Positions 1-64,000 of a stretch of DNA of 64,000 bases are shown here, in pieces; position 1 is the stretch's first letter, and every line of letters begins with the position of its first letter. The notes under the pieces were generated by a model. It saw only the letters and a program-made list of their open reading frames with translations, did no database searches and was not told the DNA's origin. The position numbers and the translations under genes were made by a program. This stretch comes from Nocardiopsis potens DSM 45234 (GTDB lineage Bacteria > Actinomycetota > Actinomycetes > Streptosporangiales > Streptosporangiaceae): positions 57,751 through 121,750 of the forward strand of contig NZ_ANBB01000042.1 of the NCBI RefSeq assembly GCF_000341105.1. Direction: 5' to 3'.

Positions 1-213
1 TGTAGCGGGCCGCGGCGTAGAGGCACATCAGGGCATCGTACTGAACGGGCCGGGCCGGGGCCCGTCCCGTTGGACGCGGGCGGCCCGGCCGGCCGGGCGC
101 CGGTGGGAACCGTGCGGCGCCGCCTTCCGGCGGGTGGGATCCGGAGGTCGGGGCCGTCCGGGGGGCGTGGGAGGATCCGTCCACCGATACGACCACCGCG
201 GAGGACGAGGACG

Positions 214-786
214 ATGTTCGCCATTCCCCTGGGCGACGGGGCGGAACTGGGGCCGCTGGAGCCCTGGCAGGCCGAGGAGCTGCTGGCCCACATGGAGCGC
301 GGCCGGGAGCACATCGGGCGCTACGTCGGGCTCCCCGACCTGGTGACCGATCTCGATTCGGCGCGGGCCTGGCTGCAGAACTACGCGGACAAGGCCGCCG
401 CCGACACCGGCCGGCTGTACGGCATCCGGTTGGACGGGCGGCTCGTCGGCGGGGTGCTGTTCCGGGTCTTCGACGCGGCCCAGGGCACCTGCGAGGCCGG
501 CTGCTGGCTGGAGCCGGCCGCCACCGGCCGCGGCCTGGTCACCCGGGCGGTGCGGGTGATCATCGACTGGGCGGTCGAGGAGCGCGGGATGCACCGGGTG
601 GAGTGGCTGGTCGCCTCGGAGAACAAGGCCAGTATCAGTGTGGCCGAGCGGCTGGGCATGGTCCGCGACGGGGTGCTGCGGGAGGACTCCCTGTACCGCG
701 GGGTCCGGCAGGACACCGAGGTCTGGTCGGTGCTGGCCCCGGAGTGGCGCGCCGCCCGCACCGCCGACCGGCCCGGCGCCGGCTGA
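214..786 (+). CDS. GNAT family N-acetyltransferase, RimJ/RimL type
   Basis: A 190-residue acetyl-CoA-dependent N-acetyltransferase of the GNAT superfamily. The acetyl-CoA pyrophosphate-binding turn is visible as ATGRGLVT around residues 103-110. The NKASISVAERLGM stretch and the LYRGVRQDTEVWSVL end are typical of RimJ/RimL-type proteins, which acetylate N-terminal residues of ribosomal proteins or small amines. The ATG at 214 is chosen because GGAGGACGAGG lies just upstream; the reading frame stays open further 5' but without a better start. The substrate cannot be told from sequence. The gene stands alone and converges with the membrane-protein gene to its right. Confidence 0.85.
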   Translation: MFAIPLGDGAELGPLEPWQAEELLAHMERGREHIGRYVGLPDLVTDLDSARAWLQNYADKAAADTGRLYGIRLDGRLVGGVLFRVFDAAQGTCEAGCWLEPAATGRGLVTRAVRVIIDWAVEERGMHRVEWLVASENKASISVAERLGMVRDGVLREDSLYRGVRQDTEVWSVLAPEWRAARTADRPGAG

Positions 787-927
787 CCCGCCGCCGGCGC
801 GCTCGGAGAGGACCGGTTCCGCGGCGCCGGCCGGCCGCAGGGCGGCGTCCGGGTGCCTTCGGAGCGCCCGGCCGCACGCCTCATCGGGTGGTCGGACGGG
901 TGGCGCCGGGCTCTGCCTGCGGCGGGT

Positions 928-1695
928 TCAGCGCCCCGGCCGCGGGGCGGCGTCCCGATGCCCCGTGGTGCTTCGGGGCCCGGTGGCGGCCGCGTCCGGT
1001 TCTTCGGCGGGGTCCTCCGGGGGCGGCCCGGCGATCGGGGGTGCGGTCCCCGGGCGCGCGGAGCGGCGCCGCCACCGGTGCAGGGCCGGGCCCGCCGCGC
1101 ACAGCAGCGCGAACAGCGCGGCGCAGGCCAGGAAGGCGGGGGAGAGCGGGTCGGCGGCCGCGTCGCCGAGCAGCACCAGGGCCAGGGTCGCCGGCAGGCC
1201 GCCCAGCGCGGTCCCGACGGTGAACGGGACGGCGCCCAGGGAGGTCAGCCCGAGGCCGTGGTTGACCGCGGAGAAGGGCAGCACCGGGAGCAGCCGGAGC
1301 TGGACCACCGCGAGCAGGCCGTGCCGCTCGGTGAGCCGGTCCAGGCGCTCGGCCGCGCCCCGGGGCAGCCGCGCCGCGACGAAGTCCCGGGCGAGGAACC
1401 GGGAGAGCCAGAACTGGGCCAGGGCGGCGGCGACCCCTCCGGCCAGTGCGAGCGGCACCCCCAGCCAGGGGGAGAAGAGCACCCCGGCCGCCGCGTTCAG
1501 CGCCGGGCGCGGCACGTACACCAGCGCCGCCGCGACATAGCAGACCAGGTAGGCCGCGGGCGCGGCCGGCCCGGCCGCCTCGATCCAGGCGCGCACCTCG
1601 CCGGGGCCCGGTGCGTGGAACCCCGCGGCGACGGCCGCCGCCACCGCGGCCGCGAGGACCGCAGCGCGCACCCCCGGCCGAACCGCCGAGCGCAT
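928..1695 (-). CDS. TVP38/TMEM64 (VTT/DedA-like) family membrane protein
   Basis: A 255-residue polytopic membrane protein. Long hydrophobic segments alternate with short loops, and the core has the VTT-domain pattern: the stretch RPALNAAAGVLFSPWLGVPL, then a re-entrant GGVAAALAQFWLSRFLARDF, then RLLPVLPFSAVNHGLGLTSL. Proteins of this family (TVP38/TMEM64, DedA) are linked to lipid scrambling or undecaprenyl-phosphate recycling in the inner membrane; the exact role here is inferred only. The start at 1695 is preceded by GGGGAGG; the frame is open further upstream but the extra N-terminus looks non-coding. The C-terminal 45 residues are Pro/Arg-rich and probably cytoplasmic. Confidence 0.8.
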   Translation of the reverse strand: MRSAVRPGVRAAVLAAAVAAAVAAGFHAPGPGEVRAWIEAAGPAAPAAYLVCYVAAALVYVPRPALNAAAGVLFSPWLGVPLALAGGVAAALAQFWLSRFLARDFVAARLPRGAAERLDRLTERHGLLAVVQLRLLPVLPFSAVNHGLGLTSLGAVPFTVGTALGGLPATLALVLLGDAAADPLSPAFLACAALFALLCAAGPALHRWRRRSARPGTAPPIAGPPPEDPAEEPDAAATGPRSTTGHRDAAPRPGR

Positions 1696-2272
1696 CCCGT
1701 CCGCAGCCTCCCCGCTCCCGAGCCGAACCGGCCTCCCAGTATCCCCGACCGCGCGGGCCGCCCGGTCCGCGCCGTCCGGTCCATGCCGCCCGGTCCATGC
1801 CGTCCGGTTCGCGCCGCTCGGCGGAGTCGGGGGGAGAGCGCCGAGGAAATTACCTGGAATTGCCGAATTCAAGGGCGGGAAAATGGATGCTCTTCTGCTT
1901 TGAAATGCCCGGCAAGGGTGCCCGCTCATTGATCGGTGCGGTTCGCTTGAAAATTCTGGCTTCGGCGCTTTGAAGGGGAATGGGATTCGTGTCCGCTCCG
2001 GGGCCTAGTCGGATTTTGTGCCGTTGTGCGGCGGTGGATCGGTGTCCACGGCCGGCTCCTGGAAATATCGCACGCTTGTGCCCCATGGTGCATTCATTCC
2101 CCTGGCCCGATCTCTGCTGCGAGTGCGGAGAAAATCTTCGCCCTTTGAGTGGCCGGGGGTTTATCGGTGTGAGAGGTGAGGTACTTTTTCGGTCGTGGAC
2201 ACGTCTGTGCGGCGCTGCCCCGGGCGCGTTCCGTTCATGGGAGACCAATTCCGTTTTTTCAAGGAGAAGACG
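1696..2272. other. intergenic region upstream of EF-hand gene, no gene supported
   Basis: About 575 bases between two genes that point away from each other. From about 1850 to 2270 the base composition drops noticeably in GC compared with flanking genes, with runs such as GAATTC, GAAAAT and CTTTTTC, as expected of promoter and leader DNA rather than coding DNA. Short open frames on both strands have no ribosome-binding site or recognisable sequence. I see no RNA gene. Confidence 0.5.
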
Positions 2273-2800
2273 ATGCCGAACGGCAAGGAGAAGGCCCGCT
2301 TCGAGAAGCGCTTCGAGCTCTGGGACAAGAACGGGGACGGGGTGGTCGACCGCTCCGACATGGAGCAGGAGACGCAGCGGGTCGTGCAGGCGCTCGGCCA
2401 GCAGAACAGCCCGAAGGGGAAGAGGTTCATCGACGCCTACCTGGAGATGTGGGACGGCATCACCCAGGCCGTGGGCAAGAACCGGATCTCGAAGGACGAC
2501 TTCATCCGGCTCTCCGACGAGTCGATCCTGAGCCTGGGCGACAGCGAATTCACCCAGCGGGCGCGCCCGGTCGTGGAGGCGCTCGCGGCCGTGCTGGACA
2601 CCGACGGCGACGGGCAGATCAGCGAGCCGGAGTTCCGCAAGTGGCTCCAGGCCATCGGGATGAGCGAGGCCGACCCCACGGACGTGTTCGAGCAGCTGGA
2701 CAGGGACGGCAGCGGCTACCTCTCCGTCGACGAGTTCGCCGACGCGGTCCAGGACTACGTCTTCGGCAGGCAGAACGCCCCGCTGCTCGGCGTCGGCTGA
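2273..2800 (+). CDS. EF-hand calcium-binding protein (calerythrin-like)
   Basis: A 175-residue soluble protein with calmodulin-like EF hands. Three canonical 12-residue Ca2+ loops are visible: DKNGDGVVDRSD (about 18-29), DTDGDGQISEPE (about 109-120) and DRDGSGYLSVDE (about 143-154). The second hand (around GKNRISKDD, 68-76) has lost its first ligands and is probably non-binding. This 1-active, 2-degenerate, 3-and-4-active arrangement and the length match the calerythrin/sarcoplasmic calcium-binding group of actinomycetes, likely cytosolic Ca2+ buffers. The ATG at 2273 has AAGGAGA upstream. A perfect terminator hairpin follows, so the gene appears to be a single transcription unit. Confidence 0.9.
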   Translation: MPNGKEKARFEKRFELWDKNGDGVVDRSDMEQETQRVVQALGQQNSPKGKRFIDAYLEMWDGITQAVGKNRISKDDFIRLSDESILSLGDSEFTQRARPVVEALAAVLDTDGDGQISEPEFRKWLQAIGMSEADPTDVFEQLDRDGSGYLSVDEFADAVQDYVFGRQNAPLLGVG

Positions 2801-2813
2801 GCGACGCCGGAAA

Positions 2814-2851
2814 GGAAGGGCCGCGCGGGGATCGCCCCGCGCGGCCCTTCC
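2814..2851 (+). terminator. strong intrinsic terminator after the EF-hand gene
   Basis: A perfect 17-bp stem (2814-2830 pairs with 2835-2851) with a 4-base ATCG loop, directly after the stop codon. It has no T-tract, which is common in high-GC actinomycetes. Confidence 0.8.
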
Positions 2852-2878
2852 GCCGTGCGCCTCTCCGCCGCCCCGCCG

Positions 2879-3364
2879 TCACCGCGGAGGGCCGGAGGAC
2901 GCCCCGGCGGGCTCCCGGGTGCGGACGACGACCCCGGTCCGGGCCGCCGCCTCCAGGAGCACCGGGTCGGCCGGGAGGACCAGCGGCGACCAGGCCGGGC
3001 CGTCCGGCCAGGCCCGGGCCAGCGCCGCGGCGGCGGCCCGGCGGAAATCGGCCAGTACGGCGGACGCCTCCCCCGCGCCCCACCGCCGCTCCGCCCAGCA
3101 CCACAGCAGCACCGTGACGGCGCCGCACCGCCCCGCGCCCCGCCGCATGGCCGGTCCGGGGCCGTCGGGGCGGGCGTGCGGCGGCGGCAGCAGCACCTCG
3201 GCCCGGCCCGGGCAGGCCTCCCCGGTCGACGCCCGCTCCACGGCGGCCGCCGCGTCCGCGAGGAGCCGGGCCAGGACCTCGGGGCCGGTGCCCACGGGGA
3301 CGGCCGCCGTCAGCGACATCGGCACCCTCGCCCACACCGGGCCGGCCGGCTCGGAAACGGACAT
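2879..3364 (-). CDS. hypothetical protein
   Basis: A 161-residue open frame that I do not recognise. It has GAGGGGGAGC directly before its ATG, which supports real translation. The sequence is Ala/Arg/Pro-rich, with five Cys including one in LLWCWAER and one in GRCGAVTV, and no signal peptide or membrane segment. It is transcribed leftward like the PKS operon to its right, but a 12-bp hairpin at 3455-3488 separates the two, so it is probably independent. The reality of the gene is only moderately supported. Confidence 0.45.
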   Translation of the reverse strand: MSVSEPAGPVWARVPMSLTAAVPVGTGPEVLARLLADAAAAVERASTGEACPGRAEVLLPPPHARPDGPGPAMRRGAGRCGAVTVLLWCWAERRWGAGEASAVLADFRRAAAAALARAWPDGPAWSPLVLPADPVLLEAAARTGVVVRTREPAGASSGPPR

Positions 3365-3454
3365 GCTCCCCCTCGTCGGTCGGGTCGTTCATCGGGACGG
3401 CCCGCCCTCCCGCCGGAGCGGGGAGGCGGGCCCGGGGCGGTGATCCCGGCGCTG

Positions 3455-3488
3455 CGCGGGGGCATCGGAGCGCTCTGATGCCCCCGCG
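3455..3488 (-). terminator. palindromic terminator at end of PKS operon (repeat element copy A)
   Basis: A 12-bp perfect inverted repeat (3455-3466 with 3477-3488) around a 10-base loop. It lies just past the stop of the last leftward PKS-operon gene, so it probably ends that transcript. Its sequence, including the flanking AGACCATCG at 3493-3501, closely resembles the palindrome at 43551-43612, so it also appears to be one copy of a dispersed extragenic repeat. Confidence 0.6.
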
Positions 3489-3514
3489 GCGCCGAGACCA
3501 TCGGGGAGAGCGGA

Positions 3515-3832
3515 TCAGGGCGTCCGGTCCTGCGGCCCGGGGAACAGGTCCTGCAGGACCCGGGCCGCCTCGGCGAAGGTCGGGGCGGCGTTCAACCGAT
3601 CGCGCGGGACCGGCGCGCCCAGCCGGGCGGAGATCCGGGTGCGGATCTCCACCGCGGCGATGGAGTCCACGCCGGCCTCGGCGAACTCCATGTCGGGCTC
3701 CAGGTCCCGGGTGTCGGGGTGGCCGAGCACGGCGGCCGTGCACTCGGTGACGACGTCCAGCAGCAGCCGCTCCCGCTCGGCCGTGGGCATCGCGGCCAGC
3801 CGCGCCTTCAGCGGCCGTGCATCGGCGGTCAT
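3515..3832 (-). CDS. free-standing acyl/peptidyl carrier protein
   Basis: A 105-residue phosphopantetheine carrier protein. The attachment Ser57 sits in GVDSIAAVEI, the DSxxxVE signature of polyketide ACPs. The C-terminal half (ISARLGAPVPRDRLNAAPTF) fits helices II-III of the fold. It is the last gene of the PKS operon and its ATG overlaps the stop of the hydrolase gene (ATGA), implying translational coupling. Because the PKS already carries its own ACP, this second carrier may hold a starter acid activated by the operon's AMP ligase or receive the finished chain; that is inference. Confidence 0.88.
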   Translation of the reverse strand: MTADARPLKARLAAMPTAERERLLLDVVTECTAAVLGHPDTRDLEPDMEFAEAGVDSIAAVEIRTRISARLGAPVPRDRLNAAPTFAEAARVLQDLFPGPQDRTP

Positions 3833-4602
3833 GCCGTCCTCTCCGCTTCCCGCCCCCCGGCGCCCGGGGACGCCCCGGCCGGGTGCGCCGGATGCGCCGC
3901 CCCGGTCTCCTCCAGCCAGCCCCGCAGCGCCGCGAAGAACCCCTCCGGGTCGTCGAGGTGGAGCATGTGGCCGGTCCCCGGGACGGTGCGGACGTCGAAG
4001 CCGCGCGCCTCCCCGCCGGACCCGTCGATCTCCGGGATCAGCCCCTGCCGCTCGGCGAGCAGGATGAGGGAGGGCGCCGCCGTCGACTCGGGGAGCGCCG
4101 GCATGTCGAAGGTGTGCATGTCCACCATGGTCCGCGGGTCCCACAGGGCGCGGGCGCGCGCCTCGGCCTCGACCGCCGCGCGGGACCAGCCCGGGTTGCG
4201 CTCGGCGATCTCCTCCGCGGTCATGCCCACCAGCCGGGCCGCCGACCGGGGGTCGGGGAGGTCGGTGACGGCCCGGATCCCCCAGTACGGCTCGGCGTAG
4301 ACCAGCCGCGCCGGGCGCAGCTCGGCGGCGGCGAGCCCGAGCAGCGCCGCGCCCACCGAGTGCCCCAGCGCGAGGTCGGCCCCCGCCGGCAGCGTCTCCG
4401 CCAGGTCGCCGGCGAGCGCCTGCGGGCTGTAGTAGCCGCGCGGGCTCCCGCCGTGCCCGCGCAGGTCCGGGGCGATCACCCGGTAGCCCAGGCCGGCCAG
4501 GGCGCCGGCCGCGTGCTCCCAGGTCCCGGAGTCGCCGGCGAACCCGTGCACCAGCAGCGCGGTCCGCTCGCCCTCCCCCCACGTTCGGGTTTCGAGCCTC
4601 AC
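3829..4602 (-). CDS. alpha/beta hydrolase (thioesterase/esterase-like) of the PKS operon
   Basis: A 257-residue alpha/beta-hydrolase-fold enzyme. The oxyanion-hole motif VHGFAGDS is at about residues 18-25, the nucleophile Ser82 is in GHSVGAA, and the catalytic His lies in GTGHMLHLDDPEG near the C-terminus. The GTG at 4602 overlaps the PKS stop by the GTGA arrangement, so translation is coupled. A discrete hydrolase in this position could release the polyketide from a carrier, since the PKS has no thioesterase domain, or edit stalled chains. No signal peptide is present, so it acts in the cytoplasm. Confidence 0.82.
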   Translation of the reverse strand: MRLETRTWGEGERTALLVHGFAGDSGTWEHAAGALAGLGYRVIAPDLRGHGGSPRGYYSPQALAGDLAETLPAGADLALGHSVGAALLGLAAAELRPARLVYAEPYWGIRAVTDLPDPRSAARLVGMTAEEIAERNPGWSRAAVEAEARARALWDPRTMVDMHTFDMPALPESTAAPSLILLAERQGLIPEIDGSGGEARGFDVRTVPGTGHMLHLDDPEGFFAALRGWLEETGAAHPAHPAGASPGAGGREAERTA

Positions 4603-7600
4603 TTCGCCTCTCCCTTCGCGTTCTGCAGCCGGGCCACCACGCGCCCGGCCAGTTCGGTGACGGACGGCCCGGACGCGATCTCCACCAGCGCCAGGTCGCA
4701 GCCGAACTCCTTGCGGACCGCCCCGAGCAGCTCGGTCGCCATGATCGAGTCGAACCCGAGGTGGTCGAGCGTGCGGCCGCGGTCGATCCCCTCCGGGGGC
4801 GCGCCCACCACGCGGGCCACCACCCGGGCGAGCATCTCCGCGGCGACCTCCTCGGCCTCCTCGGGCGGGGCCTCCGCCAGCCGGCGCCGGGCCTTCTCCA
4901 GCGCGGTGGCGTCGGACACCGCGGCCTCCGGGACCAGGTCCCGCAGCCGCGGCCGCTCCGCCACGTAGGGCCGGATCTCGGCGAGCCGCTCCCAGTCGAT
5001 GTCCATCACCGCGGCCACCTCGGCGCCGCGGCCGATGAGCTCCTCCAGGGCGGCGAACGCCCGGTCCGCGGAGACCAGGCCCATGCCGCGCCGGCCGACG
5101 GCTCGGGCCACGTCCTCCTCGGCCAGGGCGCCCACGCCGCGGATGCTGCCCCACTGCACCGCGATGCCGGGGAGTCCGGCCCGCCGCCGGGTGCGGACCA
5201 CCGCCTCGGCGGCGGCGTTGGCCGCCGCGTAGCCGGCCTGGCGCAGGTTGCCGATGGCCGAGGTCACCGACGAGTAGACCGCGAACAGGTCGAGGTCCAT
5301 GCCGCGGGTGGCCCGGTCCAGGACGTGCGCGCCGCCCAGCTTCGGCGCCAGCACGGCCCGGGTCCGCTCGTCGTCGGCGTCCTCGAACGGCTCGTCGTGC
5401 AGCACCATCGCGGCGTGCACCACGCCGCGCAGCGGGCGGCCCTCCTCGGCGAAGCGGGCGATCAGCGACCGGACGCCCGCGGCGTCGGTCGCGTCCAGGG
5501 CGTGCGCGGAGGCCTGCGCGCCGAGCGCCTCCAGCTCCCGCAGCAGCGCGGGGACCCCCTCGGCCGCGCCGCCGCGCCGGCTCGCCAGCGCCAGGTGCCG
5601 GGCGCCGCGCCGGGCCATCCACAGGGCGGTGGCGGCGCCGAGCCCGCTGGTCCCGCCGGTGATCAGGTAGGTGCCGTCCGGGTCGAAGGCGGCCGGGCGC
5701 GGCGGGAGCAGCGCGGCGGGGGGCCGCTCCAGGGACACCACCGCGCACCCGGCGCTCGCCGGGGCGCGCGGCGCCCGGTAGGCGTCCCCGGCGCCCTCCG
5801 GTTCGTGCAGGTCCAGCGGGAGCGGGCGGTAGGCGCCCGCGTCGACGCGCTCGGTGAGGCGGGCGAACCGCTCGGCCGCCGCGGCGGGCCGCTCGGCGGC
5901 CGTGCGCACCGGGTCCACCGAGGCGAAGACCAGGTCGCCGCGGAGCGGCGGCATCGGGGACGGCAGGGCGGGGCCGCCGGCCGCCTGGACGAACCGGCCG
6001 CCCGGGGCCAGCAGCTCCAGGGCGCGGGCCGCGGCGGCGCCGGCGGCCGTGTTGAAGACCGCGTCGGGGCCGCGCCCGCCGGTCAGCGCGGACACCTTGC
6101 GGGCCAGGTCGGGGTCGCCGGTGTCGAGCACGTCCGCCACCCCCAGCATGCCCAGCAGCTCGCGGCCGTTGGGGTGCTCGGCGGTGGCGATGACCCGGGC
6201 CCCGGCGCCGCGGGCGTGGGCGATCGCGGCGGCCGCGGTCCCCCCGCCGGCGCCGTGCACGAGCAGCACCTCGCCCGCCGAGAGGCCGGCCAGGTGCTCC
6301 AGGCCGTGCTGCACGGCCAGGTAGGCGGGGAGGGTGGCGGCCTCGGTGAACCGGGTCCCGGCGGGGATCCGCCCGACCATGTCGGCGCGGGCGCGCACCC
6401 GGGTCGCGCACGCCCCCGGGGCGAAGGCGTAGACGCGGTCGCCGGGGGCGAGGCCGTCGACGCCGGCGCCGACCGCCTCCACCACCCCGGCGCAGGCGTG
6501 TCCCAGGGCGTACCCGCCGCCGTCCGCGGGGCGCGCGGGCGCCTCGCCCAGCGCCTCGGCGGTGTCCCGCGCGGTCACCGCGACCGCCCGCACGTCGATG
6601 AGGACCTCGCCCTCGGCGGGCTCCGGGGCGGCGGAGCGCACCCACTCCAGCCGGGGCGAGGGGCCGGGGTCGGTGAGCCTGAGCCGGCACGCCTCGCCCG
6701 GCCCCGGCCTGCCCGCGGCCGGGGGGAGCGGGGTGAGGCGGGGGACGAACCGCCCCTGCCCGTTCAGCAGCACCTCGTCCTCGTCGCCGGGGTCGGCCAG
6801 TTCGGCGGCGAGCGCCGCGGTGTCGGCGCCGGGATCGGAGGTGCGGTGCAGGGAGATGTGCCTGAGGTCCAGCCAGGGCAGCTCGCCGTCGAGGACGCGG
6901 GCCGCCCCCCAGGTGGCGGCGTCCGCCGGGGCCGCGCAGGGCTCCGGGGCGGGGAGCGCGCCGGAGGGGCGGGTCACCGTCCACACCCGGGGCGGGGCGG
7001 CGCGGCCTTCGAGCGCCGGGACCAGGGCCCGGAGCGCGGCGATGCGCTCCACCGCGGCCTCCACGCCACCCTCCGCGTCCTCCGGGCGGTCGCCCAGGAG
7101 CAGCACGATCTCGGCGGGGGCGTCCTGCCCCAGGGCCTCGGTCCAGTCCGCGGTGGACCGGTGGAGGCCGGTCCGCTCGGTGCCGGCCCCGCCCGCGGCG
7201 AGCCGCTCTTCGAGCGCGCGGGCGTGCTCCTCGGCGCCGGGCTCGGCGGCGATGAGCACGCGGGCGCCGCCGAAGGCGGGGGCGGGGTCCGCCGGTGCGG
7301 GGGAGCGGTCGGAGCGCCGGGCCAGGAACACCGACGACCGCTCGTCGGCCTCGCTGAGCCGGACGGCCTCCTCGAAACCGGAGGACTCCGCCACGGCGGC
7401 CCACCGCTCCATGGACAGCAGCGGGGAACCGGTGCGCAGGTCGGTGTCGGTGTAGGACCAGAACCCGTCCAGCAGGCCGAACACCATCGCCAGCTGCCCG
7501 GCGTCGTGGTGCTCGACGGCGAGGAGCCGGCCGCCGTCGGCGAGCACCCCGGCCAGCCGCCCCAGCACCGCCCGCAGGTCGGAGGTGGCGTGCAGCACGT

Positions 7601-10600
7601 TGGCCGCCACCACCAGGTCGAACTCGCCTTCGCCGAGCCCCTGCCCCGCGGCGGGGGCCTCCAGGTCGAAGGTGCGGTACTCGACGAAGCCGCGGTCGGC
7701 GAACCGGCGGCGGGCCTCGGTGACCAGGGAGGGGGAGACGTCGGTGAAGACGTACCGGGTGCGTTCGGCGGGCAGCAGCGGGAGCAGCGCGGCGGTGGTG
7801 GCGCCGGTGCCGCCGCCGACCTCCAGGACGCGCAGCGGGCGGCCGGCGGGCCAGCGCTCGGCCAGCGCCGCGACCGCCGCGGCGGCGTACCGGTTGGCCG
7901 CGCGCGAGGAGGGGATCGACTCGTAGAGGTACCGGGCCAGGCGGGCGCCGGAGTCGGAGAAGACCAGCTCCACCGGGTCGAGTTCGCCGCGCAGCACCTC
8001 GGGGAGGCGCCGCCCGCAGCGCTCGTAGAGCATCAGGGCCGGGGCGACCTCGGGCCACCCCCAGGCGGACGCCTCCATGGCGCGTCCGGGGTCGATGGGC
8101 CCGCACACCCGCCAGCGGGGCGGTTCGCCGTCAGCGGAGACGTCCTCCAGCAGCCCTTCCGCCTCCGCGACCGAGGCGAGGACGCCGAGGAGCCGGTCGT
8201 AGTGCGGGAGCACGCCCGCGGCGATCAGGTCGGCGGTGCCGAAGGACTCGGCGCCCGCCGCCAGCCCGGCCAGGGCCCGGGCGGCGTAGTGCGCGGTCAC
8301 GGTCAGGGCCACGGCGTCGGAGGCGGGGCCGCCGGAGCGGTCCCACTCCCGCTGGGCCTCCCCGATCCCGGGCGCCGCGGCCCCGGCCAGCTCCCGGGGG
8401 CCGGGCAGGGCGGCGGGCGGCGGGGGCGTCTTCGGCGCCGCGCGCATCCGGGTGGAGTAGTGGACCGGGCGGGACGAGCCGGCGCGGAACCTTCGGCCGC
8501 GGTACCCCTCGATCTCGACCGAGACGGCCCCGTCCTCGTCGGTGATGAGCAGGTCGCAGACGACCTCGTCGGCGGTGGCCTCGCGCAGCAGGGCGCGGAT
8601 GAACCCGGAGCCGGCGGGGCGGCGCCAGCGGCGCACCGCCCCGATGGCGGCGGGGAAGAACGCGTCCTCGTCCGGTCCCGGGCCGCGCAGCGCCGCCGTG
8701 GTCTGCAGGGCGGCGTCGATCAGGGCCGGGGAGACCTCGAACCCGGCCGAATCGGCGATCTCGTAGCGGGCCAGGGCCTCGCCGCCGGCCGCGTGCAGGC
8801 CGCGCAGCGGGCGGAAGGCGGGACCGTACTCGATCCCGGCCTCAGCCATCCGGGCGTAGTGGCCGCCGGTGCCCTGGTCCGGGCCGCACCGGGCGCGCGC
8901 CTTCTCCACGTCCAGCGGCTCCGGGGGGCCTCCCGCCGGCGGCCGGATCCGGGCCTCGGCGTGCACCCGCCAGTCGCCGCCGGTCCGGGCGGCGATGCGC
9001 ACCGCCCCGGCGCCGTCCGGCACCGAGACCTGGGTGCGCACGTCCATCGCCGGGTCCTCCCAGGGCAGGGAGAGGAGCCGGCGGATCTCCAGGGAGGCGG
9101 CCTCGGCGGGGCCGCCGAGCGCGCGGCGCCCGGCGGCCAGCGCCATCTCGGCGAAGGCGGCCGCGGGCATCACCACGGCGCCGCCCACCCGGTGGTCGGC
9201 CAGCCACGGCAGGCGGGCCGGCTCCACCTCGCCCAGCCAGGCCGGGTCGGGGCCGGGGACGCGCTGGCCGAGCAGCGGGTGCTCGTAGGGGCCGCGGCCG
9301 GCCCCGGTCGGAGGCGCCCACCAGGAGCCGTCGCCGTTCCAGTGCCGCTCCCGCTGCCAGCGGACGGCGGGCAGGTCGGCCACCCGCCCCGGGGCGGGGA
9401 AGAAGCCGGAGAGGTCGGCCGCGCCCGCGGCGATGGCCCGGCAGGCGGCGGAGTCGAGGGCGCCCCGCTCGTCCGCCTCCTCGCCCTCGGCGGGTCGGCG
9501 CAGCGTCGGCAGCACCGCGGCCCGCCCGCGGCCGGCCCCGGCCGCCCGCCGCAGGTAGCCCCCCAGCACCGGGTGCGGCGCGACCTCCACGAACACGTCG
9601 CAGCCCTCGGCCGCCAGCGCCCGGACGGCCTGGGCGAACAGCACCGGCTCGCGCACGTTGCGCCACCAGTAGGCGGCGTCGGGCTCGCCGCCGAGCAGGC
9701 GGCACGCGGTGACGGTGGAGACCATCGGGGTGTGCGGGGCCCGCGGGGCCAGGCCGTCCAGCGCCCGCAGCAGGCCGGCCCGGACCGGGTCCATCATCCG
9801 GCTGTGGAAGGCGTAGTCGAGGTCCAGCTCGCGGTGGAAGACGCCGCGCAGCGCCAGGCTCTCGCCCAGTTCGCGCAGGGCCTCGGCCTCGCCGGAGACG
9901 GTGACGTCGGTGTCGCCGTTGACGCCGGCGATCTCCAGCCGGCCCCGGAACGGCGCCAGCTCCTTCTCCGCCTCCGCCGGGGACAGGCCCACCGCGGCCA
10001 TCCGGCCCGTTCCGGCCGTCGCCCCCTGGGCCCGGCTCCGCTCCGCGATCACCCGCGCGGCGGAGTCCAGATCGAGGGCCCCGCAGGCGTAGGCGGCGGC
10101 GACCTCGCCGGCGCTGTGCCCGGCCGCGGCCGCCGGGCGGACGCCCCGCTCGGCGAGGGCCGCGACCAGGCCGGCCTGGACCGCGAACAGGGCGGGCTGG
10201 GCGACCTCGGTGCGGGCCAGCGCGGAGCGCTCCGCGGGGGCGCGCAGCTCGTCGACGACCGACCACTCCAGGTGGGGGCGGAGCGCGGCGTCGACGCGCT
10301 CCACTTCCGCCCGGAACGCGGGCTCGGAGTCGAGCAGCCCGGCGCCCATCCCGGCCCACTGCGAGCCGTTGCCGGAGAAGACGAAGGCGGCCCGGCCGCC
10401 CTCGGTGCCCACCGTGTTCGCGCCGTCGGCCCCGGGGGCCCCGTCGGCGACCGCGTCCAGCAGCTCCGCGGCCCCGGCCGGGTCCTGCGCCAGCACGGCG
10501 GCGCGGTGCCGGTGCCGCCCGCGCCGCACCGAGGCGGTGCGGGCGATGTCGTAGAACTCCTCCGGGGCGGCGGAGCGCAGCCGCTCGGCGTGGGCGCGGG

Positions 10601-11990
10601 CCGCCTGCCGCAGCGCCTCCCCGGTGTGGCCGGACACCACGACCGGCAGCCGCCGACCCTCGGCCGGGGCGGGGCGGTCCGGGGACCCGTGGGCCGCCAG
10701 GACGGCGTGGGCGTTGGCGCCGCCGGCGCCGAAGGAGCTCACCCCGACCAGTGGGCGCTCCCCGCCGCCCAGCGGGCGCCGCTCCCGCACCGGCAGCAGC
10801 CCCAGCCCGTCGAAGTCGATCTCGGGGTTGAGGACCTCGGCGTGCAGCGACGGCGGGATCTCCCGGTGGCGCAGCACCGCGATCCCCTTCAGCAGGCCGG
10901 CCATCCCGGCGGCGGCCTCCAGGTGGCCGACGTTGGTCTTGACCGAGCCGATCGGGAGCGGCCCGGCGGGGCCGCGGCGGGTGCCCAGGGCGCGCCCGAT
11001 CGCGGTGCACTCGACCAGGTCGCCGACCCGGGTCCCGGTGCCGTGCGCCTCCAGGTAGCCGAGGTCCTCCGGCGACGCCCCGGCGCGCGCGTGCACCTGG
11101 CGCAGCAGCTCCTCCTGGGCCTCCTCGCCGGGGTGGGCGAGGCCGGGGGTGCGGCCGTCGCAGTTGGTCCCGCTGGCCAGGACGACCGCGTGCACCCGGT
11201 CGCCGTCGGCGACCGCGTCGGAGAGCCGCTTGAGCAGCAGCATCCCGCCGCCCTCGGCGCGGACGAAGCCGTCCGCGCCGGCGGAGAAGGCCCGGCAGCG
11301 GCCGGTGGGCGAGAGCATCCGCGCCTTGGCGGTGACGATGTACTCGTACGGGTCGAGCAGGAGGTTGGTCCCGCCGGCCAGGGCCAGCCCGGTCCGCCCG
11401 GACAGCAGCTCCTCGCAGGCCCGGTGGAGCGCGACCAGGGAGGAGGAGCAGGCGGTGTCGGTCACCGTGCTGGGGCCGCGCAGGTCGAAGTGGTAGGAGA
11501 CCCGGTTGGCCACCGCCGTCCCGCTGCTGCCCAGCGCGGTCGGCACGTCGATCGAGGCCGTGTCCCGGGCCTGCAGGACGCCGAAGGGCAGGGAGTAGAC
11601 GCCCAGGTGGACCGCGGTGGCGGAGCCGCGCAGCCCGGCCGGGTCGACCCCGGCGTCGTCGAACGCCTCGACCGCCAGCTCCAGCGCCATCCGCTGCTGC
11701 GGGTCGATCCGCGCGGCCTCGCGGGGGGAGAGGCCGAAGAAGCCGGGGTCCCACTCCTCGAGCCCCTCGATCACCCCGCTCGCGAAGGTGTAGCTCTTGC
11801 CGGGGCGGTCCGGGTCGGCGGAGTGGAACCACGCCTGGTCGAAGCGGTCGGCGGGGACCTCGGTGACCAGGTCGCGGCCGTCCCGGAGCGCCTCCCACAG
11901 GCCGTGCAGGTCGGTGATGCCGCCGGGGAGGCGGCATGCGGCGCCGATCACGGCGACGGCGTCCTTCCCCGTCGTCGGCGACTGTTCCAT
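4599..11990 (-). CDS. highly reducing type I polyketide synthase, KS-AT-DH-cMT-ER-KR-ACP
   Basis: A 2463-residue single-module PKS. In order: KS (about 10-430; Cys near 181 in DTACSSSL, HGTGT, KTNVGH), AT (525-830; Ser near 627 in GHSAGE, AFHS at about 728, the malonyl-type signature), DH (905-1180; HRVGGAVVMP near 933, DAALQ near 1092), C-methyltransferase (SAM loop LEVGGGTGATT near 1393), ER (1690-2000), KR (TGGTSGLG near 2113, Tyr in AGYAAAN near 2252), and ACP (Ser near 2413 in GFDSIMATEL). This order matches fungal highly reducing iterative synthases such as LovF. The ER cofactor loop reads HGAGGGTAAAA rather than the usual GGVG, so ER activity is doubtful. There is no thioesterase; a hydrolase and a free ACP follow. 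The ATG at 11990 has AAAGGG upstream. Confidence 0.93.
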   Translation of the reverse strand: MEQSPTTGKDAVAVIGAACRLPGGITDLHGLWEALRDGRDLVTEVPADRFDQAWFHSADPDRPGKSYTFASGVIEGLEEWDPGFFGLSPREAARIDPQQRMALELAVEAFDDAGVDPAGLRGSATAVHLGVYSLPFGVLQARDTASIDVPTALGSSGTAVANRVSYHFDLRGPSTVTDTACSSSLVALHRACEELLSGRTGLALAGGTNLLLDPYEYIVTAKARMLSPTGRCRAFSAGADGFVRAEGGGMLLLKRLSDAVADGDRVHAVVLASGTNCDGRTPGLAHPGEEAQEELLRQVHARAGASPEDLGYLEAHGTGTRVGDLVECTAIGRALGTRRGPAGPLPIGSVKTNVGHLEAAAGMAGLLKGIAVLRHREIPPSLHAEVLNPEIDFDGLGLLPVRERRPLGGGERPLVGVSSFGAGGANAHAVLAAHGSPDRPAPAEGRRLPVVVSGHTGEALRQAARAHAERLRSAAPEEFYDIARTASVRRGRHRHRAAVLAQDPAGAAELLDAVADGAPGADGANTVGTEGGRAAFVFSGNGSQWAGMGAGLLDSEPAFRAEVERVDAALRPHLEWSVVDELRAPAERSALARTEVAQPALFAVQAGLVAALAERGVRPAAAAGHSAGEVAAAYACGALDLDSAARVIAERSRAQGATAGTGRMAAVGLSPAEAEKELAPFRGRLEIAGVNGDTDVTVSGEAEALRELGESLALRGVFHRELDLDYAFHSRMMDPVRAGLLRALDGLAPRAPHTPMVSTVTACRLLGGEPDAAYWWRNVREPVLFAQAVRALAAEGCDVFVEVAPHPVLGGYLRRAAGAGRGRAAVLPTLRRPAEGEEADERGALDSAACRAIAAGAADLSGFFPAPGRVADLPAVRWQRERHWNGDGSWWAPPTGAGRGPYEHPLLGQRVPGPDPAWLGEVEPARLPWLADHRVGGAVVMPAAAFAEMALAAGRRALGGPAEAASLEIRRLLSLPWEDPAMDVRTQVSVPDGAGAVRIAARTGGDWRVHAEARIRPPAGGPPEPLDVEKARARCGPDQGTGGHYARMAEAGIEYGPAFRPLRGLHAAGGEALARYEIADSAGFEVSPALIDAALQTTAALRGPGPDEDAFFPAAIGAVRRWRRPAGSGFIRALLREATADEVVCDLLITDEDGAVSVEIEGYRGRRFRAGSSRPVHYSTRMRAAPKTPPPPAALPGPRELAGAAAPGIGEAQREWDRSGGPASDAVALTVTAHYAARALAGLAAGAESFGTADLIAAGVLPHYDRLLGVLASVAEAEGLLEDVSADGEPPRWRVCGPIDPGRAMEASAWGWPEVAPALMLYERCGRRLPEVLRGELDPVELVFSDSGARLARYLYESIPSSRAANRYAAAAVAALAERWPAGRPLRVLEVGGGTGATTAALLPLLPAERTRYVFTDVSPSLVTEARRRFADRGFVEYRTFDLEAPAAGQGLGEGEFDLVVAANVLHATSDLRAVLGRLAGVLADGGRLLAVEHHDAGQLAMVFGLLDGFWSYTDTDLRTGSPLLSMERWAAVAESSGFEEAVRLSEADERSSVFLARRSDRSPAPADPAPAFGGARVLIAAEPGAEEHARALEERLAAGGAGTERTGLHRSTADWTEALGQDAPAEIVLLLGDRPEDAEGGVEAAVERIAALRALVPALEGRAAPPRVWTVTRPSGALPAPEPCAAPADAATWGAARVLDGELPWLDLRHISLHRTSDPGADTAALAAELADPGDEDEVLLNGQGRFVPRLTPLPPAAGRPGPGEACRLRLTDPGPSPRLEWVRSAAPEPAEGEVLIDVRAVAVTARDTAEALGEAPARPADGGGYALGHACAGVVEAVGAGVDGLAPGDRVYAFAPGACATRVRARADMVGRIPAGTRFTEAATLPAYLAVQHGLEHLAGLSAGEVLLVHGAGGGTAAAAIAHARGAGARVIATAEHPNGRELLGMLGVADVLDTGDPDLARKVSALTGGRGPDAVFNTAAGAAAARALELLAPGGRFVQAAGGPALPSPMPPLRGDLVFASVDPVRTAAERPAAAAERFARLTERVDAGAYRPLPLDLHEPEGAGDAYRAPRAPASAGCAVVSLERPPAALLPPRPAAFDPDGTYLITGGTSGLGAATALWMARRGARHLALASRRGGAAEGVPALLRELEALGAQASAHALDATDAAGVRSLIARFAEEGRPLRGVVHAAMVLHDEPFEDADDERTRAVLAPKLGGAHVLDRATRGMDLDLFAVYSSVTSAIGNLRQAGYAAANAAAEAVVRTRRRAGLPGIAVQWGSIRGVGALAEEDVARAVGRRGMGLVSADRAFAALEELIGRGAEVAAVMDIDWERLAEIRPYVAERPRLRDLVPEAAVSDATALEKARRRLAEAPPEEAEEVAAEMLARVVARVVGAPPEGIDRGRTLDHLGFDSIMATELLGAVRKEFGCDLALVEIASGPSVTELAGRVVARLQNAKGEAK

Positions 11991-12124
11991 GTTGCCCTTT
12001 CGGTCTGGTTCGGCGGTGCGCCCGGGCGGGCCCGGCGCGCACCGCGCACACGGTGTCGGTGGAGGGAGGGCGGGGAGCACGGAGGGACCGGCTCCGCCGC
12101 GGCGGGAGCGGAGGGCCGGGGCGG

Positions 12125-13789
12125 TCAGCCGGCCCGGGCCGGACCGGCGGCGCGGTCGGTGGTGCGGTCGGCGGCCAGGCGCCGGAGCGCCTCCTTGTCG
12201 ACCTTGCCGATCCCGGCGGTGGGCAGGGCGTCGACCGCCAGCACCCGGTCGGGGAGCTTGAACGCGGCCACGCCCTCGCCGCGCAGGAACGCGCGCAGGC
12301 CGCGCAGGGTGGGCGGCGCGTCCCCGTCCGGTGGGCCGCCGGGGACGACGACGGCGCACACCCCCTCCCCGTAGAGGGGGTGCGGGAAGCCGACCGCGGC
12401 GGCCGCGCGCACCCCGGGGTGGCGGGCGATCACGGCTTCGAGGTCGTCGGCGGCGATCTTCTCGCCGCCCCGGTTGATGACGTCCTTGACCCTGCCGGTC
12501 ACCGCCACGTTCCCGGCGGCGTCGATGCGCACCAGGTCGCCGGTGCGGTAGTGCCCCTCGGGGCCGAACCGGCCCGGCTCGCCGGCCGCGCGGCCCGCGT
12601 AGGCGGTGATGGTGCTCGGCCCGCGGGTCCACAGCTCGCCCTGCTCCCCGGGCGGGACCGGGCGGCCGTCCGGCCCGGCCACGAGCAGCTCGTCGCCGGG
12701 GGCGACCGGGCGGCCCTGGGTCAGGTCGGCGACGTCCTCGGGGTCGTCCAGGCGGGTGAAGGTCAGCAGCCCCTCGCTCATCCCGTACACCTGCTGGACG
12801 CGGCAGCCGAGCCCGGCCCTGATCCGGCGGGCGGTCTCCGGGGCCAGCCGGGCCCCGCCGACCTGCACCGCGCGCAGCGAGCGCGGTGCGGCGCCGGAGT
12901 CGGCGGCCCGGGAGAGCAGCTGCTCGGCCAGGCCGGGGACCAGCGCGGTGTGCGTGGCGCGGTGCTCCTCGGCCAGCTCCAGCAGCACGTCGGCGTCGGC
13001 GGTCGCGGCGAAGGCGACGGAGCCGCCCTGCGCGAGCGCGCCGAGCATCCCGGGGTGGGCGCAGGTGAAGCTGTGCGTGGCGGGCAGCGCCGCAAGGTAG
13101 ACCGAGTCCGGGCCGAGGCCGGCCGCGTCGGCGGCGGCGCGGAGCACCGAGCCGAGCGCCTCGTGGGTGCGGGGGATGGGCTTCGGCGGCCCGGTGGTGC
13201 CGCTGGACAGGAAGTACAGGGCGGTGTCGCGTGGGTCGGCGGTGTGCGGGCGGGGCGCGGGGGCGCCGCCGGGCGCGCACAGCGCGGCGAGGTCGGCCTC
13301 GTCCGGCCGCCGCTCGCCGGGGCCCAGTACCAGCAGGGGGTGCGGCCCGGGGCGGCGCCGGAGCAGTCCTCGCAGCATGGCCGGGTGGTCGGTGCTCCCG
13401 GTGGCGGCCGGGATCGCGGCCGCCACCGGGGCGAGGTCGGCGACGACCGGCTCCAGCTCGTGCTCGCGCAGGGCGGGGTGGGCCAGGATCGGCGGGCGGC
13501 CGGCCCGGATCAGCGCGAGGGCGAGGACGAGCAGCTCGACGGAGTTGGGCAGCTGCACCAGGACCGGGCCGGGGGCCTGCACGCCCGCTCCGGCCAGGCG
13601 GTGCGCCGCGGCGTCGACGGCCTCGGCGAGCCCGCGGTGGGTCAGCGGGCGCGGCCCCGCGACCGCGGGCCGGTCCGCGCCGCCCGCCCCGTCCGCGGCG
13701 TGCCGCAGCACCAGGTCGTCCAGGAGCTCGGCGCGCCACCAGCCCTCGGCCCGGTAGCGCTCCGGTCCGCTCGCCGCATTCGGTCCCAT
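12125..13789 (-). CDS. AMP-dependent ligase of the aryl-acid (EntE/DhbE) type
   Basis: A 554-residue adenylate-forming enzyme that activates a carboxylic acid with ATP. The P-loop reads SSGTTGPPKPIPRTH (close to the EntE/DhbE version), followed by YGMSEG, YRTGD, GRVKDVINRGGEKI and the C-terminal catalytic Lys in GIGKVDKEAL. The acid-pocket motif is HSFTCAHPG, whereas 2,3-dihydroxybenzoate ligases carry an HNY-type motif there, so the preferred acid is likely different. No isochorismate or salicylate synthase is nearby. It is the first gene of the PKS operon and could load a starter acid onto a carrier protein. The start ATG 13789 is preceded by AGGGGG; an ATG eight codons upstream lacks a site. 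Confidence 0.88.
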   Translation of the reverse strand: MGPNAASGPERYRAEGWWRAELLDDLVLRHAADGAGGADRPAVAGPRPLTHRGLAEAVDAAAHRLAGAGVQAPGPVLVQLPNSVELLVLALALIRAGRPPILAHPALREHELEPVVADLAPVAAAIPAATGSTDHPAMLRGLLRRRPGPHPLLVLGPGERRPDEADLAALCAPGGAPAPRPHTADPRDTALYFLSSGTTGPPKPIPRTHEALGSVLRAAADAAGLGPDSVYLAALPATHSFTCAHPGMLGALAQGGSVAFAATADADVLLELAEEHRATHTALVPGLAEQLLSRAADSGAAPRSLRAVQVGGARLAPETARRIRAGLGCRVQQVYGMSEGLLTFTRLDDPEDVADLTQGRPVAPGDELLVAGPDGRPVPPGEQGELWTRGPSTITAYAGRAAGEPGRFGPEGHYRTGDLVRIDAAGNVAVTGRVKDVINRGGEKIAADDLEAVIARHPGVRAAAAVGFPHPLYGEGVCAVVVPGGPPDGDAPPTLRGLRAFLRGEGVAAFKLPDRVLAVDALPTAGIGKVDKEALRRLAADRTTDRAAGPARAG

Positions 13790-14151
13790 CGCGACCCCCT
13801 GGAATTCCCGCACCGGCGCGTCCGGCGGCTTGCACGGGAACGGACACTACTACGCGTGGTGAAGGGAATGCGGGAGGTTTCGGTTTCGGTCCGGCGGACC
13901 GGTCGCCACCGTCTTTCATTTCGGACTGGAAAGCCTCTCCAGGCGTTCGGTATTTTCCGTTTTTTCCGTCTGTCGCGGGAGGATACGGGTCTTTTTCCGG
14001 CCCCGGGGCAGAATGCGGTTCACTTTCGGGGCCCGGCCCCGGGAAGGCCGGACCCGTTCCCGTGCCGGCGGCGGTGGCCGGTGCCGGTGCTTTTCGTACG
14101 AGGCGCCGGGAATCCCGTTCCGGCGGTGGACATTCGATTTCCCGGGGCGGG
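13790..14151 (-). promoter_or_regulatory. presumed promoter region of the PKS operon
   Basis: About 360 bases with no credible gene, lower in GC than the flanks and containing pyrimidine-rich runs such as TTTTTTCC. A near-perfect dyad ACTACGCGTGGT at 13849-13860 overlaps a weak leftward -10 candidate (TAGTGT, 13844-13849 on the minus strand), so an operator is possible. No convincing -35 is seen. Confidence 0.35.
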
Positions 14152-14763
14152 TCAGTCCCCGTCCCCGCCGGGGCTCCGCTTCCTGGGGCGGGCGCGCAGG
14201 TGCGCGCGCTCGCCCTGGCGGCCGAAGAGGCTGAGCATCTCCACCGGATCCTCCCCGGCGGCGCCGAACCAGTGCGGCACCCGGGTGTCGAACTCGGCGG
14301 CCTCGCCCGGGGCGAGCACCAGGTCGTGCTCGCCCAGGACCAGCCGGAGCCGGCCGTTGAGCACGTAGAGCCACTCGTAGCCCTCGTGCACCTGCGGATC
14401 GGGCTCCCCGCGAGAATCGGGCGAGAGCACCATCTTGTAGGCCTGGATGCCGCCGGCCCGGCGGGTCAGCGGCACCATGGTCATGCCGTTCCGGGAGACC
14501 GGGCGCAGGTGGACCCGGGGATCGCCGGTGGGCGGCGCGTCCACCAGCTCGTCCAGGGTGACGCCGTGCGCCCGGGCCAGCGGGAGCAGCAGCTCCAGGT
14601 TGGGCCGGCGCGCCCCGGACTCCAGCCGGGACAGGGTGCTCACCGAGATGCCGGTCGCCGCGGACAGGGCGGTCAGGGTGGTCTCGCGCTGCTTGCGCAG
14701 CGCCCGCAGCCGGGGGCCGACCGAGTCCAGGGCGCGGTCCAGATCGTCGTCCATGCCCGCCAT
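14152..14763 (-). CDS. XRE-family transcriptional regulator with C-terminal cupin domain
   Basis: A 203-residue regulator. The N-terminal helix-turn-helix is visible as TTLTALSAATGISVSTLSRL (about residues 28-47). The C-terminal half is a single cupin barrel with VHEGYEWLYVLNGRLRLVLG and AAEFDTRVPHWFG. Cupin sensors of this kind usually bind a small ligand or metal and often repress a divergent gene. Its start overlaps the paired operator-like sequence shared with the flavoenzyme gene at 14833, so autoregulation and control of that gene are likely. No ribosome-binding site precedes ATG 14763 (alternative ATG 14754), suggesting a leaderless message. It could also affect the PKS operon downstream, but nothing shows that. 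Confidence 0.85.
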   Translation of the reverse strand: MAGMDDDLDRALDSVGPRLRALRKQRETTLTALSAATGISVSTLSRLESGARRPNLELLLPLARAHGVTLDELVDAPPTGDPRVHLRPVSRNGMTMVPLTRRAGGIQAYKMVLSPDSRGEPDPQVHEGYEWLYVLNGRLRLVLGEHDLVLAPGEAAEFDTRVPHWFGAAGEDPVEMLSLFGRQGERAHLRARPRKRSPGGDGD

Positions 14764-14790
14764 TTTGCCAGACCGGCAACGAATTTTGCC
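14762..14790. promoter_or_regulatory. operator-like repeats in the XRE-cupin / flavoenzyme divergent region
   Basis: ATTTTGCC occurs at 14762-14769 and again at 14783-14790, exactly two helical turns apart. The second copy also forms an inverted repeat, GGCAACGAATTTTGCC (14775-14790). The pair overlaps the start of the regulator gene and lies about 45 bp before the flavoenzyme start, a good place for a XRE dimer to control both genes. Confidence 0.5.
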
Positions 14791-14832
14791 CGGGCGGCGG
14801 GCGGTGGCGCATCCTCGGACGCGGAGGTGGTC

Positions 14833-16380
14833 ATGGTGTTCGACGAGTTGAGAGACGGCTACGACGTGGTGGTGGTCGGCGGCGGCGCCGCCGGGCTGAG
14901 CGGGGCGCTGCCCCTGGCCAGATCGCGGCGGTCGGTCGCGGTCATCGACGCGGGCGCCCCGCGCAACGCCCCCGCCGAAGGGGTGCACGGCCTGCTGGGC
15001 CGGGAGGGGGTCCCGCCGGAGGAACTGGTGGAGCGCGGCCGGGCCGAGGTCCGCGGCTACGGCGGCCACGTGGTCCGAGGCGAGGTCGCCTCGGCCGCGC
15101 GCGACGGCGACGGGTTCCGGGTGGTGCTGGCCGACGGCCGGGCGGTCCGCGCCCGCCGGCTGCTGGTCGCCACCGGCCTGGCCGACGGGCTGCCCGACCT
15201 GCCGGGGCTGCGCGCCCGGTGGGGCCGGGACGTGCTGCACTGCCCCTACTGCCACGGCTGGGAGGTCCGCGACCAGGCCATCGGAGTACTGGCCACCGGC
15301 CCGATGGCGGTGCACCAGGCGCTGATGTTCCGGCAGCTCAGCGAGGACGTGGTGCTCTTCGCGCACACCACGGGGGAGCCCGCAGCCGAGCAGGCCGAGG
15401 AGCTGGCCGCCCGCGGCGTCCGGGTGGTGGCCGGCGAGGTGGCGGCGGTGGAGTCCGCCGGGGACCGGCTGACCGGGGTGCGGCTGGCCGACGGAACCGT
15501 GGTCGCCCGGGACGCGCTGGCGGTCGCGCCGCGGATGGTCGCGCGGGCGAAGTTCCTCGCCGATCTGGGGCTGCACCCGGTGGAGCACCCCTCGGGGGTC
15601 GGCGAGCACATCCCCGCCGAGCCGACCGGGCGCACCGCCGTCCCCGGGGTATGGGTCGCGGGGAACGCCACCGACCTGATGGCCCAGGTCGCGCTCGCCG
15701 CCGCGGCGGGCCTGACCGCCGGCGCCCAGATCAACGGCGACCTGGTCGCCGAGGACACCCGGCGGGCGGTCGCCGCCCGCCGGCCCGCCGGGAGGCGGCC
15801 CCCGCCGAGGGCGGGGAGCGGCCGCGCCGCCGGTGACCGGCGGGGACGCGCGGCGAAGACGCGCCGGCCGGGCGCACCGAAGACGGAAACGACAGACGGA
15901 AACGACCTGCAAGGGGGACGCGGTGACCGAGGAGTTCAGCGCGGAGTACTGGGAAGAGCGCTACAGCGGCCACGGCCACGGGCACGGCCACGGGCACGGG
16001 GGGCGGCCCAATCCGCAGCTCGTCGCGGAGGCGTCCGGCCTCGAACCGGGAACGGCGCTGGACGCCGGCTGCGGCGAGGGGGCCGAGGCCCTCTGGCTCG
16101 CCGGGCAGGGCTGGCGGGTGACGGCGGTGGACATCGCCGCCGCCGCGCTCGACCGGGCCCGGAAGCGCGCCGAGGAGCACGGCCCCGGAACCGCGGGGCG
16201 GATCGACTGGGTCCAGGCCGACCTGACCGGATGGGAGCCCGAGGCCGGCCGCTACGACCTGGTGTGCACGCACTACGTGCACCCGGCCGGGGCGGGGGAG
16301 CGGGACGCCCTGTTCCGGCGGCTGGCGGACGCGGTCGCCCCGGGCGGCACCCTGGTCATCGTCGGCCACCACCCGAGTGA
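14833..16380 (+). CDS. thioredoxin-reductase-like NAD(P)/FAD-dependent oxidoreductase (3' end probably frameshifted)
   Basis: The first 320 residues form a complete two-nucleotide-binding flavoenzyme: FAD motif VVVVGGGAAGLSGALPL near the N-terminus, a CPYCHGWE redox-type CxxC site near residue 140, and VPGVWVAGNATDL before the C-terminal FAD loop. Homologues normally end soon after the INGDLVAEDTRRAVAARR stretch. Here the frame stays open another ~190 codons, becomes Arg-rich nonsense, and runs 458 bases into the methyltransferase gene in another frame. One base lost or gained between about 15790 and 15830 would bring in the TGA at 15834. So the functional gene probably ends near 15836. It is divergent from the XRE-cupin gene. 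Confidence 0.7.
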   Translation: MVFDELRDGYDVVVVGGGAAGLSGALPLARSRRSVAVIDAGAPRNAPAEGVHGLLGREGVPPEELVERGRAEVRGYGGHVVRGEVASAARDGDGFRVVLADGRAVRARRLLVATGLADGLPDLPGLRARWGRDVLHCPYCHGWEVRDQAIGVLATGPMAVHQALMFRQLSEDVVLFAHTTGEPAAEQAEELAARGVRVVAGEVAAVESAGDRLTGVRLADGTVVARDALAVAPRMVARAKFLADLGLHPVEHPSGVGEHIPAEPTGRTAVPGVWVAGNATDLMAQVALAAAAGLTAGAQINGDLVAEDTRRAVAARRPAGRRPPPRAGSGRAAGDRRGRAAKTRRPGAPKTETTDGNDLQGGRGDRGVQRGVLGRALQRPRPRARPRARGAAQSAARRGGVRPRTGNGAGRRLRRGGRGPLARRAGLAGDGGGHRRRRARPGPEARRGARPRNRGADRLGPGRPDRMGARGRPLRPGVHALRAPGRGGGAGRPVPAAGGRGRPGRHPGHRRPPPE

Positions 16381-16567
16381 CCGGCACAGCGCCGAGCACA
16401 CCTCGGCGCCGGACGTGCACTTCACCGCCGAGGAGGCCGCGGCCGGCCTCGACCCGGACCGCTGGGAGGTCGCCGTCGCAGAGTCCAGGACCCGGCGGGC
16501 CTCCGCCCCCGACGGATCCGAGATCACCTTCAGCGACACGGTGCTCCGCGCCCGCAGGCGCGGCTGA
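15923..16567 (+). CDS. class I SAM-dependent methyltransferase with His-Gly repeat
   Basis: A 214-residue methyltransferase. Motif I is ALDAGCGEGAEALWLA (about residues 45-60), then VTAVDIAAAALDRAR and the post-I region DLTGWEPEAGRYDLV. Near the N-terminus, before the SAM site, is the repeat GHGHGHGHGHGG, a likely metal-binding stretch that is absent from most relatives of this TehB-like group. The GTG at 15923 is preceded by AAGGGGGACGC, a strong ribosome-binding site. It follows the flavoenzyme in one transcription unit, an association common near XRE-cupin regulators. The substrate is unknown; the His-Gly tract hints at metals or metalloids. Confidence 0.85.
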   Translation: MTEEFSAEYWEERYSGHGHGHGHGHGGRPNPQLVAEASGLEPGTALDAGCGEGAEALWLAGQGWRVTAVDIAAAALDRARKRAEEHGPGTAGRIDWVQADLTGWEPEAGRYDLVCTHYVHPAGAGERDALFRRLADAVAPGGTLVIVGHHPSDRHSAEHTSAPDVHFTAEEAAAGLDPDRWEVAVAESRTRRASAPDGSEITFSDTVLRARRRG

Positions 16568-16575
16568 ACCGGGCC

Positions 16576-16623
16576 GGGCGGCCCGCCCTCCCCACCGGAA
16601 CCCGGGGGGAGGGCGGGCCGCCC
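16576..16623 (+). terminator. intrinsic terminator 1 after methyltransferase
   Basis: A perfect 18-bp stem (16576-16593 with 16606-16623) beginning 9 bases after the stop codon. Confidence 0.8.
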
Positions 16624-16637
16624 CGCCGCCGTCGGGA

Positions 16638-16684
16638 CCGCTCCGGCCCCTCCCCGCCCGCCGGGGAGGGGCCGGAGCGGTTTT
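16638..16684 (+). terminator. intrinsic terminator 2 with T-tract
   Basis: A perfect 19-bp stem (16638-16656 with 16662-16680), a 5-base loop and TTTT directly after it. This is a textbook factor-independent terminator placed 15 bases past the first one, strongly insulating the next operon. Confidence 0.88.
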
Positions 16685-17381
16685 CGGCCCCGGCCGGGGG
16701 AGCGCCCCGGCGCGGCGGCCCGGTCCCGCCGCCGCGGCGCGCCGGGACCGCGATGTCGCCCGCCCCCGCCGATCCGGTGATTTTCCGCCCCCGGTGCCGG
16801 ACCCCGCCCTCCCCGGCCTTCCCCCAGGTGGACGCGGGTGCGCCGGAGGAGCCGGGCGCCCGGAGCCGGAAATACGGCTGAACGGCGCCGGATTCCGGGG
16901 AATGGCCGGTTTTGCCGCGCGAATGCGATGCGATTTCGGCCGCGTGGAAAACGGACCGGAACGGCGAAAGCCTATTGGGAACCGCCGCTCCGGGTAGACT
17001 GAAAAACGTGTACGGCCTCCGGGGAATTCTTCTCCGCCGGAGGTCGGTCTCTTCACTTTCCGGGTGTCTCCCAATGGAACTCGTTCCAGGAAGAGGCTTT
17101 GATGGAGAACGATCCGCGCGCCCGTCCGGAAAACCCCGATGCCCGCCTCGATGGGCCCGGTTCTGCTTCCACGGCCGTCCCGCCTCTGTGTTGATCCCGG
17201 GCTCGTCGACCGGCCCCGGTCCGCGGAGCCGCACGGGCGAGCGCTTCCCGGCCGGCCGATGAGCCCGCGAATCAATGCGGGGCGGCGGTGGTGCGATTCC
17301 GCGGTGGCACCGAGAAAGCCGCACCGAGAAGACCGCAGTGGCACCGAGAAGACAGTGGCATCGAGAAAGGAGAACCCACTC
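16685..17381 (+). promoter_or_regulatory. long leader of the GMC-oxidoreductase operon
   Basis: Almost 700 bases between the double terminator and the GTG of the first operon gene, with no credible gene. A weak promoter candidate is TATTGG (16973-16978), a 16-base gap, and TAGACT (16995-17000), which would give an untranslated leader of about 375 bases. The last 80 bases hold the four-copy repeat described separately. Confidence 0.35.
17307..17367 (+). repeat. four GCAYCGAGAA direct repeats upstream of the GMC operon
   Basis: GCACCGAGAA at 17307, 17321 and 17341, and GCATCGAGAA at 17358, each beginning 14-20 bases after the last. The fourth runs into the AAAGGAGAA ribosome-binding site of the gene at 17382. 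Possible activator sites, RNA-binding-protein sites, or duplicated decoy ribosome sites. Confidence 0.7.
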
Positions 17382-19082
17382 GTGCCGGAGAACGTCCAAC
17401 CCCCTCCGCGGGCGGCGGAGGGAATCACCATGCTCGACCTGGAGGAGGTGCCGGCCGCCGCGGCACCGCCGCCGGCGGCCGACCTCGACCCGGTCGCCGC
17501 GCACTACTGCAAGACCCTGGAGCAGGTCCAGGGCGAGAAGTACGACGTGGTGGTGGTCGGCGGCGGCGCCGTCGGGGCCGCCGTCGCCGACGCGCTGGTC
17601 AGGAAGGCCGGACCCGAGCGGGCTCTCCGCGTGCTCGTTCTGGAGAAGGGCCCCTTCCTGCTGCCCGAGCACGTGCAGAACCTGGCACCGCAGTACCAGC
17701 GCCTGATCGCCAAGGCGGTGGCCAAGCCCTGGAAACTCGAACCGGGCACCACCTTCGACCTGGCCCCACAGGTCCCCTACATCGGCGGGCGGGCCTTGTT
17801 CTGGAGCACCTGGATCCCGCGGCCCACCCGCAAGCAGATGCCGGGCTGGCCGGAGCGGGTGCTCAAGGAGCTGGACGAGAAGAGGTACTGGGAGCAGGCC
17901 GAGCGGCTGATGGGCGCCGTCCGCCCCAGCCGGATGGGCCCGGAGTTCACCGCCTTCCAGCCCCGGCTGCTCCAGCGCCTCCTGGACCGGCTGGGCGGGA
18001 TCGACCACTTCCTGCCCTACGACGACCCCGACGCGCTGGAGGTGCCGCTCGCCTCCAAGGCCACCGCCTCCACCCTGGGCTACCGCAAGTTCAGCCCGGT
18101 GCCGGTGCTGCTGGCCGCCGCGGAGGACTTCCCCGGCCGGATCGACCTGGTCACCGGCTGCGAAGTGAAGCGGATCGGGCACACGCGGAACGGGCGGCTC
18201 CGCACCGCCACCGCCCTGGAGACCACCCGGGGCGCGCTCGACCTGAAGGGCGCCCGGCTGGTGCTGGCCAACGGCGTCGTCGAGCCCACCGGGCTGCTGC
18301 TCGGATCCTTCCCCGATGAGCTGCCCGGGTTCGCCGGGACCAACCTCGGCGGCCACGTCGCCTCCTGGTTCTCCGCCCGGGTCCCCCGGCACGCCTGGAA
18401 GGGGCTGGGCAAGGAGCTGCAGATCGGCTGCGCCTACCTCAAGGGGCGGGTGGAGGCCTACGCCCGGGACTTCCACGTCCACCTGATGGGGGCCTCCAAC
18501 CCCGAGCCGGCCGGCGCCACCGCCGACCTCTACCGGCTCATCCCGGACTCCTTCGACCAGGAGTTCCTGGCCCAGCTGAGCAGCCCCGACCACATCGGCT
18601 TCCTGGTGCACTGCCTGGGCGAGTGGCGCAGCGAGCAGGGGAGCGCCACCGGCAGCAGGGTGCGGGTGGACGGCGGGGAGACCGTGCTGGCCATCAAACC
18701 CGCAGAGAAGGACAGGAAGCTCCGCGCCGAGATGGACGCGGCCGCGCTGCGGCTGGTCAAGGAGGTACTGGCGGCGAACGTCCCGGAGAAGGAGATCGAG
18801 TACTGGCGCCCCGGCACCGCGACCGAGCCCGGCGGGTGGCAGCCGGACCCGCCGGCCGGGCGGCTCAAGGACGCCCTGGTGCACGAGTCCGGGACGCTGT
18901 GGATGGGCGAGGACCCGCAGAAGTCGGTCACCACCCTGGACTGCCGGCTGCACGGCGTGGACAACCTCTACGTCGGCGGCGCCGCGACCTTCCCCACCTC
19001 CGGGTCCTGGAACCCGACCCTGGCCGCCGTCGCACTGGGCCACCGCCTCGCCGACCACCTGCTGGAAGGGGGGAAGTCGTGA
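17382..19082 (+). CDS. GMC-family FAD oxidoreductase A
   Basis: A 566-residue flavoenzyme of the glucose-methanol-choline family. The ADP-binding motif YDVVVVGGGAVGAAVADAL lies at about residues 50-68, later KGARLVLANGVVEPTGLLL, and the C-terminal catalytic region has HESGTLWMGED and TSGSWNPTLAAVALGHRLAD, with the His and Asn expected of the active site. There is no signal peptide. The GTG at 17382 is chosen for its upstream AAAGGAGAA; an ATG at 17430 is the alternative. It is the first of five genes joined by 4-bp overlaps; the next encodes a dehydrogenase small subunit that may pair with this enzyme or with the second GMC enzyme. Substrate unknown. Confidence 0.88.
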   Translation: MPENVQPPPRAAEGITMLDLEEVPAAAAPPPAADLDPVAAHYCKTLEQVQGEKYDVVVVGGGAVGAAVADALVRKAGPERALRVLVLEKGPFLLPEHVQNLAPQYQRLIAKAVAKPWKLEPGTTFDLAPQVPYIGGRALFWSTWIPRPTRKQMPGWPERVLKELDEKRYWEQAERLMGAVRPSRMGPEFTAFQPRLLQRLLDRLGGIDHFLPYDDPDALEVPLASKATASTLGYRKFSPVPVLLAAAEDFPGRIDLVTGCEVKRIGHTRNGRLRTATALETTRGALDLKGARLVLANGVVEPTGLLLGSFPDELPGFAGTNLGGHVASWFSARVPRHAWKGLGKELQIGCAYLKGRVEAYARDFHVHLMGASNPEPAGATADLYRLIPDSFDQEFLAQLSSPDHIGFLVHCLGEWRSEQGSATGSRVRVDGGETVLAIKPAEKDRKLRAEMDAAALRLVKEVLAANVPEKEIEYWRPGTATEPGGWQPDPPAGRLKDALVHESGTLWMGEDPQKSVTTLDCRLHGVDNLYVGGAATFPTSGSWNPTLAAVALGHRLADHLLEGGKS

Positions 19083-19723
19083 CCGGGATCAGCGAACAGG
19101 AGTTCGTCCGGACCTGCGTCCGGCTCACCGGCTTCACCGAGTACGACCTCTACGGCACCGGGATGGCCGGGCTCTTCCTCGGCACCGCCCGCGACCAGGT
19201 GGGCGAGGACCGGTTCGCCGTGTTCTGGGCCGCGCTGAAGAAGGCCCTGGACGACCCGCAGGGGCTCAAGACCCTCACCCCGACCCACCTGGAGGCCGCC
19301 CGGGCGCTGACCTACCTCTGGTACACCGGCGCCTGGCCGAGGCTGGCCCCCGCCGCCCACGCCGAGCTGCGCAGGCAGCAGGCCAACACCGAGTTCATGG
19401 CCGCGCCCGCCGCCTACACCGAGGGACTGGTGTGGCGGACCTTCCACGGGCACCCCGCCGGGGCGAAGGCGCCGGGCTTCGGCACCTGGGCGGCGAAGCC
19501 GCCCGACGTCCCCGCGACCGGAGAGGCCCAGGAGGAGCAGGCCGAGGAGCCCGCCGGCGCGTACCGGGTCGGCATGGAGGAGCCGGTCGCGCTCGACGAG
19601 GTCCCGCACGACCTGCTGCCCGCCTTCCGGGCCTCGCGGGACATCGCCCCCTCGGAGGTCCCCACCGCCCGGGCGCCGGAGGCGGACGGAGCAGCGCAGC
19701 AGCAGAAGGAGGTCCGCGCATGA
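19079..19723 (+). CDS. sugar-dehydrogenase-type small subunit (fructose/sorbitol dehydrogenase gamma-like)
   Basis: A 214-residue protein. The middle has ALTYLWYTGAW (about 79-89) and then AAYTEGLVWRTFHGH with GFGTWAAKPP, which matches the pattern of the small subunits that accompany FAD-linked sugar or gluconate dehydrogenases (WYtG, aLmW, then a Gly-rich GxW-x-P end). Such subunits stabilise and help export the large GMC subunit. Here there is no twin-arginine signal and no cytochrome subunit, so the complex is probably cytoplasmic. The C-terminal 70 residues are acidic and look disordered. GTG at 19079 overlaps the previous stop and has GGAAGGGGGG upstream. Confidence 0.65.
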   Translation: MTGISEQEFVRTCVRLTGFTEYDLYGTGMAGLFLGTARDQVGEDRFAVFWAALKKALDDPQGLKTLTPTHLEAARALTYLWYTGAWPRLAPAAHAELRRQQANTEFMAAPAAYTEGLVWRTFHGHPAGAKAPGFGTWAAKPPDVPATGEAQEEQAEEPAGAYRVGMEEPVALDEVPHDLLPAFRASRDIAPSEVPTARAPEADGAAQQQKEVRA

Positions 19724-21690
19724 ACGGCACGGCAGCGGCATGGGACGCCGACCGGCGCCGCTACGACGCGATCATCGTCGGCGCCGGGTGGTCCGGCAGC
19801 CTCATCGCCGAGCGCCTCGGCGCGAAGGGCTGGCAGGTGCTGGTCCTGGAGGCCGGCAACGGCGGCGACGAGACCTGGGAGGGCCACCTCGACGCGGTCC
19901 GCACCTTCCACTCGGCGGTCGCGAAGGTGCCCAACTCCCCGTACCGCCGCAACACCGCCGCGCCCTCGCCCGACGTCCTCGACCTGGCGCCGGTGCGCGA
20001 CCCGGAGCCGGGGAAGCCGGAGTTTACCGCGAACGGGTACCTCGTGCAGCAGGGCGCCCTGCCCTACGGCACCGACTACCTGCGCGCCCTGGGCGGCACC
20101 GGGATGCACTGGCTGGGCGCGGTGCCGCGGATGCACGCGGATGACTTCGGCACCGACACGGACTACGGCTACGGGCGGGACTGGCCGATCGGCGCCGAGG
20201 ACCTCCAGCGCCACTACGCCGAGGCCGAGCGGGCGATGGGCGTCGCCGGCGACGCCGACGAGCAGCGGAAACTGGGCGTGGTCACCGACCCGGACTACGT
20301 CTACCCGATGCACGGCATCCCGCAGAGCCACATCGACGACTACTGCCAGAAGCGGGTCGGCGGGCACGAGATCCACGACGAGGTCGCCGGCGAGACCTAC
20401 ACCATCAACATCACCGGCCTGCCCCAGGCCCGCAACAGCACCCCCGACCCGCGCTACGCCGGCGGCGCCGGCTACCGGCCCAAGGGCGCGGTCGGACTGG
20501 CCAACTACGGCGAGCGCTGCGTGGGCAACGCCAGCTGCGTCCCGATCTGCCCGGTCCAGGCCAGGTCCACCCCGCTGCGGATCCAGGCCGGCTTCTCCGG
20601 CTCGGTCACCGTCGCCACCAGGAGCGTCGTCACTCGGGTGCTGCGCGGCCGCGGTGCCTACGTGCGGGGGGTGGAGTACCGCACCTACGGAGACCCGGCC
20701 ACCCCGGTCAGCCGGAGCTACACCGCCGAGGCCGACGTGGTCGTGCTGGCCGCGCACGCCATCGAGAACGCCCGGCTGCTGCTCTTCTCCGAGCTGGCCA
20801 ACGGCAGCGACCAGGTGGGCCGGAACCTGATGGACCACCCCACCATGGTCGCCTGGGGGCTCACCGCCGAGGCCGACGGGAACATCGGGCCGTTCCGCGG
20901 CCCCGGGCACACCTCCGGCTGGGAGGAGTTCCGCTTCGGGGACGCGCGCGGCACCCGCGCCCCGTTCCGGATCGAGATCGGCAACTGGGGGTGGGGCTGG
21001 GCGAACGGCGCCCCGATGAGCAACGTCGCCACCGCGCTCGGCGTCGGCGGCGACGCCGCCGGGGAGGTGCGGGACAAGGGGATCTTCGGCCCGGAGCTGC
21101 GCCGCTTCCTCGGCTCCACGATCGGCCGGCAGCTCCAGCTCCAGTGCGCGGTCGAGCAGGCCGCCGACCCGGAGAACCGGGTGACGATCGACCCGCGGAA
21201 GCACCGGGACGCGATGGGCAACCCGCGCCCCGTCATCGCCTACGACCTGGACGAGCACACCCGCAAGGGGGTGTACGCCGCCTACCTGGTGGCGGGGCGG
21301 ATCTTCGCGGAGATGGGCGCGCAGAACCGCACCGACTTCCGCCCGGTCGGCGGCCTCCCGCCGCTCGGCCACTTCGTGTACCCGACCGACGACTCGGTGG
21401 ACGGGGAGGTGCACCTGGCCTACCACGGCGCGGGGCACGGCGCCGGCACGCACGTCATGGGCGCGGACCGGAGCACCTCGGTGGTCGACTCCCACCAGCG
21501 CACCCACGACCACCCCAACCTCTACGCGGTGGGCTGCGGCAGCATGCCCTCGATCGGTACCAGCAACCCCACCGTCACCATGGCCGCCCTGGCGCTGCGC
21601 AGCGCCGAGCGCATCCACCAGGACCTGGCCGAACTGCACGGGGCGGTCCTGCCCCGGCCCCGGACGCAGAAGACGGAGGTGCCGGCGTGA
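19720..21690 (+). CDS. GMC-family FAD oxidoreductase B, possible Fe-S-containing large subunit
   Basis: A 656-residue GMC oxidoreductase. FAD motif YDAIIVGAGWSGSLIAERL (about 15-33), then LGGTGMHWLGAVPRMHADDF, and a C-terminal HGAGHGAGTHVMG with GTSNPTVTMAALALRSAERI. In the middle is CVGNASCVPICP, a Cys-x5-Cys-x3-Cys cluster like the one that ligates a 3Fe-4S centre in fructose and gluconate dehydrogenase large subunits. Together with the preceding small-subunit gene it suggests a dehydrogenase complex that passes electrons through Fe-S rather than to oxygen. AAGGAGG precedes the ATG at 19720, which overlaps the previous stop. The substrate is not evident. Confidence 0.87.
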   Translation: MNGTAAAWDADRRRYDAIIVGAGWSGSLIAERLGAKGWQVLVLEAGNGGDETWEGHLDAVRTFHSAVAKVPNSPYRRNTAAPSPDVLDLAPVRDPEPGKPEFTANGYLVQQGALPYGTDYLRALGGTGMHWLGAVPRMHADDFGTDTDYGYGRDWPIGAEDLQRHYAEAERAMGVAGDADEQRKLGVVTDPDYVYPMHGIPQSHIDDYCQKRVGGHEIHDEVAGETYTINITGLPQARNSTPDPRYAGGAGYRPKGAVGLANYGERCVGNASCVPICPVQARSTPLRIQAGFSGSVTVATRSVVTRVLRGRGAYVRGVEYRTYGDPATPVSRSYTAEADVVVLAAHAIENARLLLFSELANGSDQVGRNLMDHPTMVAWGLTAEADGNIGPFRGPGHTSGWEEFRFGDARGTRAPFRIEIGNWGWGWANGAPMSNVATALGVGGDAAGEVRDKGIFGPELRRFLGSTIGRQLQLQCAVEQAADPENRVTIDPRKHRDAMGNPRPVIAYDLDEHTRKGVYAAYLVAGRIFAEMGAQNRTDFRPVGGLPPLGHFVYPTDDSVDGEVHLAYHGAGHGAGTHVMGADRSTSVVDSHQRTHDHPNLYAVGCGSMPSIGTSNPTVTMAALALRSAERIHQDLAELHGAVLPRPRTQKTEVPA

Positions 21691-22874
21691 TCACCGCGAC
21701 CGAACTCCACGCCCAGGGGTTCAAACCGCCCCGGACCATCGAGGAACTGCGGAAGTACCTGCAGGCCGCGATCGAGGTGGAGCACCTGACCATCCCCGTC
21801 TACATGACCGGGATGTACACCATCCGCCCGGACACCAACCGGCTGGCCTACTACGCCATCCGCAGCGTCGTCCTGGAGGAGATGCTGCACCTGACGCTGG
21901 CCGCCAACCTGCTCAACGCGGTCGGCGGCAAGCCGAACGTGGCCCACCCGGAGTTCGTCGCGGAGTACCCGGCCAAGCTGCCGTTCAGCAGCGACGAGCT
22001 GCCGCTCATCGGGCTGCGGCACTTCTCCCCGAAGGCCCTGGACACCTTCCTGACCATCGAGCGGCCCCGCTCGCTGGTCCCGCCCGAGGAGGGCGAGGGG
22101 TGGACCTCCATCGGCCAGTTCTACGCCGCCATCGCGGACGGCCTCCGCGCCCTGGTCGAGGAGAAGGGGGAGGCCGCCGTGTTCACCGGCGACCCCGCCC
22201 GCCAGGTGGGGCCGGAGGACTTCTACAACTCCGGCGGCGAGGCGTTCCCCATCGCCGGGCTGAAGAGCGCGCTCACCGCGATCGAGGTGATCAGCGAGCA
22301 GGGCGAGGGGGCCGACGACTCGATCTGGGACAGCGACGACAAGTTCTTCGGCGAGGAGCGCCAGCTCGCGCACTACTTCCGGTTCAACGAGATCCGCACC
22401 GGCCGGTCCTACGGCCGCCACGACACCCCGAGGACCCCGCCCAGCGGGCCCCTCCTCGACGTCACCTGGGACGACGCCTACAAGATCCACGGCGACTCCA
22501 AGGTCGCCGACTACAAGGAGTACGAGGAGACGAGCCGGGTCTACGAGGAGGCGGTCGCGTTCAACCAGTGCTACGCGACGCTGCTCAGCTACCTGGACAG
22601 CGCCTTCGACGGATGGCCGCGGCTGATGTGCCTGGCCGTGCCCACCATGCTGGAGCTGGGCGACCGGGCCGAGCGGCTCTACCGCAACCCGCACCCCGAC
22701 CCGGCCCTGGCGAAGAAGGGCGTCTGCGCCAGCGCCACCTTCGAACTCGGGGTGCGGCACTTCGACGCCGCCCGGGAGCAGGTCGAGCAGAACATCGAGG
22801 CCGTCGACCGGACGCCCGGGGCGCCCATCGACCTGTCCGCCGCCACCATGCAGAAGAGGGAGCAGTTCGCATGA
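21687..22874 (+). CDS. ferritin-like domain protein, iminophenylpyruvate dimer synthase-like
   Basis: A 395-residue protein. The N-terminal half has the helical ferritin-like pattern LRKYLQAAIEVEHLTIPVYM (about 22-41) and VVLEEMLHLTLAANLLNAVGG, giving two ExxH-type metal ligand sets. This is the signature of the family containing VioB, StaD and RebD C-domains (iminophenylpyruvate dimer synthases), though members alone often have unknown roles. It contains further acidic/His stretches later (FFGEERQLAHYFRFNEI) that may complete a second metal site. GTG at 21687 overlaps the previous stop. In this operon it could perform an oxidative coupling on the product of the GMC enzymes; this is inference. 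Confidence 0.78.
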   Translation: MITATELHAQGFKPPRTIEELRKYLQAAIEVEHLTIPVYMTGMYTIRPDTNRLAYYAIRSVVLEEMLHLTLAANLLNAVGGKPNVAHPEFVAEYPAKLPFSSDELPLIGLRHFSPKALDTFLTIERPRSLVPPEEGEGWTSIGQFYAAIADGLRALVEEKGEAAVFTGDPARQVGPEDFYNSGGEAFPIAGLKSALTAIEVISEQGEGADDSIWDSDDKFFGEERQLAHYFRFNEIRTGRSYGRHDTPRTPPSGPLLDVTWDDAYKIHGDSKVADYKEYEETSRVYEEAVAFNQCYATLLSYLDSAFDGWPRLMCLAVPTMLELGDRAERLYRNPHPDPALAKKGVCASATFELGVRHFDAAREQVEQNIEAVDRTPGAPIDLSAATMQKREQFA

Positions 22875-23791
22875 CCGACACCATGGAGAGGGCCGCGACC
22901 GAGGGCGGCGTCCTGCCGAGCATCCCCGGCGGGTTCGACCTCCCCTTCTACTACGGCACCTTCATCAACATCGGCGCCGACTACCTGGTCGGCAAGGCGG
23001 AGGCGGAGGCGCTGCTGAACTCCTTCCCGGCGAAGGGGAGGCTGAGCCCGGCGGAGTTCGGCGGCAAGGCCTGCCTGTCCTTCAACTTCCAGGTCTACTT
23101 CGCCCAGTTCGCGCACGGCACCGGCGTCACCCAGGAGATCGAGCTCAACGTCGTCTCCTACCCCACCGCGCTGAAGGACCGGATCCCGAAGCTGACCTAC
23201 AAGCAGTACGCCGCGGGCGAGGACCAGACGCGCAACCTCGGGTTCTGCCGGGTGCACGTGCCCTGCGACGCCCAGCCCGCGATCAACGCCGGCGTGGCCC
23301 TGTTCAACGAGCCGAAGTTCAAGGCCGACTTCGACGTCACCCTGCCGGTGCCCAACGGGACCCCGGTCAAGAAGGGCGACGAGTGGACGGTCGTCTGGTA
23401 CGACACCTGGAAGGTGGTCTGCGGCGCGGAGGGCAAGAAGGGCGAGAACGGCTTCGACCCGAAGGACGTCCACTTCGGGTTCACCGCCGACCTGCGGAAG
23501 CTCCCCGCGAAGGAGGTGAGCGCGGCGCCGTTCACCGAGTTCGGCAGCAGGAAGGACGGGGAGTCCGGGTACCGGGCGCTCGCCGCGCCGCTCAACGTCT
23601 TCCGGCCCTACCAGTGGTACGACCTGAGCGGCCAGACCGGCAGGGTGGTGCTGACCCCGGGGACCGGCGCCGCCTACGGCAAGGTCAAGGACTTCATCGA
23701 CGTCATCAAGGACGTGCAGCCCGCCGGCGCCTGGGTGCACCACATGCCCCCGGTCGCGGTGCAGAACCGGCCGTACTACCTGCCGGAGTAG
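22871..23791 (+). CDS. unknown protein, possibly acetoacetate-decarboxylase-like fold
   Basis: A 306-residue protein that I do not recognise with certainty. The stretch from GTFINIGADYLVGKAEAEAL through FNFQVYFAQFAHGTGVTQEI to ELNVVSYP is reminiscent of the acetoacetate decarboxylase-like superfamily (a beta-barrel with an E-x-N/V core), but I cannot point to the Schiff-base Lys. There is no signal peptide or membrane segment. The ATG at 22871 overlaps the previous stop (ATGA) and lies after AGAGGGAG. It is the last gene of the five-gene GMC operon and a GC-rich hairpin follows. Operon position suggests an enzyme in the same unknown pathway. Confidence 0.7.
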   Translation: MTDTMERAATEGGVLPSIPGGFDLPFYYGTFINIGADYLVGKAEAEALLNSFPAKGRLSPAEFGGKACLSFNFQVYFAQFAHGTGVTQEIELNVVSYPTALKDRIPKLTYKQYAAGEDQTRNLGFCRVHVPCDAQPAINAGVALFNEPKFKADFDVTLPVPNGTPVKKGDEWTVVWYDTWKVVCGAEGKKGENGFDPKDVHFGFTADLRKLPAKEVSAAPFTEFGSRKDGESGYRALAAPLNVFRPYQWYDLSGQTGRVVLTPGTGAAYGKVKDFIDVIKDVQPAGAWVHHMPPVAVQNRPYYLPE

Positions 23792-23823
23792 CGGCCGCCG
23801 GAGCGGTGCCCGCCGGATGAAGG

Positions 23824-23853
23824 GGGGCGGGGCCGGAGCGGCGGCCCCGCCCC
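23824..23853 (+). terminator. terminator hairpin after the GMC operon
   Basis: An 11-bp perfect GC stem (23824-23834 with 23843-23853) 33 bases past the stop codon. Confidence 0.6.
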
Positions 23854-23909
23854 TCCCGCCTGCGGAGAGGGACCGGAGCCCCCGGTCGGAGCCCCGGCCC
23901 CGCCCCGGT

Positions 23910-23945
23910 TATCATCATCCCATGCTGATATCAGTCGATACTGAT
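23910..23945 (+). promoter_or_regulatory. arsR leaderless promoter and internal operator
   Basis: A -10 element TATCAT (23910-23915) lies 6 bases before the ATG, as in leaderless genes, and there is no ribosome-binding site. The first eight codons hold two overlapping dyads: CTGATATCAG (23925-23934) and ATCAGT-CGAT-ACTGAT (23930-23945). These are the likely ArsR binding sites, placed where repressor would block the start of transcription. Confidence 0.6.
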
Positions 23946-24227
23946 GTACTGCGGGCGCTGGCCGACCCGCTCCGGATGCGGATCGTGGAGCTGCTCTCCG
24001 CGGAGACGCTGTGCACCACGCACCTGATCGCCGAGACCGGCGCCCGGCAGACCAACCTCTCCAACCACCTGCGGGTGCTGCGCGAGGCCGGGCTGGTCGA
24101 GACCGAGCCGTGCGGCCGGTTCACCTACTACCGGCTGCGCCCGGAGGCGCTGGACGGGCTCTCCGCCGGGCTCGCCGGCCTGGCCGAGGCCGCGCGCGCC
24201 GGCGGCCGGCCCAGGAGGGCCTGCTGA
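23922..24227 (+). CDS. arsR: ArsR/SmtB-family arsenic-responsive repressor
   Basis: A 101-residue winged-helix repressor. The DNA-recognition helix region reads GARQTNLSNHLRVLREAGLV (about 44-63), followed by the wing TEPCGRFTYYRL. Cys residues at the start of the DNA-binding region (ETLCTTHL) and in the wing, plus a C-terminal Cys, could form the As(III) site. It is first in an arsR-acr3-arsC operon; TGATG overlap joins it to acr3. Regulation is presumably by derepression on arsenite. It is distinct from the second, fused ArsR at 29603. Confidence 0.9.
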   Translation: MLISVDTDVLRALADPLRMRIVELLSAETLCTTHLIAETGARQTNLSNHLRVLREAGLVETEPCGRFTYYRLRPEALDGLSAGLAGLAEAARAGGRPRRAC

Positions 24228-25303
24228 TGGCCGGCACCGACACCCCTCCCGCGAAGGCGCCGGTCGCCGGCGGGCTCTCCTTCCTCGACCGCTACCTGGC
24301 GGTGTGGATCCTGCTGGCGATGGCCGCCGGCCTCGGCCTCGGCCGCCTCCTGCCCGGCCTGGGCGAGGGGCTGGCCGCACTGGAGGTCGGCGGGATCTCG
24401 CTGCCGATCGCGCTCGGCCTGCTGGTGATGATGTACCCGGTGCTGGCCAAGGTCCGCTACGACCGGCTGGGCCCGGTCACCCGGGACAGGAGGCTGCTGC
24501 TCTCCTCCATCGCGCTCAACTGGCTGCTGGGGCCGGCGGTCATGTTCGCCCTGGCCTGGCTCTTCCTGGCCGACCTGCCGGAGTACCGCACCGGGCTGAT
24601 CATCGTCGGCCTGGCCCGCTGCATCGCCATGGTCATCATCTGGAACGACCTGGCCTGCGGCGACCGGGAGGCCGCCGCGGTGCTGGTCGCGCTGAACTCC
24701 GTCTTCCAGGTCGCCGTCTTCGGCCTGCTCGGCTGGTTCTACCTGGACCTGCTGCCCGGGTGGCTGGGGCTGGACACCGGGGGCCTGGAGGTGTCGGCCT
24801 GGCAGATCGCCGCCAACACCGCGGTCTTCCTCGGCATCCCGCTGCTCGCCGGGTTCCTCACCCGCCGCCTGGGGGAGAGGCGGATGGGCCGGGGGCGCTA
24901 CGAGTCGGAGCTGCTGCCCCGGATCGGCCCGTGGGCGCTGTACGGGCTGCTCTTCACCATCGTGCTGCTCTTCGCGCTCCAGGGCGACGCGATCACCTCC
25001 GACCCGCTGTCGGTGGCCCGGATCGCCGTCCCGCTGCTGGCCTACTTCGCCCTCATGTGGTTCGGCGCCTTCGCCCTGGGCAAGGCGATCGGGCTGAACT
25101 ACGACCGGACCGCCACGCTGGCCTTCACCGCGGCCGGCAACAACTTCGAGCTGGCCATCGCCGTGGCCATCGCGACCTTCGGCGCCGCCTCCGGGCAGGC
25201 GCTGGCCGGGGTCGTCGGCCCGCTGATCGAGGTGCCGGTCCTGGTCGGGCTGGTCTACGTGTCCCTGGCCTGGCGCCGCCGCTTCCCCGCCGACCGGCGC
25301 TGA
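24227..25303 (+). CDS. acr3: ACR3-family arsenite efflux transporter
   Basis: A 358-residue membrane protein with about ten hydrophobic helices. The conserved ACR3 segment VGLARCIAMVIIWNDLACGD carries the Cys essential for arsenite transport. Another conserved piece is AFTAAGNNFELAIAVAIATFG. It exports trivalent arsenite using the proton gradient. CAGGAGGG precedes ATG 24227, which overlaps the arsR stop. It is followed within 40 bases by arsC, giving the standard sense-pump-reduce operon. Confidence 0.95.
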   Translation: MAGTDTPPAKAPVAGGLSFLDRYLAVWILLAMAAGLGLGRLLPGLGEGLAALEVGGISLPIALGLLVMMYPVLAKVRYDRLGPVTRDRRLLLSSIALNWLLGPAVMFALAWLFLADLPEYRTGLIIVGLARCIAMVIIWNDLACGDREAAAVLVALNSVFQVAVFGLLGWFYLDLLPGWLGLDTGGLEVSAWQIAANTAVFLGIPLLAGFLTRRLGERRMGRGRYESELLPRIGPWALYGLLFTIVLLFALQGDAITSDPLSVARIAVPLLAYFALMWFGAFALGKAIGLNYDRTATLAFTAAGNNFELAIAVAIATFGAASGQALAGVVGPLIEVPVLVGLVYVSLAWRRRFPADRR

Positions 25304-25342
25304 GAACCGGCGTCCGCCCGCAACGACCGAGAAGAGGAGACC

Positions 25343-25756
25343 ATGACCGAACGACCCACCGTGCTCTTCGTCTGCGTGCACAACGCGGGCCGCTCGCAGA
25401 TGGCCGCGGGCTTCCTGCGCCACCTCGCCGGGGACGCCGTCGAGGTGCGCTCGGCCGGCTCGGCCCCGGCCGAGCAGGTCAACCCGGTGGCGGTGCAGGC
25501 GATGGCCGAGGCCGGCATCGACATCACCGCCGAGCGGCCCAAGGTCCTCACCCCCGACGCGGTGCGCACCAGCGACGTGGTGATCACCATGGGCTGCGGC
25601 GACGCCTGCCCGGTCTTCCCCGGCAGGCGCTACCTCGACTGGGAGCTGGACGACCCGGCCGGAAAGCCGCTGGAGCAGGTACGCCTCGTCCGCGACGAGA
25701 TCGCCCGCCGGATCGAGGACCTCCTGATCGAACTGGGCGTGTGGAAACGGGCCTGA
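25343..25756 (+). CDS. arsC: arsenate reductase, low-molecular-weight phosphatase-like
   Basis: A 137-residue reductase that converts arsenate to arsenite for export by ACR3. The nucleophilic P-loop is CVHNAGRS (Cx5R) near residue 11, and a Cys pair in GCGDACPVFPGRR is near residue 87. The short length and Cys arrangement resemble actinobacterial enzymes that use mycothiol/mycoredoxin, but thioredoxin coupling cannot be excluded. AGAGGAGACC lies before ATG 25343. It ends the operon and converges with the flavin monooxygenase gene. Confidence 0.93.
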   Translation: MTERPTVLFVCVHNAGRSQMAAGFLRHLAGDAVEVRSAGSAPAEQVNPVAVQAMAEAGIDITAERPKVLTPDAVRTSDVVITMGCGDACPVFPGRRYLDWELDDPAGKPLEQVRLVRDEIARRIEDLLIELGVWKRA

Positions 25757-25763
25757 CCCGCCA

Positions 25764-25793
25764 CCGGGGGCGGGGCCGGAACCCCGCCCCCGG
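25764..25793. terminator. bidirectional terminator between convergent ars operons
   Basis: A 12-bp perfect stem (25764-25775 with 25782-25793) between the stops of arsC and the leftward monooxygenase gene. Confidence 0.7.
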
Positions 25794-25815
25794 CGCCGGG
25801 CCGCGCGGCTCCGCC

Positions 25816-26856
25816 TCAGCCGACCTTCAGCCTCCGGACCACGTGGCGGGCGTCGCGGCCCACTCCGCGCAGGGTCGCCGAGGAGAAGCTGCGCTGGAAC
25901 TCCAGGCCCACATGGCCCAGGCCGGGCACGCGGGTGGACACCCCGCCCCGGTGCAGCGGAGCGCCCCGCCCGTCCAGGGCGCCGCTCCCCTCCAGGTAGT
26001 CCAGGGCGGGCCGGTACCCGGTGGCCAGGACGACGGTGTCGACCGGCTCGGCCTCCCCGTCGGCCCAGACGGCCTTGCCGCCCTCCAGGCGGGTGAACAC
26101 CTCCCGCCGGTCGGGGTTGCCCGAGGCGAACGCGGCCCGGTAGCGGCCGTCGTCGTTGACCAGGGTGGGACCCTTCTCCCAGATCCGGCGCAGCGGCGCG
26201 GAGTCCAGGCCGGAGCGGGCGAACCACCAGTGGACGTCGCGGCCCAGCGGGCGCTGGTCCGCCCAGGCCACCGGCGCCCTGCTGGCCAGGGTCACCCGGG
26301 CGGACCCGGCCAGCTCGGCGGCGATCTGCACCGCGGAGTTGCCGCCGCCCACGACCACCACCCGCTGCCCGGCGAACGGCTCGGGCGAGCGGTAGTCGGC
26401 GGCGTGCAGCACGGTACCGGTGAACTCGCCGAGACCGGGCAGGGCGGGGCGGTGCGGTCGGGTGAAGGCGCCGGTCGCGGTGATGGCGGCCGGGGCCTCG
26501 AACCGGTCCCCGCCGGCGGTGGCCGCGACCAGGGCGCCGCGCTCGCGGACCAGCGAGGTGACGCGGTGGCCGCAGCGGATGTCGGCGTCCAGCCCTTCGG
26601 CGTAGGCGCGCAGGTAGTCCACGACCTCGTCGCGGAGCGGGTAGCGCTCGGGGTCGCCGGGGAAGGGGCGTCCGGGCAGCGCGGAGAAGCGCGCCGGGGA
26701 GAACAGGACGAGGCCGTCGTAGTAGTGCGGCCAGGAGCCGCCGGTCTCACCGGCGGCCTCCAGCACCAGGGGGCGCACGCCCCGGGCGGCGGCCGCGTGG
26801 GCCGCCGCGAGCCCGGCCTGGCCGGCGCCGATGATCAGCAGGGGGACACGGGTCAT
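25816..26856 (-). CDS. flavin-dependent monooxygenase of the arsenic island (ArsO-like)
   Basis: A 346-residue single-component flavoprotein monooxygenase. FAD motif LLIIGAGQAGLAAAHAAAAR at the N-terminus, NADPH motif VVVVGGGNSAVQIAAEL at about residues 165-181, and ATGYRPALDYL near the end. Its place beside arsR, acr3, arsC and an arsR-arsN fusion fits the ArsO group of uncertain substrate found in arsenic islands. GAGGAG precedes the ATG at 26856, which overlaps the stop of the MFS gene (ATGA). It is last in a three-gene leftward operon. Confidence 0.83.
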   Translation of the reverse strand: MTRVPLLIIGAGQAGLAAAHAAAARGVRPLVLEAAGETGGSWPHYYDGLVLFSPARFSALPGRPFPGDPERYPLRDEVVDYLRAYAEGLDADIRCGHRVTSLVRERGALVAATAGGDRFEAPAAITATGAFTRPHRPALPGLGEFTGTVLHAADYRSPEPFAGQRVVVVGGGNSAVQIAAELAGSARVTLASRAPVAWADQRPLGRDVHWWFARSGLDSAPLRRIWEKGPTLVNDDGRYRAAFASGNPDRREVFTRLEGGKAVWADGEAEPVDTVVLATGYRPALDYLEGSGALDGRGAPLHRGGVSTRVPGLGHVGLEFQRSFSSATLRGVGRDARHVVRRLKVG

Positions 26857-28154
26857 CGAAACTCCTCGGGAACGGAGGACGCAGTGGGGGAAACGGGGGA
26901 TGGAGGGCCGGGTCGGCCGCGCGCCGCGCGGCCGCCCGGACCGGTCGCCGCCGCGAGCGCGCCCAGCGCGCCGATGGCGGCCAGGGCGGAGAACACGGCG
27001 GGGTAGCCGCCCAGCGGCACCGCCAGCGCCGCTCCGGCCCACGGGGCCAGGGCGACCGCCAGCATGATCGGGGTGTGCAGGACGCCGTTGAGCGCGGCGT
27101 AGCGCTCGGTGCCCCACCGGTCGGACACGGCGGTGGCCTGCAGCAGGGTCAGCACGCCGCGCACCGTTCCGGCCGCCAGCGCGACCACCAGGACCAGGGC
27201 GAACGGCCCGGCCACCAGGCCGAGCAGCCCGGTGGTGGCCGCGCACGCGGCGAGCACGGCGACCGTGCGGACCACCGGGGAGGTGCGGTGCTCCAGCGGC
27301 GCGTAGGCGAGCCGCCCCAGCACCTGGCCGAGGCCGCCGACGCCCAGCGCCCACGCGGCGGCCGCCGTGCCGTATCCGCGCTCCTCCAGCAGCGGCACCA
27401 GGTTCACCACGACCGCGTAGACCCCGAACGCCCCGAGCGTGAGGGCGGCGCTCAGCGCGAGGAACGGCCGCCCGCCCATGATGGCGCCCCTGCCCTCCCC
27501 TTCCTCCGCGGGGCGGGGCGGGCCGGTCGCGCCCCCAGCGGGCCGCCAGGGCGGGGTCGGGGCGAAGGCGTGCAGCGGCAGGACCACCAGTGCCAGGACC
27601 GCCGCCAGGGCCAGGTAGGCGCCGCGCCAGCCGAAGGCGTGCTCCAGCGCGGCCGTCGCGGGAGCGAAGACCGTGCTCGACAGGCCCGCGACGAGGGTCA
27701 GGGCGGTCAGCGCCGGCACGCGCCGAGGCCCGTACCAGCGGGTGATGGCGGCGAAGGCCGGCGGGTAGAACAGCCCTGCCATCGCCGCCCCCGCCGCCGC
27801 CCACGCAAGGAAGAAGGCCCACAGGGCGGGGGCGGCGGCGATGGCCGCGGTGGCGGGGACGGCCAGTGCGGCCGCGGCCGTCATCACCACCCGGGGCCCC
27901 GCCCGCTCCAGCCACCGGCCTACCGGGATCCCGCTGAGGCCGGCGACGACCTGGGAGAGCGAGAAGGCCGCCGTCACGGTGGTCGGCGACCACCCGGTGT
28001 CGGCCGCGATGGCCGGGGCCAGCACCGGGAAGGCGTAGAACAGCACCCCGTAGCCGGTGGTCACGGTGGTGCACAGGGCGGCCAGCGCCACCCGGTTCCG
28101 GAGCGGGGCGGCGGCCCGCGGGGTCGCGGCCGCCGCCCCGGCCCGGCGGCTCAC
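26853..28154 (-). CDS. MFS transporter in the arsenic island
   Basis: A 433-residue major-facilitator protein with about 12 membrane helices in two halves joined by a charged loop near residues 195-220. The motif GIPVGRWLERAGPRVVM fits the loop 2-3 MFS signature. By position between two arsenic-island flavoproteins it is likely an exporter of an arsenical, possibly an oxidised or organic form, but no sequence feature fixes the substrate. GTG 28154 overlaps the upstream stop (GTGA), so translation is coupled. Confidence 0.85.
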   Translation of the reverse strand: MSRRAGAAAATPRAAAPLRNRVALAALCTTVTTGYGVLFYAFPVLAPAIAADTGWSPTTVTAAFSLSQVVAGLSGIPVGRWLERAGPRVVMTAAAALAVPATAAIAAAPALWAFFLAWAAAGAAMAGLFYPPAFAAITRWYGPRRVPALTALTLVAGLSSTVFAPATAALEHAFGWRGAYLALAAVLALVVLPLHAFAPTPPWRPAGGATGPPRPAEEGEGRGAIMGGRPFLALSAALTLGAFGVYAVVVNLVPLLEERGYGTAAAAWALGVGGLGQVLGRLAYAPLEHRTSPVVRTVAVLAACAATTGLLGLVAGPFALVLVVALAAGTVRGVLTLLQATAVSDRWGTERYAALNGVLHTPIMLAVALAPWAGAALAVPLGGYPAVFSALAAIGALGALAAATGPGGRAARGRPGPPSPVSPTASSVPEEFR

Positions 28155-29509
28155 GTCTGCGGGGACGGGGCCGGGAGAACCACCTCCACCGGCTGCGGGC
28201 CCGCCGCGGTTCCGCAGCAGCCGCCCTCGGCGGCGGCCCCGGCCTCCTCCTGCTCCGCGTCGGGCAGGCCGGAGCCCTTGCACACCCCGGTCTCGGGCAG
28301 CACCAGCTCCACCCGCCCGGCGGCCTCGCGATCCCCGGCGATCTCGGCGGCGATGGAGCGGACCTGCTCGAACCCGGTCAGCGCCAGGAAGGTGGGGGCG
28401 CGGCCGTAGGACTTCATCCCGGCCAGGTAGAACCCGGGCTCGGGGTGGGAGAGCTCGGCGGCTCCGTGCGGGTAGACGGTGCCGCAGGAGTGCAGGTTCG
28501 GGTCGATCAGCGGGGCCAGCGCCACCGGCGCCTGCAGGGTCGCGTCCAGCCCCAGCCGGACCTCCGACAGCGGCGACAGGTCGGGGCGGAACCCGGTGAG
28601 CGCCACCACTTCGTCCACCGGATCCAGGGCGCGCCCGTCCTCGCCGACCAGGACCACACCGCCGTCGGTCGCGCGCACCTCGGCGGTGCGGAACCCGGTG
28701 ACCACCTCGATGTGCCCGGCCTCCACCGCCCTCCTGGCCCGCTCGCCCAGGGCTCCGCGCGCGGCGAGCCGGTCGGCGTCGCCGCCGCCGAAGGCGTCGC
28801 CCACCTCGCCCCGGCGCAGCACCCACACCGCGCGGGTGCCGGGCTCCTGCTCGGCGAGGCCGGCCAGCAGCACCAGCGCGGTCAGCGCCGAGTGCCCGCT
28901 GCCGGCCACGGCGGTGCGCCGCCCGGCGTGGCGGGCGCGCACCGCGCCGTCGGCGGTGTCGGGGACCCGGTAGGAGATCCGGTCCGCCGCCGCGGCCTCG
29001 CCCAGCGCGGGCAGGCCGTCGCCGCCGAGCGGGTTGGGCGAGCCCCAGGTGCCCGAGGCGTCGATGACGGCGCGGGCGAGGAGGCGCTCCTCGCGGCCGC
29101 CGGCGGTGCGCACCCGGACGGTGAACGGCTGCTCGTCGCGCCCGGCGTCGACCACCCGGTCCCGGCCGCGCCGGCTCACCCCGACCACTTCGGCGCCGAG
29201 GCGCACCCGCTCGCCGAGCGCCGCGGCCAGCGGTTCGAGGTAGTCCCGGACCCAGTCGGCGCCGGTGGGGTAGGCGTCGTCGGACGGGCGCCGCCACCCG
29301 GTGGCGGCGAGCAGCTTCTCCGCGGCCGGGGCGATGAGGTCCCGCCAGGTGGAGAAGAGCCGGACATGGCCCCACTCGGCGACCGCGGCCCCGGCGCGCT
29401 CCTCCTTCTCCAGCACCAGCACCGGCAGGCCGCGCTGCTCGGCCTCGGCCGCCGCGGCCAGCCCCACCGGGCCGGCCCCGATCACCACGACGGGAAGTTC
29501 CGCTGCCAT
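28151..29509 (-). CDS. FAD-dependent NAD(P)-binding oxidoreductase with C-terminal Cys pair
   Basis: A 452-residue flavoprotein. FAD motif VVVIGAGPVGLAAAAEAEQR (about 7-26), NAD(P) motif AVAGSGHSALTALVLLAGLA mid-protein, and FYLAGMKSYGRAPTFLALTG late. The C-terminal tail holds ETGVCKGSG and then EGGCCGTA, a vicinal Cys pair that is a plausible site for arsenite or another soft metal. Similar proteins occur in actinobacterial arsenic clusters next to an ArsR, without a settled function. AGAGG precedes the ATG at 29509. It is first in the leftward operon and divergent from the ArsR-ArsN fusion. Confidence 0.82.
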   Translation of the reverse strand: MAAELPVVVIGAGPVGLAAAAEAEQRGLPVLVLEKEERAGAAVAEWGHVRLFSTWRDLIAPAAEKLLAATGWRRPSDDAYPTGADWVRDYLEPLAAALGERVRLGAEVVGVSRRGRDRVVDAGRDEQPFTVRVRTAGGREERLLARAVIDASGTWGSPNPLGGDGLPALGEAAAADRISYRVPDTADGAVRARHAGRRTAVAGSGHSALTALVLLAGLAEQEPGTRAVWVLRRGEVGDAFGGGDADRLAARGALGERARRAVEAGHIEVVTGFRTAEVRATDGGVVLVGEDGRALDPVDEVVALTGFRPDLSPLSEVRLGLDATLQAPVALAPLIDPNLHSCGTVYPHGAAELSHPEPGFYLAGMKSYGRAPTFLALTGFEQVRSIAAEIAGDREAAGRVELVLPETGVCKGSGLPDAEQEEAGAAAEGGCCGTAAGPQPVEVVLPAPSPQT

Positions 29510-29520
29510 CACACACCTCT

Positions 29521-29596
29521 TCATCGAAGTTCGTCGATTGAGAAGGACTTTATCGACGGACATCGATGGACGCAACCATCGATGATGGTCGATAAT
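29521..29596. promoter_or_regulatory. divergent ars promoter with ArsR operator
   Basis: Rich in ATCGA/TCGAT half-sites. The clearest dyad is CATCGATGG (29561-29569) and CCATCGATG (29576-29584) around ACGCAA. Further half-sites lie at 29521-29541. GATAAT (29591-29596) is a -10 candidate 6 bases before the rightward ATG at 29603, consistent with a leaderless arsR-arsN message. Confidence 0.65.
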
Positions 29597-29602
29597 GGAG
29601 GC

Positions 29603-30466
29603 ATGAGCGTGACCACCCCGGCCCCCGCCGCACTGGAGCCCGACACCGCCGCGACCTACGCCTCCTGGTTCGCCTGCCTGGCCGAACCCACCCGGGTGCG
29701 CCTCCTGCACGCCATCGCAGCCCGACCGGGCGGCGCCACCGTGGGCGAACTGGCGGCGGCCCTGGAGATCGGCCAGCCCACCGTCTCCCACCACTTGCGC
29801 AAGCTCGCCGAGGTCGGCTTCGTGCTGCTGGAGAAGGCGGGCACCTCCACCCGGGTCGCCGTCAACCCCGCCTGCTGCACCGGCCTGCCGCACGCCGCCG
29901 ACGCGGTGATGGGCCTGCTCGCCTCCCGCCCCTGCTGCCCCACCGACCTGCCGGCCGGTGTGGAGGTGCGCCCCATGGCGGCCGGCGACCTCGACGCGGT
30001 GCGCCGGATCCACGCCGAAGGCATCGCCACCGGCGACGCCGCCTCCGAGAGCGAGGTCCCCGGGGCCGCCGAACCGGACTCCGCATGGCTGCCCGGGCAC
30101 CGCTGGGTCGCCGAGTCCGGCGGGAAGGTCGTCGGCTGGGCGGCCGCCGCGCCCGCCTCGACCCGGACGGCCTACTCCGGCGTCGCCGAGACCTCCGTCT
30201 ACGTCGCCGAGGGGGAGCGCGGCCGCGGGGTCGGCAAGGCCCTCATCCACCGCCAGGTCACCGAGGCCGACGCCGACGAAGGCCTGTGGACCCTGCAGGC
30301 CTCGGTCTTCCCGGAGAACAAGCCGGGCCTGGCCCTGCACCGCTCGGCCGGCTTCCGGACCGTCGGCGTCCGCGAACGCGTCGCCCGCCTCGACGGCGCC
30401 TGGCGCGACACCGTCCTGCTCGAACGGCGGAAGGGCGCCGCGGGCATGGGCTGCACCGCCTGCTGA
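29603..30466 (+). CDS. ArsR-family repressor fused to ArsN-like GNAT acetyltransferase
   Basis: A 287-residue two-domain protein. Residues 1-110 are a winged-helix ArsR repressor (EIGQPTVSHHLRKLAEVGFV as recognition region) with the Cys pairs NPACCTG and SRPCCP just after the wing, suited to As(III) binding. Residues about 118-287 form a GNAT domain with GERGRGVGKALI as the acetyl-CoA loop and NKPGLALHRSAGF, like phosphinothricin/arsinothricin N-acetyltransferases (ArsN). So sensing and detoxification of an arsenical amino acid are joined in one chain. It also ends in MGCTAC. GGAGG lies only one base from the ATG, so a leaderless start is more likely. Confidence 0.9.
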   Translation: MSVTTPAPAALEPDTAATYASWFACLAEPTRVRLLHAIAARPGGATVGELAAALEIGQPTVSHHLRKLAEVGFVLLEKAGTSTRVAVNPACCTGLPHAADAVMGLLASRPCCPTDLPAGVEVRPMAAGDLDAVRRIHAEGIATGDAASESEVPGAAEPDSAWLPGHRWVAESGGKVVGWAAAAPASTRTAYSGVAETSVYVAEGERGRGVGKALIHRQVTEADADEGLWTLQASVFPENKPGLALHRSAGFRTVGVRERVARLDGAWRDTVLLERRKGAAGMGCTAC

Positions 30467-30467
30467 A

Positions 30468-30493
30468 CCGCCTGCCGAGCGCGGAGCAGGCGG
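30468..30493 (+). terminator. weak hairpin after the ArsR-ArsN gene
   Basis: An 8-bp stem (30468-30475 with 30486-30493) with a 10-base loop directly past the stop codon, no T-tract. Confidence 0.4.
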
Positions 30494-30925
30494 ACGGGCC
30501 CCGCCACCGCTCGCCGCCCCGCCCCTCCCCGGAAAGGCGCACCGGGCACGGCACCGGGAGGTGAGGACGGCCCGCGCGCCCTGCGCCGGTGCGCCCCGCG
30601 CCCGCGGGAAAGGCACGGGCGCGGCCGGGCGGCCGTCCGCGGTGAGCCGTGCCCCGCACGGACAAGGCCGCCGAGACCGCCGCCCCCTCGTCGTCCGATC
30701 GGGTGACGGCCGCGTCGCCCGAACGGTCCCGCCGGTTCCCCCGGCCGTTCGACCCGCGGCCCGGCCCCGCCGACCAACCTGGTGAGCGTCGGCAACGGCC
30801 GGAGCGGAGTGCGGACGCGACCGCCCGCCCTGCCGGAAGTCCCGTCCCGGCGTCGCAAGGGGTGCCGCCGGGGCGGGGCGCCCCCGGCGCCGCCCGGGAC
30901 CGGGCGGCGGTGAGAGGAGGAAGCG
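30494..30925. other. intergenic, nothing recognisable
   Basis: About 430 GC-rich bases. Frames are open on both strands because of high GC, but they are Arg/Pro-rich with no ribosome-binding site. I see only short local dyads such as the CCGTGC/GCACGG pair near 30648-30662. Confidence 0.4.
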
Positions 30926-31690
30926 GTGAGACGACGCGCGGTGGTTCCGCTGCTGGCGGGCGCGCTACTGCTCGGGACGGCCTGCGCCGCCCCCGAGGAG
31001 CGGCCGGAGGAAGAGGCGGCGCAGGCCGCGCCGGAGGCGGCCCCGTCCGCCTCCCCGGCGGAGCCGGCCCCCTCCGAGCGGCCGATGAACGGCGACGAGG
31101 GCCGGCTGCGCGCCGCCGCCGAGGACGGCGACCTCGACGCCCTGCAGGAGGAACTGGACGCCGGGGTCGACGTCGACGCCCCCGACGACCAGGGCGAGAC
31201 CGCGCTGTTCCACGCCGTCGTGCAGGACCACGTCGAGGTCGCCGAGGCGCTGGTGGAGGCCGGCGCCGACCCCGACGCGCTCAACGAGGAGCACGACTCG
31301 CCGTTCCTGATGACCGGCGTCACCGGCAGCACCCGGATGCTCGACGCGCTGCTGGCCGCCGACCCCGACATCACCGAGGTCAACCGGGTGGGCGGCACCG
31401 CGCTCATCCCGGCCTGCGAACGCGGGCACACCGAGTACGTGCGGGCGATCCTGGAGCGGACCGACGTCGACGTCGACCACATGAACTCGCACGGCTGGAC
31501 CGCCCTGATCGAGGCGGTCATCTTCGGCGACGGGAGCTCCGACTACCAGGAGATCGTCCGGCTGCTGGTGGACGCCGGCGTGGACACCGACATCCCCGAC
31601 GGCGTCTGGGGCACCACCTCGCTCCAGCACGCCCGGGACCGGGGCTACACCGAGATCGCCGCCATCCTCACCGAGGCCGGAGCGTCCTGA
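30926..31690 (+). CDS. ankyrin-repeat lipoprotein
   Basis: A 254-residue secreted lipoprotein. The signal peptide begins MRRRAVVPLLAGALLLGTAC, with the lipobox LGTAC placing the lipidated Cys at residue 20. An acidic Pro/Ala linker runs to about residue 52. Then come five to six ankyrin repeats (ETALFHAVVQDHVEVAEALV, then GADPDALNEEH, GGTALIPACERGHTEYV, GWTALIEAVIFGDG and GVDTDIPDGVWG). Ankyrin repeats bind other proteins; a cell-surface binding or inhibitor role is inferred. GTG 30926 has AGAGGAGG upstream. Confidence 0.9.
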   Translation: MRRRAVVPLLAGALLLGTACAAPEERPEEEAAQAAPEAAPSASPAEPAPSERPMNGDEGRLRAAAEDGDLDALQEELDAGVDVDAPDDQGETALFHAVVQDHVEVAEALVEAGADPDALNEEHDSPFLMTGVTGSTRMLDALLAADPDITEVNRVGGTALIPACERGHTEYVRAILERTDVDVDHMNSHGWTALIEAVIFGDGSSDYQEIVRLLVDAGVDTDIPDGVWGTTSLQHARDRGYTEIAAILTEAGAS

Positions 31691-32204
31691 GCTGCTGCCC
31701 CCGCCCGCCGAAACCCGCCGCGACCCTTTCGGTGAGGCGGCCGGTCCGCCGGTACCTGCCGGAACCCGCCCGGGGCGGCGCCCGGCCCGCAGGGGAAGCG
31801 CCGGGGAGACGTGCCTGTGGCGCCGCCGGACCCAGACGGCCGCTTCCCGCTCGGATGTGAGAAGCTCCGCCGCCCCTGCGCCCACCCGCGTAGAGTCCGG
31901 GGAGTGCCCTTCCCCGCCCTGAGCGGAGGCCGGAAACACGGTCACGGGGAGGTGCTCCGGGCGGAAGCGGCAGCCCTGGTCCGACACCGCCGGCCGGAGC
32001 ACCGCGGCGAGCGGAGAACCTCGCCGACGATCCGTGCGGCCGGGACGGGCCCCCGCCCCGCCCGGGCCTCTTGCACCACCGGGACGCCTGAACCGTCCGG
32101 GGCGCCCGGGCAGCCCGGGATGCCCGGGCCGTCCGGAGCAGGGGTCTCCGCCGGAACGGGGGGGCGCGGCCGGGACCGTGCGGACCTCCCGCGCGGGTAT
32201 CGCC
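31691..32204. other. intergenic, nothing recognisable
   Basis: About 510 bases between a rightward and a leftward gene. It holds several CCCGGGC dyads (around 32108-32130) that could fold as terminators for either neighbour, but no gene with a start site and familiar sequence. Confidence 0.4.
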
Positions 32205-32546
32205 TCAGTCCTCCGCGCCGGAGAATTTCCTGGCCAGGTCGCGGTGGCGCTCGGCGGCCAGCTCGGCCTGCGCGGGGCCGATGATCGACCCGGGCATCCG
32301 GCTCAGCCGCTCGACCTGCTCGGCCAGGCGCAGGTGCTCGGCCTGCGCATGCTCGCGGCAGGGCAGGCAGGTGACGCTGTTCGGCTCCGCAGAGGTCCTC
32401 GTCCGGGGCACCTGCAGCCCGCACCCGGTGGCGACATGGCTCGGCAGGTCGCCGGCCAGCCCGAAGGAGGACGCCAGCATGTTGCGGACGGCGGCGTCGT
32501 CCTGCATCACCTTCGCCTGGACGTGTATGTGCGGATCGCCGTCCAT
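32205..32546 (-). CDS. small hypothetical protein with CxxC motif
   Basis: A 113-residue protein of unknown function. It contains GCGLQVP and then TCLPCREHA, three Cys in a spacing that could bind zinc, followed by an amphipathic helical C-terminal half (HAQAEHLRLAEQVERL). GAGGAGAGCGC right before the ATG strongly supports translation. No signal peptide or membrane helix. It stands alone between two gene-poor stretches. Confidence 0.65.
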   Translation of the reverse strand: MDGDPHIHVQAKVMQDDAAVRNMLASSFGLAGDLPSHVATGCGLQVPRTRTSAEPNSVTCLPCREHAQAEHLRLAEQVERLSRMPGSIIGPAQAELAAERHRDLARKFSGAED

Positions 32547-32694
32547 GCGCTCTCCTCACCGGGGGCCGGGGATCGGATCCGGTCGCGGACCGGACGGCAT
32601 GAGTCTGCCATGGGTTCCGGAGCACCGCCGGACCGCAGTGGCCGGTACGCCGAAGCCCCCGCTCACCGCCCCGCCGCCCTCGAGGAGGCAGCGG

Positions 32695-33010
32695 ATGTGC
32701 ACCACTCCGGCCGCCGCACTCCCGCCCATGACGGCGCGGCCGCGCCCGACCGGCGGCCTGTTCCCCTTCCCCTCCGTCCCGCCGGCCGGCACCGGAATCG
32801 GCGTCCCCGCGCCGGCCGGCGCCTTCGCCGACGAGCGCCCCGCCGGGTCTCGCCGCCGCCTACCACGAGGACGGACGGCGCCTCCCGGAACTCCGCTCCC
32901 TGCGGGCCCGCGTCCACGGCGGCCTCGGCCGCATACTGCTCCGAGAACGCCTCGGCGCCATGTTCTGGAGGACCACCGCCGCCGGAGCGCGCTCTACCGG
33001 GCCCATCACG
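32695..33010 (+). pseudogene. possible frameshifted remnant of an unknown gene
   Basis: GAGGAGGCAGCGG precedes an ATG at 32695. The first ~50 codons (beginning MCTTPAAALPPM) end in G or C at nearly every third position, as real genes here do. Near 32840 the coding signal moves to another frame, which reads GLAAAYHEDGRRLPELRSLR and then LGRILLRERLGAMFW. A single-base indel would join the two parts. No natural 3' end is seen, so the gene seems truncated by the neighbouring propeller gene. I recognise no family. Confidence 0.3.
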
Positions 33011-33228
33011 GGTACTGCGGGCGCGAAGCACGGCTCTCCGGTCCCGCGCGGACCGGGCACGGCCGGGCGGCTGATCCCGGTCCGGCGGACCGGCCGCCTC
33101 GGCCGGCTGCGGGGAAGGCGTCCGGAGTCCGGTCTCCGGAGCCTTCCCGGGGGAACGGGGAACCGGAACCCGGGCGGGGGAGGAGCACGGCCCGGAGGTC
33201 CCCCGCGCCGCCTTCCGGTCCCGCCCCG

Positions 33229-35127
33229 CTACCGGCCGAGGCGGAGCAGGGTCCTGCGGTACGCGGCCACGAGGTCGCCGCCGGGCGCCCAGGCGAGCGC
33301 GGTGGCCGGGCAGGGCAGGCCGAACGCGCCGGCGGCCGCCCCGGCCTCCAGGTCGAACAGGGCGATGGACCCGTCCGCGCGCGCCACCGCGGCCCTCGGG
33401 TCCCCCGCATCGTGCACCGCGAGGGCGGTCACCTCTGCGCCGTCCTCCGGGCCGAGGAGCCGCGCGGCGCCGGCGCCGAGGTCCCGGAGGCGCACGGTGC
33501 CGCCGCGCACCGTGAGGACCGCCGGCCCGGTGCCCGACCGGGTGAGGGCGTGCACCCGCTCCAGGGCCTCCATCGCGTCGGCGGCCGGGGTGGGCAGCGG
33601 GGCGCGGTCGGCCAGGTCCCACAGCCGGAAGCGGCCGAAGGCCCGGCTGACGGCGGCGACCGGGCGCCCGCCGAGGGCGCCGACCGCGACGCCGTCGGGG
33701 CGTCCCCGGCCGGGAAGGCCGCCGATCCGCTCCCCGGTGGCGGGGTCGGTGATGTGCAGCGCCTCGTCGCAGCCGGCGGTGAGCGCGACCGCGCGGCCGC
33801 CGACGACGGCGGTGGCGATGATGCGCACCTCACCGCGGTGGCCGGTGCGGACCGGCCGGTCCGCACCGCCGCCGGACCAGCGGTGCAACCGGTCGTCGGT
33901 CCGCCCGAGCAGGTCGCCGCCGCCGGCCAGCACGGCGGTGCCCGCGCCGGCCGGTACGCCGGTGTCCGCGCCGAGCGGTACCGCGGCGACCGCGCGGACC
34001 GGCGCGGGCAGGACGCCGAGCACCGGACCGGGCGCGCCGTCCTCCAGCCGCCAGGAGGCGACGGTGCCGTCCGCGCCGCCGGTGATCACGCGCCCGTCCG
34101 GGGAGACCGCGATGCACCGGACGGTGCCGCCCGGGCCCCCGCGGGGCGGGACCCCCAGGTCGACCCGCCAGACCCCGATGGCCTCGTCCTCCTCGGAGGC
34201 GGTGGCGAGGAGACCCGGGCCGGTGCCTGCCAGTGCAGGCCACGCGGTCGGCCCGACCAGCGGAGGGCCCGCAGGGCGGTCCGCGCCGACGTCCCACAGG
34301 TGCACCGCCTCCGCGTCGGCGGCCGCCACCAGGCGGCGGCCGTCCCCGGTGAGGACCCCCGCGATGCCGTCCACATCCAGGTCGCCGGCCGGCCGCCGGG
34401 CCAGCCGGCGTCCGGAGGCGGCGTCCCGCACCTCCACCCCGCCGTCCGCGGCGAGCAGGGCGACCGCGGCGCCCCCGTCCGGCCAGGAGGCGGCCTTCCG
34501 CACTTCCGCGGAGACGGGAAGCGCGCCGATCCGCGCCCCGGAGTCCGGCGACCACAGCTCCACGGCGCCGCCGGCCGCCACCGCCACGGGGCGGCCTCCG
34601 ATGGCGACCGATGCCAGCGCGTGCAGCCGCCGCCCGGTGCCGAACGCACGGACCTCGCCGGTCTCCAGGTGCACGGTCCGCACCGTCCCGTCCCCGTCCG
34701 CGGTGAGCACGGCCGGGCCCGATCCCAGGTCGGCGGCGACCAGGGCGCGGACGGCGCTCCGGTGGCCGGGGAGCCGGCCCGCCACCGCCCCGGCCTCCAG
34801 GTCGACCAGGAGCGGGGCGCCGTCCCAGTCGCAGACGGCGGCCATCGGGCGGCCGCGCACGGACGCGGTGGCGAGCAGGTGCCCGCCGACACCGGGGACG
34901 GTGCGCACCGGCTCGCCGGTCGCGGCGTCCCGGACCTGCACCGAGGGGGCGGCGCAGTCGTGCTCGCCGGCTCGGGGGCAGTCGCCGTCGTAGTGCGGGC
35001 CGGCCGCGGTCACAAGGACCGGCGCGCCGCCGAGCACGGCGCCGGCGACCGCGTCGGCCCGGATCCGCGGAAGCATTCTGAGCAGGCGGGGGTCGTCCCC
35101 CGGGTCCGTGGTCCATACGGTGCGCAT
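33229..35127 (-). CDS. WD40-type beta-propeller repeat protein
   Basis: A 632-residue protein built of about a dozen WD40-like blades, for example GDGTVRTVHLETGEVRAF, GGVEVRDAASGRRL, AEAVHLWDVGADRPAGPPL, GGADGTVASWRLEDGAPG and DGSIALFDLEAGA. Such propellers act as protein-binding platforms. There is no kinase, caspase or STAND domain and no signal peptide, so it is likely cytoplasmic. No ribosome-binding site precedes ATG 35127, but TAACCT lies 12 bases upstream, so the message may be leaderless. Partner unknown. Confidence 0.83.
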   Translation of the reverse strand: MRTVWTTDPGDDPRLLRMLPRIRADAVAGAVLGGAPVLVTAAGPHYDGDCPRAGEHDCAAPSVQVRDAATGEPVRTVPGVGGHLLATASVRGRPMAAVCDWDGAPLLVDLEAGAVAGRLPGHRSAVRALVAADLGSGPAVLTADGDGTVRTVHLETGEVRAFGTGRRLHALASVAIGGRPVAVAAGGAVELWSPDSGARIGALPVSAEVRKAASWPDGGAAVALLAADGGVEVRDAASGRRLARRPAGDLDVDGIAGVLTGDGRRLVAAADAEAVHLWDVGADRPAGPPLVGPTAWPALAGTGPGLLATASEEDEAIGVWRVDLGVPPRGGPGGTVRCIAVSPDGRVITGGADGTVASWRLEDGAPGPVLGVLPAPVRAVAAVPLGADTGVPAGAGTAVLAGGGDLLGRTDDRLHRWSGGGADRPVRTGHRGEVRIIATAVVGGRAVALTAGCDEALHITDPATGERIGGLPGRGRPDGVAVGALGGRPVAAVSRAFGRFRLWDLADRAPLPTPAADAMEALERVHALTRSGTGPAVLTVRGGTVRLRDLGAGAARLLGPEDGAEVTALAVHDAGDPRAAVARADGSIALFDLEAGAAAGAFGLPCPATALAWAPGGDLVAAYRRTLLRLGR

Positions 35128-35210
35128 CCGCAGCAGGTTACGGACCCGGCCGGGGGCGCGCCGGCGCGGGGCCGGTCGGCGCCCCCGGCCGGGGACCGGG
35201 GCGTCGCGGG

Positions 35211-35813
35211 TCAGGCGGTGAGGTCCGCGGCGGTGGGGACCACGACGCCGAACAGGTCGGCGACGGTGGTCAGGGCCGCCGTCTTGAGGCCGGCGGCGGA
35301 GATGGTGCCGCCGCCGGGCGCGGCCAGGGGGCGGGTGGCGGTCGCCTCGGCGACGACGGTGGGCCGGTAGCCGAGGTTGAATGCGCCCTGGGCGGTGAAG
35401 GCCACGCACATGTGCGCCATGAACCCGGCCAGCACCAGGTCGGGGCCGGAGCCCAGGTCGCGCAGGGTCTTCTCCAGGCCGGTGCGGTGGAAGGCGTCGG
35501 GGAACTCCTTGACCACCACCGGTTCGCCGTCCGCGGGCGCCACCTCGGGGCTGATCGCGCCGATATCGGCGCGGATGTCGTAGGGGCCGCCCTCGCCTCC
35601 GTCGTTGACGATGTGCACCACCGGCGCTCCGGCCGCGCGGGCGGCGGCGAGCAGGCGGGCCCCGGCGGCCAGGGCGGGTTCGGCGCCCTCCAGGGCCATG
35701 ACCCCGGACCGGTAGGTGTTCTGGAAATCGATCATGACCAGGGTCGACTCGCCGAGGCGGGGCGGCGTGCCGTCGAGGCCGATGACGCTGCGCAGGGACG
35801 CGGAGGGGTTCAT
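35211..35813 (-). CDS. isochorismatase-like cysteine hydrolase
   Basis: A 200-residue cysteine hydrolase of the isochorismatase fold. The triad is visible: Asp in VMIDFQNTY (about 27-30), Lys in VVVKEFPDAF and the nucleophile Cys in GFMAHMCVAFTAQG with its preceding cis-peptide. Relatives hydrolyse amides such as nicotinamide or ureido compounds. It lies 130 bases after the GlxA-type AraC regulator gene on the same strand, a common pair in which the regulator controls the hydrolase. AAAGGA lies 11-13 bases before the ATG at 35813. Confidence 0.87.
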   Translation of the reverse strand: MNPSASLRSVIGLDGTPPRLGESTLVMIDFQNTYRSGVMALEGAEPALAAGARLLAAARAAGAPVVHIVNDGGEGGPYDIRADIGAISPEVAPADGEPVVVKEFPDAFHRTGLEKTLRDLGSGPDLVLAGFMAHMCVAFTAQGAFNLGYRPTVVAEATATRPLAAPGGGTISAAGLKTAALTTVADLFGVVVPTAADLTA

Positions 35814-35941
35814 GGGTGACGGGTTCCTTTCGGTTTTCGGGCAGGCCTGGCGGGCCTCCCGCGCGGGAGGCCGGGCCGGCCGTCGGGCGCCGGTCGGTCG
35901 GAGAGAGTCAGAGGGCGAGTGTCGGGAAACGGCCGGGAAGG

Positions 35942-36925
35942 TCAGGAGGCGGTGCGGAAGCGGCGCCGGTAGGCGGCGGGGGTGGTGCCGAGCCGCCTGC
36001 GGAAGGAGCGGTGCAGCGTCTCCACCGACCCCGCCCCGGTGTCCGCCGCGACCCGCTCCAGCGGCAGGTCGGTGGTCTCCAGCAGGCGGCGGGCGGCCTC
36101 GACCCGGGCCTCCTCCACGTAGGCGGCCGGGCCGGTGCCGGTCTCCTGCCGGAAGACCCGCGCGAAGTGGCGCTCGCTCAGGCACATCCGCTCGGCCAGC
36201 GCGGGGACCGACAGGTCGGCGCCGAGGTTCTCGGTGATGAAGACGCGCAGCTCGTCGATGTCCCGGCGGGCCGCCGCGGGCCGGCTCAGCGGTACGCTGA
36301 ACTGGCTCTGGCCGCCCTGCCGCCTGAGGTACACCACCAGCTGCCGGGCCACGGCCAGGGCCAGCTCCTCGCCGTGGTCCTCGGCCACCAGGGCCAGCGC
36401 CAGGTCCAGGCAGGCGCTGATGCCGGCGCCGGTCCACACCCGCCCGGAGCGGACGAAGATCGGGTCGGGGTCCACGTCGACCTCGGGGTGGTCGGCCGCC
36501 AGCCGGGCGGCGGTCGACCAGTGCGTGGTCGCCCGGCGCCCGTCCAGCAGCCCGGCGGCCGCGAGCACGTGCGCGCCCACGCACACCGAGGCGATCCGGC
36601 GCGCGTGCGGTGCGGTGGCCCGCACCCACTCCACCACGGAGCCGTCGACCCGGGCCACCGGGCCGTCCGGGTGCGGGTCCACCGCGCCGGGCACCAGCAG
36701 GGTGTCCACCTCGGTGCCGACCTCGGCGAAGGCCAGGTCGGCCAGGACCCGCACCCCGGCCGACGTGGCGACCGGGCCGGCGGCGGGCCCCGCCAGGCGG
36801 ACCGTGTACCCGGCCCGCCCGCCGGACTCCCGCTCGGCCAGCGCGAAGACCTCGGCCGGGCCGGTGACGTCGAGCAGGTCGACGTCAGGGAAGACCGCGA
36901 TGACGACGTGGTGCGGAGTGGGCAT
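35942..36925 (-). CDS. GlxA-family AraC-type regulator (DJ-1/PfpI domain + HTH)
   Basis: A 327-residue regulator. Residues 1-180 form a DJ-1/PfpI amidase-like domain, with the nucleophile-elbow Cys in IASVCVGAHVLAAAGLLDG. Residues about 215-320 are an AraC/XylS DNA-binding domain with LSVPALAERMCLSERHFARV and ERVAADTGAGSVETLHRSF. Such proteins activate nitrogen-compound catabolism or respond to small amides. The downstream isochorismatase-like gene is the likely target. The start is fixed by the family-typical N-terminus MPTPHHVVIAVFPDVDLLD. Confidence 0.88.
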   Translation of the reverse strand: MPTPHHVVIAVFPDVDLLDVTGPAEVFALAERESGGRAGYTVRLAGPAAGPVATSAGVRVLADLAFAEVGTEVDTLLVPGAVDPHPDGPVARVDGSVVEWVRATAPHARRIASVCVGAHVLAAAGLLDGRRATTHWSTAARLAADHPEVDVDPDPIFVRSGRVWTGAGISACLDLALALVAEDHGEELALAVARQLVVYLRRQGGQSQFSVPLSRPAAARRDIDELRVFITENLGADLSVPALAERMCLSERHFARVFRQETGTGPAAYVEEARVEAARRLLETTDLPLERVAADTGAGSVETLHRSFRRRLGTTPAAYRRRFRTAS

Positions 36926-37319
36926 GGGTCCATCGTGGCGGCGGCGCTCCGCGGCCGCAATGACGGTTGTCTGTCAGATCCTGCCATCGGCGGTGCGGCT
37001 CGGCCCCGAGCACCGGCGGACCCCTCCGCCCCGGCGACGCGGCCCCGAGCGCTGCGGCCCCGTGCGCTGGCGCGCCGCAGCCCCGGGCCGCCCGGCGGGC
37101 GAGCGGGCCGTGCTCCGCCGTGGCCGGGGCGGGATCGCGGACCGGGGCGCTCCGCCGCGCGGTGAGCCGGAGCGGTGCGGGATCGGGGACCGGCGCGGCG
37201 GCGGGGACCGTCGCGCCCTCGGAAGGCCACCCCGTCGGTGTACCGAACCGGGGCCCGCCGGGCGGTCGGGGTGCCCGGTGCGGGACCGGGACCGCCGCGC
37301 CCCCCCCCCCCCCGGGAGG
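36926..37319. other. intergenic region with a 14-base C run
   Basis: About 390 bases between the ends of two leftward genes. It carries imperfect repeats of a GGTGCGGGAYCGGGGACCG type (near 37172 and 37278) and an uninterrupted run of 14 C at 37300-37313, just past the stop of the propeller gene. No gene supported. Confidence 0.5.
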
Positions 37320-39929
37320 TCACCCCCGGCGGTGCACCGTGATCCGGGCTCCGGCCGTGGAGAGTTCGCCGAGTTCGCCGTCGAGGAGGACGACGTGCTC
37401 GTCGTCGGCGGAGATCGCCCGGCCCGGCAGGCCGTCGAGGAGCGGGCGGCCGTGCGCGTCGAACATCCGGTAGGGGCCCTCTCCGGGCATGCCGGGGGCC
37501 TCGCCCAAGGGGGCGTCCGCGTCGCGGGCGAACATCCACCGCTCCGCGCCCGCCAGGTCCTTCGGTCCGGGCAGCCCGGGCAGCGGCCGGATCGAGGCCT
37601 CCGCGCCGCCGGCCTCCACCACCACGGGGAGGGTGCCGTCGCCGCCGGACCCGGCGGCTCCGGCCCGGCAGACCAGGAGCGGCTCCGCCGTGCCCGAGCA
37701 GCGGTCCGCCCGGGTCGCCGAGGACGCGATCTCCTCCCCGGTGGCCGGATCCAGCACCGCGGTGCCGCCGCCGTGCTCCACCACCACCGCCCGGTCCCCG
37801 GCGACCTCGACGACCCGCGGCCGCTCGTACCGCCCGTCCAGGCTCCACCGCTCCTCGCCGGTGCGCGGGTCCACGCCCGCCACCTCCTCGGCGGGCCCGC
37901 GGTCCGGGCCGGAGCCGTAGGGCGGGGTGCGCCGCTCGACCACCAGGGCGCCGCCGCCGATCCCGGCCGCCTCGGCGTCCTCCTCGGTGTGCACGAGGCG
38001 CCCGGAGCCCACCTCCCGGACCTCGGTGCGGGCCGCGGTGACGGAGGAGTCCCCGTAGTCGGTCCTGCCCACCGCGAACAGGTCCTCCTCGGAGCCGAAG
38101 AGGCGGTCGAGGAAGTCGGCGCCCCCGCCGAGCGGCTCCGTCCAGAGCACCTCCCCGTCCCCGGCGGAGACCGCGGACACGCCGCTCCGCCCGCCGTCCA
38201 GGCCGTGCGGGACCAGCAGGACGCCGCCGTCCCCGCCGGCGACGGCGAGCCTCCTCGAATCCGCGCCGAGGGCGCCGATCGCGCCGGGCCCGTCCCCGCC
38301 GCCGAGCGTCCAGCGCTCCTCCCCGGTGTCCGGGTCGAGGGCCGAGACGAGGATCCCGTCGTCGTCCTCGCCCGCGTAGACCAGGGAGCCGCCGGCGAGG
38401 ACGGCGCCGTGGATCCGGTGCAGGCCCGCGTCGACGTCGGTGCCGTCCGGCGCGGCGGCGCCGAAGGTGGAGAGGCCGAGCCGGGGCGCCGGCTCGAACG
38501 GCATCGGCTCCGCCGCCGGTGCGGGGGAGGGCCCCGGCGGGGGTGGGGCGTCCCCTTCCGCGGTGCGGTGGAACGCGATCCGCCCGGTGCCGTCCGACGG
38601 GTCGGGGGCGACGGCGATGCGGTCCGGTGCGGCCGCGACGACCTCGCCGGGCAGGTCCTCGGCCAGGACCGCCCCGGACCGGTCGATCACGAAGGACCTC
38701 CTCTCCTCCTCCCCGTCCGGGGGAGGGGCCGTCAGGTGGATGCGGCCGCCGGACACGGCGTGCACCCGCAGTCCGTCCGCGTCGCCCGGCTCCAGGCCCG
38801 CGGCCTCCGTGCTCCGCTCCGCCCCGGACCCGCCGGGGGCCAAGGCGATCAGCTCGAACGAGCCGTAGGCGTCCTGCACGCAGACGAGCCGGGCGTCCTC
38901 GCCGGCCGCGCAGGTGGGGAGACCCGTTCCGAGGTGGCCGCGGGGGGAGCGCGCCTCCTCGCCGGAACCGGTGCGGACGACCGCGGTCCGCGCGGGCGCC
39001 CCGTCCTCGCGCGGGACGCCGTACAGGACCGCCCACCCCTCCGTCGCGTCCTCGACGCCCGACTCGGAGAACACCCCGTCCAGGTCCCACTTCGCGCGGC
39101 CGGTACGGGCGTCGAGCGCGAAGACCCGGTGCCCCTCGGTCGTGGCGTCCGCGCCGGGCTCCCAGTCGCCGGGGGCGGACTCGCCGAGCGCGGTGTCCCC
39201 GGCCAGGCGGTGCACCCAGTCGCCCTCGTGCTCCCAGAGCACCGCGCCGCCGTCCTCGGCGTCCAGGGCCATCGAGGTCACCTCCCCGGCCTCGGCGGGG
39301 TCCGCGGAGGCCTTGGCGCCGACCAGGACCGTGCCGCCGGCCCCGTCCAGGACACGGGGGACGCCGGGGGTCTCCCGCTTCCACCGGACGGCGCCGTCGG
39401 AGCCGGACAGGGCGGCGACGCCCCGCTCCTCGGCATCGAGGAGGGCGGTGTCGTCGACGTCGCCCTTCCGGCCGGTGACGGCGTAGGGGACGACCACCGA
39501 CCAGTCGTCCCCCTCCCCGGTCAGCACCGGGGCCGAGACCTCCCCGAACGCGAGCGGCTCGACCGATTCGGCGCCGCCGAGCACCGCGCCGGCGTCGATC
39601 AGCGTGCCCGTGTCGCGGACCCAGCGCGGTTCCCCGCTCTCGGCGTCCACCACCGCCAGCCGCAGCCGGCCGTGCAGGAAGGTCCCCATGACCACCGCTG
39701 AGTCGCCGCGGAACCCGACGGCGAGCACCTCGTCCATGCCGAGGTCGCCGGCGGTGTCCAGGTAGGCCTGGGGGCTCACCGAGAGGGCCGGCCCGCCGGC
39801 GCCGCCCGGCCGGAGCAGCACGGCCCCCAGGCCGGCCGCCAGGGCGAGCGCCACCACCGCGGCGGCGGCCGCGCTTCTGCGCGGGTGCCTGCGCAGGACC
39901 TCTCCCGCCCGCTTCGCCGAACCGGCCAT
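37320..39929 (-). CDS. membrane-anchored PQQ-type beta-propeller protein
   Basis: An 869-residue protein. A basic N-terminus (residues 1-18) is followed by one hydrophobic helix, AAAAAVVALALAAGLGAVLL (about 20-39), so it is probably a signal anchor with the rest outside. The large remainder repeats blades of the PQQ-like type, with phrases such as DAESGEPRWVRDTG, LDARTGRAKWDLDG, LDPDTGEERWTLGGG and VDPRTGEERWSLDGR. No PQQ ligands can be assigned, so it is more likely a binding scaffold than a quinoprotein. No lipobox. It stands alone. Confidence 0.82.
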   Translation of the reverse strand: MAGSAKRAGEVLRRHPRRSAAAAAVVALALAAGLGAVLLRPGGAGGPALSVSPQAYLDTAGDLGMDEVLAVGFRGDSAVVMGTFLHGRLRLAVVDAESGEPRWVRDTGTLIDAGAVLGGAESVEPLAFGEVSAPVLTGEGDDWSVVVPYAVTGRKGDVDDTALLDAEERGVAALSGSDGAVRWKRETPGVPRVLDGAGGTVLVGAKASADPAEAGEVTSMALDAEDGGAVLWEHEGDWVHRLAGDTALGESAPGDWEPGADATTEGHRVFALDARTGRAKWDLDGVFSESGVEDATEGWAVLYGVPREDGAPARTAVVRTGSGEEARSPRGHLGTGLPTCAAGEDARLVCVQDAYGSFELIALAPGGSGAERSTEAAGLEPGDADGLRVHAVSGGRIHLTAPPPDGEEERRSFVIDRSGAVLAEDLPGEVVAAAPDRIAVAPDPSDGTGRIAFHRTAEGDAPPPPGPSPAPAAEPMPFEPAPRLGLSTFGAAAPDGTDVDAGLHRIHGAVLAGGSLVYAGEDDDGILVSALDPDTGEERWTLGGGDGPGAIGALGADSRRLAVAGGDGGVLLVPHGLDGGRSGVSAVSAGDGEVLWTEPLGGGADFLDRLFGSEEDLFAVGRTDYGDSSVTAARTEVREVGSGRLVHTEEDAEAAGIGGGALVVERRTPPYGSGPDRGPAEEVAGVDPRTGEERWSLDGRYERPRVVEVAGDRAVVVEHGGGTAVLDPATGEEIASSATRADRCSGTAEPLLVCRAGAAGSGGDGTLPVVVEAGGAEASIRPLPGLPGPKDLAGAERWMFARDADAPLGEAPGMPGEGPYRMFDAHGRPLLDGLPGRAISADDEHVVLLDGELGELSTAGARITVHRRG

Positions 39930-40113
39930 CCCTCTCCCCGCCCCTCCGCCGCGGGCCTCTGCCGCGGACCTCCGCCGAGAGTACGGCGTCCCCGCTGATC
40001 AGTGCGGGTCAAGGGCCGCTTCCGGTCAGGGAGCGGACCGGGGGCGCCCCCGCGCCCGCCGGGCACGGAAGAGCCCCGGGGCATGCCCGGGGCCGGCGGC
40101 GCATCGTCCAGGG

Positions 40114-40935
40114 TCAGGGCTTGCGGGCCACCCCGCCGTACTGGTCCATCCCGCGCCGGGTGCCGACCTCGACCGGGCCGGGGCGCCACAGCGGGCAGGG
40201 GACCACGCCGGGCTCCACCAGCTCCAGGCCCTCGAAGCGGGCGGTGATCGACTCCGGGCTGCGCAGCAGGTAGGGGACCGCGCCCTTCTCGTTGCCGACC
40301 GCGATGGCCGCGTTGTAGGCCTCGCTGGTGTCGGTGCCGTCGTACATCGCCAGGTAGCTGCCGGAGGGCAGGGCGTCCACCAGCCGGCGCACGATCGGCA
40401 TGATGTCGTCCTCGGGGACGTGCCCCAGGATGCCCATCAGCATCAGCGCGACGGGGCGGTCGAAGTCCAGGGTCTCCGCGGCCCGCTCCAGGATCGCGCC
40501 GGGGTCGCGCAGGTCGGCGTCGATGTAGTCGGTGACCCCCTCCGGGGAGCCGACCAGCAGGGCGCGCGCGTGCGCGAGCACCAAGGGGTCGTTGTCCACG
40601 TAGACCACGCGGCTCTCCGGGGCGATCGCCTGCGCCACCTCGTGGGTGTTGTTGGCGGTGGGCATCCCGGTGCCGATGTCGAGGAACTGGCGGATCCCCG
40701 CCTCGCGGGCCAGGAAGGTCACCACCCGGATGAGGAACTCCCGGCTGGTGCGGGCCAGGTCCACGATCTCCGGGAAGAAGGCGATCACCTGGTCGCCGGC
40801 TTCGCGGTCGATCGGGTAGTTGTCCTTGCCGCCCATCCAGTAGTTCCAGATCCGGGCCGAATGGGCCAGGGTGGTGTCGATCTGCGGTGCCGGGCCGGAG
40901 CCGGCCGGGGCGGGCGAGGACGATCCGTCTGCCAT
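40114..40935 (-). CDS. DUF574-type SAM-dependent methyltransferase
   Basis: A 273-residue protein of the actinomycete-specific S-adenosylmethionine methyltransferase family (PF04672, DUF574). Diagnostic features are SARIWNYWMGGKDNYPIDREAG near the start, given here in part as WNYWMGGKDNYPID, then QFLDIGTGMPTANNTHEVAQ, VVYVDNDPLVLAHARALL and ALMLMGILGHV. These proteins are abundant in actinomycetes and of unknown target. The ATG at 40935 follows GAGGTAG at some distance; longer starts are possible. Confidence 0.88.
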   Translation of the reverse strand: MADGSSSPAPAGSGPAPQIDTTLAHSARIWNYWMGGKDNYPIDREAGDQVIAFFPEIVDLARTSREFLIRVVTFLAREAGIRQFLDIGTGMPTANNTHEVAQAIAPESRVVYVDNDPLVLAHARALLVGSPEGVTDYIDADLRDPGAILERAAETLDFDRPVALMLMGILGHVPEDDIMPIVRRLVDALPSGSYLAMYDGTDTSEAYNAAIAVGNEKGAVPYLLRSPESITARFEGLELVEPGVVPCPLWRPGPVEVGTRRGMDQYGGVARKP

Positions 40936-41104
40936 AAGGGCATCTACCTCAATGCGCAAGGGGGAAGTCATCCCGCGCCGGGAGAGCCCGGCGCCTCGTG
41001 CACCGGAAGGCCCGCCTCCGACCGGGATCTGCTCGCACCGAGAATAGACGAAACCGCCTTCACCGCGCATGTTCCGGCATCCCGGGCAGGGGCGCCCGGA
41101 ACCG

Positions 41105-41240
41105 TCAGGCGGACCGCTTCCGGTCGGCGGAGTGCCCGGCGGCCCGCAGCAGGGAGAGGGAGGAGGCGAGGTCCTCCAGGGCGCGCTCGGGGAGGACCGA
41201 GCCGATCCGGATCCGGAGCTCGTCGTCGAACGCGGCGCCG
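41105..41240 (-). pseudogene. possible C-terminal remnant of a lost gene
   Basis: A short leftward frame encodes AAFDDELRIRIGSVLPER and then ALEDLASSLSLLRAAGHSAD before a stop at 41105. It has high third-position GC and resembles the last helix of a MarR-like regulator, but there is no start codon and an in-frame stop lies just upstream. It may be what remains of a deleted gene. The rest of 40936-41334 holds nothing I recognise. Confidence 0.25.
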
Positions 41241-41334
41241 GGACCGTGCGTCCCGGCCGCTCATCGCCCCCGGAACGTCGGAGCCCCCTGCTTCGATGCC
41301 CGGGAGTGAACAGGCCCGGGAAAGGAGCACGGTG

Positions 41335-41868
41335 ATGGCGGGAAGCGGCCGAGCGGGGGACGAAGAGCGGCTGTGGGAGCTGGTGGAGGCAGCCTGGGCC
41401 CCGCTGGGCCCCGAGGTCGGCGAGGCCAGGCGGGCTCTGGCGGCCCGGACGCCCGAACCGGGGGAGGACCCCTGGTCCGGGCCGCACCTCCCTGTCGTGG
41501 ACGGGGCGCTGAAGGGGTTCCTGGACAACCTCGCCGCCGCCGGGCGGGAGCTCTCCTCCGGCGAACTGACCGGCCTCGACCGCGCGGCGGAGCGGCTGCT
41601 CTACGAGATCGACCGCGCCGACGTACAGGAGGTGACCGACGGCTCGGACGACGGCTTCCTGTACGCCCGCGGCTTCATCCTCGCGCTGGGCCGCGACTTC
41701 TACACCGCCGTCGCCCGCGACCCGCGGGCGGCCGTGCTGGACGCCTGCTGCGAGGAGATGGCCTACTTCTTCGCCCACCTGCACGAAGAGCGCTTCGGCT
41801 CCTTCCCGGTCACCGGTTCGGGCATCTCCCGCGAATCCTGCTCCAACCCCCAGGGCCGGCCCTCCTGA
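41335..41868 (+). CDS. DUF4240-like domain protein
   Basis: A 177-residue cytoplasmic protein. It starts EERLWELVEAAWAPLG and has SDDGFLYARGFILALGRDFY followed by DACCEEMAYFFAHLHEER, a pattern like the DUF4240 family found in actinomycetes, some members of which are linked to immunity-type proteins. Function unknown. AAAGGAGCAC precedes the ATG at 41335. It converges with the dehalogenase-like hydrolase. Confidence 0.7.
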   Translation: MAGSGRAGDEERLWELVEAAWAPLGPEVGEARRALAARTPEPGEDPWSGPHLPVVDGALKGFLDNLAAAGRELSSGELTGLDRAAERLLYEIDRADVQEVTDGSDDGFLYARGFILALGRDFYTAVARDPRAAVLDACCEEMAYFFAHLHEERFGSFPVTGSGISRESCSNPQGRPS

Positions 41869-42022
41869 AGCCCGGCCGGAAGACGCCCCGCCGGGCGGGC
41901 CTCGGCGGGGCCGGTCCTGTCCGAGTACCGACGTTCGCGTACGCCTTGGGGCGGCCCGCCAGGGGCCGACGGCCCGGCTTCCGCGGCATGCGGCCGTGCC
42001 GCTGCGGGAGTGCGGGGAGCGG

Positions 42023-42895
42023 CTACTTCCAGGCGCGGTCGAGGAAGTCGGCGATGAGCGGCGCGATCTCCGGCAGGTGGGTCTCCAGGGCGAAGTGGCC
42101 GGTGTCCAGGAGGTGGAGTTCGGCGCCGGGCAGGTCCCGGAGGTAGGCGCGCGCTCCGGGCTCGATGAAGAAGGGGTCGTTGCGCCCCCAGGTGATGAGG
42201 GCGGGCGGGGCGTGCCGGCGCATCCACTCCTGCCAGCGGGGGTAGCTCTCGATGTTGGTCCGGTAGTCGAAGAAGAGCGACAGCTGGGCCTCCTTGCGGC
42301 CCGGGAGGTCCAGGAAGTGCTGGTCGAGGGTCCAGCCGTCCGGGGAGAGCAGGTCGGGGTCGGTGACGCCGGTCTCGTACTGGGAGCGGGTGCCGTCGAG
42401 GGTGAGCAGGTCCCGGAGGGCCTCCTCGGCGCCGGGGGCCTCCGGGGCCAGGGTGAGCGCGCCCCGGGCCGCGTCGGAGAGCCCCTCCTGGTACGCGTTG
42501 CCGTTCTGCGCGATCAGCCCCGCGATCCACTCCGGGTGGCGCTCGGCGAGCCGGAAGCCGACCGGTGCGCCGAAGTCGAAGACGTACATCACGAACCGGT
42601 CGAGGCCGAGCCGCCGCACGAAGCCTTCGGTGACGTCGGCGAGCCGGTCGAACGAGTAGGTGAAGCCCTCCGGCGCCTCGGTCCGCCCGAAGCCGGGGTA
42701 GTCCGGGGCGATCAGCCGGTAGTGCGAGCCCAGCGCGTCGATGAGGCGGCTGAACTGGTGCGACCCGGACGGGAACCCGTGCAGGAGCAGCAGTACGGGC
42801 GCGTCCTCCCGCTCGGGGAGCGACTCCCGGTAGAAGACGCGGACGCCGTCGACGTCCAGGCGGCGGTGGACGGTGCGGGGGACCGAGGGGAACAT
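42023..42895 (-). CDS. alpha/beta hydrolase of the haloalkane dehalogenase / epoxide hydrolase group
   Basis: A 290-residue alpha/beta hydrolase. HGFPSGSHQF gives the oxyanion hole, the nucleophile is Asp in VFDFGAPVGF (an Asp rather than Ser elbow, as in dehalogenases and epoxide hydrolases), the acid is in TWGRNDPFF and the catalytic His is in TGHFALE near the end. The substrate is unknown. AAAGGAG precedes the ATG at 42895. A sigma-70-like promoter lies upstream, and the divergent gene encodes a CGNR zinc-finger regulator that may control it. Confidence 0.86.
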   Translation of the reverse strand: MFPSVPRTVHRRLDVDGVRVFYRESLPEREDAPVLLLLHGFPSGSHQFSRLIDALGSHYRLIAPDYPGFGRTEAPEGFTYSFDRLADVTEGFVRRLGLDRFVMYVFDFGAPVGFRLAERHPEWIAGLIAQNGNAYQEGLSDAARGALTLAPEAPGAEEALRDLLTLDGTRSQYETGVTDPDLLSPDGWTLDQHFLDLPGRKEAQLSLFFDYRTNIESYPRWQEWMRRHAPPALITWGRNDPFFIEPGARAYLRDLPGAELHLLDTGHFALETHLPEIAPLIADFLDRAWK

Positions 42896-42921
42896 GTCTA
42901 ACTCCTTTTCCGTCAATTGGT

Positions 42922-42980
42922 GCATTAGGTATAGCAGTGGCGGTCGTAACGCGTCAATGCGGCGATGTAGCATTAGGGGT
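42922..42980. promoter_or_regulatory. divergent promoter with GCATTAGG direct repeats
   Basis: Leftward: -35 TTGACG (42952-42957), 18-bp spacer and -10 TATACC (42928-42933). Rightward: -10 TAGCAT (42968-42973) seven bases before ATG 42981, so the regulator message is probably leaderless. GCATTAGG occurs at 42922-42929 and 42970-42977, overlapping both -10 elements, and is the likely operator of the regulator. Confidence 0.65.
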
Positions 42981-43535
42981 ATGAGTGAGCTCGTACCGCT
43001 GACCGGGGAGCCGCTGGCGCTGGACCTGGTCAACACCCGGCCGGCCGGCGGTGATCTGCTGGCCGCCCCGGAGGACCTGCGCGCCTGGGTGGAGATGGAG
43101 GCCGACCGGCTCCCGGACCCGCCGGAGAGGTACACCTCCGCCGACCTGGACGCCGTGCACGCGGTACGGGGGTGCGCCGCCCGCGCCCTCGAACACGCCC
43201 GGCACGGCACCCGGCCCGTACAGGCCGACCTGGACGCGCTCAACCGGGCGCAGCGCGCCGCGCCCGCCATCAGCGCGGTGGAGTGGAGCGGGGAGGGACT
43301 CGCCCTCATCCGCCGGCGCAGCGGTCCACCGGGGGAGCGGCTGGCGGCCCGGCTCGCCGAGGCCGCCGCCGAGCTCCTGGCGGACCCGGCGGTCGCCGGG
43401 GTCCGCCAGTGCGAGGCCGACGACTGCGTGCTGCTGTTCCTGCCCGCCCACCCGCGCCGCCGCTGGTGCTCGGCCGCCCGCTGCGGCAACCGCGTGCGGG
43501 TCGCCCGCCACTACCAGCGCCACCGGGCCCGCTAG
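42981..43535 (+). CDS. CGNR zinc-finger (ABATE-domain) regulator
   Basis: A 184-residue protein. The N-terminal part (LTGEPLALDLVNTRPAGGD) is the ABATE domain, a putative stress- or ligand-sensing module. The C-terminal part is a CGNR zinc finger, CEADDCVLLFLPAHPRRRWC followed by SAARCGNRVRVARHY, with four Cys for zinc. These proteins are one-component transcription factors. It is divergent from the hydrolase and shares its control region, so it probably represses or activates that gene and itself. Confidence 0.88.
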   Translation: MSELVPLTGEPLALDLVNTRPAGGDLLAAPEDLRAWVEMEADRLPDPPERYTSADLDAVHAVRGCAARALEHARHGTRPVQADLDALNRAQRAAPAISAVEWSGEGLALIRRRSGPPGERLAARLAEAAAELLADPAVAGVRQCEADDCVLLFLPAHPRRRWCSAARCGNRVRVARHYQRHRAR

Positions 43536-43550
43536 CCGGCGGCTCCTCCC

Positions 43551-43612
43551 GATGGACTTGACGCTGCGGGGGTATCAGGGCGCCCTGATACCCCCGCAGC
43601 GTCAAGACCATC
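43551..43612 (+). repeat. 62-bp near-perfect palindrome (repeat element copy B), likely terminator
   Basis: Two 31-base arms (43551-43581 and 43582-43612) with a single mismatch and no loop bases between them. It sits between the CGNR gene and the carbonic anhydrase gene. The core, GGGGGTATC and GATACCCCC, and the right flank AAGACCATCG are shared with the palindrome at 3455-3488. Confidence 0.85.
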
Positions 43613-43689
43613 GCCCTGGAGCGCTTCCCGCAGCGCCGGACGCGGCCCCGAGCGCGCGTTTCCGCTGGAGCAGGTCGTAACCTGCGGTC

Positions 43690-44325
43690 ATGATCGAAAC
43701 ACAGACACCGACTCCCGATGAGGCCTTCGAGACGCTGATGGCCGGCAACCGGCGGTTCGTCGGGGGCGCGCCGGCGCACCCCAACCAGGACGCCGCGCGC
43801 CGTGCCGAGACCGCGCCGGCCCAGAACCCCTTCGCGGTGATGTTCGGGTGCTCCGACTCCCGGCTCGCCGCCGAGATCATCTTCGACCGGGGGCTGGGCG
43901 ACCTGTTCGTGGTGCGCACCGCCGGGCACGTGGTCGGCTCGGAGGTGCTGGGCAGCGTCGAGTACGGGGCGAGCATGCTGGACTGCCCGCTGGTCGTGGT
44001 CCTGGGCCACGACTCGTGCGGGGCCGTCGCGGCCGCCCGCGCCGCCGCCGACGGCGAGAAGCCGCCCGCCGGGTTCGTCCGCGACGTCGTCGAGCGGGTG
44101 ACCCCGAGCGTGCTGGCGGCCCGCGCCGCCGGGCGGCACGAGGAGGAGATCCTCCACGAGCACATCCGCAGCACCGTCGACCTGCTGCTGGAGCGCTCCC
44201 GCATCCTGGCCGAGCGGGTGGCCGACGGCCGCCTCGCCGTGGCGGGCCTGTCCTACCGGCTGGCCGACGGCAGCGCGCGGCTGGTCGCTTCGCGCGGCCT
44301 GAGCAGGGATTCCGCCCCCGTCTAG
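43690..44325 (+). CDS. beta-class carbonic anhydrase
   Basis: A 211-residue zinc enzyme interconverting CO2 and bicarbonate. The zinc ligands and dyad are visible: Cys-Asp-x-Arg in FGCSDSRLAAEI (about residue 54) and His-x2-Cys in LGHDSCGAVAAAR (about residue 108). No signal peptide, so cytoplasmic. It follows a strong palindrome, so it has its own transcription start. Downstream is a decayed BCCT transporter. Confidence 0.93.
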   Translation: MIETQTPTPDEAFETLMAGNRRFVGGAPAHPNQDAARRAETAPAQNPFAVMFGCSDSRLAAEIIFDRGLGDLFVVRTAGHVVGSEVLGSVEYGASMLDCPLVVVLGHDSCGAVAAARAAADGEKPPAGFVRDVVERVTPSVLAARAAGRHEEEILHEHIRSTVDLLLERSRILAERVADGRLAVAGLSYRLADGSARLVASRGLSRDSAPV

Positions 44326-44396
44326 TGGAACCCGCCGGCCCGCTGGCCGGGCGGTGCGGCCGGGTCCCGCTCGGCTCCCGGCGGTCCCGGACCGTG

Positions 44397-45020
44397 CTCC
44401 GGCGGCGAAGAGCGGGTGTCCGGCCGGACCGTCTTCTACTGGGCCTGGTGGATGGCGTACTGCCCGTTCGTCGGCACCTTCATCGCCCGGATCTCCCGGG
44501 GCCGGACCGTCCGGAGTTCGCCGTCGGCGTCCTCGTGGTCCCCACGCTGGTCAGCCTGGCCTGGTTCGCCGTCATGGGCGGCACGGCGATGGACCTCGAA
44601 CTCTCCGGGCGGGCCCCGCTCTCCGAGGCGCCGGCCGACTCCGGGGAGGAGGGCGTCCTCTTCGCGCTCTTCGCGCACCTGCCGATGCCGCTGCTCACCT
44701 CCGTCGTCGTGATGGCGCTGATCGCGCTCTTCTTCGTCAGCAGCGCCGACTCCGCCTCGGTCGTCCTGGGCATGTTCTGCCAGCGCGGCGCGCTCGCCCC
44801 GCACCGCCGGCTCGTCGTGCTCTGGGGCATCGTGATCGCCCTGACCGCGACCGCGCTGCTGCTGACGGGCGGGCTGTCGGCGGTCCAGACGGTCTCCATC
44901 GTGCTCGGGCTGCCGTTCCTGCTGCTGCTGGTCATCGTCTGCACCGCGTTCCTCCGCGAGCTGCGGCGGGACGCGGCCGCCGCCCCCGCACCCCGCCCGG
45001 CGCCCGGGAAGCGGCCCTGA
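44397..45020 (+). pseudogene. truncated and frameshifted BCCT transporter
   Basis: The C-terminal third of a betaine/choline/carnitine transporter. Frame one reads [18 protein letters not shown] and [11 protein letters not shown]; at about 44514 the family sequence continues one frame over as [18 protein letters not shown], then [20 protein letters not shown]. One G missing from the CGG-AG junction explains the shift. The N-terminal two thirds, including the first six to seven helices, are absent. The equivalent stretch of the intact transporter at 61809-63905 is [20 protein letters not shown]. The last 90 bases overlap the 3' end of the convergent MFS gene. Confidence 0.82.
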
Positions 45021-46311
45021 GCGGGGGGACCGGCCGCACCCGCGGCCCCGGGCCCGGCGCAGGCGCCGTCCGCGCCGCGGCCGCCGGACCCGGGGCCGCC
45101 GCGGCGCGCCGCGCACCGCGGACCATCGCGGCGGCCGCCGCCGGCACCAGCAGGGCCGCCGCCGCGGTGGTCCAGGTGGTCGCGGCCGCCAGCGGCACCG
45201 CGAGCGAGGCCAGGCCGATGGCGATCGCCGGGAGCCCGGCGCCCAGGTAGAAGGCGAGGTAGAGCGCGCCGGTGACGGCGCCGCGCCGCTCCGCGGGCAC
45301 CGCCTCCTCCACGGCGGCCGCCGCGCCGCCGTAGGCCGCCCCGTGGCCCGCGCCGGCCACGACCGCCGCGGCCAGGGTGAGCGGCACCGGGCCCTCGGCC
45401 GAGAACGCCAGCAGCACCAGGCCGAGCAGGACCGCGGCCAGCCCGGCCAGCTGGGCGGTCCACGGGCCCACCGCGGCGACCAGGGGCCGGGCGAGCAGCG
45501 AGCAGACCAGGACGGTGCCGAGCACGCCCCCCACGACCGCCGGGCTCCCCTGCCCGCCCCGCTCCAGCAGCGCCGGGATGACCGACAGGAACAGCCCGGC
45601 CGCGGCCCAGGCCAGGAACCCGCTCAGCGCGGCGGCGGTGAAGTGCGGGCGGACCGCGGCGGGGATCTGCGGGCGGGTGGGCCGCCACCGGCGCACCCGC
45701 GCCCCGGGGGTCCGGGCCAGGGCCGAGACCAGGCGCCACCCCGCCCAGAGCAGGACCAGGTGCAGGGCGAACGGCAGGACGCGGGGCATCGGCGCGTAGG
45801 CGGCCAGCAGGCCGGAGGCGACCGGGCCGGCGGCGGTCCCGGCCAGGAACGCGGTGCCGGCCAGGGCCGCGGCCCGCCGCCCGCCCGCGCCGGCCCCGCC
45901 CGAGGCGATCAGCGCGCCGGCCGCGCCGGTCGCCGCGCCCAGCGCCAGCCCCTGCGCGGCCCGGCCGGCGATCAGCCAGCCGGGGCCGGCGGCGGCCGCG
46001 AAGCAGAGCGAGCCGACGGCGGCGGCCGCGATGCTCAGCCGCAGCACCGGAACCGGCCCCAGCGCATCCGACGCGGGCCCGAGGAGTAGCAGCGTCGGTG
46101 CGCTGACCAGGGCGAACGTCGCATAGGTGAGGGTCATCGCCAGGTCGCCGGCGCCGAACGCCTGCTGGTAGCCCGGGTAGAGCGGGCTCGGCAGGTAGGC
46201 GCCCGCGGTGAGCACGACCAGCACGAAGACGCCGGCGGTGGTCTCGCGGGAGCGCCCGGTGGCGCGGGGACGGCGTGCGCCGGCGGGGACGCGGCGCTGC
46301 TTCAAGGGCAT
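44932..46311 (-). CDS. MFS transporter (multidrug-efflux type)
   Basis: A 459-residue major-facilitator protein with 12 predicted helices. PLYPGYQQAFGAGDLAMTLT and LLLGPASDALGPVPVLRLSI (a motif-A-like loop) are typical of drug-efflux members. The C-terminal ~50 residues are Pro/Arg-rich and overlap the BCCT pseudogene, so the tail may be a late extension. It is divergent from a LysR regulator with a dyad between them, the usual regulator-pump pair. Confidence 0.82.
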   Translation of the reverse strand: MPLKQRRVPAGARRPRATGRSRETTAGVFVLVVLTAGAYLPSPLYPGYQQAFGAGDLAMTLTYATFALVSAPTLLLLGPASDALGPVPVLRLSIAAAAVGSLCFAAAAGPGWLIAGRAAQGLALGAATGAAGALIASGGAGAGGRRAAALAGTAFLAGTAAGPVASGLLAAYAPMPRVLPFALHLVLLWAGWRLVSALARTPGARVRRWRPTRPQIPAAVRPHFTAAALSGFLAWAAAGLFLSVIPALLERGGQGSPAVVGGVLGTVLVCSLLARPLVAAVGPWTAQLAGLAAVLLGLVLLAFSAEGPVPLTLAAAVVAGAGHGAAYGGAAAAVEEAVPAERRGAVTGALYLAFYLGAGLPAIAIGLASLAVPLAAATTWTTAAAALLVPAAAAAMVRGARRAAAAPGPAAAARTAPAPGPGPRVRPVPPLRAASRAPGGVRGRRPRPAAARGGTRCRR

Positions 46312-46344
46312 CACGGGAGCAGTCTGGCCGAGCGGACCGCTGAA

Positions 46345-46363
46345 GAGAAGCAAACGTTTTCTC
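46345..46363. promoter_or_regulatory. probable LysR binding site
   Basis: Inverted repeat GAGAA-N9-TTCTC in the 75-bp divergent gap between the MFS and LysR genes; within it lies an AAACGTTT core. Size and place suit a LysR-type operator. Confidence 0.6.
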
Positions 46364-46386
46364 AGCCGACCGTGCAGAATATTCGC

Positions 46387-47316
46387 ATGATCGATCCGAA
46401 GCTCAAGGTGCTGCAGATGGTCGCCCGCTACGGGACGGTGACCGCCGCGGCCAAGGCGATGAACTACACCCCTTCGGCCGTCTCCTACCAGCTCCGCCAG
46501 CTGGCCGAGGAGCTCGGCGTGGAGCTGCTGGCCCAATCGGGGCGAGGGATCGCGCTGACCGGCGCCGCCCGCATCGTGCTGCGCCACACCGAGGCGCTCA
46601 GCGCCCAGGCCGAGCGGGCCCGCGCCGAACTCGCCTCGGCGACCGGGGAGCCCGCCGGCCCGTTCACCCTGTGCGGCTTCTCCACCGCCGCCACCCACCT
46701 GCTGCCCCCGGCGGCGGCCGCCCTGCGCGAGCGCTACCCGCAGGTGCGCATCCGGGTGATGGAGGCCGAACCGGCGCCCTGCTTCGACCTGCTGCTCTCC
46801 GGCGAGGCCGACCTCGCCCTGGTGATCAGCACCGCCGAGACGCCCTCCAGCGCAGACGAGCGCTTCGACCAGCGGCCCCTGCTCGACGACCCGCTGGACC
46901 TGGTGGTGCCGGACGGGCACCGGCTGACCGGGCTGGACCGGGTGACGCTGGCCGACGCCGCGGACGAGCCGTGGATCGTCGGCCGTGCCGGCGGCGCCTA
47001 CCACCAGCTGGTCACGACCGCCTGCATGAGCGCGGGCTTCACCCCCGACATCGCCCACTGGGCCGACGAGTGGGACACCGGGACGGCCCTGGTCGCGCTG
47101 GGGTTCGGCATCATCCTGGTGCCCCGGCTCGCCCGCATCAACGACTGGGCGGTGGTGCGCATCCCGCTGCACGGCGAACCCGCCCCGGCCCGGCGCATCG
47201 TCGCCGCCACCCGGATGGGCCGCCGCGACCACCCGGTGGTCGCGGCGGCCCTGGACGCGATCGGCTCCACCGCGGCCACCCTCCAGGCGCCCCGCCGGCG
47301 GGCACCGGGGGAGTGA
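46387..47316 (+). CDS. LysR-family transcriptional regulator
   Basis: A 309-residue regulator. The N-terminal winged helix reads VARYGTVTAAAKAMNYTPSA and then VSYQLRQLAEELGVELLAQS. Residues about 90-300 form the periplasmic-binding-protein-like effector domain. It is divergent from the MFS pump and probably activates it in response to an exported compound. The ATG at 46387 is chosen by family N-terminus; an earlier in-frame ATG at 46372 is the alternative. Confidence 0.9.
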   Translation: MIDPKLKVLQMVARYGTVTAAAKAMNYTPSAVSYQLRQLAEELGVELLAQSGRGIALTGAARIVLRHTEALSAQAERARAELASATGEPAGPFTLCGFSTAATHLLPPAAAALRERYPQVRIRVMEAEPAPCFDLLLSGEADLALVISTAETPSSADERFDQRPLLDDPLDLVVPDGHRLTGLDRVTLADAADEPWIVGRAGGAYHQLVTTACMSAGFTPDIAHWADEWDTGTALVALGFGIILVPRLARINDWAVVRIPLHGEPAPARRIVAATRMGRRDHPVVAAALDAIGSTAATLQAPRRRAPGE

Positions 47317-47370
47317 CCCGCACCCGGCCCGCGCCGGCCCGGCCCTGGCCGGCGGCGGCGCCCCGCCGGG

Positions 47371-48414
47371 TCAGAAGGCGTCGGGGTAGAGCTCCCGGGC
47401 GATCTGCTCCACGGCGTCGATGTTGCCGAGGGTGCCGGGGAACAGGTCGCTCTTGGGGACGGCGATGAGGCGGCCGTCCCGCACGGCGGCCACGTCCGGG
47501 AAGGTCTCCTCGAGGTAGTCCCGGGTGTGCTTCTCGGACTCGGGGCCGGAGACGCTGAAGACGATGGCCTCGGGGTCGCGGTCGATGATCTCCTCGGGGG
47601 TGATCTCGGCGGCGAAGAAGTCGGCGAACTCGGGGGCGTCCGGGTCGAAGACGTTCTCCCCGCCGGCGGTGGCGATGATGTCCGCCTCGATCCCGGCGCC
47701 GATCGCCTGGAGCGTGTTCCCGTCGACGTAGACCTGGGCGACCGCGGGGCGGGCCGCGTCGCCGATGGCGGCCTCGACGGCGGCCAGCCGCTCCTCGGCG
47801 TCCTGGGAGAGCTCCTCTGCGGTGTCGGGGGTGCGCAGGATCGCGCCGAGGTTGTCGATGTCGGTCAGCACGTCGGTGACCTCCGCGCCGTTGCGGCGGT
47901 CCAGGCAGCCGCCGGTCGCGACGTAGGCCTGGGCGCCGTTCTCCTTCAGCTGCTCGATGCTGGCGAAGCCCTGCTCCGCGGTGAACTCGTACTCGGTGGG
48001 GGAGACGACGAGGTCGGGGGCGGCGGCGAGGAGGTCCTCGCGGGCCGGCGGGGCGTCGGTGCTGAGCACCGGGACGTCGGCGGCCCGGTCGGCGATGTCG
48101 TCCGGCAGCGGGGAGACGTCCGTCTGGGCCTGGCCGACCAGGGAGTCCAGGGCGCCGAGGCGGACGAGCAGCTCGGTCTGCGAGGGCATCATGCCGACGA
48201 CGCCGGTCGGCGCCGCGTCGAAGGAGAGCTCGCGGCCGCAGTTGGTGACCGACACCGCCTCGCCCGAGCCGCCGTCCGCGGCCGGGGCGCCGCTGACCCC
48301 CGTCCCGCATGCGGACAGCGCCAGCGGCAGGGCCGCGGCGGCGGCGAGCACGGGCGACGGGCGCCGGCGGCGCGGGCGGCCCGACGGGGCGGAGGGGGAC
48401 GGAACGCAGGTCAT
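47371..48414 (-). CDS. metal-chelate ABC transporter substrate-binding lipoprotein
   Basis: A 347-residue lipoprotein of the FepB/BtuF (periplasmic binding protein 2) type. After a basic start, the signal segment ends at the lipobox LALSACG (Cys near residue 36). The body has VVGMMPSQTELLVRLGALDS, then SDLFPGTLGNIDAVEQIARE at the end, as in binders of ferric siderophores, haem or cobalamin. It is the last gene of the leftward importer operon and overlaps the ATPase stop (ATGA). Co-transcription with genes under the 53540 operator suggests it binds the metal complex of the divergent operon's peptide product. Confidence 0.9.
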   Translation of the reverse strand: MTCVPSPSAPSGRPRRRRPSPVLAAAAALPLALSACGTGVSGAPAADGGSGEAVSVTNCGRELSFDAAPTGVVGMMPSQTELLVRLGALDSLVGQAQTDVSPLPDDIADRAADVPVLSTDAPPAREDLLAAAPDLVVSPTEYEFTAEQGFASIEQLKENGAQAYVATGGCLDRRNGAEVTDVLTDIDNLGAILRTPDTAEELSQDAEERLAAVEAAIGDAARPAVAQVYVDGNTLQAIGAGIEADIIATAGGENVFDPDAPEFADFFAAEITPEEIIDRDPEAIVFSVSGPESEKHTRDYLEETFPDVAAVRDGRLIAVPKSDLFPGTLGNIDAVEQIARELYPDAF

Positions 48415-49241
48415 GGGAGGGTGATTCCTTCCGGGGACGGGGTGGCCGGGGCCGCGTCGTCGCGGCGCCGGGTGGACGTGCGGGAATCGAAGATGAAGTG
48501 CCGCCGGCCCGAGTCCGGGTGGGCGACCGCGGTGGAGTCGACGTCGAACGCCGACCGGATCAGGCCGGTGGTCAGGACCTCCTCCGGCGCCCCCAGCGCG
48601 GCCAGCCGCCCGCCGGCGAGGACGCCCACGGCGTCGCAGGAGCGCGCGGCGAGGTTCAGGTCGTGCAGGGCGACGACCGCGGTCCGGCCGGCGGTCCGGA
48701 CCAGGTCGAGGAGTTCCAGCTGGTGGGCGATGTCGAGGTGGTTGGTGGGCTCGTCGAGGACGAGGACGGGCGTCTCCTGGGCCAGCGCGCGGGCGAAGAG
48801 CACCCGCTGCCGCTCGCCCCCCGACAGCGCGGAGAAGGAGCGGTGCGCCAGGTCCGCGGCGCCGACGCGGCCCAGGGCCTCCATCGCGACGGCGGTGTCC
48901 CGGCCGGTGTCGCGGCCGAAGCCGTGCCCGTGCGGGATGCGCCCGAGGAGGACCATGTCGAGGACGGGGATCTCGAACTCCTCGCTGTGCTCCTGGGTCA
49001 TGACCGCCACCCGCAGGGCGGTCTCCCGGCGGCTCAGCGACGCGAGGTCGGTGCCGTCCAGGAGCACCCGCCCCGACGACGGGGACGCGATGCCCGACAC
49101 GGCGCGGAGCAGGGTGGACTTGCCGCTGCCGTTGGGCCCCAGCAGCCCGAGGACCGTGCCGGAGGGGACCGAGACGCTCACGCCGGACACGACGGGGCGG
49201 CCGCCCCGGTGCGCGCCGAGGTCCTCGATGTCGATCCTCAT
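48411..49241 (-). CDS. metal-chelate ABC importer ATP-binding protein
   Basis: A 276-residue ATPase of the FepC/BtuD group. Walker A GPNGSGKSTLL, signature SALSGGERQRV, Walker B PVLVLDEPTNHLD and the switch His in ALHDLNLAARSCD are all intact. It energises uptake by the FecCD permease next to it. The ATG at 49241 overlaps the permease stop. The last 25 residues are Arg/Pro-rich and variable. Confidence 0.93.
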   Translation of the reverse strand: MRIDIEDLGAHRGGRPVVSGVSVSVPSGTVLGLLGPNGSGKSTLLRAVSGIASPSSGRVLLDGTDLASLSRRETALRVAVMTQEHSEEFEIPVLDMVLLGRIPHGHGFGRDTGRDTAVAMEALGRVGAADLAHRSFSALSGGERQRVLFARALAQETPVLVLDEPTNHLDIAHQLELLDLVRTAGRTAVVALHDLNLAARSCDAVGVLAGGRLAALGAPEEVLTTGLIRSAFDVDSTAVAHPDSGRRHFIFDSRTSTRRRDDAAPATPSPEGITLP

Positions 49242-50413
49242 CGGCCCGCCCCCGCGCCCTCGGCCCGGTCGCGCCGCAGCAGCCACAGGAAGAACGGCGC
49301 TCCGACCAGGGCGGTCAGCACGCCGAGCGGGATCTCCGTCGGCTCCGCGAGCGTCCGGGCGAGCAGGTCGGAGCCGGCCAGGAACACCGCCCCGGCGAGC
49401 ACCGCGACCGGCAGCATCTTCCGGTGGTCGGAGCCGACGATGATCCGCGCGACGTGCGGGACGACCAGGCCGACGAACCCGATCCCGCCGGAGACGGCGA
49501 CGACCGCGCCGGTCAGCAGCGCCGAGGCGGCCAGGACGGTGGTCCGCAGCCGGTTCACGTTCACGCCCAGGGAGGCCGCCGCGTCGTCGCCGACGAGGAG
49601 TGCGTTGAGGGCGCGGGCGCGGAGGGCGGCGAACACCCCGACGGCGGCCAGCGCGGCGGCCGGGAGGGCGAGGTGGCCCATGGTGGCGGCCGAGACCGAG
49701 CCGAGCAGGAAGAACATGATGCCGAACACGTTCTGCGCGTCGGTGGTGATGGTGAGGTAGCTGGTCACCGCGCTGAACAGGGAGCCGAGCGCGACGCCGG
49801 CCAGGATGAGCCGCTGCGGGGCGATCCGTCCGTTCTTGCGGGCCAGCAGGTACACGGCGCCGGTGGCCAGGAGCGCGCCGGCGAAGGCGGAGGCGCCGAT
49901 GCCGAGGGAGCCGATCCCGATCCCCAGGACGATGTAGGACACCGCGCCCGCCCCCGCCCCGGCCGAGACGCCGAGGATGTAGGGCTCGGCGAGCGAGTTG
50001 TGCACCACCGCCTGGATCAGCGCGCCCGCCAGGGCGAGCGCGGCGCCGGTCAGGGCGGCCAGGAGGGCGCGGGGCAGCCGGAACTGCCACACCGCGTTGT
50101 CCTGCACCGGGGTCAGCGACCCGTCCGACATCCACGGCATCCCGGGCACCAGGTGCCCGGTGATGATCCGGAAGGCGTCCGCCGGCGCCACCTCGATGGT
50201 GCCGATGCTGGTGGAGAGCAGGAGGAGGGCCGCCAGCGCGAGCGCCAGGGCCGGGACGAGCACGCGGACCGCGAGCGCGCCCCGCCGGCGCGGCGCGGCG
50301 GGGGCGGGCGGGGCGGCGGAGGCGGGCGGGGCGGCGCCGCGCTCCGGTCCCGGTACTGCGGGGGAGCGGCCCGGGGGTCTCGCCCCGGGGTGTCCGCTGG
50401 TCGTTTCGGTCAT
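49238..50413 (-). CDS. FecCD-family metal-chelate ABC permease
   Basis: A 391-residue membrane protein with about ten helices. The family core is clear: RLPRALLAALTGAALALAGA, then NSLAEPYILGVSAGAGAGAV, LILAGVALGSLFSAVTSYL and GGIGFVGLVVPHVARIIVG. A single permease gene implies a homodimer like BtuC. The N-terminal 45 residues are a Pro/Ala-rich cytoplasmic tail. It lies 4 bases after the S9 peptidase gene and overlaps the ATPase gene. Confidence 0.93.
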   Translation of the reverse strand: MTETTSGHPGARPPGRSPAVPGPERGAAPPASAAPPAPAAPRRRGALAVRVLVPALALALAALLLLSTSIGTIEVAPADAFRIITGHLVPGMPWMSDGSLTPVQDNAVWQFRLPRALLAALTGAALALAGALIQAVVHNSLAEPYILGVSAGAGAGAVSYIVLGIGIGSLGIGASAFAGALLATGAVYLLARKNGRIAPQRLILAGVALGSLFSAVTSYLTITTDAQNVFGIMFFLLGSVSAATMGHLALPAAALAAVGVFAALRARALNALLVGDDAAASLGVNVNRLRTTVLAASALLTGAVVAVSGGIGFVGLVVPHVARIIVGSDHRKMLPVAVLAGAVFLAGSDLLARTLAEPTEIPLGVLTALVGAPFFLWLLRRDRAEGAGAGR

Positions 50414-50417
50414 CGGG

Positions 50418-52313
50418 TCAGGAGCCCTTTCCTGCGGTCGAAGGGGTGTTCTGCGCCGGCCGCGTCGCGGCGGCGGCGAAGCCGAGGACGGCGGCCCCCA
50501 ACCGGTGGAGGCCGTCGAGGTGGTTGCGGCCGTGCCCGGTCCCGGGCGCGCACCACAGGTCCGCGTCGCCGCCGGCCCGGCGCAGCTCCTCGACCACGGC
50601 CCGGGTGTCCGCGGCGGCCACCCGGGAGTCCTCCTCCAGGACGATGCCGAGGAAGCGGGGGAGGGCGGTGCCGGGGGCGATGCCCCGGGCGAGGTGCAGC
50701 GGCGAGATCCGGCGGAGGCGCTCGGCCGCCTCGGGGCCCTCCTGGGCGCCGAACTCGGCGGTCCAGTGCCTGCCGAGCGGGTGCGAGGCGAGGCCGAGCA
50801 GGTCGAGCGGGGCGGCGGTGCTGACGACGCCGGCGCACAGGTCCGGGGATCGGAGCGCGCAGGCGGCCGCGACCACGCCGCCGTGCGAGGCGCCGGCCAG
50901 GACGAGCAGGTCCGGCCGGGTGAGCCCGGCGCGGACGAGCCCGCGCGCGGCGGCGGCCAGGTCGGCGATGCCGCGCTCCTTGGCGGCGCCCCGGCCGGCC
51001 TCGCGCCATGCCGCGCCGTGCTCGCCTCCGCCCCGGATCTGCGCGATCGCGTACCGGCCGCCGTGCCCGACCCACGCCGGGACGGTCGGCTCGAACGCGG
51101 CCAGGCTCGGCACGCCGAAGCCGCCGTAGCAGGTCAGGATGAGCGGCGCGGGCCCGGTCGCACCCGTCGGCGAGGTGACCACCACGGGCACATCCGCCCC
51201 GTCGCCGGCGGGGAAGGAGTGCCGCTCGGTCCGGGCGGAGCAGGTCGGCGCGTCTGCCGGGGAGGCGGCGGCCACGGGTGCCTCGGCCGCGTCGCCGGCG
51301 GGGAAGGCGTGCCGCTCGGTCCGGGCGGGGGCGGCCGGTGCGGCCGCGCCGGGCCGTCCGTCCGGCGGCCCGCCGCCGGGGGGACCGCCGCCCGGGCCGC
51401 CGCTCAGCAGCTCCTCGGCCGCGACCACTCGCGGAGGGAGGACCGGACCCTCGATGAGGACGTGGAACCGGCCGGCGTCGGCGCCCACCCCGGTCGCGAC
51501 GGCCGGGGCGCCCCGGTAGGCCACCGGGCGGTCCTCGGCCACCGCGCCCCGGACGATGCGGACCAGGACGCTGCGGCCCGCGCGCACGCCGGCGGCGAGG
51601 ACCTCCTCGCCGTGCGCGGCGAAGGAGGTGATCCGGAGGGAGGGGTCCTGCCGGGACCAGAGCCCGGCGCCGCTGCGGGCGTCCACGGCGTGCAGGCCCG
51701 TCCCGCAGCCGACCAGGGCACCGCCGTCCCCGTAGGCCGCGACCCGGGTGACGGCGGGGAACGCGCCGAGCCCGGTGCCGGTGGCCCGGTCGGTGAGGAC
51801 GGTGGGCGCGCCGGGGCGGCTCTCCGCGAGCACCCCCCGCGCCCCGCCGGGGAAGTACCGCAGCCGCACGCCGGGCGGCGCGGCGGAGGTGGTGAGCCGC
51901 CCGGTGGCCGCGTCGAGGGCGGCGATCCGGCCCGACCCGCTCGCGGCGAGCTCGACGCGGGCGGAGTCGCCGCTCCAGAGCAGGGGGTCGTAGCGGCAGC
52001 GGACCTCCGGGTAGGTGCGCAGGGCGCCGGTGGCGGTGTCCAGGAGCGCCAGGGCGGCGTCCTCGTCCGCGCGCTCGGCCAGCTGGAGGGCGATGCGGCG
52101 CCCGTCCGGGGAGGGGGCCATGAGCAGGATGTGCCCGTCGGGTTCCAGCACCGGCGCGCCGTCGCCGGCCCGGTAGACGCCCTGCCGGGGGCGGTCCGGG
52201 AGCCTGCCGAGCGCGAAGCCGCGGTCGGGGAGGCCGGGGCGGCCGTGCCGCTCCCACCGGGCCAGCGCGGCGTCGAGGGAGGGGGCGGTCATCGGGAAAG
52301 GGGTGTCCGCCAT
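50418..52313 (-). CDS. S9-family (prolyl-oligopeptidase-like) serine peptidase
   Basis: A 631-residue serine peptidase. An N-terminal beta-propeller (about 1-320) gates a C-terminal alpha/beta-hydrolase domain (about 385-620) with TCYGGFG, RGGGEHGAAWREAGRG, the nucleophile Ser in AGASHGGVVAA, Asp in LEEDSRVAA and His in GTGHGRNH. Such enzymes cleave short peptides, often after Pro. No signal peptide, so it works inside the cell. A 90-base tandem duplication repeats the ARTERHxFPAGD linker just before the catalytic domain. Placed between a propeller gene and a metal-chelate importer, it may cleave the imported peptide to free the metal. Confidence 0.87.
   Translation of the reverse strand: MADTPFPMTAPSLDAALARWERHGRPGLPDRGFALGRLPDRPRQGVYRAGDGAPVLEPDGHILLMAPSPDGRRIALQLAERADEDAALALLDTATGALRTYPEVRCRYDPLLWSGDSARVELAASGSGRIAALDAATGRLTTSAAPPGVRLRYFPGGARGVLAESRPGAPTVLTDRATGTGLGAFPAVTRVAAYGDGGALVGCGTGLHAVDARSGAGLWSRQDPSLRITSFAAHGEEVLAAGVRAGRSVLVRIVRGAVAEDRPVAYRGAPAVATGVGADAGRFHVLIEGPVLPPRVVAAEELLSGGPGGGPPGGGPPDGRPGAAAPAAPARTERHAFPAGDAAEAPVAAASPADAPTCSARTERHSFPAGDGADVPVVVTSPTGATGPAPLILTCYGGFGVPSLAAFEPTVPAWVGHGGRYAIAQIRGGGEHGAAWREAGRGAAKERGIADLAAAARGLVRAGLTRPDLLVLAGASHGGVVAAACALRSPDLCAGVVSTAAPLDLLGLASHPLGRHWTAEFGAQEGPEAAERLRRISPLHLARGIAPGTALPRFLGIVLEEDSRVAAADTRAVVEELRRAGGDADLWCAPGTGHGRNHLDGLHRLGAAVLGFAAAATRPAQNTPSTAGKGS
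51201..51328 (-). repeat. 90-bp tandem duplication inside the S9 peptidase gene
   Basis: Bases 51201-51238 recur at 51291-51328 with one visible difference, a 90-base (30-codon) step. The repeat duplicates the segment leading into the catalytic domain. Confidence 0.8.
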
Positions 52314-52316
52314 CGC

Positions 52317-53519
52317 CTACCGCCCGACCGGGTCGAAGCCGCCGCCGTGCCAGTGCAGGTGGCCGCCTTCGTCGAGCGGGCCGGGCATGCCGACGGTGTC
52401 GAACCGGTCCTCGCCGACCAGGTGGAGTTCGGCGTCGCCGCCGCGGGTCACCGCGGCGGTGGTGCCGGAGGGGTCGAGGGTGACGGCCCGGCGCTGCGCG
52501 GGGGCGCCGCCCACCGGGTCCCAGGGCAGGTGTCCGGCGGCCGGCGGGTGCGACATCGCGGGCAGCGGCCTCCGGTACAGCGTGCGCAGCCGCGGCCCGG
52601 TGCGCTCGACGAGGGTCAGCTCGTCCCCGTCGGGGTGGATCGTGGCCACCGCGGCCCTGCCCCCGCCGAGCGCGAACCGGAACGCCAGCCCCGGCGGCAG
52701 CTCCAGGGAGCGCGCGCCGCCGGTGGACAGGTCGACGTCGACCAGGTGATTGGTCCATTCGGTCCACCCGGCGGGGGAGGCCGGGCCGCCGCGCACCACG
52801 CCCACGGCGCGGCCGGTGGCCGGGTCGAAGCGCAGGTAGAAGGCGCGCCCGGGGGCCGGCCAGGGGACGGTGCCGATCATCCGGGGCGTGCCGCGGTCGA
52901 CGACGAACCGCTCCAGGCCCCGGCCGGTCGCGGTCGCGGCGATACCGGTCCGCTGGTCGACGACGTCGCCGTGGCCGTCGTCGGCGATCCCGGCGGCGGT
53001 GCCGGCGAGCGCGGGCACGTGGGCGCCGGCGTCGAGGCAGCGGGCGAGGGGGATCGCCTCGACGGCGCCGGGCTCGCGGTGGCGGAGCACGGCCGCCGGT
53101 TCGCCGTCGGCCTGGTCCGGGACGACCAGCGCCCCGGGCTCCCCGGTCCGCGCGCGGAACCGCACGGATTCGCCGGCCTGCAGGTCGACGACGGTGACGA
53201 CGTCGCTCCACGGGGCCGGGTTGGCGCCGAGGCCGGTCGTCACCAGCACGTGGCGCCCCGAGGCGTCGCAGGCGAGGTGCTCGCCGGGGATCGCCACGGG
53301 CACGCGCCGCTCGCCGCCGGGCCCGAGCGCCACCAGCGCCCCGGCCCGGTCGTCGATGAACGCCCACTCCGCGCCGGTCGCGCCGTCGCGGGGGAGGGCC
53401 AGGACGCCGGCGTGCTCGGCGAGGACGCCGGTGCCGCGCGCCCGGACGGCGCCGCCGCCGTCGAGGGTGTAGGTGCGGCCCGCACGGTAGTCGGCCACGA
53501 AGAGCTGCTCCACGGTCAT
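52317..53519 (-). CDS. beta-propeller protein of the importer operon
   Basis: A 400-residue protein that looks like a six- to seven-bladed propeller, with repeated pieces such as LFVADYRAGRTYTLDGGGAV, AEWAFIDDRAGALVALGPGG and VVTVVDLQAGESVRFRARTG. No signal peptide and no catalytic motif that I recognise. It is the first gene of the leftward operon, four bases before the S9 peptidase, so the two may work together. The start ATG 53519 lies 7 bases after a -10 element, so the message begins essentially at the ATG and is leaderless. Function is otherwise unknown. Confidence 0.8.
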   Translation of the reverse strand: MTVEQLFVADYRAGRTYTLDGGGAVRARGTGVLAEHAGVLALPRDGATGAEWAFIDDRAGALVALGPGGERRVPVAIPGEHLACDASGRHVLVTTGLGANPAPWSDVVTVVDLQAGESVRFRARTGEPGALVVPDQADGEPAAVLRHREPGAVEAIPLARCLDAGAHVPALAGTAAGIADDGHGDVVDQRTGIAATATGRGLERFVVDRGTPRMIGTVPWPAPGRAFYLRFDPATGRAVGVVRGGPASPAGWTEWTNHLVDVDLSTGGARSLELPPGLAFRFALGGGRAAVATIHPDGDELTLVERTGPRLRTLYRRPLPAMSHPPAAGHLPWDPVGGAPAQRRAVTLDPSGTTAAVTRGGDAELHLVGEDRFDTVGMPGPLDEGGHLHWHGGGFDPVGR

Positions 53520-53526
53520 GGGGAGG

Positions 53527-53562
53527 ACGCTATTGGAAATGAAAACCGTTATCAAGTAGAGT
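53527..53562. promoter_or_regulatory. divergent promoters with a Fur-superfamily (Zur-like) operator
   Basis: Leftward: -35 TTGATA (53550-53555), 17-bp spacer, -10 TAGCGT (53527-53532). Rightward: -35 TTGGAA (53533-53538), 18-bp spacer, -10 TAGAGT (53557-53562). Both spacers contain TGAAAACCGTTATCA (53540-53554), a 7-1-7 dyad matching at six of seven positions. It fits the actinomycete Zur box (TGAAAATGATTTTCA in Streptomyces) better than the IdeR/DmdR iron box. One bound repressor would block both operons. Confidence 0.75.
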
Positions 53563-53636
53563 GCCCGATGCTCCCCTGGGAGCACGCGCCGGCCGCCCCG
53601 TGCCGGCACGTACTGCCGTGAAGAGAGGACATCGCC

Positions 53637-53828
53637 ATGGACCAGCGGGTCACCGCCGAGATCGAGGACGCCGAGCAGCTGGCGCACCTGTCGGCCTCGC
53701 ACTCCAACGCCCTGGTCGAGAACCCCTTCGACGACCAGCGGGTCACCGCCGAGATCGAGGACGCCGAGCAGCTGGCGCACCTGTCGGCCTCGCACTCCAA
53801 CGCCCTGGTCGAGAACCCCTTCGACTGA
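53637..53828 (+). CDS. RiPP precursor peptide with duplicated 31-residue unit
   Basis: A 63-residue peptide: Met followed by two identical copies of a 31-residue unit that runs from DQRVTAEIEDAEQ to LVENPFD. Each unit contains SASHSNALVENPFD with three Ser, two His (one in AHLS), Asn, Glu and Asp, and no Cys or Thr near the end. It precedes TOMM-type maturation genes, so Ser residues could become oxazolines/oxazoles and His and acidic residues could bind metal. AGAGAGGAC lies before the ATG. The two units are also identical in DNA, so the duplication is recent or kept by gene conversion. Which part is leader and which core is not clear. Confidence 0.85.
   Translation: MDQRVTAEIEDAEQLAHLSASHSNALVENPFDDQRVTAEIEDAEQLAHLSASHSNALVENPFD
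53640..53825 (+). repeat. perfect 93-bp tandem duplication
   Basis: Copy 1 is 53640-53732 and copy 2 is 53733-53825, with no difference seen by eye. The period is 31 codons, so the frame is kept. It covers the whole precursor peptide apart from Met and stop. Confidence 0.95.
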
Positions 53829-53922
53829 CCGACACCGCCTGAGCGCGCCGCACGCGGCGCCGACGGTCGGAACCGATCCCCGGTCGGGCGGCCCCGCGCC
53901 GCCCGGCCGGGCCGTTCGAGAG

Positions 53923-54759
53923 GTGAAGATGGCCCCGGAACACCCCATCGCCCCCGTCCCGGGAAGCGGCGCCGACGTGCTCCTCCAGCACGACGGGACC
54001 GGATTCGTGCGCACGGCCTCGGGCCGCTTCCTCCGGCTGCGGAACCCGCCGCCCGGCCTCACCGCGGCCCTGTCCGGCGCCCCGCCCGCCGACGGCGGGA
54101 CGGCCGGCGCCTACGCCGAGCGGCTCGCCGCCGAGACCGCCGAGCGCGAGGACGGCGACGCCGAGCGCCGCTGGCCGGCCGCCCGGCGGAACACCGCCCT
54201 GGTCGGAGCGGGCGCACCGGCCGACGCACTGGCCGAGGCGCTGGCCGGGTGGGGCGCCGCCCCCGCGCGCTTCCCCGGCGCCGCCGAGCTGATCGCCGCC
54301 GGCCGGGAGCGGCCCTGGGACCTCGTGATCGGCTACGCCGACTCGCCCGGCGAGCGCGCGCACTGGGACCTGCTCGACGCGCTGCCCGGGCGCGGCACCG
54401 CCTGGCTGCGCGGCTACCGGGAGGGCGAGGTCTGCTACGTCGACCCGATCGCCGTCTCCCCCGGAGACCCCACCGCGGAGCAGGTCCGCCGGCGCCGCCT
54501 GGCGGCGAGCCCCGCGCCCCGCGGACTCGACGCCTGGCAGCGCGCCTCCGCCGCCCCCGCCCGGGAGCTGCCCCGCGCGGCGCGCACCCTGCTGGAGGCC
54601 CGGATCCTCACCGTCGCCCTCGCCTGGGCGCGGCGGGCGGGCGCCCTGGACCGGTACCGCGGCACGCTGTGGCGGCTCGCCGCCGCCACCGGGGAGATCG
54701 GCGAGCACCCGGTGCTGGCCTACGACCCCCCGCCGCCCCTCGCGGACCGGGCGTCATGA
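53923..54759 (+). CDS. TOMM E1-like (ocin-ThiF-like) leader-binding partner protein
   Basis: A 278-residue protein that resembles the E1-like partner (C protein) of azoline-forming cyclodehydratases. It starts with a winged-helix-like region containing VLLQHDGTGFVRTASGRFLR, which could be the RiPP recognition element. The middle is a degenerate Rossmann part, NTALVGAGAPADALAEAL and WDLVIGYADSPGERAHWDLL, then TAWLRGYREGEVCYVDPIAV, the usual place of the partner's Pro-flanked loop. Cys ligands of the typical zinc tetrad are missing. GAGAGGTGAAG lies before the start, taken here at the codon giving MKMAPEHP or a few codons on. It would bind the precursor and pass it to the YcaO enzyme. Confidence 0.68.
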   Translation: MKMAPEHPIAPVPGSGADVLLQHDGTGFVRTASGRFLRLRNPPPGLTAALSGAPPADGGTAGAYAERLAAETAEREDGDAERRWPAARRNTALVGAGAPADALAEALAGWGAAPARFPGAAELIAAGRERPWDLVIGYADSPGERAHWDLLDALPGRGTAWLRGYREGEVCYVDPIAVSPGDPTAEQVRRRRLAASPAPRGLDAWQRASAAPARELPRAARTLLEARILTVALAWARRAGALDRYRGTLWRLAAATGEIGEHPVLAYDPPPPLADRAS

Positions 54760-55751
54760 CGCCGGACCCCGGACGCGACCACCGCGGCACGGCCCCCGAC
54801 GGCACCGTGCTGCGCGGGCGGTGGTGGGAGAGCGCGCACCCCCGGGCCGTCGTGCTGATCCGCACCCCCTACGGCGCCCACCTGCACGCCTCCACCGCCC
54901 GCTCGTGGAACGAGCGCGGATACCACTGCCTGGTGCAGGACGTGCGCGGCCGGTACCGGTCGCAGGGGAGCTGGGCCCCCTACGCCCGCGAGCAGCAGGA
55001 CGGCGGCGCCCTCCTGGAGCAGGTGGCCGCCGAGCACCCCGGCCTCCCCGTGGTCCTCTTCGGCGCCTCCTACGCCGCCCACACCGCCCTGGAGGCCGCC
55101 CGCGCCGCCGCACCGGGCGCCGTCGCGGCGGTCATCGCCCTGGTCCCCGCCCTCGGCCTGGCCGAGACCGCCTGGAACGCCGACGGCGAACCGCAGATCC
55201 GGCACCGGATCGGCTGGTGGCACCAGCACGGGCGGACCGGCCGCCCCGCGCCCCCGCTGCCCCCCGCCGAACTGGACCGGCGGACCGCGCACGCCCGCGA
55301 GCGCGGCGTCCTGGAGGCCGCCGAGGACTGGGACTGGCCGCCGGAGGCGCGCGCGGGCTGGCGGCGGCTGTGGACCTCCCGCCGCACCGACCTGCGCACC
55401 CGCTACCGCGGCGCCACCGCACCGCTGCTGGTGGTCAGCGGCGACCACGACTTCTTCCACGCCGACGCCCGGCGCCTCGCCCGCGAATGGAGCGCCGCGA
55501 GCCACTTCGCCGGCGGCCCCTGGGGGCACCGCCTCGCCGGCGGCGTCACCGACCCGGACCGGCGGGCCCGCATCGCCGCCGCCGGCGGGCTCTCCCGCGT
55601 CATCGACCCGTGGCTGGCCGCGAACGGGCTGCCCGGCACCCCGGCGGAGTGGACCCGCCTCCTCGCGCCCGGGCCCGGGACGCGCACCCGCACCCGCTCC
55701 CTCCTCGGCCCCGAATCCGCGGCCTGGCGCCACGAAAGGACCCCCTCATGA
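54756..55751 (+). CDS. CocE/NonD-family (X-Pro dipeptidyl-peptidase-like) hydrolase
   Basis: A 331-residue alpha/beta hydrolase of the CocE/NonD group. It has LIRTPYGAHLHASTARSWNE and then GYHCLVQDVRGRYRSQGSW, the Ser nucleophile in FGASYAAHTALEAA, Asp in VVSGDHDFFHADA and a candidate His in GGPWGHRLAGG. Such enzymes hydrolyse esters or remove dipeptides from a peptide N-terminus. Within a TOMM-type operon a leader-trimming role is plausible but unproven. ATG 54756 overlaps the previous stop and the gene's own stop overlaps the YcaO start. Confidence 0.82.
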   Translation: MTPDPGRDHRGTAPDGTVLRGRWWESAHPRAVVLIRTPYGAHLHASTARSWNERGYHCLVQDVRGRYRSQGSWAPYAREQQDGGALLEQVAAEHPGLPVVLFGASYAAHTALEAARAAAPGAVAAVIALVPALGLAETAWNADGEPQIRHRIGWWHQHGRTGRPAPPLPPAELDRRTAHARERGVLEAAEDWDWPPEARAGWRRLWTSRRTDLRTRYRGATAPLLVVSGDHDFFHADARRLAREWSAASHFAGGPWGHRLAGGVTDPDRRARIAAAGGLSRVIDPWLAANGLPGTPAEWTRLLAPGPGTRTRTRSLLGPESAAWRHERTPS

Positions 55752-57190
55752 CCCTGACCGGAACCGCCGCCCCCGCAGAGCGGCAGGACGGCGGCGAACC
55801 CTCCGGCGCACCGCCCGCCGGGGAGCCCCGGCTGCCCGTGGAGGCGCTGGTCGACCCCGAATGCGGGATCATCCGCTCCGTCCGGGAGGTGCCGAAGCCG
55901 GCCGGCGCGCCGCCGTCCTACCTGGCGATGACCGCGGCCGTCGCCGACGCCCGCCGGCTCGGCGAGTGGCCCGCCGACCGCGTCTCGCTGGGCACCTCCT
56001 TCGGCGACCCCGCCCAGGCGAGGATCGCCGCGATCGCCGAGGGGGTCGAGCGCTACTGCGGCAACTGGCTCCCCGCCGAACTCCCCGAGGACGGACTGCG
56101 CGTCGCCACGCGCGCCGAACTCGCCGCCGCCGGCGCCGACCCCATCGGACTGGAGGACCTGCCCGCCTTCGCCTCCTGGCAGTACGCCCGCGACGGGTTC
56201 CCCTACCGGCGCCCGACCGAGGACACCCCGGCCCTGTGGGCGCGCTGCACCGGCCTCGACGGCGCCCGGACCTGGGTGCCCGCATCGCTGGTCCACCTCA
56301 ACTGGCGCCAGTCGCGCTTCCGCCGCCTGCCCCGCATCCACCACCTGAACTACGCGGGCATCGCCACCGGTCAGGGGGCCGACGACGCCCGGGACCGCGG
56401 CGTCCTGGAGATCATCGAGCGCGACGCCCTCGAACTCTGGTGGCACCTGGACGGACCCGCCTTCGGCATCGACCCGGCGAGCGTCCCCGGCCTCGAAGAG
56501 GACCTCCGCGGCGGCTCCCTCCGCGTCTCCCTGGTCGCCATGCCCTCGGAGTTCGCCCCCGCCGTCGCGGCGCTCGTGCACGACGAGGAGCGCGGCCTGT
56601 ACGCGGCGGGCTTCTCCGCCTCCTGCGACCCGGTCCGGGCCGCCCGCAAGGCGGTCCTGGAGGCCGTCCACACCTGGGTCTACACCCAGGGGTGCACCGC
56701 CGCCGACGGGTGGGTGTTCCGCGCCGTCGAGCACGGCCTGATGGCCCGCGGCCTCTACCTGGACTTCCGCGAGGACGCCTCCTACCGCGACGCCGCCGGC
56801 GAGCAGTGCGAGAACATCGTCGACCTGGGCGCCCACGTCCAGCTCTGGCTCGACCCGCGCGTCCACGGGGAGGCCCGGCGGTTCACCGAGCCGGCCCTGG
56901 GGACCCGGCCGATCACCGCCCTGGAACCGGTGGACATGGGCGAGGTCTACCGGCGCCTGGCCCGCCGCGGCCACCGGATCCTCACCCGCGACCTCACCAC
57001 CTCCGACGTCCGCCGCACACCGCTGCGCGTGGTGCGGACCCTCATCACCGGGCTCGTGCCCAACGCCCCCGCCGCCTTCGCCTACCTCGGCATGCCCCGG
57101 TTCCGGGAGGCCGCCCTGGAGCGCGGGTGGCGCACGGAGTGGACCGGAGGCCCCTCCGACTTCACCCTCGTCCCGCCCCCGCACATGTAA
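55748..57190 (+). CDS. YcaO-domain TOMM cyclodehydratase
   Basis: A 480-residue YcaO enzyme, which uses ATP to phosphorylate a peptide backbone amide and close Ser/Thr/Cys side chains into azolines. ATP/Mg-binding motifs are visible as AAIAEGVERYCGNWLPAEL (about 95-115) and RGVLEIIERDALELWWHLDG (about 218-237), then ARKAVLEAVHTWVYTQGC. The protein ends FTLVPPPHM, a Pro-rich C-terminus in the place of the PxPxP signature of azoline-forming YcaOs. Its operon mates (precursor, E1-like partner, SagB-type dehydrogenase) make a TOMM/LAP role clear. ATG 55748 overlaps the hydrolase stop. Confidence 0.93.
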   Translation: MTLTGTAAPAERQDGGEPSGAPPAGEPRLPVEALVDPECGIIRSVREVPKPAGAPPSYLAMTAAVADARRLGEWPADRVSLGTSFGDPAQARIAAIAEGVERYCGNWLPAELPEDGLRVATRAELAAAGADPIGLEDLPAFASWQYARDGFPYRRPTEDTPALWARCTGLDGARTWVPASLVHLNWRQSRFRRLPRIHHLNYAGIATGQGADDARDRGVLEIIERDALELWWHLDGPAFGIDPASVPGLEEDLRGGSLRVSLVAMPSEFAPAVAALVHDEERGLYAAGFSASCDPVRAARKAVLEAVHTWVYTQGCTAADGWVFRAVEHGLMARGLYLDFREDASYRDAAGEQCENIVDLGAHVQLWLDPRVHGEARRFTEPALGTRPITALEPVDMGEVYRRLARRGHRILTRDLTTSDVRRTPLRVVRTLITGLVPNAPAAFAYLGMPRFREAALERGWRTEWTGGPSDFTLVPPPHM

Positions 57191-57199
57191 GGCCCCTCC

Positions 57200-58288
57200 T
57201 TGCTCTCCGCAGACCACCCGGCCGCCCCGGTCCGCCGCGCGCACCGCCGCCCCGACCCGGCCGGCCTCCCCGCCGCCCTGGCCCGCGCGCTCACCGCCGA
57301 ACCCCCCGGCCCGGCGCTCCCGCCGGGGCCGCGGGCCAACCGGTGGCGCGCCCTCGGCGCCGCCCGCACGGCCGCCCCCGACCGCGAGCGGGACCTGCTC
57401 ACCGGGCTGTGGTCCGGCGACGGGTACCACCGCCTGCCCGACGGGACCGCCACCGGCGTCCGCCGGCGCCCGGTGCCCTCCGCCGGCGGCGCCTACCCGG
57501 TCCGGACCCACCTGGTCGCCGGCCCCGGCGGCGCTCTGGAACAGGGGCGCTACGTCTACGACCACGAGCAGGGCGCGCTGCTCCGCCGCGACGGGGCCGC
57601 CGAGCGGGCCGCGGGCTGGGACACCGGCGCCGCCGGCCCGCCGGAGGCCGGGACCTACCTGGTCCTGACCGTGCAGCCGGGCCGCAGCTTCGGCCGCTAC
57701 CGGCACCGGGCCTGGCCGCTGTGGATCGCCGACACCGCCTACGCGCTCACCGCCGCGGAGTTCCTGGCCGGCGCGGACCCCGCCCGGACCCGGCTCGGCC
57801 CGGGCGCGCCGCTGCGCAGGCTGCTCGGCGTGCCCCGCGCCGCCGAGCACGGCCGCTGGCTCCGGCACGGCCTCGCCCCGGAGATCCCGCTCGCCGCCGT
57901 CGAACTGCCGGCGGCGTGGGCGCCGGACCCCGAGCGCCGCGCCGCCCTCGCCGCCCGCCGGTCGCCGCCGATCGGCGAGTTCACCGCCGCCGCCCGGACC
58001 CGGCCGCCCGCCCCCGGGGCCGCGCACGCCGCGGCCGCGTCCGGGCAGGCGTGGGTCCTGGGGGCCCGCCGCCTGGAGGCGTGGACCGTCGCGGCGGACG
58101 CCCCGCCCGCCGCCGTCGCCGCCGAACTGTGGCGGGCCCACCGGGCCGCGGCCGCCCTCTGCTACGCCGGCGCCCTGTCGCGGCGGTGGCGCTGCCGCCC
58201 GGTGTCCGGCTTCACCGCGGCCCGCGGCCGCTGGACCCTGCACGCCCTGGCGATGCTGCCCGGCGCGGCGGAGCGGAGCACGCCATGA
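57200..58288 (+). CDS. SagB-type FMN-dependent dehydrogenase
   Basis: A 362-residue nitroreductase-fold protein like SagB, which oxidises azolines to azoles. The FMN-binding pattern is visible as VRRRPVPSAGGAYPVRTHLV (about 89-108), with the SAGGxYP signature, and later PLWIADTAYALTAAEFLAGA. The second nitroreductase half is recognisable but divergent. TTG at 57200 is the only upstream start in frame, with a poor ribosome site; translation may be coupled to the YcaO gene 9 bases away. Its stop overlaps the ABC exporter start. Confidence 0.87.
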   Translation: MLSADHPAAPVRRAHRRPDPAGLPAALARALTAEPPGPALPPGPRANRWRALGAARTAAPDRERDLLTGLWSGDGYHRLPDGTATGVRRRPVPSAGGAYPVRTHLVAGPGGALEQGRYVYDHEQGALLRRDGAAERAAGWDTGAAGPPEAGTYLVLTVQPGRSFGRYRHRAWPLWIADTAYALTAAEFLAGADPARTRLGPGAPLRRLLGVPRAAEHGRWLRHGLAPEIPLAAVELPAAWAPDPERRAALAARRSPPIGEFTAAARTRPPAPGAAHAAAASGQAWVLGARRLEAWTVAADAPPAAVAAELWRAHRAAAALCYAGALSRRWRCRPVSGFTAARGRWTLHALAMLPGAAERSTP

Positions 58289-59991
58289 TGATCGTCCGCG
58301 AACTCTGGCGGGAGGCGGCCCGGTTCCCCGCGGCGCTGGCCTGGAGCACCGCGCTGCTGGTGCTGGTCTTCTCCACCCACCTCGGCCAGGCCGCCGCCAT
58401 CGCCTGGTCGATGTCGGCGGCGCTGCGCGGGCACCCCGGGGACGTGCTCGCCGGGCTGGCGCTGATCGTCGCGATCGCGCTGGCGCGGATGGCGCTCTCC
58501 CTGGCCCAGGCCTCCGCCGCCGCCGGGCTCGGCGGCCGCGTCCGCCGGGCCCTCCGCCGCCGCGCGATGCGGGCCGCGCTGACCCCCGAGCGGCTGCACG
58601 ACACCGCCGCCCGGGACGGGGCGCTGCGGGCCGGCCTGGGCGACGGCATCGACGGGACCGACGCCTACGTCTCGAAGTACGTCCCCGCCGTCGCGCAGGT
58701 GCTGATCGCCTGCCCGGCCGTGGGGGCCCTGCTGGTGCCCCTCTCCCCGGCCGCGGCGGCGGCCGTCGCCGCGGGGCTGGTGCTGGCGCTGCTGGGCCCC
58801 ATGGCCTGGAAGCGGATGGCGGCCCGGCGCGGACTCGACCACTGGGACGACTACGAGGGCCTCGGCGCCGACCTGCTCGAATCCCTGCGCGGCATGGCCG
58901 CCCTGCGCACCCTCGGCGACGTGCCCGGGACCCGGCGGCGGCTGGACGCCCGGTCCGAGGCGCTGCGCCGCGCCACCGAGCGCGTCATGCGGGCCTCCCT
59001 GGCCGAGACCGCCGTGACCGACCTCGCCGTCCAGGGCGGCATCGCCGCCGCGGCGATCGCGGCCCTCGGCCACGCCGTCACCGGGCAGGCCCCCGCCGTC
59101 GAGGTCTACCTGGTCCTCCTGCTCGCCTCCGAGGCGTTCCGCCCGATCCGCGACCTCTCCCGGCACTGGCACTCCGGGTTCCTCGGCACCACCGCCGTCC
59201 CCGGCCTCGCCCGGATCGGCGCCTTCGACCCCGAGCCCGGCCCGGAGCAGAGCGACCCCGGCCCGGAGCAGGGCGCCCCGGAGCAGAACGCCCCCGCGCC
59301 CGGCCCCGGGGGCCCCGCGCCGCGCCCGGGGCCCGAGGGCGGCCGCGCGGAGCTGCTGCACGTCTCGGACCTGGGCTTCCGCTACCCCGGCGCCCGAGAC
59401 GACGTGCTCCGCGGCCTCACCCTGACCGCCCGGCGCGGATCGCTCACCGCGATCGTCGGCGAGTCCGGCGCGGGCAAGTCCACCCTCTTCGACCTCCTGC
59501 TCGGCCTCCTCACCCCCGGCACCGGCCGCATCACGCTCGACGGCCGGCCGGTGCGCCCAGACGACATCGCGGTGGTCTCCCAGCGCCCGGTGCTCTTCGC
59601 TGGAACCGTCCGGGACAACCTCACCGCCGCCGACGCCGCCGAGGAGCCCGACATCACCGCCGCGTGCCGGGCGGCCGGGATCCTCGACGAGGTCCTGGGC
59701 CTTCCGCGCGGGCTCGACACCGAGGTCGCCGAGGCGGGCGCCAACCTGTCCGGCGGACAGCGCCAGCGCCTCGCCCTGGCCCGGGCCCTCCTCGCGCGGC
59801 GCCCGGTCCTCCTCGTCGACGAGCCGACCAGCGCCCTGGACGCGGACCGCGCCGCAGAAGTGGTCCGGACGCTCCACCGCGTCGCCCGCGACCGCATCGT
59901 CATCATGGTCAGCCACCGCCCCGAAACGCTCACCGGCGTCCCCGACGTGCTGCGCCTGGGCGCCGGGCGGCTGGAGAAGAGCGCTCCGTGA
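58285..59991 (+). CDS. ABC exporter half-transporter A
   Basis: A 568-residue membrane-plus-ATPase half-transporter. Six membrane helices fill residues 1-300. A Pro/Gly/Glu-rich linker with PGPEQSDPGPEQGAPEQNAP follows at about 313-335. The ATPase has Walker A VGESGAGKSTLF, signature NLSGGQRQRLALARALL, Walker B LLVDEPTSALD and the H-loop VSHRPET. There is no C39 peptidase domain, so it exports but does not trim the peptide. GTGA overlap with the next half-transporter suggests a heterodimer like CydDC. Confidence 0.92.
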   Translation: MMIVRELWREAARFPAALAWSTALLVLVFSTHLGQAAAIAWSMSAALRGHPGDVLAGLALIVAIALARMALSLAQASAAAGLGGRVRRALRRRAMRAALTPERLHDTAARDGALRAGLGDGIDGTDAYVSKYVPAVAQVLIACPAVGALLVPLSPAAAAAVAAGLVLALLGPMAWKRMAARRGLDHWDDYEGLGADLLESLRGMAALRTLGDVPGTRRRLDARSEALRRATERVMRASLAETAVTDLAVQGGIAAAAIAALGHAVTGQAPAVEVYLVLLLASEAFRPIRDLSRHWHSGFLGTTAVPGLARIGAFDPEPGPEQSDPGPEQGAPEQNAPAPGPGGPAPRPGPEGGRAELLHVSDLGFRYPGARDDVLRGLTLTARRGSLTAIVGESGAGKSTLFDLLLGLLTPGTGRITLDGRPVRPDDIAVVSQRPVLFAGTVRDNLTAADAAEEPDITAACRAAGILDEVLGLPRGLDTEVAEAGANLSGGQRQRLALARALLARRPVLLVDEPTSALDADRAAEVVRTLHRVARDRIVIMVSHRPETLTGVPDVLRLGAGRLEKSAP

Positions 59992-61679
59992 ACACCGCCT
60001 CCGCACTCCGGGCCCTCCGCGCCCTGCTGCCGGCCCTGCGCCCCGAACGGCGCGGGATGCTCTGGAGCTACCTGGTCGGCACCGCCAGCGCCCTCGCCCT
60101 GGCCGCCCTCACCGTGCTCACCGCGTGGGCGGTCGGCCACGCCGTCGCCGAGCGGACGCCGCCCGGACCGGCCTGGTGGGCCGCGGTCATCGGCCTCGTC
60201 CTGCTCCGCACCGTCCTGACCTGGCGGGAGATGGACGTCTCCCACGCCCTGGCCTACCGGGTCCTGGCCCGGCTCCGGATGGCGCTGTTCGACTCCTACG
60301 CGCGCAGCGTCCCCGGGCGCCGCCGCGAGCACTCCGGGCGCGCGGCCGCCGTCGCCATGGGCGACATCGAGGAGCTGGAGTTCTTCTACGCCCACACCAT
60401 CGCCCAGGTCGGCGCCTCGGCCACCGTCTTCCTCGCCGCCGCCGCCACCGCGGGCGCCCTCCTCCCGGAGGCCGCGGCCGTCATGCTCGCCGGCGGCGCG
60501 GCCGTCGCGACGACCGCGCTGTACTGGGCGCGGACGGCGCGGCGGCTGGGCGAGCAGGAGCAGCGCGAGCGGTCGGCGCTGTCCGCCCGGATCACCGACG
60601 CGCTCGGCGCCCTCCGCGAAGTGCTCGCCTACCGGCTCGCCCCCCGCATCATCGCCGACACCGACGCCGCCACCGGGCGCGCGGCCGCGCTCACCCGCCG
60701 CCGGGAGCTGCTGGAGCAGCTGGTGGCCTCGGTCCGGGAGCTCATCGTCACCGCCGCGGTCATCGGCGTCATCGCCGCCGCCGCAGGGGTGCTCGCCGAC
60801 GGTGCCGGCGGCGCCGGCGCAGGACCCTCCCCGGCGGTCCTGCCCGCCCTGGTGGCGCTGGCCGTCACCGGGGTCGCGGCGATCACCGAGGCGACCACCG
60901 TCCTCACCCGGCTGCACCCGCTCGTCGCCGCCGCCGACCGGGTCGCCGCCGGCATCGGCCGCCCCCCGGCGGTGGCCGCCCCGCGCGCGCCGCGGCGGCT
61001 GCCCGACGGGCCGCTCGGCCTCCGGTTCCGGGACGTCTCCTTCGCCTACGAGGGCCGGCCGCCGGCGCTCGCCTCCTGGTCCGCCGAGGTCGCCCCCGGC
61101 GAGCACGCCGGCCTGGCCGGCCCCTCCGGGGCCGGCAAGAGCACCGTGATCGCGCTCGCCGCCCGCCTCTGGGACCCCGCCTCCGGCACCGTCGAACTGG
61201 TCGCCGCCGACGGCGCGGGCGTCCCCCTCACCGAGATCGACGACGCGGCCCTGCGCAGCGCGGTCGCCCTGGTCGACCAGGAGGCGACGCTGTTCCACGG
61301 CACCGTCCGGGACAACCTCCTCCGCGGCGCCGGACCGCGCCCCGACGCCGAACTGGCCGCCGTGCTCGAACACGTCGGCGCCGCCGGCTGGATCGGCCTC
61401 GACGACGACCTCGGCGAGGACGGGGTGCGCCTCTCCGGCGGCCAGCGGGCGCGCCTCTGCCTGGCCCGCGCCCTCGTCCGCCGCCCCCGCGTGCTCCTCG
61501 TCGACGAGGTGACCGCCAGCCTCGACCCGGCCACCGAGCGGGCGGTCTCCGACGCCATCGCCGGCTTCGGCGGCACCGTGCTCATCTCCTCCCACCGGAG
61601 CGAGACCCTCGCACGCTGCGGACACGTCATCGACATCACCGCCCCCGCCGACCAGGCCCGGGCCCCGGGCCTCCGCTGA
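59988..61679 (+). CDS. ABC exporter half-transporter B
   Basis: A 563-residue half-transporter with six helices (about 25-290) and an ATPase domain. Walker A is AGPSGAGKSTVIALAAR, the signature VRLSGGQRARLCLARAL and Walker B VLLVDEVTASLD, with Val in place of the usual Pro and no other loss. The H-loop is ISSHRSET. With half-transporter A it would form the exporter for the modified peptide. GTG 59988 overlaps the previous stop. It ends the rightward operon before a 14-bp terminator. Confidence 0.92.
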   Translation: MNTASALRALRALLPALRPERRGMLWSYLVGTASALALAALTVLTAWAVGHAVAERTPPGPAWWAAVIGLVLLRTVLTWREMDVSHALAYRVLARLRMALFDSYARSVPGRRREHSGRAAAVAMGDIEELEFFYAHTIAQVGASATVFLAAAATAGALLPEAAAVMLAGGAAVATTALYWARTARRLGEQEQRERSALSARITDALGALREVLAYRLAPRIIADTDAATGRAAALTRRRELLEQLVASVRELIVTAAVIGVIAAAAGVLADGAGGAGAGPSPAVLPALVALAVTGVAAITEATTVLTRLHPLVAAADRVAAGIGRPPAVAAPRAPRRLPDGPLGLRFRDVSFAYEGRPPALASWSAEVAPGEHAGLAGPSGAGKSTVIALAARLWDPASGTVELVAADGAGVPLTEIDDAALRSAVALVDQEATLFHGTVRDNLLRGAGPRPDAELAAVLEHVGAAGWIGLDDDLGEDGVRLSGGQRARLCLARALVRRPRVLLVDEVTASLDPATERAVSDAIAGFGGTVLISSHRSETLARCGHVIDITAPADQARAPGLR

Positions 61680-61714
61680 CCCGCCGGGGCCGGGGCCGGG
61701 CCCCGCGCAGAGGG

Positions 61715-61746
61715 GCGCCGCGGGACCCGAGCGGGTCCCGCGGCGC
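61715..61746 (+). terminator. terminator after the RiPP operon
   Basis: A perfect 14-bp stem (61715-61728 with 61733-61746) with a 4-base GAGC loop, 36 bases past the last stop; it may also serve the convergent BCCT gene. Confidence 0.75.
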
Positions 61747-61808
61747 GGGGCGGGGCGGTGGGGGCGCACCCCCGCCTCAGGCGGGGACCGGGACCCCGCC
61801 CATCCGGG

Positions 61809-63905
61809 TCAGCGCTCGCCCTCCGGGACGCTCTCCGGCACGCCCTCCGGGACGCTCTCCGGCACGCCCTCCGGGACGCTCTCCGGCACGCCCTCCGGGG
61901 CGTACTTCTCCAGCAGCTTCTCGGACTCGTACTCGGCCCCGGCGGCCGAGGCGGTGAACTCGGGGGTGTCGAACACCTCGCCCGCGATGGGGTCCTGGAG
62001 GTGGGACTCCTCGTCCCACTGGATGGCCCCGGTGTCGGTGTCCACCGTGACGGCGTGCGCCGGGATGTCGTGCACCGCCAGCACGGTGGCCGAGTCCGCG
62101 CCGTTCGCCGCCGGTGCGGCGGCCGGCTCCAGGCCCGCGCCGGCGTCCAGCCCGCCGAGCGCGGCGGAGGCGCTCTTCAGGGGGCCGCGCGGCCGGGCGC
62201 CGTTGCTCTGCGCCCGCAGCAGGTCGCGGAGGTTGCGCTGCAGCTCCTCCTCGTTGTCGGCCTCCCGGCGCGCGGTCGAGACCAGCGCGGACGGGGTGGC
62301 CTGCGGGCGGATGCTCACGTACCGGGGCATGGTCGCCGTCTCGTAGCGGAACATCCGCACCAGGGCGATCACCGCGAGCGTGTAGATGACCGACAGCGGC
62401 GCCGCGCCGACGATCGAGCTGACCTGCAGCACGGTGAGCGCCGACTCGCCCCCGGCGAGCAGCAGCAGGGCGCCGGACAGGCCGAGGACCACGCACCAGA
62501 ACACGCGGGTCGCCCGCGGCGTCTCGGTGCGGCCCCCGTGCGAGAGGACGTCGACGACCAGGGCGCAGGAGTCGGCCGAGGTCACGAAGAACAGCACGAT
62601 CACCAGGATCGCGATCACCGACAGCGCGGCGGTGAGGAGCCCGCCCCCCGGCAGGTTCTCGAAGAGGAGGAACAGCGTGGTGTCGGTGTCGATGGAGCCG
62701 TCCGCGCCGACCATCGAGCCGTCCCGCAGCTGGTAGAGGATCCCGGTGCTGCCGAAGACGGTGAACCAGATGATCGCGATCGCCGTGGGCGCCAGCATCA
62801 CGCCGAAGATGAACTCGCGGATGGTGCGGCCGCGGGAGATGCGGGCGATGAACATGCCCACGAACGGCGCCCAGCTGAGGAACCAGCCCTGGTTGAACAG
62901 GGTCCAGTTCAGCGTCCAGTCGTCGCCGGCACTGGCGCCGGTGACGAACATCAGCTCCGGGAGCACCTGGATGTACTCGCCGGTGTTCTGCACCAGGGAC
63001 CGGAACAGGAAGACGGTCGGGCCGACCAGCAGGACGCAGAGCGCCAGCAGGGCGGCCATCGTCATGTTGGCGTTGGAGAGCCAGCGCAGGCCCTTGTTCA
63101 GGCCGCTGATCACCGAGAGGGTGCCCACCGCGGTGACCAGCACCACCAGCCCCACCAGCAGGGTGCTGGAGGGGTCGAACCAGCCCAGGTGGGCCAGGCC
63201 GGCCTGGATCTGCAGCGCGCCCTGCCCCAGCGAGGTGGCGACGCCGAAGATGGTGCCGACGATGGCGAAGACGTCGATGGCGTGGCCGACCCAGGACTCG
63301 ATCAGCTTGCGGCCGAAGACCGGCTCCAGCAGCCACCGGATGGACAGCGGGCGGCCGCGGCGGAAGGACATGTAGGCCAGCCCGAGGCCGACCACGACGT
63401 AGATGCCCCAGGCGTGCAGCCCCCAGTGGAACAGGGCGTGCCCGACGGCGGCGCGCCCGGCCTCCGGGCTCCCCGGCTCCAGGCCGGAGATCGCCGGCGG
63501 CGCCGTCAGGTGGGTCAGCGGCTCGGCCACGCCCCAGAAGACCAGGCCGATGCCCATGCCGGCGGAGAAGAGCATGGCGAACCAGGAGAACAGCGAGAAC
63601 TCCGGCCCCTCGTCGTCCCGCCCGAGGCGGATCCTGCCCACCTTGGACAGCGCGGCCCAGAACGCGAAGATCAGGAACCCCGTGACGACCAGGACGTACC
63701 ACCAGCCGATCGTCTCGCCGATGCGGTTCCGCAGGTCGGTGAAGGCGGCCGCGGCGTCCTCGCCGTAGGCGGAGCCGTACCAGGTGGCGGCCGCCAGCGC
63801 GGCGAGGATGATCAGCAGGGCCGGCAGGAAGACCGGCTTGGAGAGGCTGCGCCAGGCTGCGGCGATCGGGTTCGGTGTCGGTCCTGTGTCGGCTGGGGAG
63901 GCCAC
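61809..63905 (-). CDS. BCCT-family betaine/choline transporter
   Basis: A 698-residue Na+- or H+-coupled osmolyte transporter with 12 helices. The family signatures GMGIGLVFWGVAEPLTHL (helix with the Gly-rich sodium/substrate site), then NQGWFLSWAPFVGMFIARIS and RTIREFIFGVMLAP are intact. The cytoplasmic C-terminal tail of about 170 residues ends in three EGVPESVP repeats and probably senses osmotic conditions. GTG 63905 is chosen because AAGGAG lies directly upstream. The decayed BCCT fragment at 44.4-45.0 kb is related. Confidence 0.93.
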   Translation of the reverse strand: MASPADTGPTPNPIAAAWRSLSKPVFLPALLIILAALAAATWYGSAYGEDAAAAFTDLRNRIGETIGWWYVLVVTGFLIFAFWAALSKVGRIRLGRDDEGPEFSLFSWFAMLFSAGMGIGLVFWGVAEPLTHLTAPPAISGLEPGSPEAGRAAVGHALFHWGLHAWGIYVVVGLGLAYMSFRRGRPLSIRWLLEPVFGRKLIESWVGHAIDVFAIVGTIFGVATSLGQGALQIQAGLAHLGWFDPSSTLLVGLVVLVTAVGTLSVISGLNKGLRWLSNANMTMAALLALCVLLVGPTVFLFRSLVQNTGEYIQVLPELMFVTGASAGDDWTLNWTLFNQGWFLSWAPFVGMFIARISRGRTIREFIFGVMLAPTAIAIIWFTVFGSTGILYQLRDGSMVGADGSIDTDTTLFLLFENLPGGGLLTAALSVIAILVIVLFFVTSADSCALVVDVLSHGGRTETPRATRVFWCVVLGLSGALLLLAGGESALTVLQVSSIVGAAPLSVIYTLAVIALVRMFRYETATMPRYVSIRPQATPSALVSTARREADNEEELQRNLRDLLRAQSNGARPRGPLKSASAALGGLDAGAGLEPAAAPAANGADSATVLAVHDIPAHAVTVDTDTGAIQWDEESHLQDPIAGEVFDTPEFTASAAGAEYESEKLLEKYAPEGVPESVPEGVPESVPEGVPESVPEGER
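61818..61889 (-). repeat. three 24-bp tandem repeats in the BCCT C-terminal tail
   Basis: A 24-base unit (eight codons, EGVPESVP) occurs three times at 61818, 61842 and 61866, apparently without differences, with a partial fourth. Confidence 0.85.
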
Positions 63906-64000
63906 GTACTCTCCTTGCTCGTAGGCGATATGGCGATCAGCCGCGCCGGGCCGCCCGGCTCGGCGGAAGCGGCGCACAGCAGAACGCCGGGGAGGCGGGG

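Follow-up and report, generated by a model that had tools for sequence, protein, structure and literature searches.

A Zur-type operator common to the divergent biosynthesis-export and import operons of a streptamidine-family gene cluster in Nocardiopsis potens

The 64-kb window (the whole stretch of DNA analysed, from Nocardiopsis potens DSM 45234) contains two operons that diverge from a 117-bp gap (Table 1). The leftward operon encodes, in this order, a propeller protein, an S9 peptidase, a FecCD permease, an ATPase, and a binding protein, and the rightward operon a precursor peptide, an E1-like protein, a CocE hydrolase, a YcaO enzyme, a dehydrogenase, and two ABC exporter halves. Every gene that an initial annotation had named at this locus was found in its place by Pfam, NCBIfam, and structure models.

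Table 1 Genes, operator, and predicted promoters of the ami locus (positions in the window)
Feature	Position	Strand	Evidence
Binding protein, metal-chelate type (amiF)	47371..48414	-	PF01497 E 3.7e-20
Importer ATPase (amiF)	48411..49241	-	PF00005 E 1.8e-31
FecCD-type permease (amiF)	49238..50413	-	PF01032 E 6.2e-94
S9 (prolyl oligopeptidase-type) peptidase, GASHG serine motif	50418..52313	-	PF00326 E 6.3e-27
amiX homologue (by position), beta-propeller, signal peptide not evident	52317..53519	-	AlphaFold2 pLDDT 92.9
Predicted leftward promoter	53527..53555	-	-35 TTGATA (53550-53555), -10 TAGCGT (53527-53532), by eye
Predicted rightward promoter	53533..53562	+	-35 TTGGAA (53533-53538), -10 TAGAGT (53557-53562), by eye
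Zur-type box TGAAAACCGTTATCA, common to both operons	53540..53554	.	Sequence match to presumed own-genome Zur sites
amiA, precursor	53637..53828	+	NF040714 streptamidine family, E 1.5e-36, 124 bits
amiB, E1-like, predicted partner of YcaO enzyme	53929..54759	+	AlphaFold2 pLDDT 92.3; Foldseek
amiC, CocE/S15 hydrolase, predicted leader removal	54756..55751	+	PF02129 E 3.4e-19; TIGR00976
amiD, YcaO enzyme, C-terminus PPPHM	55748..57190	+	PF02624 E 7.6e-38; TIGR03604 E 4.4e-58, below cut-off
amiE, weakly SagB-like dehydrogenase, exact start uncertain	57200..58288	+	TIGR03605 E 5.8e-6, below cut-off
amiT1, ABC exporter half, CydD-like	58285..59991	+	
amiT2, ABC exporter half, CydC-like	59988..61679	+	

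The gene set, which the initial annotation took to be undescribed, is that of the streptamidine (ami) cluster family, for which both the FecBCDE genes and a metal hypothesis have been published (PMC8442711). The precursor scores 124 bits with NF040714 (cut-off 40) and carries the conserved ALV (motif A), and the streptamidine-cluster set of AmiB, AmiC, AmiD, two ABC exporters, and FecBCDE is present in full. Over 230 clusters of the family, distinguished by a rare amidine ring, are known, and that of Streptomyces albidoflavus J1074 comprises amiF1-F4 (FecBCDE), amiA-E, amiT1-T2, and amiX (PMC8442711). AmiB matched no sequence family, and its model was closest in Foldseek to the heterocyclase 4v1v, the McbBCD complex 6gri, and TruD 4bs9. 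AmiE gave no Pfam match, has no HY/KY dipeptide, and matches SagB (TIGR03605) weakly and below the cut-off; a gene of the AmiE type holds the same place in related loci. Profiles of AmiB and AmiX retrieved nothing convincing among PDB sequences.

The precursor (63 aa) consists of Met followed by two identical 31-residue units, which arise from an exact 93-bp tandem duplication, and each unit contains the predicted core HLSASH, followed by SNALVENPFD. The initial annotation had foreseen an azole product, for which we found no support: the precursor is without Cys, and the isolated relative from J1074 is an azole-free peptide, HLSATH, with an amidine joining the His amine and the Leu carbonyl (PMC8442711). 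Among 31 distinct units of the family, S3 of the core is invariant, and the first core His is present in 29 and displaced by one position in the remaining two. Residue 2, through the carbonyl of which the ring would close, is variable (L, A, D, or H); the conservation of HSNALV.NPF is not a result, because the search pattern for the units fixed it. By analogy with J1074, the predicted amidine product, HLSASH minus water, would have a computed [M+H]+ of 633.3103 and its zinc form a computed m/z of 695.224; an amidine together with two imidazoles would offer plausible zinc ligands.

A metal-type operator between the biosynthesis-export and chelate-import operons had also been postulated, rightly, and by its sequence it is a Zur (zinc) box. 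The pattern TGANAACNGTTNTCA occurs exactly at two places in the N. potens genome, namely at the ami operator and upstream of a ZnuA gene. Looser matches lie near the genes for L31, L33, L28/S14, CobW, a Fur-family protein (where the site overlaps the predicted start of the ORF), and an ABC ATPase, and further ones near ABC ATPase/ABC-3 genes that have an AztD gene close by. Apart from znuA and rpmG/B, the other kinds of genes next to these boxes are known Zur targets too. Both znuA and rpmG/B are established targets of Zur, whose box in S. coelicolor is a 15-bp palindrome of the 7-1-7 type (PMC5472717); the ami box departs from the published consensus at two positions, with C and G for t and a, and shares this with the znuA site of its own genome. 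A Zur matrix was trained on eight own-genome sites, with the ami site excluded; these were hand-picked among 42 places with at most two mismatches, after inspection of the neighbours of 17, and the reversed pattern gave 10 places as a control. With this matrix, the ami box scored 21.8 and was the sole strong site in the 64 kb (next best 15-mer, 6.6). Across the three remaining YcaO loci of this genome the top Zur score was 6.7, and therefore the box is not tied to YcaO genes generally. The box is contained in the 18-nt spacer of the predicted rightward promoter and covers the 17-nt spacer and most of the -35 element of the predicted leftward one. A TAnnGT-like -10 element downstream of the box was seen by eye again in most related loci inspected. 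The leftward transcript is perhaps leaderless, since the ATG lies 7 nt past the -10 element.

Genomes were searched for related clusters, as the initial annotation had proposed. An AmiD alignment gave 197 relatives (AmiB alone as the query found none), and the best 80 by AmiD similarity were examined; exclusion of three loci with an unreadable precursor (L091, L132, and L139) left 77 loci, which share a common ancestry and are not independent. Judged by record titles, J1074 and other S. albidoflavus are absent from this set, and Streptomyces loci with the HLSATH core (e.g., L119) stand in for them. A site scoring at least 12 was present within 150 bp upstream of the precursor in 74 of the 77 loci, with the best sites 68-111 bp away, and the other 3 have only degenerate sites there (6.7-7.6). 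Thus, the precursor-upstream regions contain 78 such sites in 11,550 bp, as against 65 in 1,582,622 bp elsewhere, and shuffled sequences reached a score of 12 in 2 of 1,540 cases. Moreover, AmiX is encoded apart from amiA in 42 loci, and 41 of these have a box of at least 12 around the AmiX start (11.7 in the last); of the 65 sites elsewhere, these boxes make up 41 or more. In L133, the sole such locus checked by Pfam, a binding protein (PF01497) lies across the AmiX box; in L160, L162, and L163, the importer is separate and has its own box, and L097 has one extra box. The box is retained in three gene arrangements.

A class sample of 394 genomes, which overlaps with the 77 loci in three cases (G362/L089, G330/L090, and G192/L102), contained the precursor in 19, including N. 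potens itself and G384. A box of at least 12 was found near the precursor in 15 of the 19, N. potens counted, and not in the other 4. Relatives with motif B (NF040715) were present in 7 of the 394 genomes, with clear boxes near the precursor in two (19.9 and 17.7), one of 12.7, and four weaker ones (8.8-11.0), one of these four loci having a 14.8 site further away. A GC-rich palindrome of the motif-B loci occurs at 72 places in G088 and G132, two of these seven genomes, and a zinc gene was recognised in 0 of 8 loci inspected.

The importer appears to be dedicated to this cluster. Among 150 genomes of the taxonomic family, an orthologue of the binding protein (E <= 1e-70) was found in 12 and the precursor in 16; all 12 are within the 16, and no importer without a precursor was detected at this threshold. 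In G384 of the class sample, the precursor remnant is interrupted by a stop and falls below the family cut-off, amiB-E were not found, and the S9 peptidase and propeller are fragmentary; no stop interrupts the translated importer and exporter stretches, and at 22.8 the box has the top score of all those seen. This genome would look like a user of products made by others or like a cluster in decay, a single case that both fit. The Streptomyces-type permease is only 32-37% identical to the permease here, so that the family does not keep one and the same importer.

AmiX, termed a putative oxidoreductase in J1074 and dispensable for production there (PMC8442711), gave no Pfam match at E 0.01 and no NCBIfam match, the AztD model included, at E 0.1. 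Its model is all-beta, and the best structural matches are propellers, led by the zinc chaperone AztD, whose gene is Zur-controlled in Paracoccus (PMC6689063). The modelled AmiX thus resembles AztD most closely in structure and not in sequence, propellers being alike in general. A relationship to AztD gained no support from profile comparison, in which hhalign gave a probability of 21% for the C-terminal part alone. Both proteins are beta-propellers; unlike in AztD, a signal peptide is not evident in AmiX.

Control of the streptamidine family by zinc is well supported, and we hold it to be very likely, because of the match to sites at zinc genes of the N. potens genome, the boxes at 74 of 77 precursors and 41 of 42 separate AmiX starts, the retention of the box in G384, and the AztD-like fold of AmiX. 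Since the synthesis and predicted import operons flank a single box, zinc starvation would be likely to induce both together, and since the operator matches the presumed Zur boxes of the same genome, the peptide is likely to scavenge zinc. We therefore infer a cycle of the following kind, which we regard as probable. Zinc-bound Zur would sit in the rightward spacer and across the leftward -35 element and spacer, and would repress both promoters. When zinc drops, AmiB and AmiD (E1-like and YcaO) would form the amidine on each HLSASH core, with AmiC releasing the N-terminus and AmiE having some part in ring formation. AmiT1-T2 would carry the product out, and the binding protein and FecCD importer would retrieve its zinc complex. 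Presumably, the S9 peptidase then cleaves the re-imported complex, and the AztD-like AmiX may take or hand on the zinc.

That the product carries zinc seems to us somewhat favoured, although the published binding assays with the isolated relative are evidence to the contrary. According to the main text of that report, streptamidine bound none of Fe, Co, Cu, Mg, Mn, Ni, and Zn(II) in LC-MS and was inactive in the CAS assay, and an amiD mutant starved of metals looked no different from the wild type; metal import had been proposed by the authors, who left the function undefined (PMC8442711). Importers such as ZnuABC and AztABCD may have masked a phenotype of that mutant. The lack of zinc binding and of a starvation phenotype would suit a Zur-controlled peptide that is a zinc-starvation signal or a competition factor and not a carrier, the FecCD importer then serving for recycling or self-sensing. 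Zur regulons do include genes that move no zinc, such as those for ribosomal proteins. This explanation appears unlikely in view of the FecCD-type importer, which is under the same box or its own box in the arrangements seen, of G384, which keeps importer and exporter after loss of the biosynthesis genes, and of the main text of the report, in which no antibacterial or antifungal activity was found (PMC8442711). A metallophore for iron (siderophore-like), copper, cobalt, or nickel is very improbable. Iron chelates and cobalamin are the usual substrates of FecCD importers, but the operator is of the Zur type and the relative was without CAS activity. DtxR/IdeR control was likewise not supported: the best matches to the DtxR/IdeR consensus covered 8-11 of 19 bases in the 77 promoters, none of them near-full, and 8-10 in control windows, and the excess of promoters with at least 10 (50 of 77 vs 20 of 77 controls) is what AT-richer sequence would give.

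A variant of the inferred cycle is compatible with it. The hexapeptide amidine could be a breakdown product formed after import, the exported zincophore being larger, possibly oxidised, and derived from the same precursor. Consistent with this, the J1074 hexapeptide requires amiE and amiF1-F4, although it is itself not oxidised and would not be expected to depend on import (PMC8442711), and an S9 peptidase gene lies within the import operon here. As AmiE is essential in J1074 and yet the product is unoxidised, the true product may differ. Against this variant, the main text reports no larger product from J1074, and m/z 414.69, a possible pathway compound, appeared just in some heterologous-host cultures (PMC8442711); we accord it a real but lesser chance. 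Only tentatively, and with some doubt, would we extend zinc carriage to the whole streptamidine family, with its members in many actinobacteria, as Zur-controlled ribosomal zincophores that bind through the amidine and two His residues, are exported, re-imported by FecCD and opened by a peptidase, and release zinc to AmiX as an AztD-like cytosolic propeller; in that case, the isolated hexapeptide would have failed to bind metal as a trimmed form already spent.

The novelty lies in the switch, and hence in a testable function, the gene set being already published. The main text of the streptamidine report makes no mention of Zur (PMC8442711), and a zinc-scavenging role would be new for this widespread family. 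The Zur box in three arrangements points to the condition and the metal with which its function may be sought. Should the product prove to carry zinc, it would count as a ribosomal zincophore, a kind of compound of which we found none described in the zincophore, RiPP, YcaO, and Zur literature, judged by title or abstract opening.

Methanobactin is likewise a ribosomal peptide metallophore that is exported and then re-imported, but it serves for copper and is made by MbnB/MbnC, neither of which was matched by the locus proteins in Pfam or by ten of them (all except the permease and the ATPase) in NCBIfam. Coelibactin of S. coelicolor is a Zur-repressed zincophore candidate of an actinobacterium (PMC5472717), as proposed for the peptide here; unlike the ami peptide, it is termed an enterobactin-type zincophore (PMC5472717) and is non-ribosomal (PMC3430247). 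The J1074 ami cluster has nearly the same genes, with counterparts here of amiA with motif A, amiB-E, amiT1-T2, amiF1-F4, and, by position, AmiX. The N. potens cluster differs from it in the added S9 peptidase, the two precursor units, and the core HLSASH in place of HLSATH, and from the Streptomyces loci in an importer of different lineage and in a single common box, where HLSATH-core loci such as L119 have two.

Within the window, no strong Zur box was found near the LysR regulator or the BCCT transporter gene that flank the two operons. An ami cluster in decay was observed in the class-sample genome G384 (L075, G384:C1:4432500-4450500), where amiB-E were not found and the precursor remnant contains a stop, with open frames for the importer and exporter and a strong Zur box being kept. 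Another assembly, G081, contains three ami clusters (L071-L073) with nearly identical YcaO genes, and a variant palindrome, TGAGTATCRTTCTCA, is present at two of its precursors (L046 and L053).

Features flanking the two operons and an additional Zur-like site in several Streptomyces loci
Feature	Position	Location
LysR regulator	46372-47316	window, flanking gene
BCCT transporter	61809-63977	window, flanking gene
Zur-like site TGATAACCGTTTCCA	near 20.2-20.4 kb	L120, L131, L144, L155, L159, L161

The additional Zur-like site of several Streptomyces loci lies about 9-10 kb past the YcaO gene start. Palindromes also occur a short way upstream of the motif-B (NF040715) precursors (L076-L086), two of them being clear Zur boxes and others GC-rich (GGAAANNNTTTCC). 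In the N. potens genome itself, one stretch (G000:C100:1-7000; L202 / L025) carries both an AztD gene and a Zur box, the latter adjoining ABC ATPase and ABC-3 permease genes.
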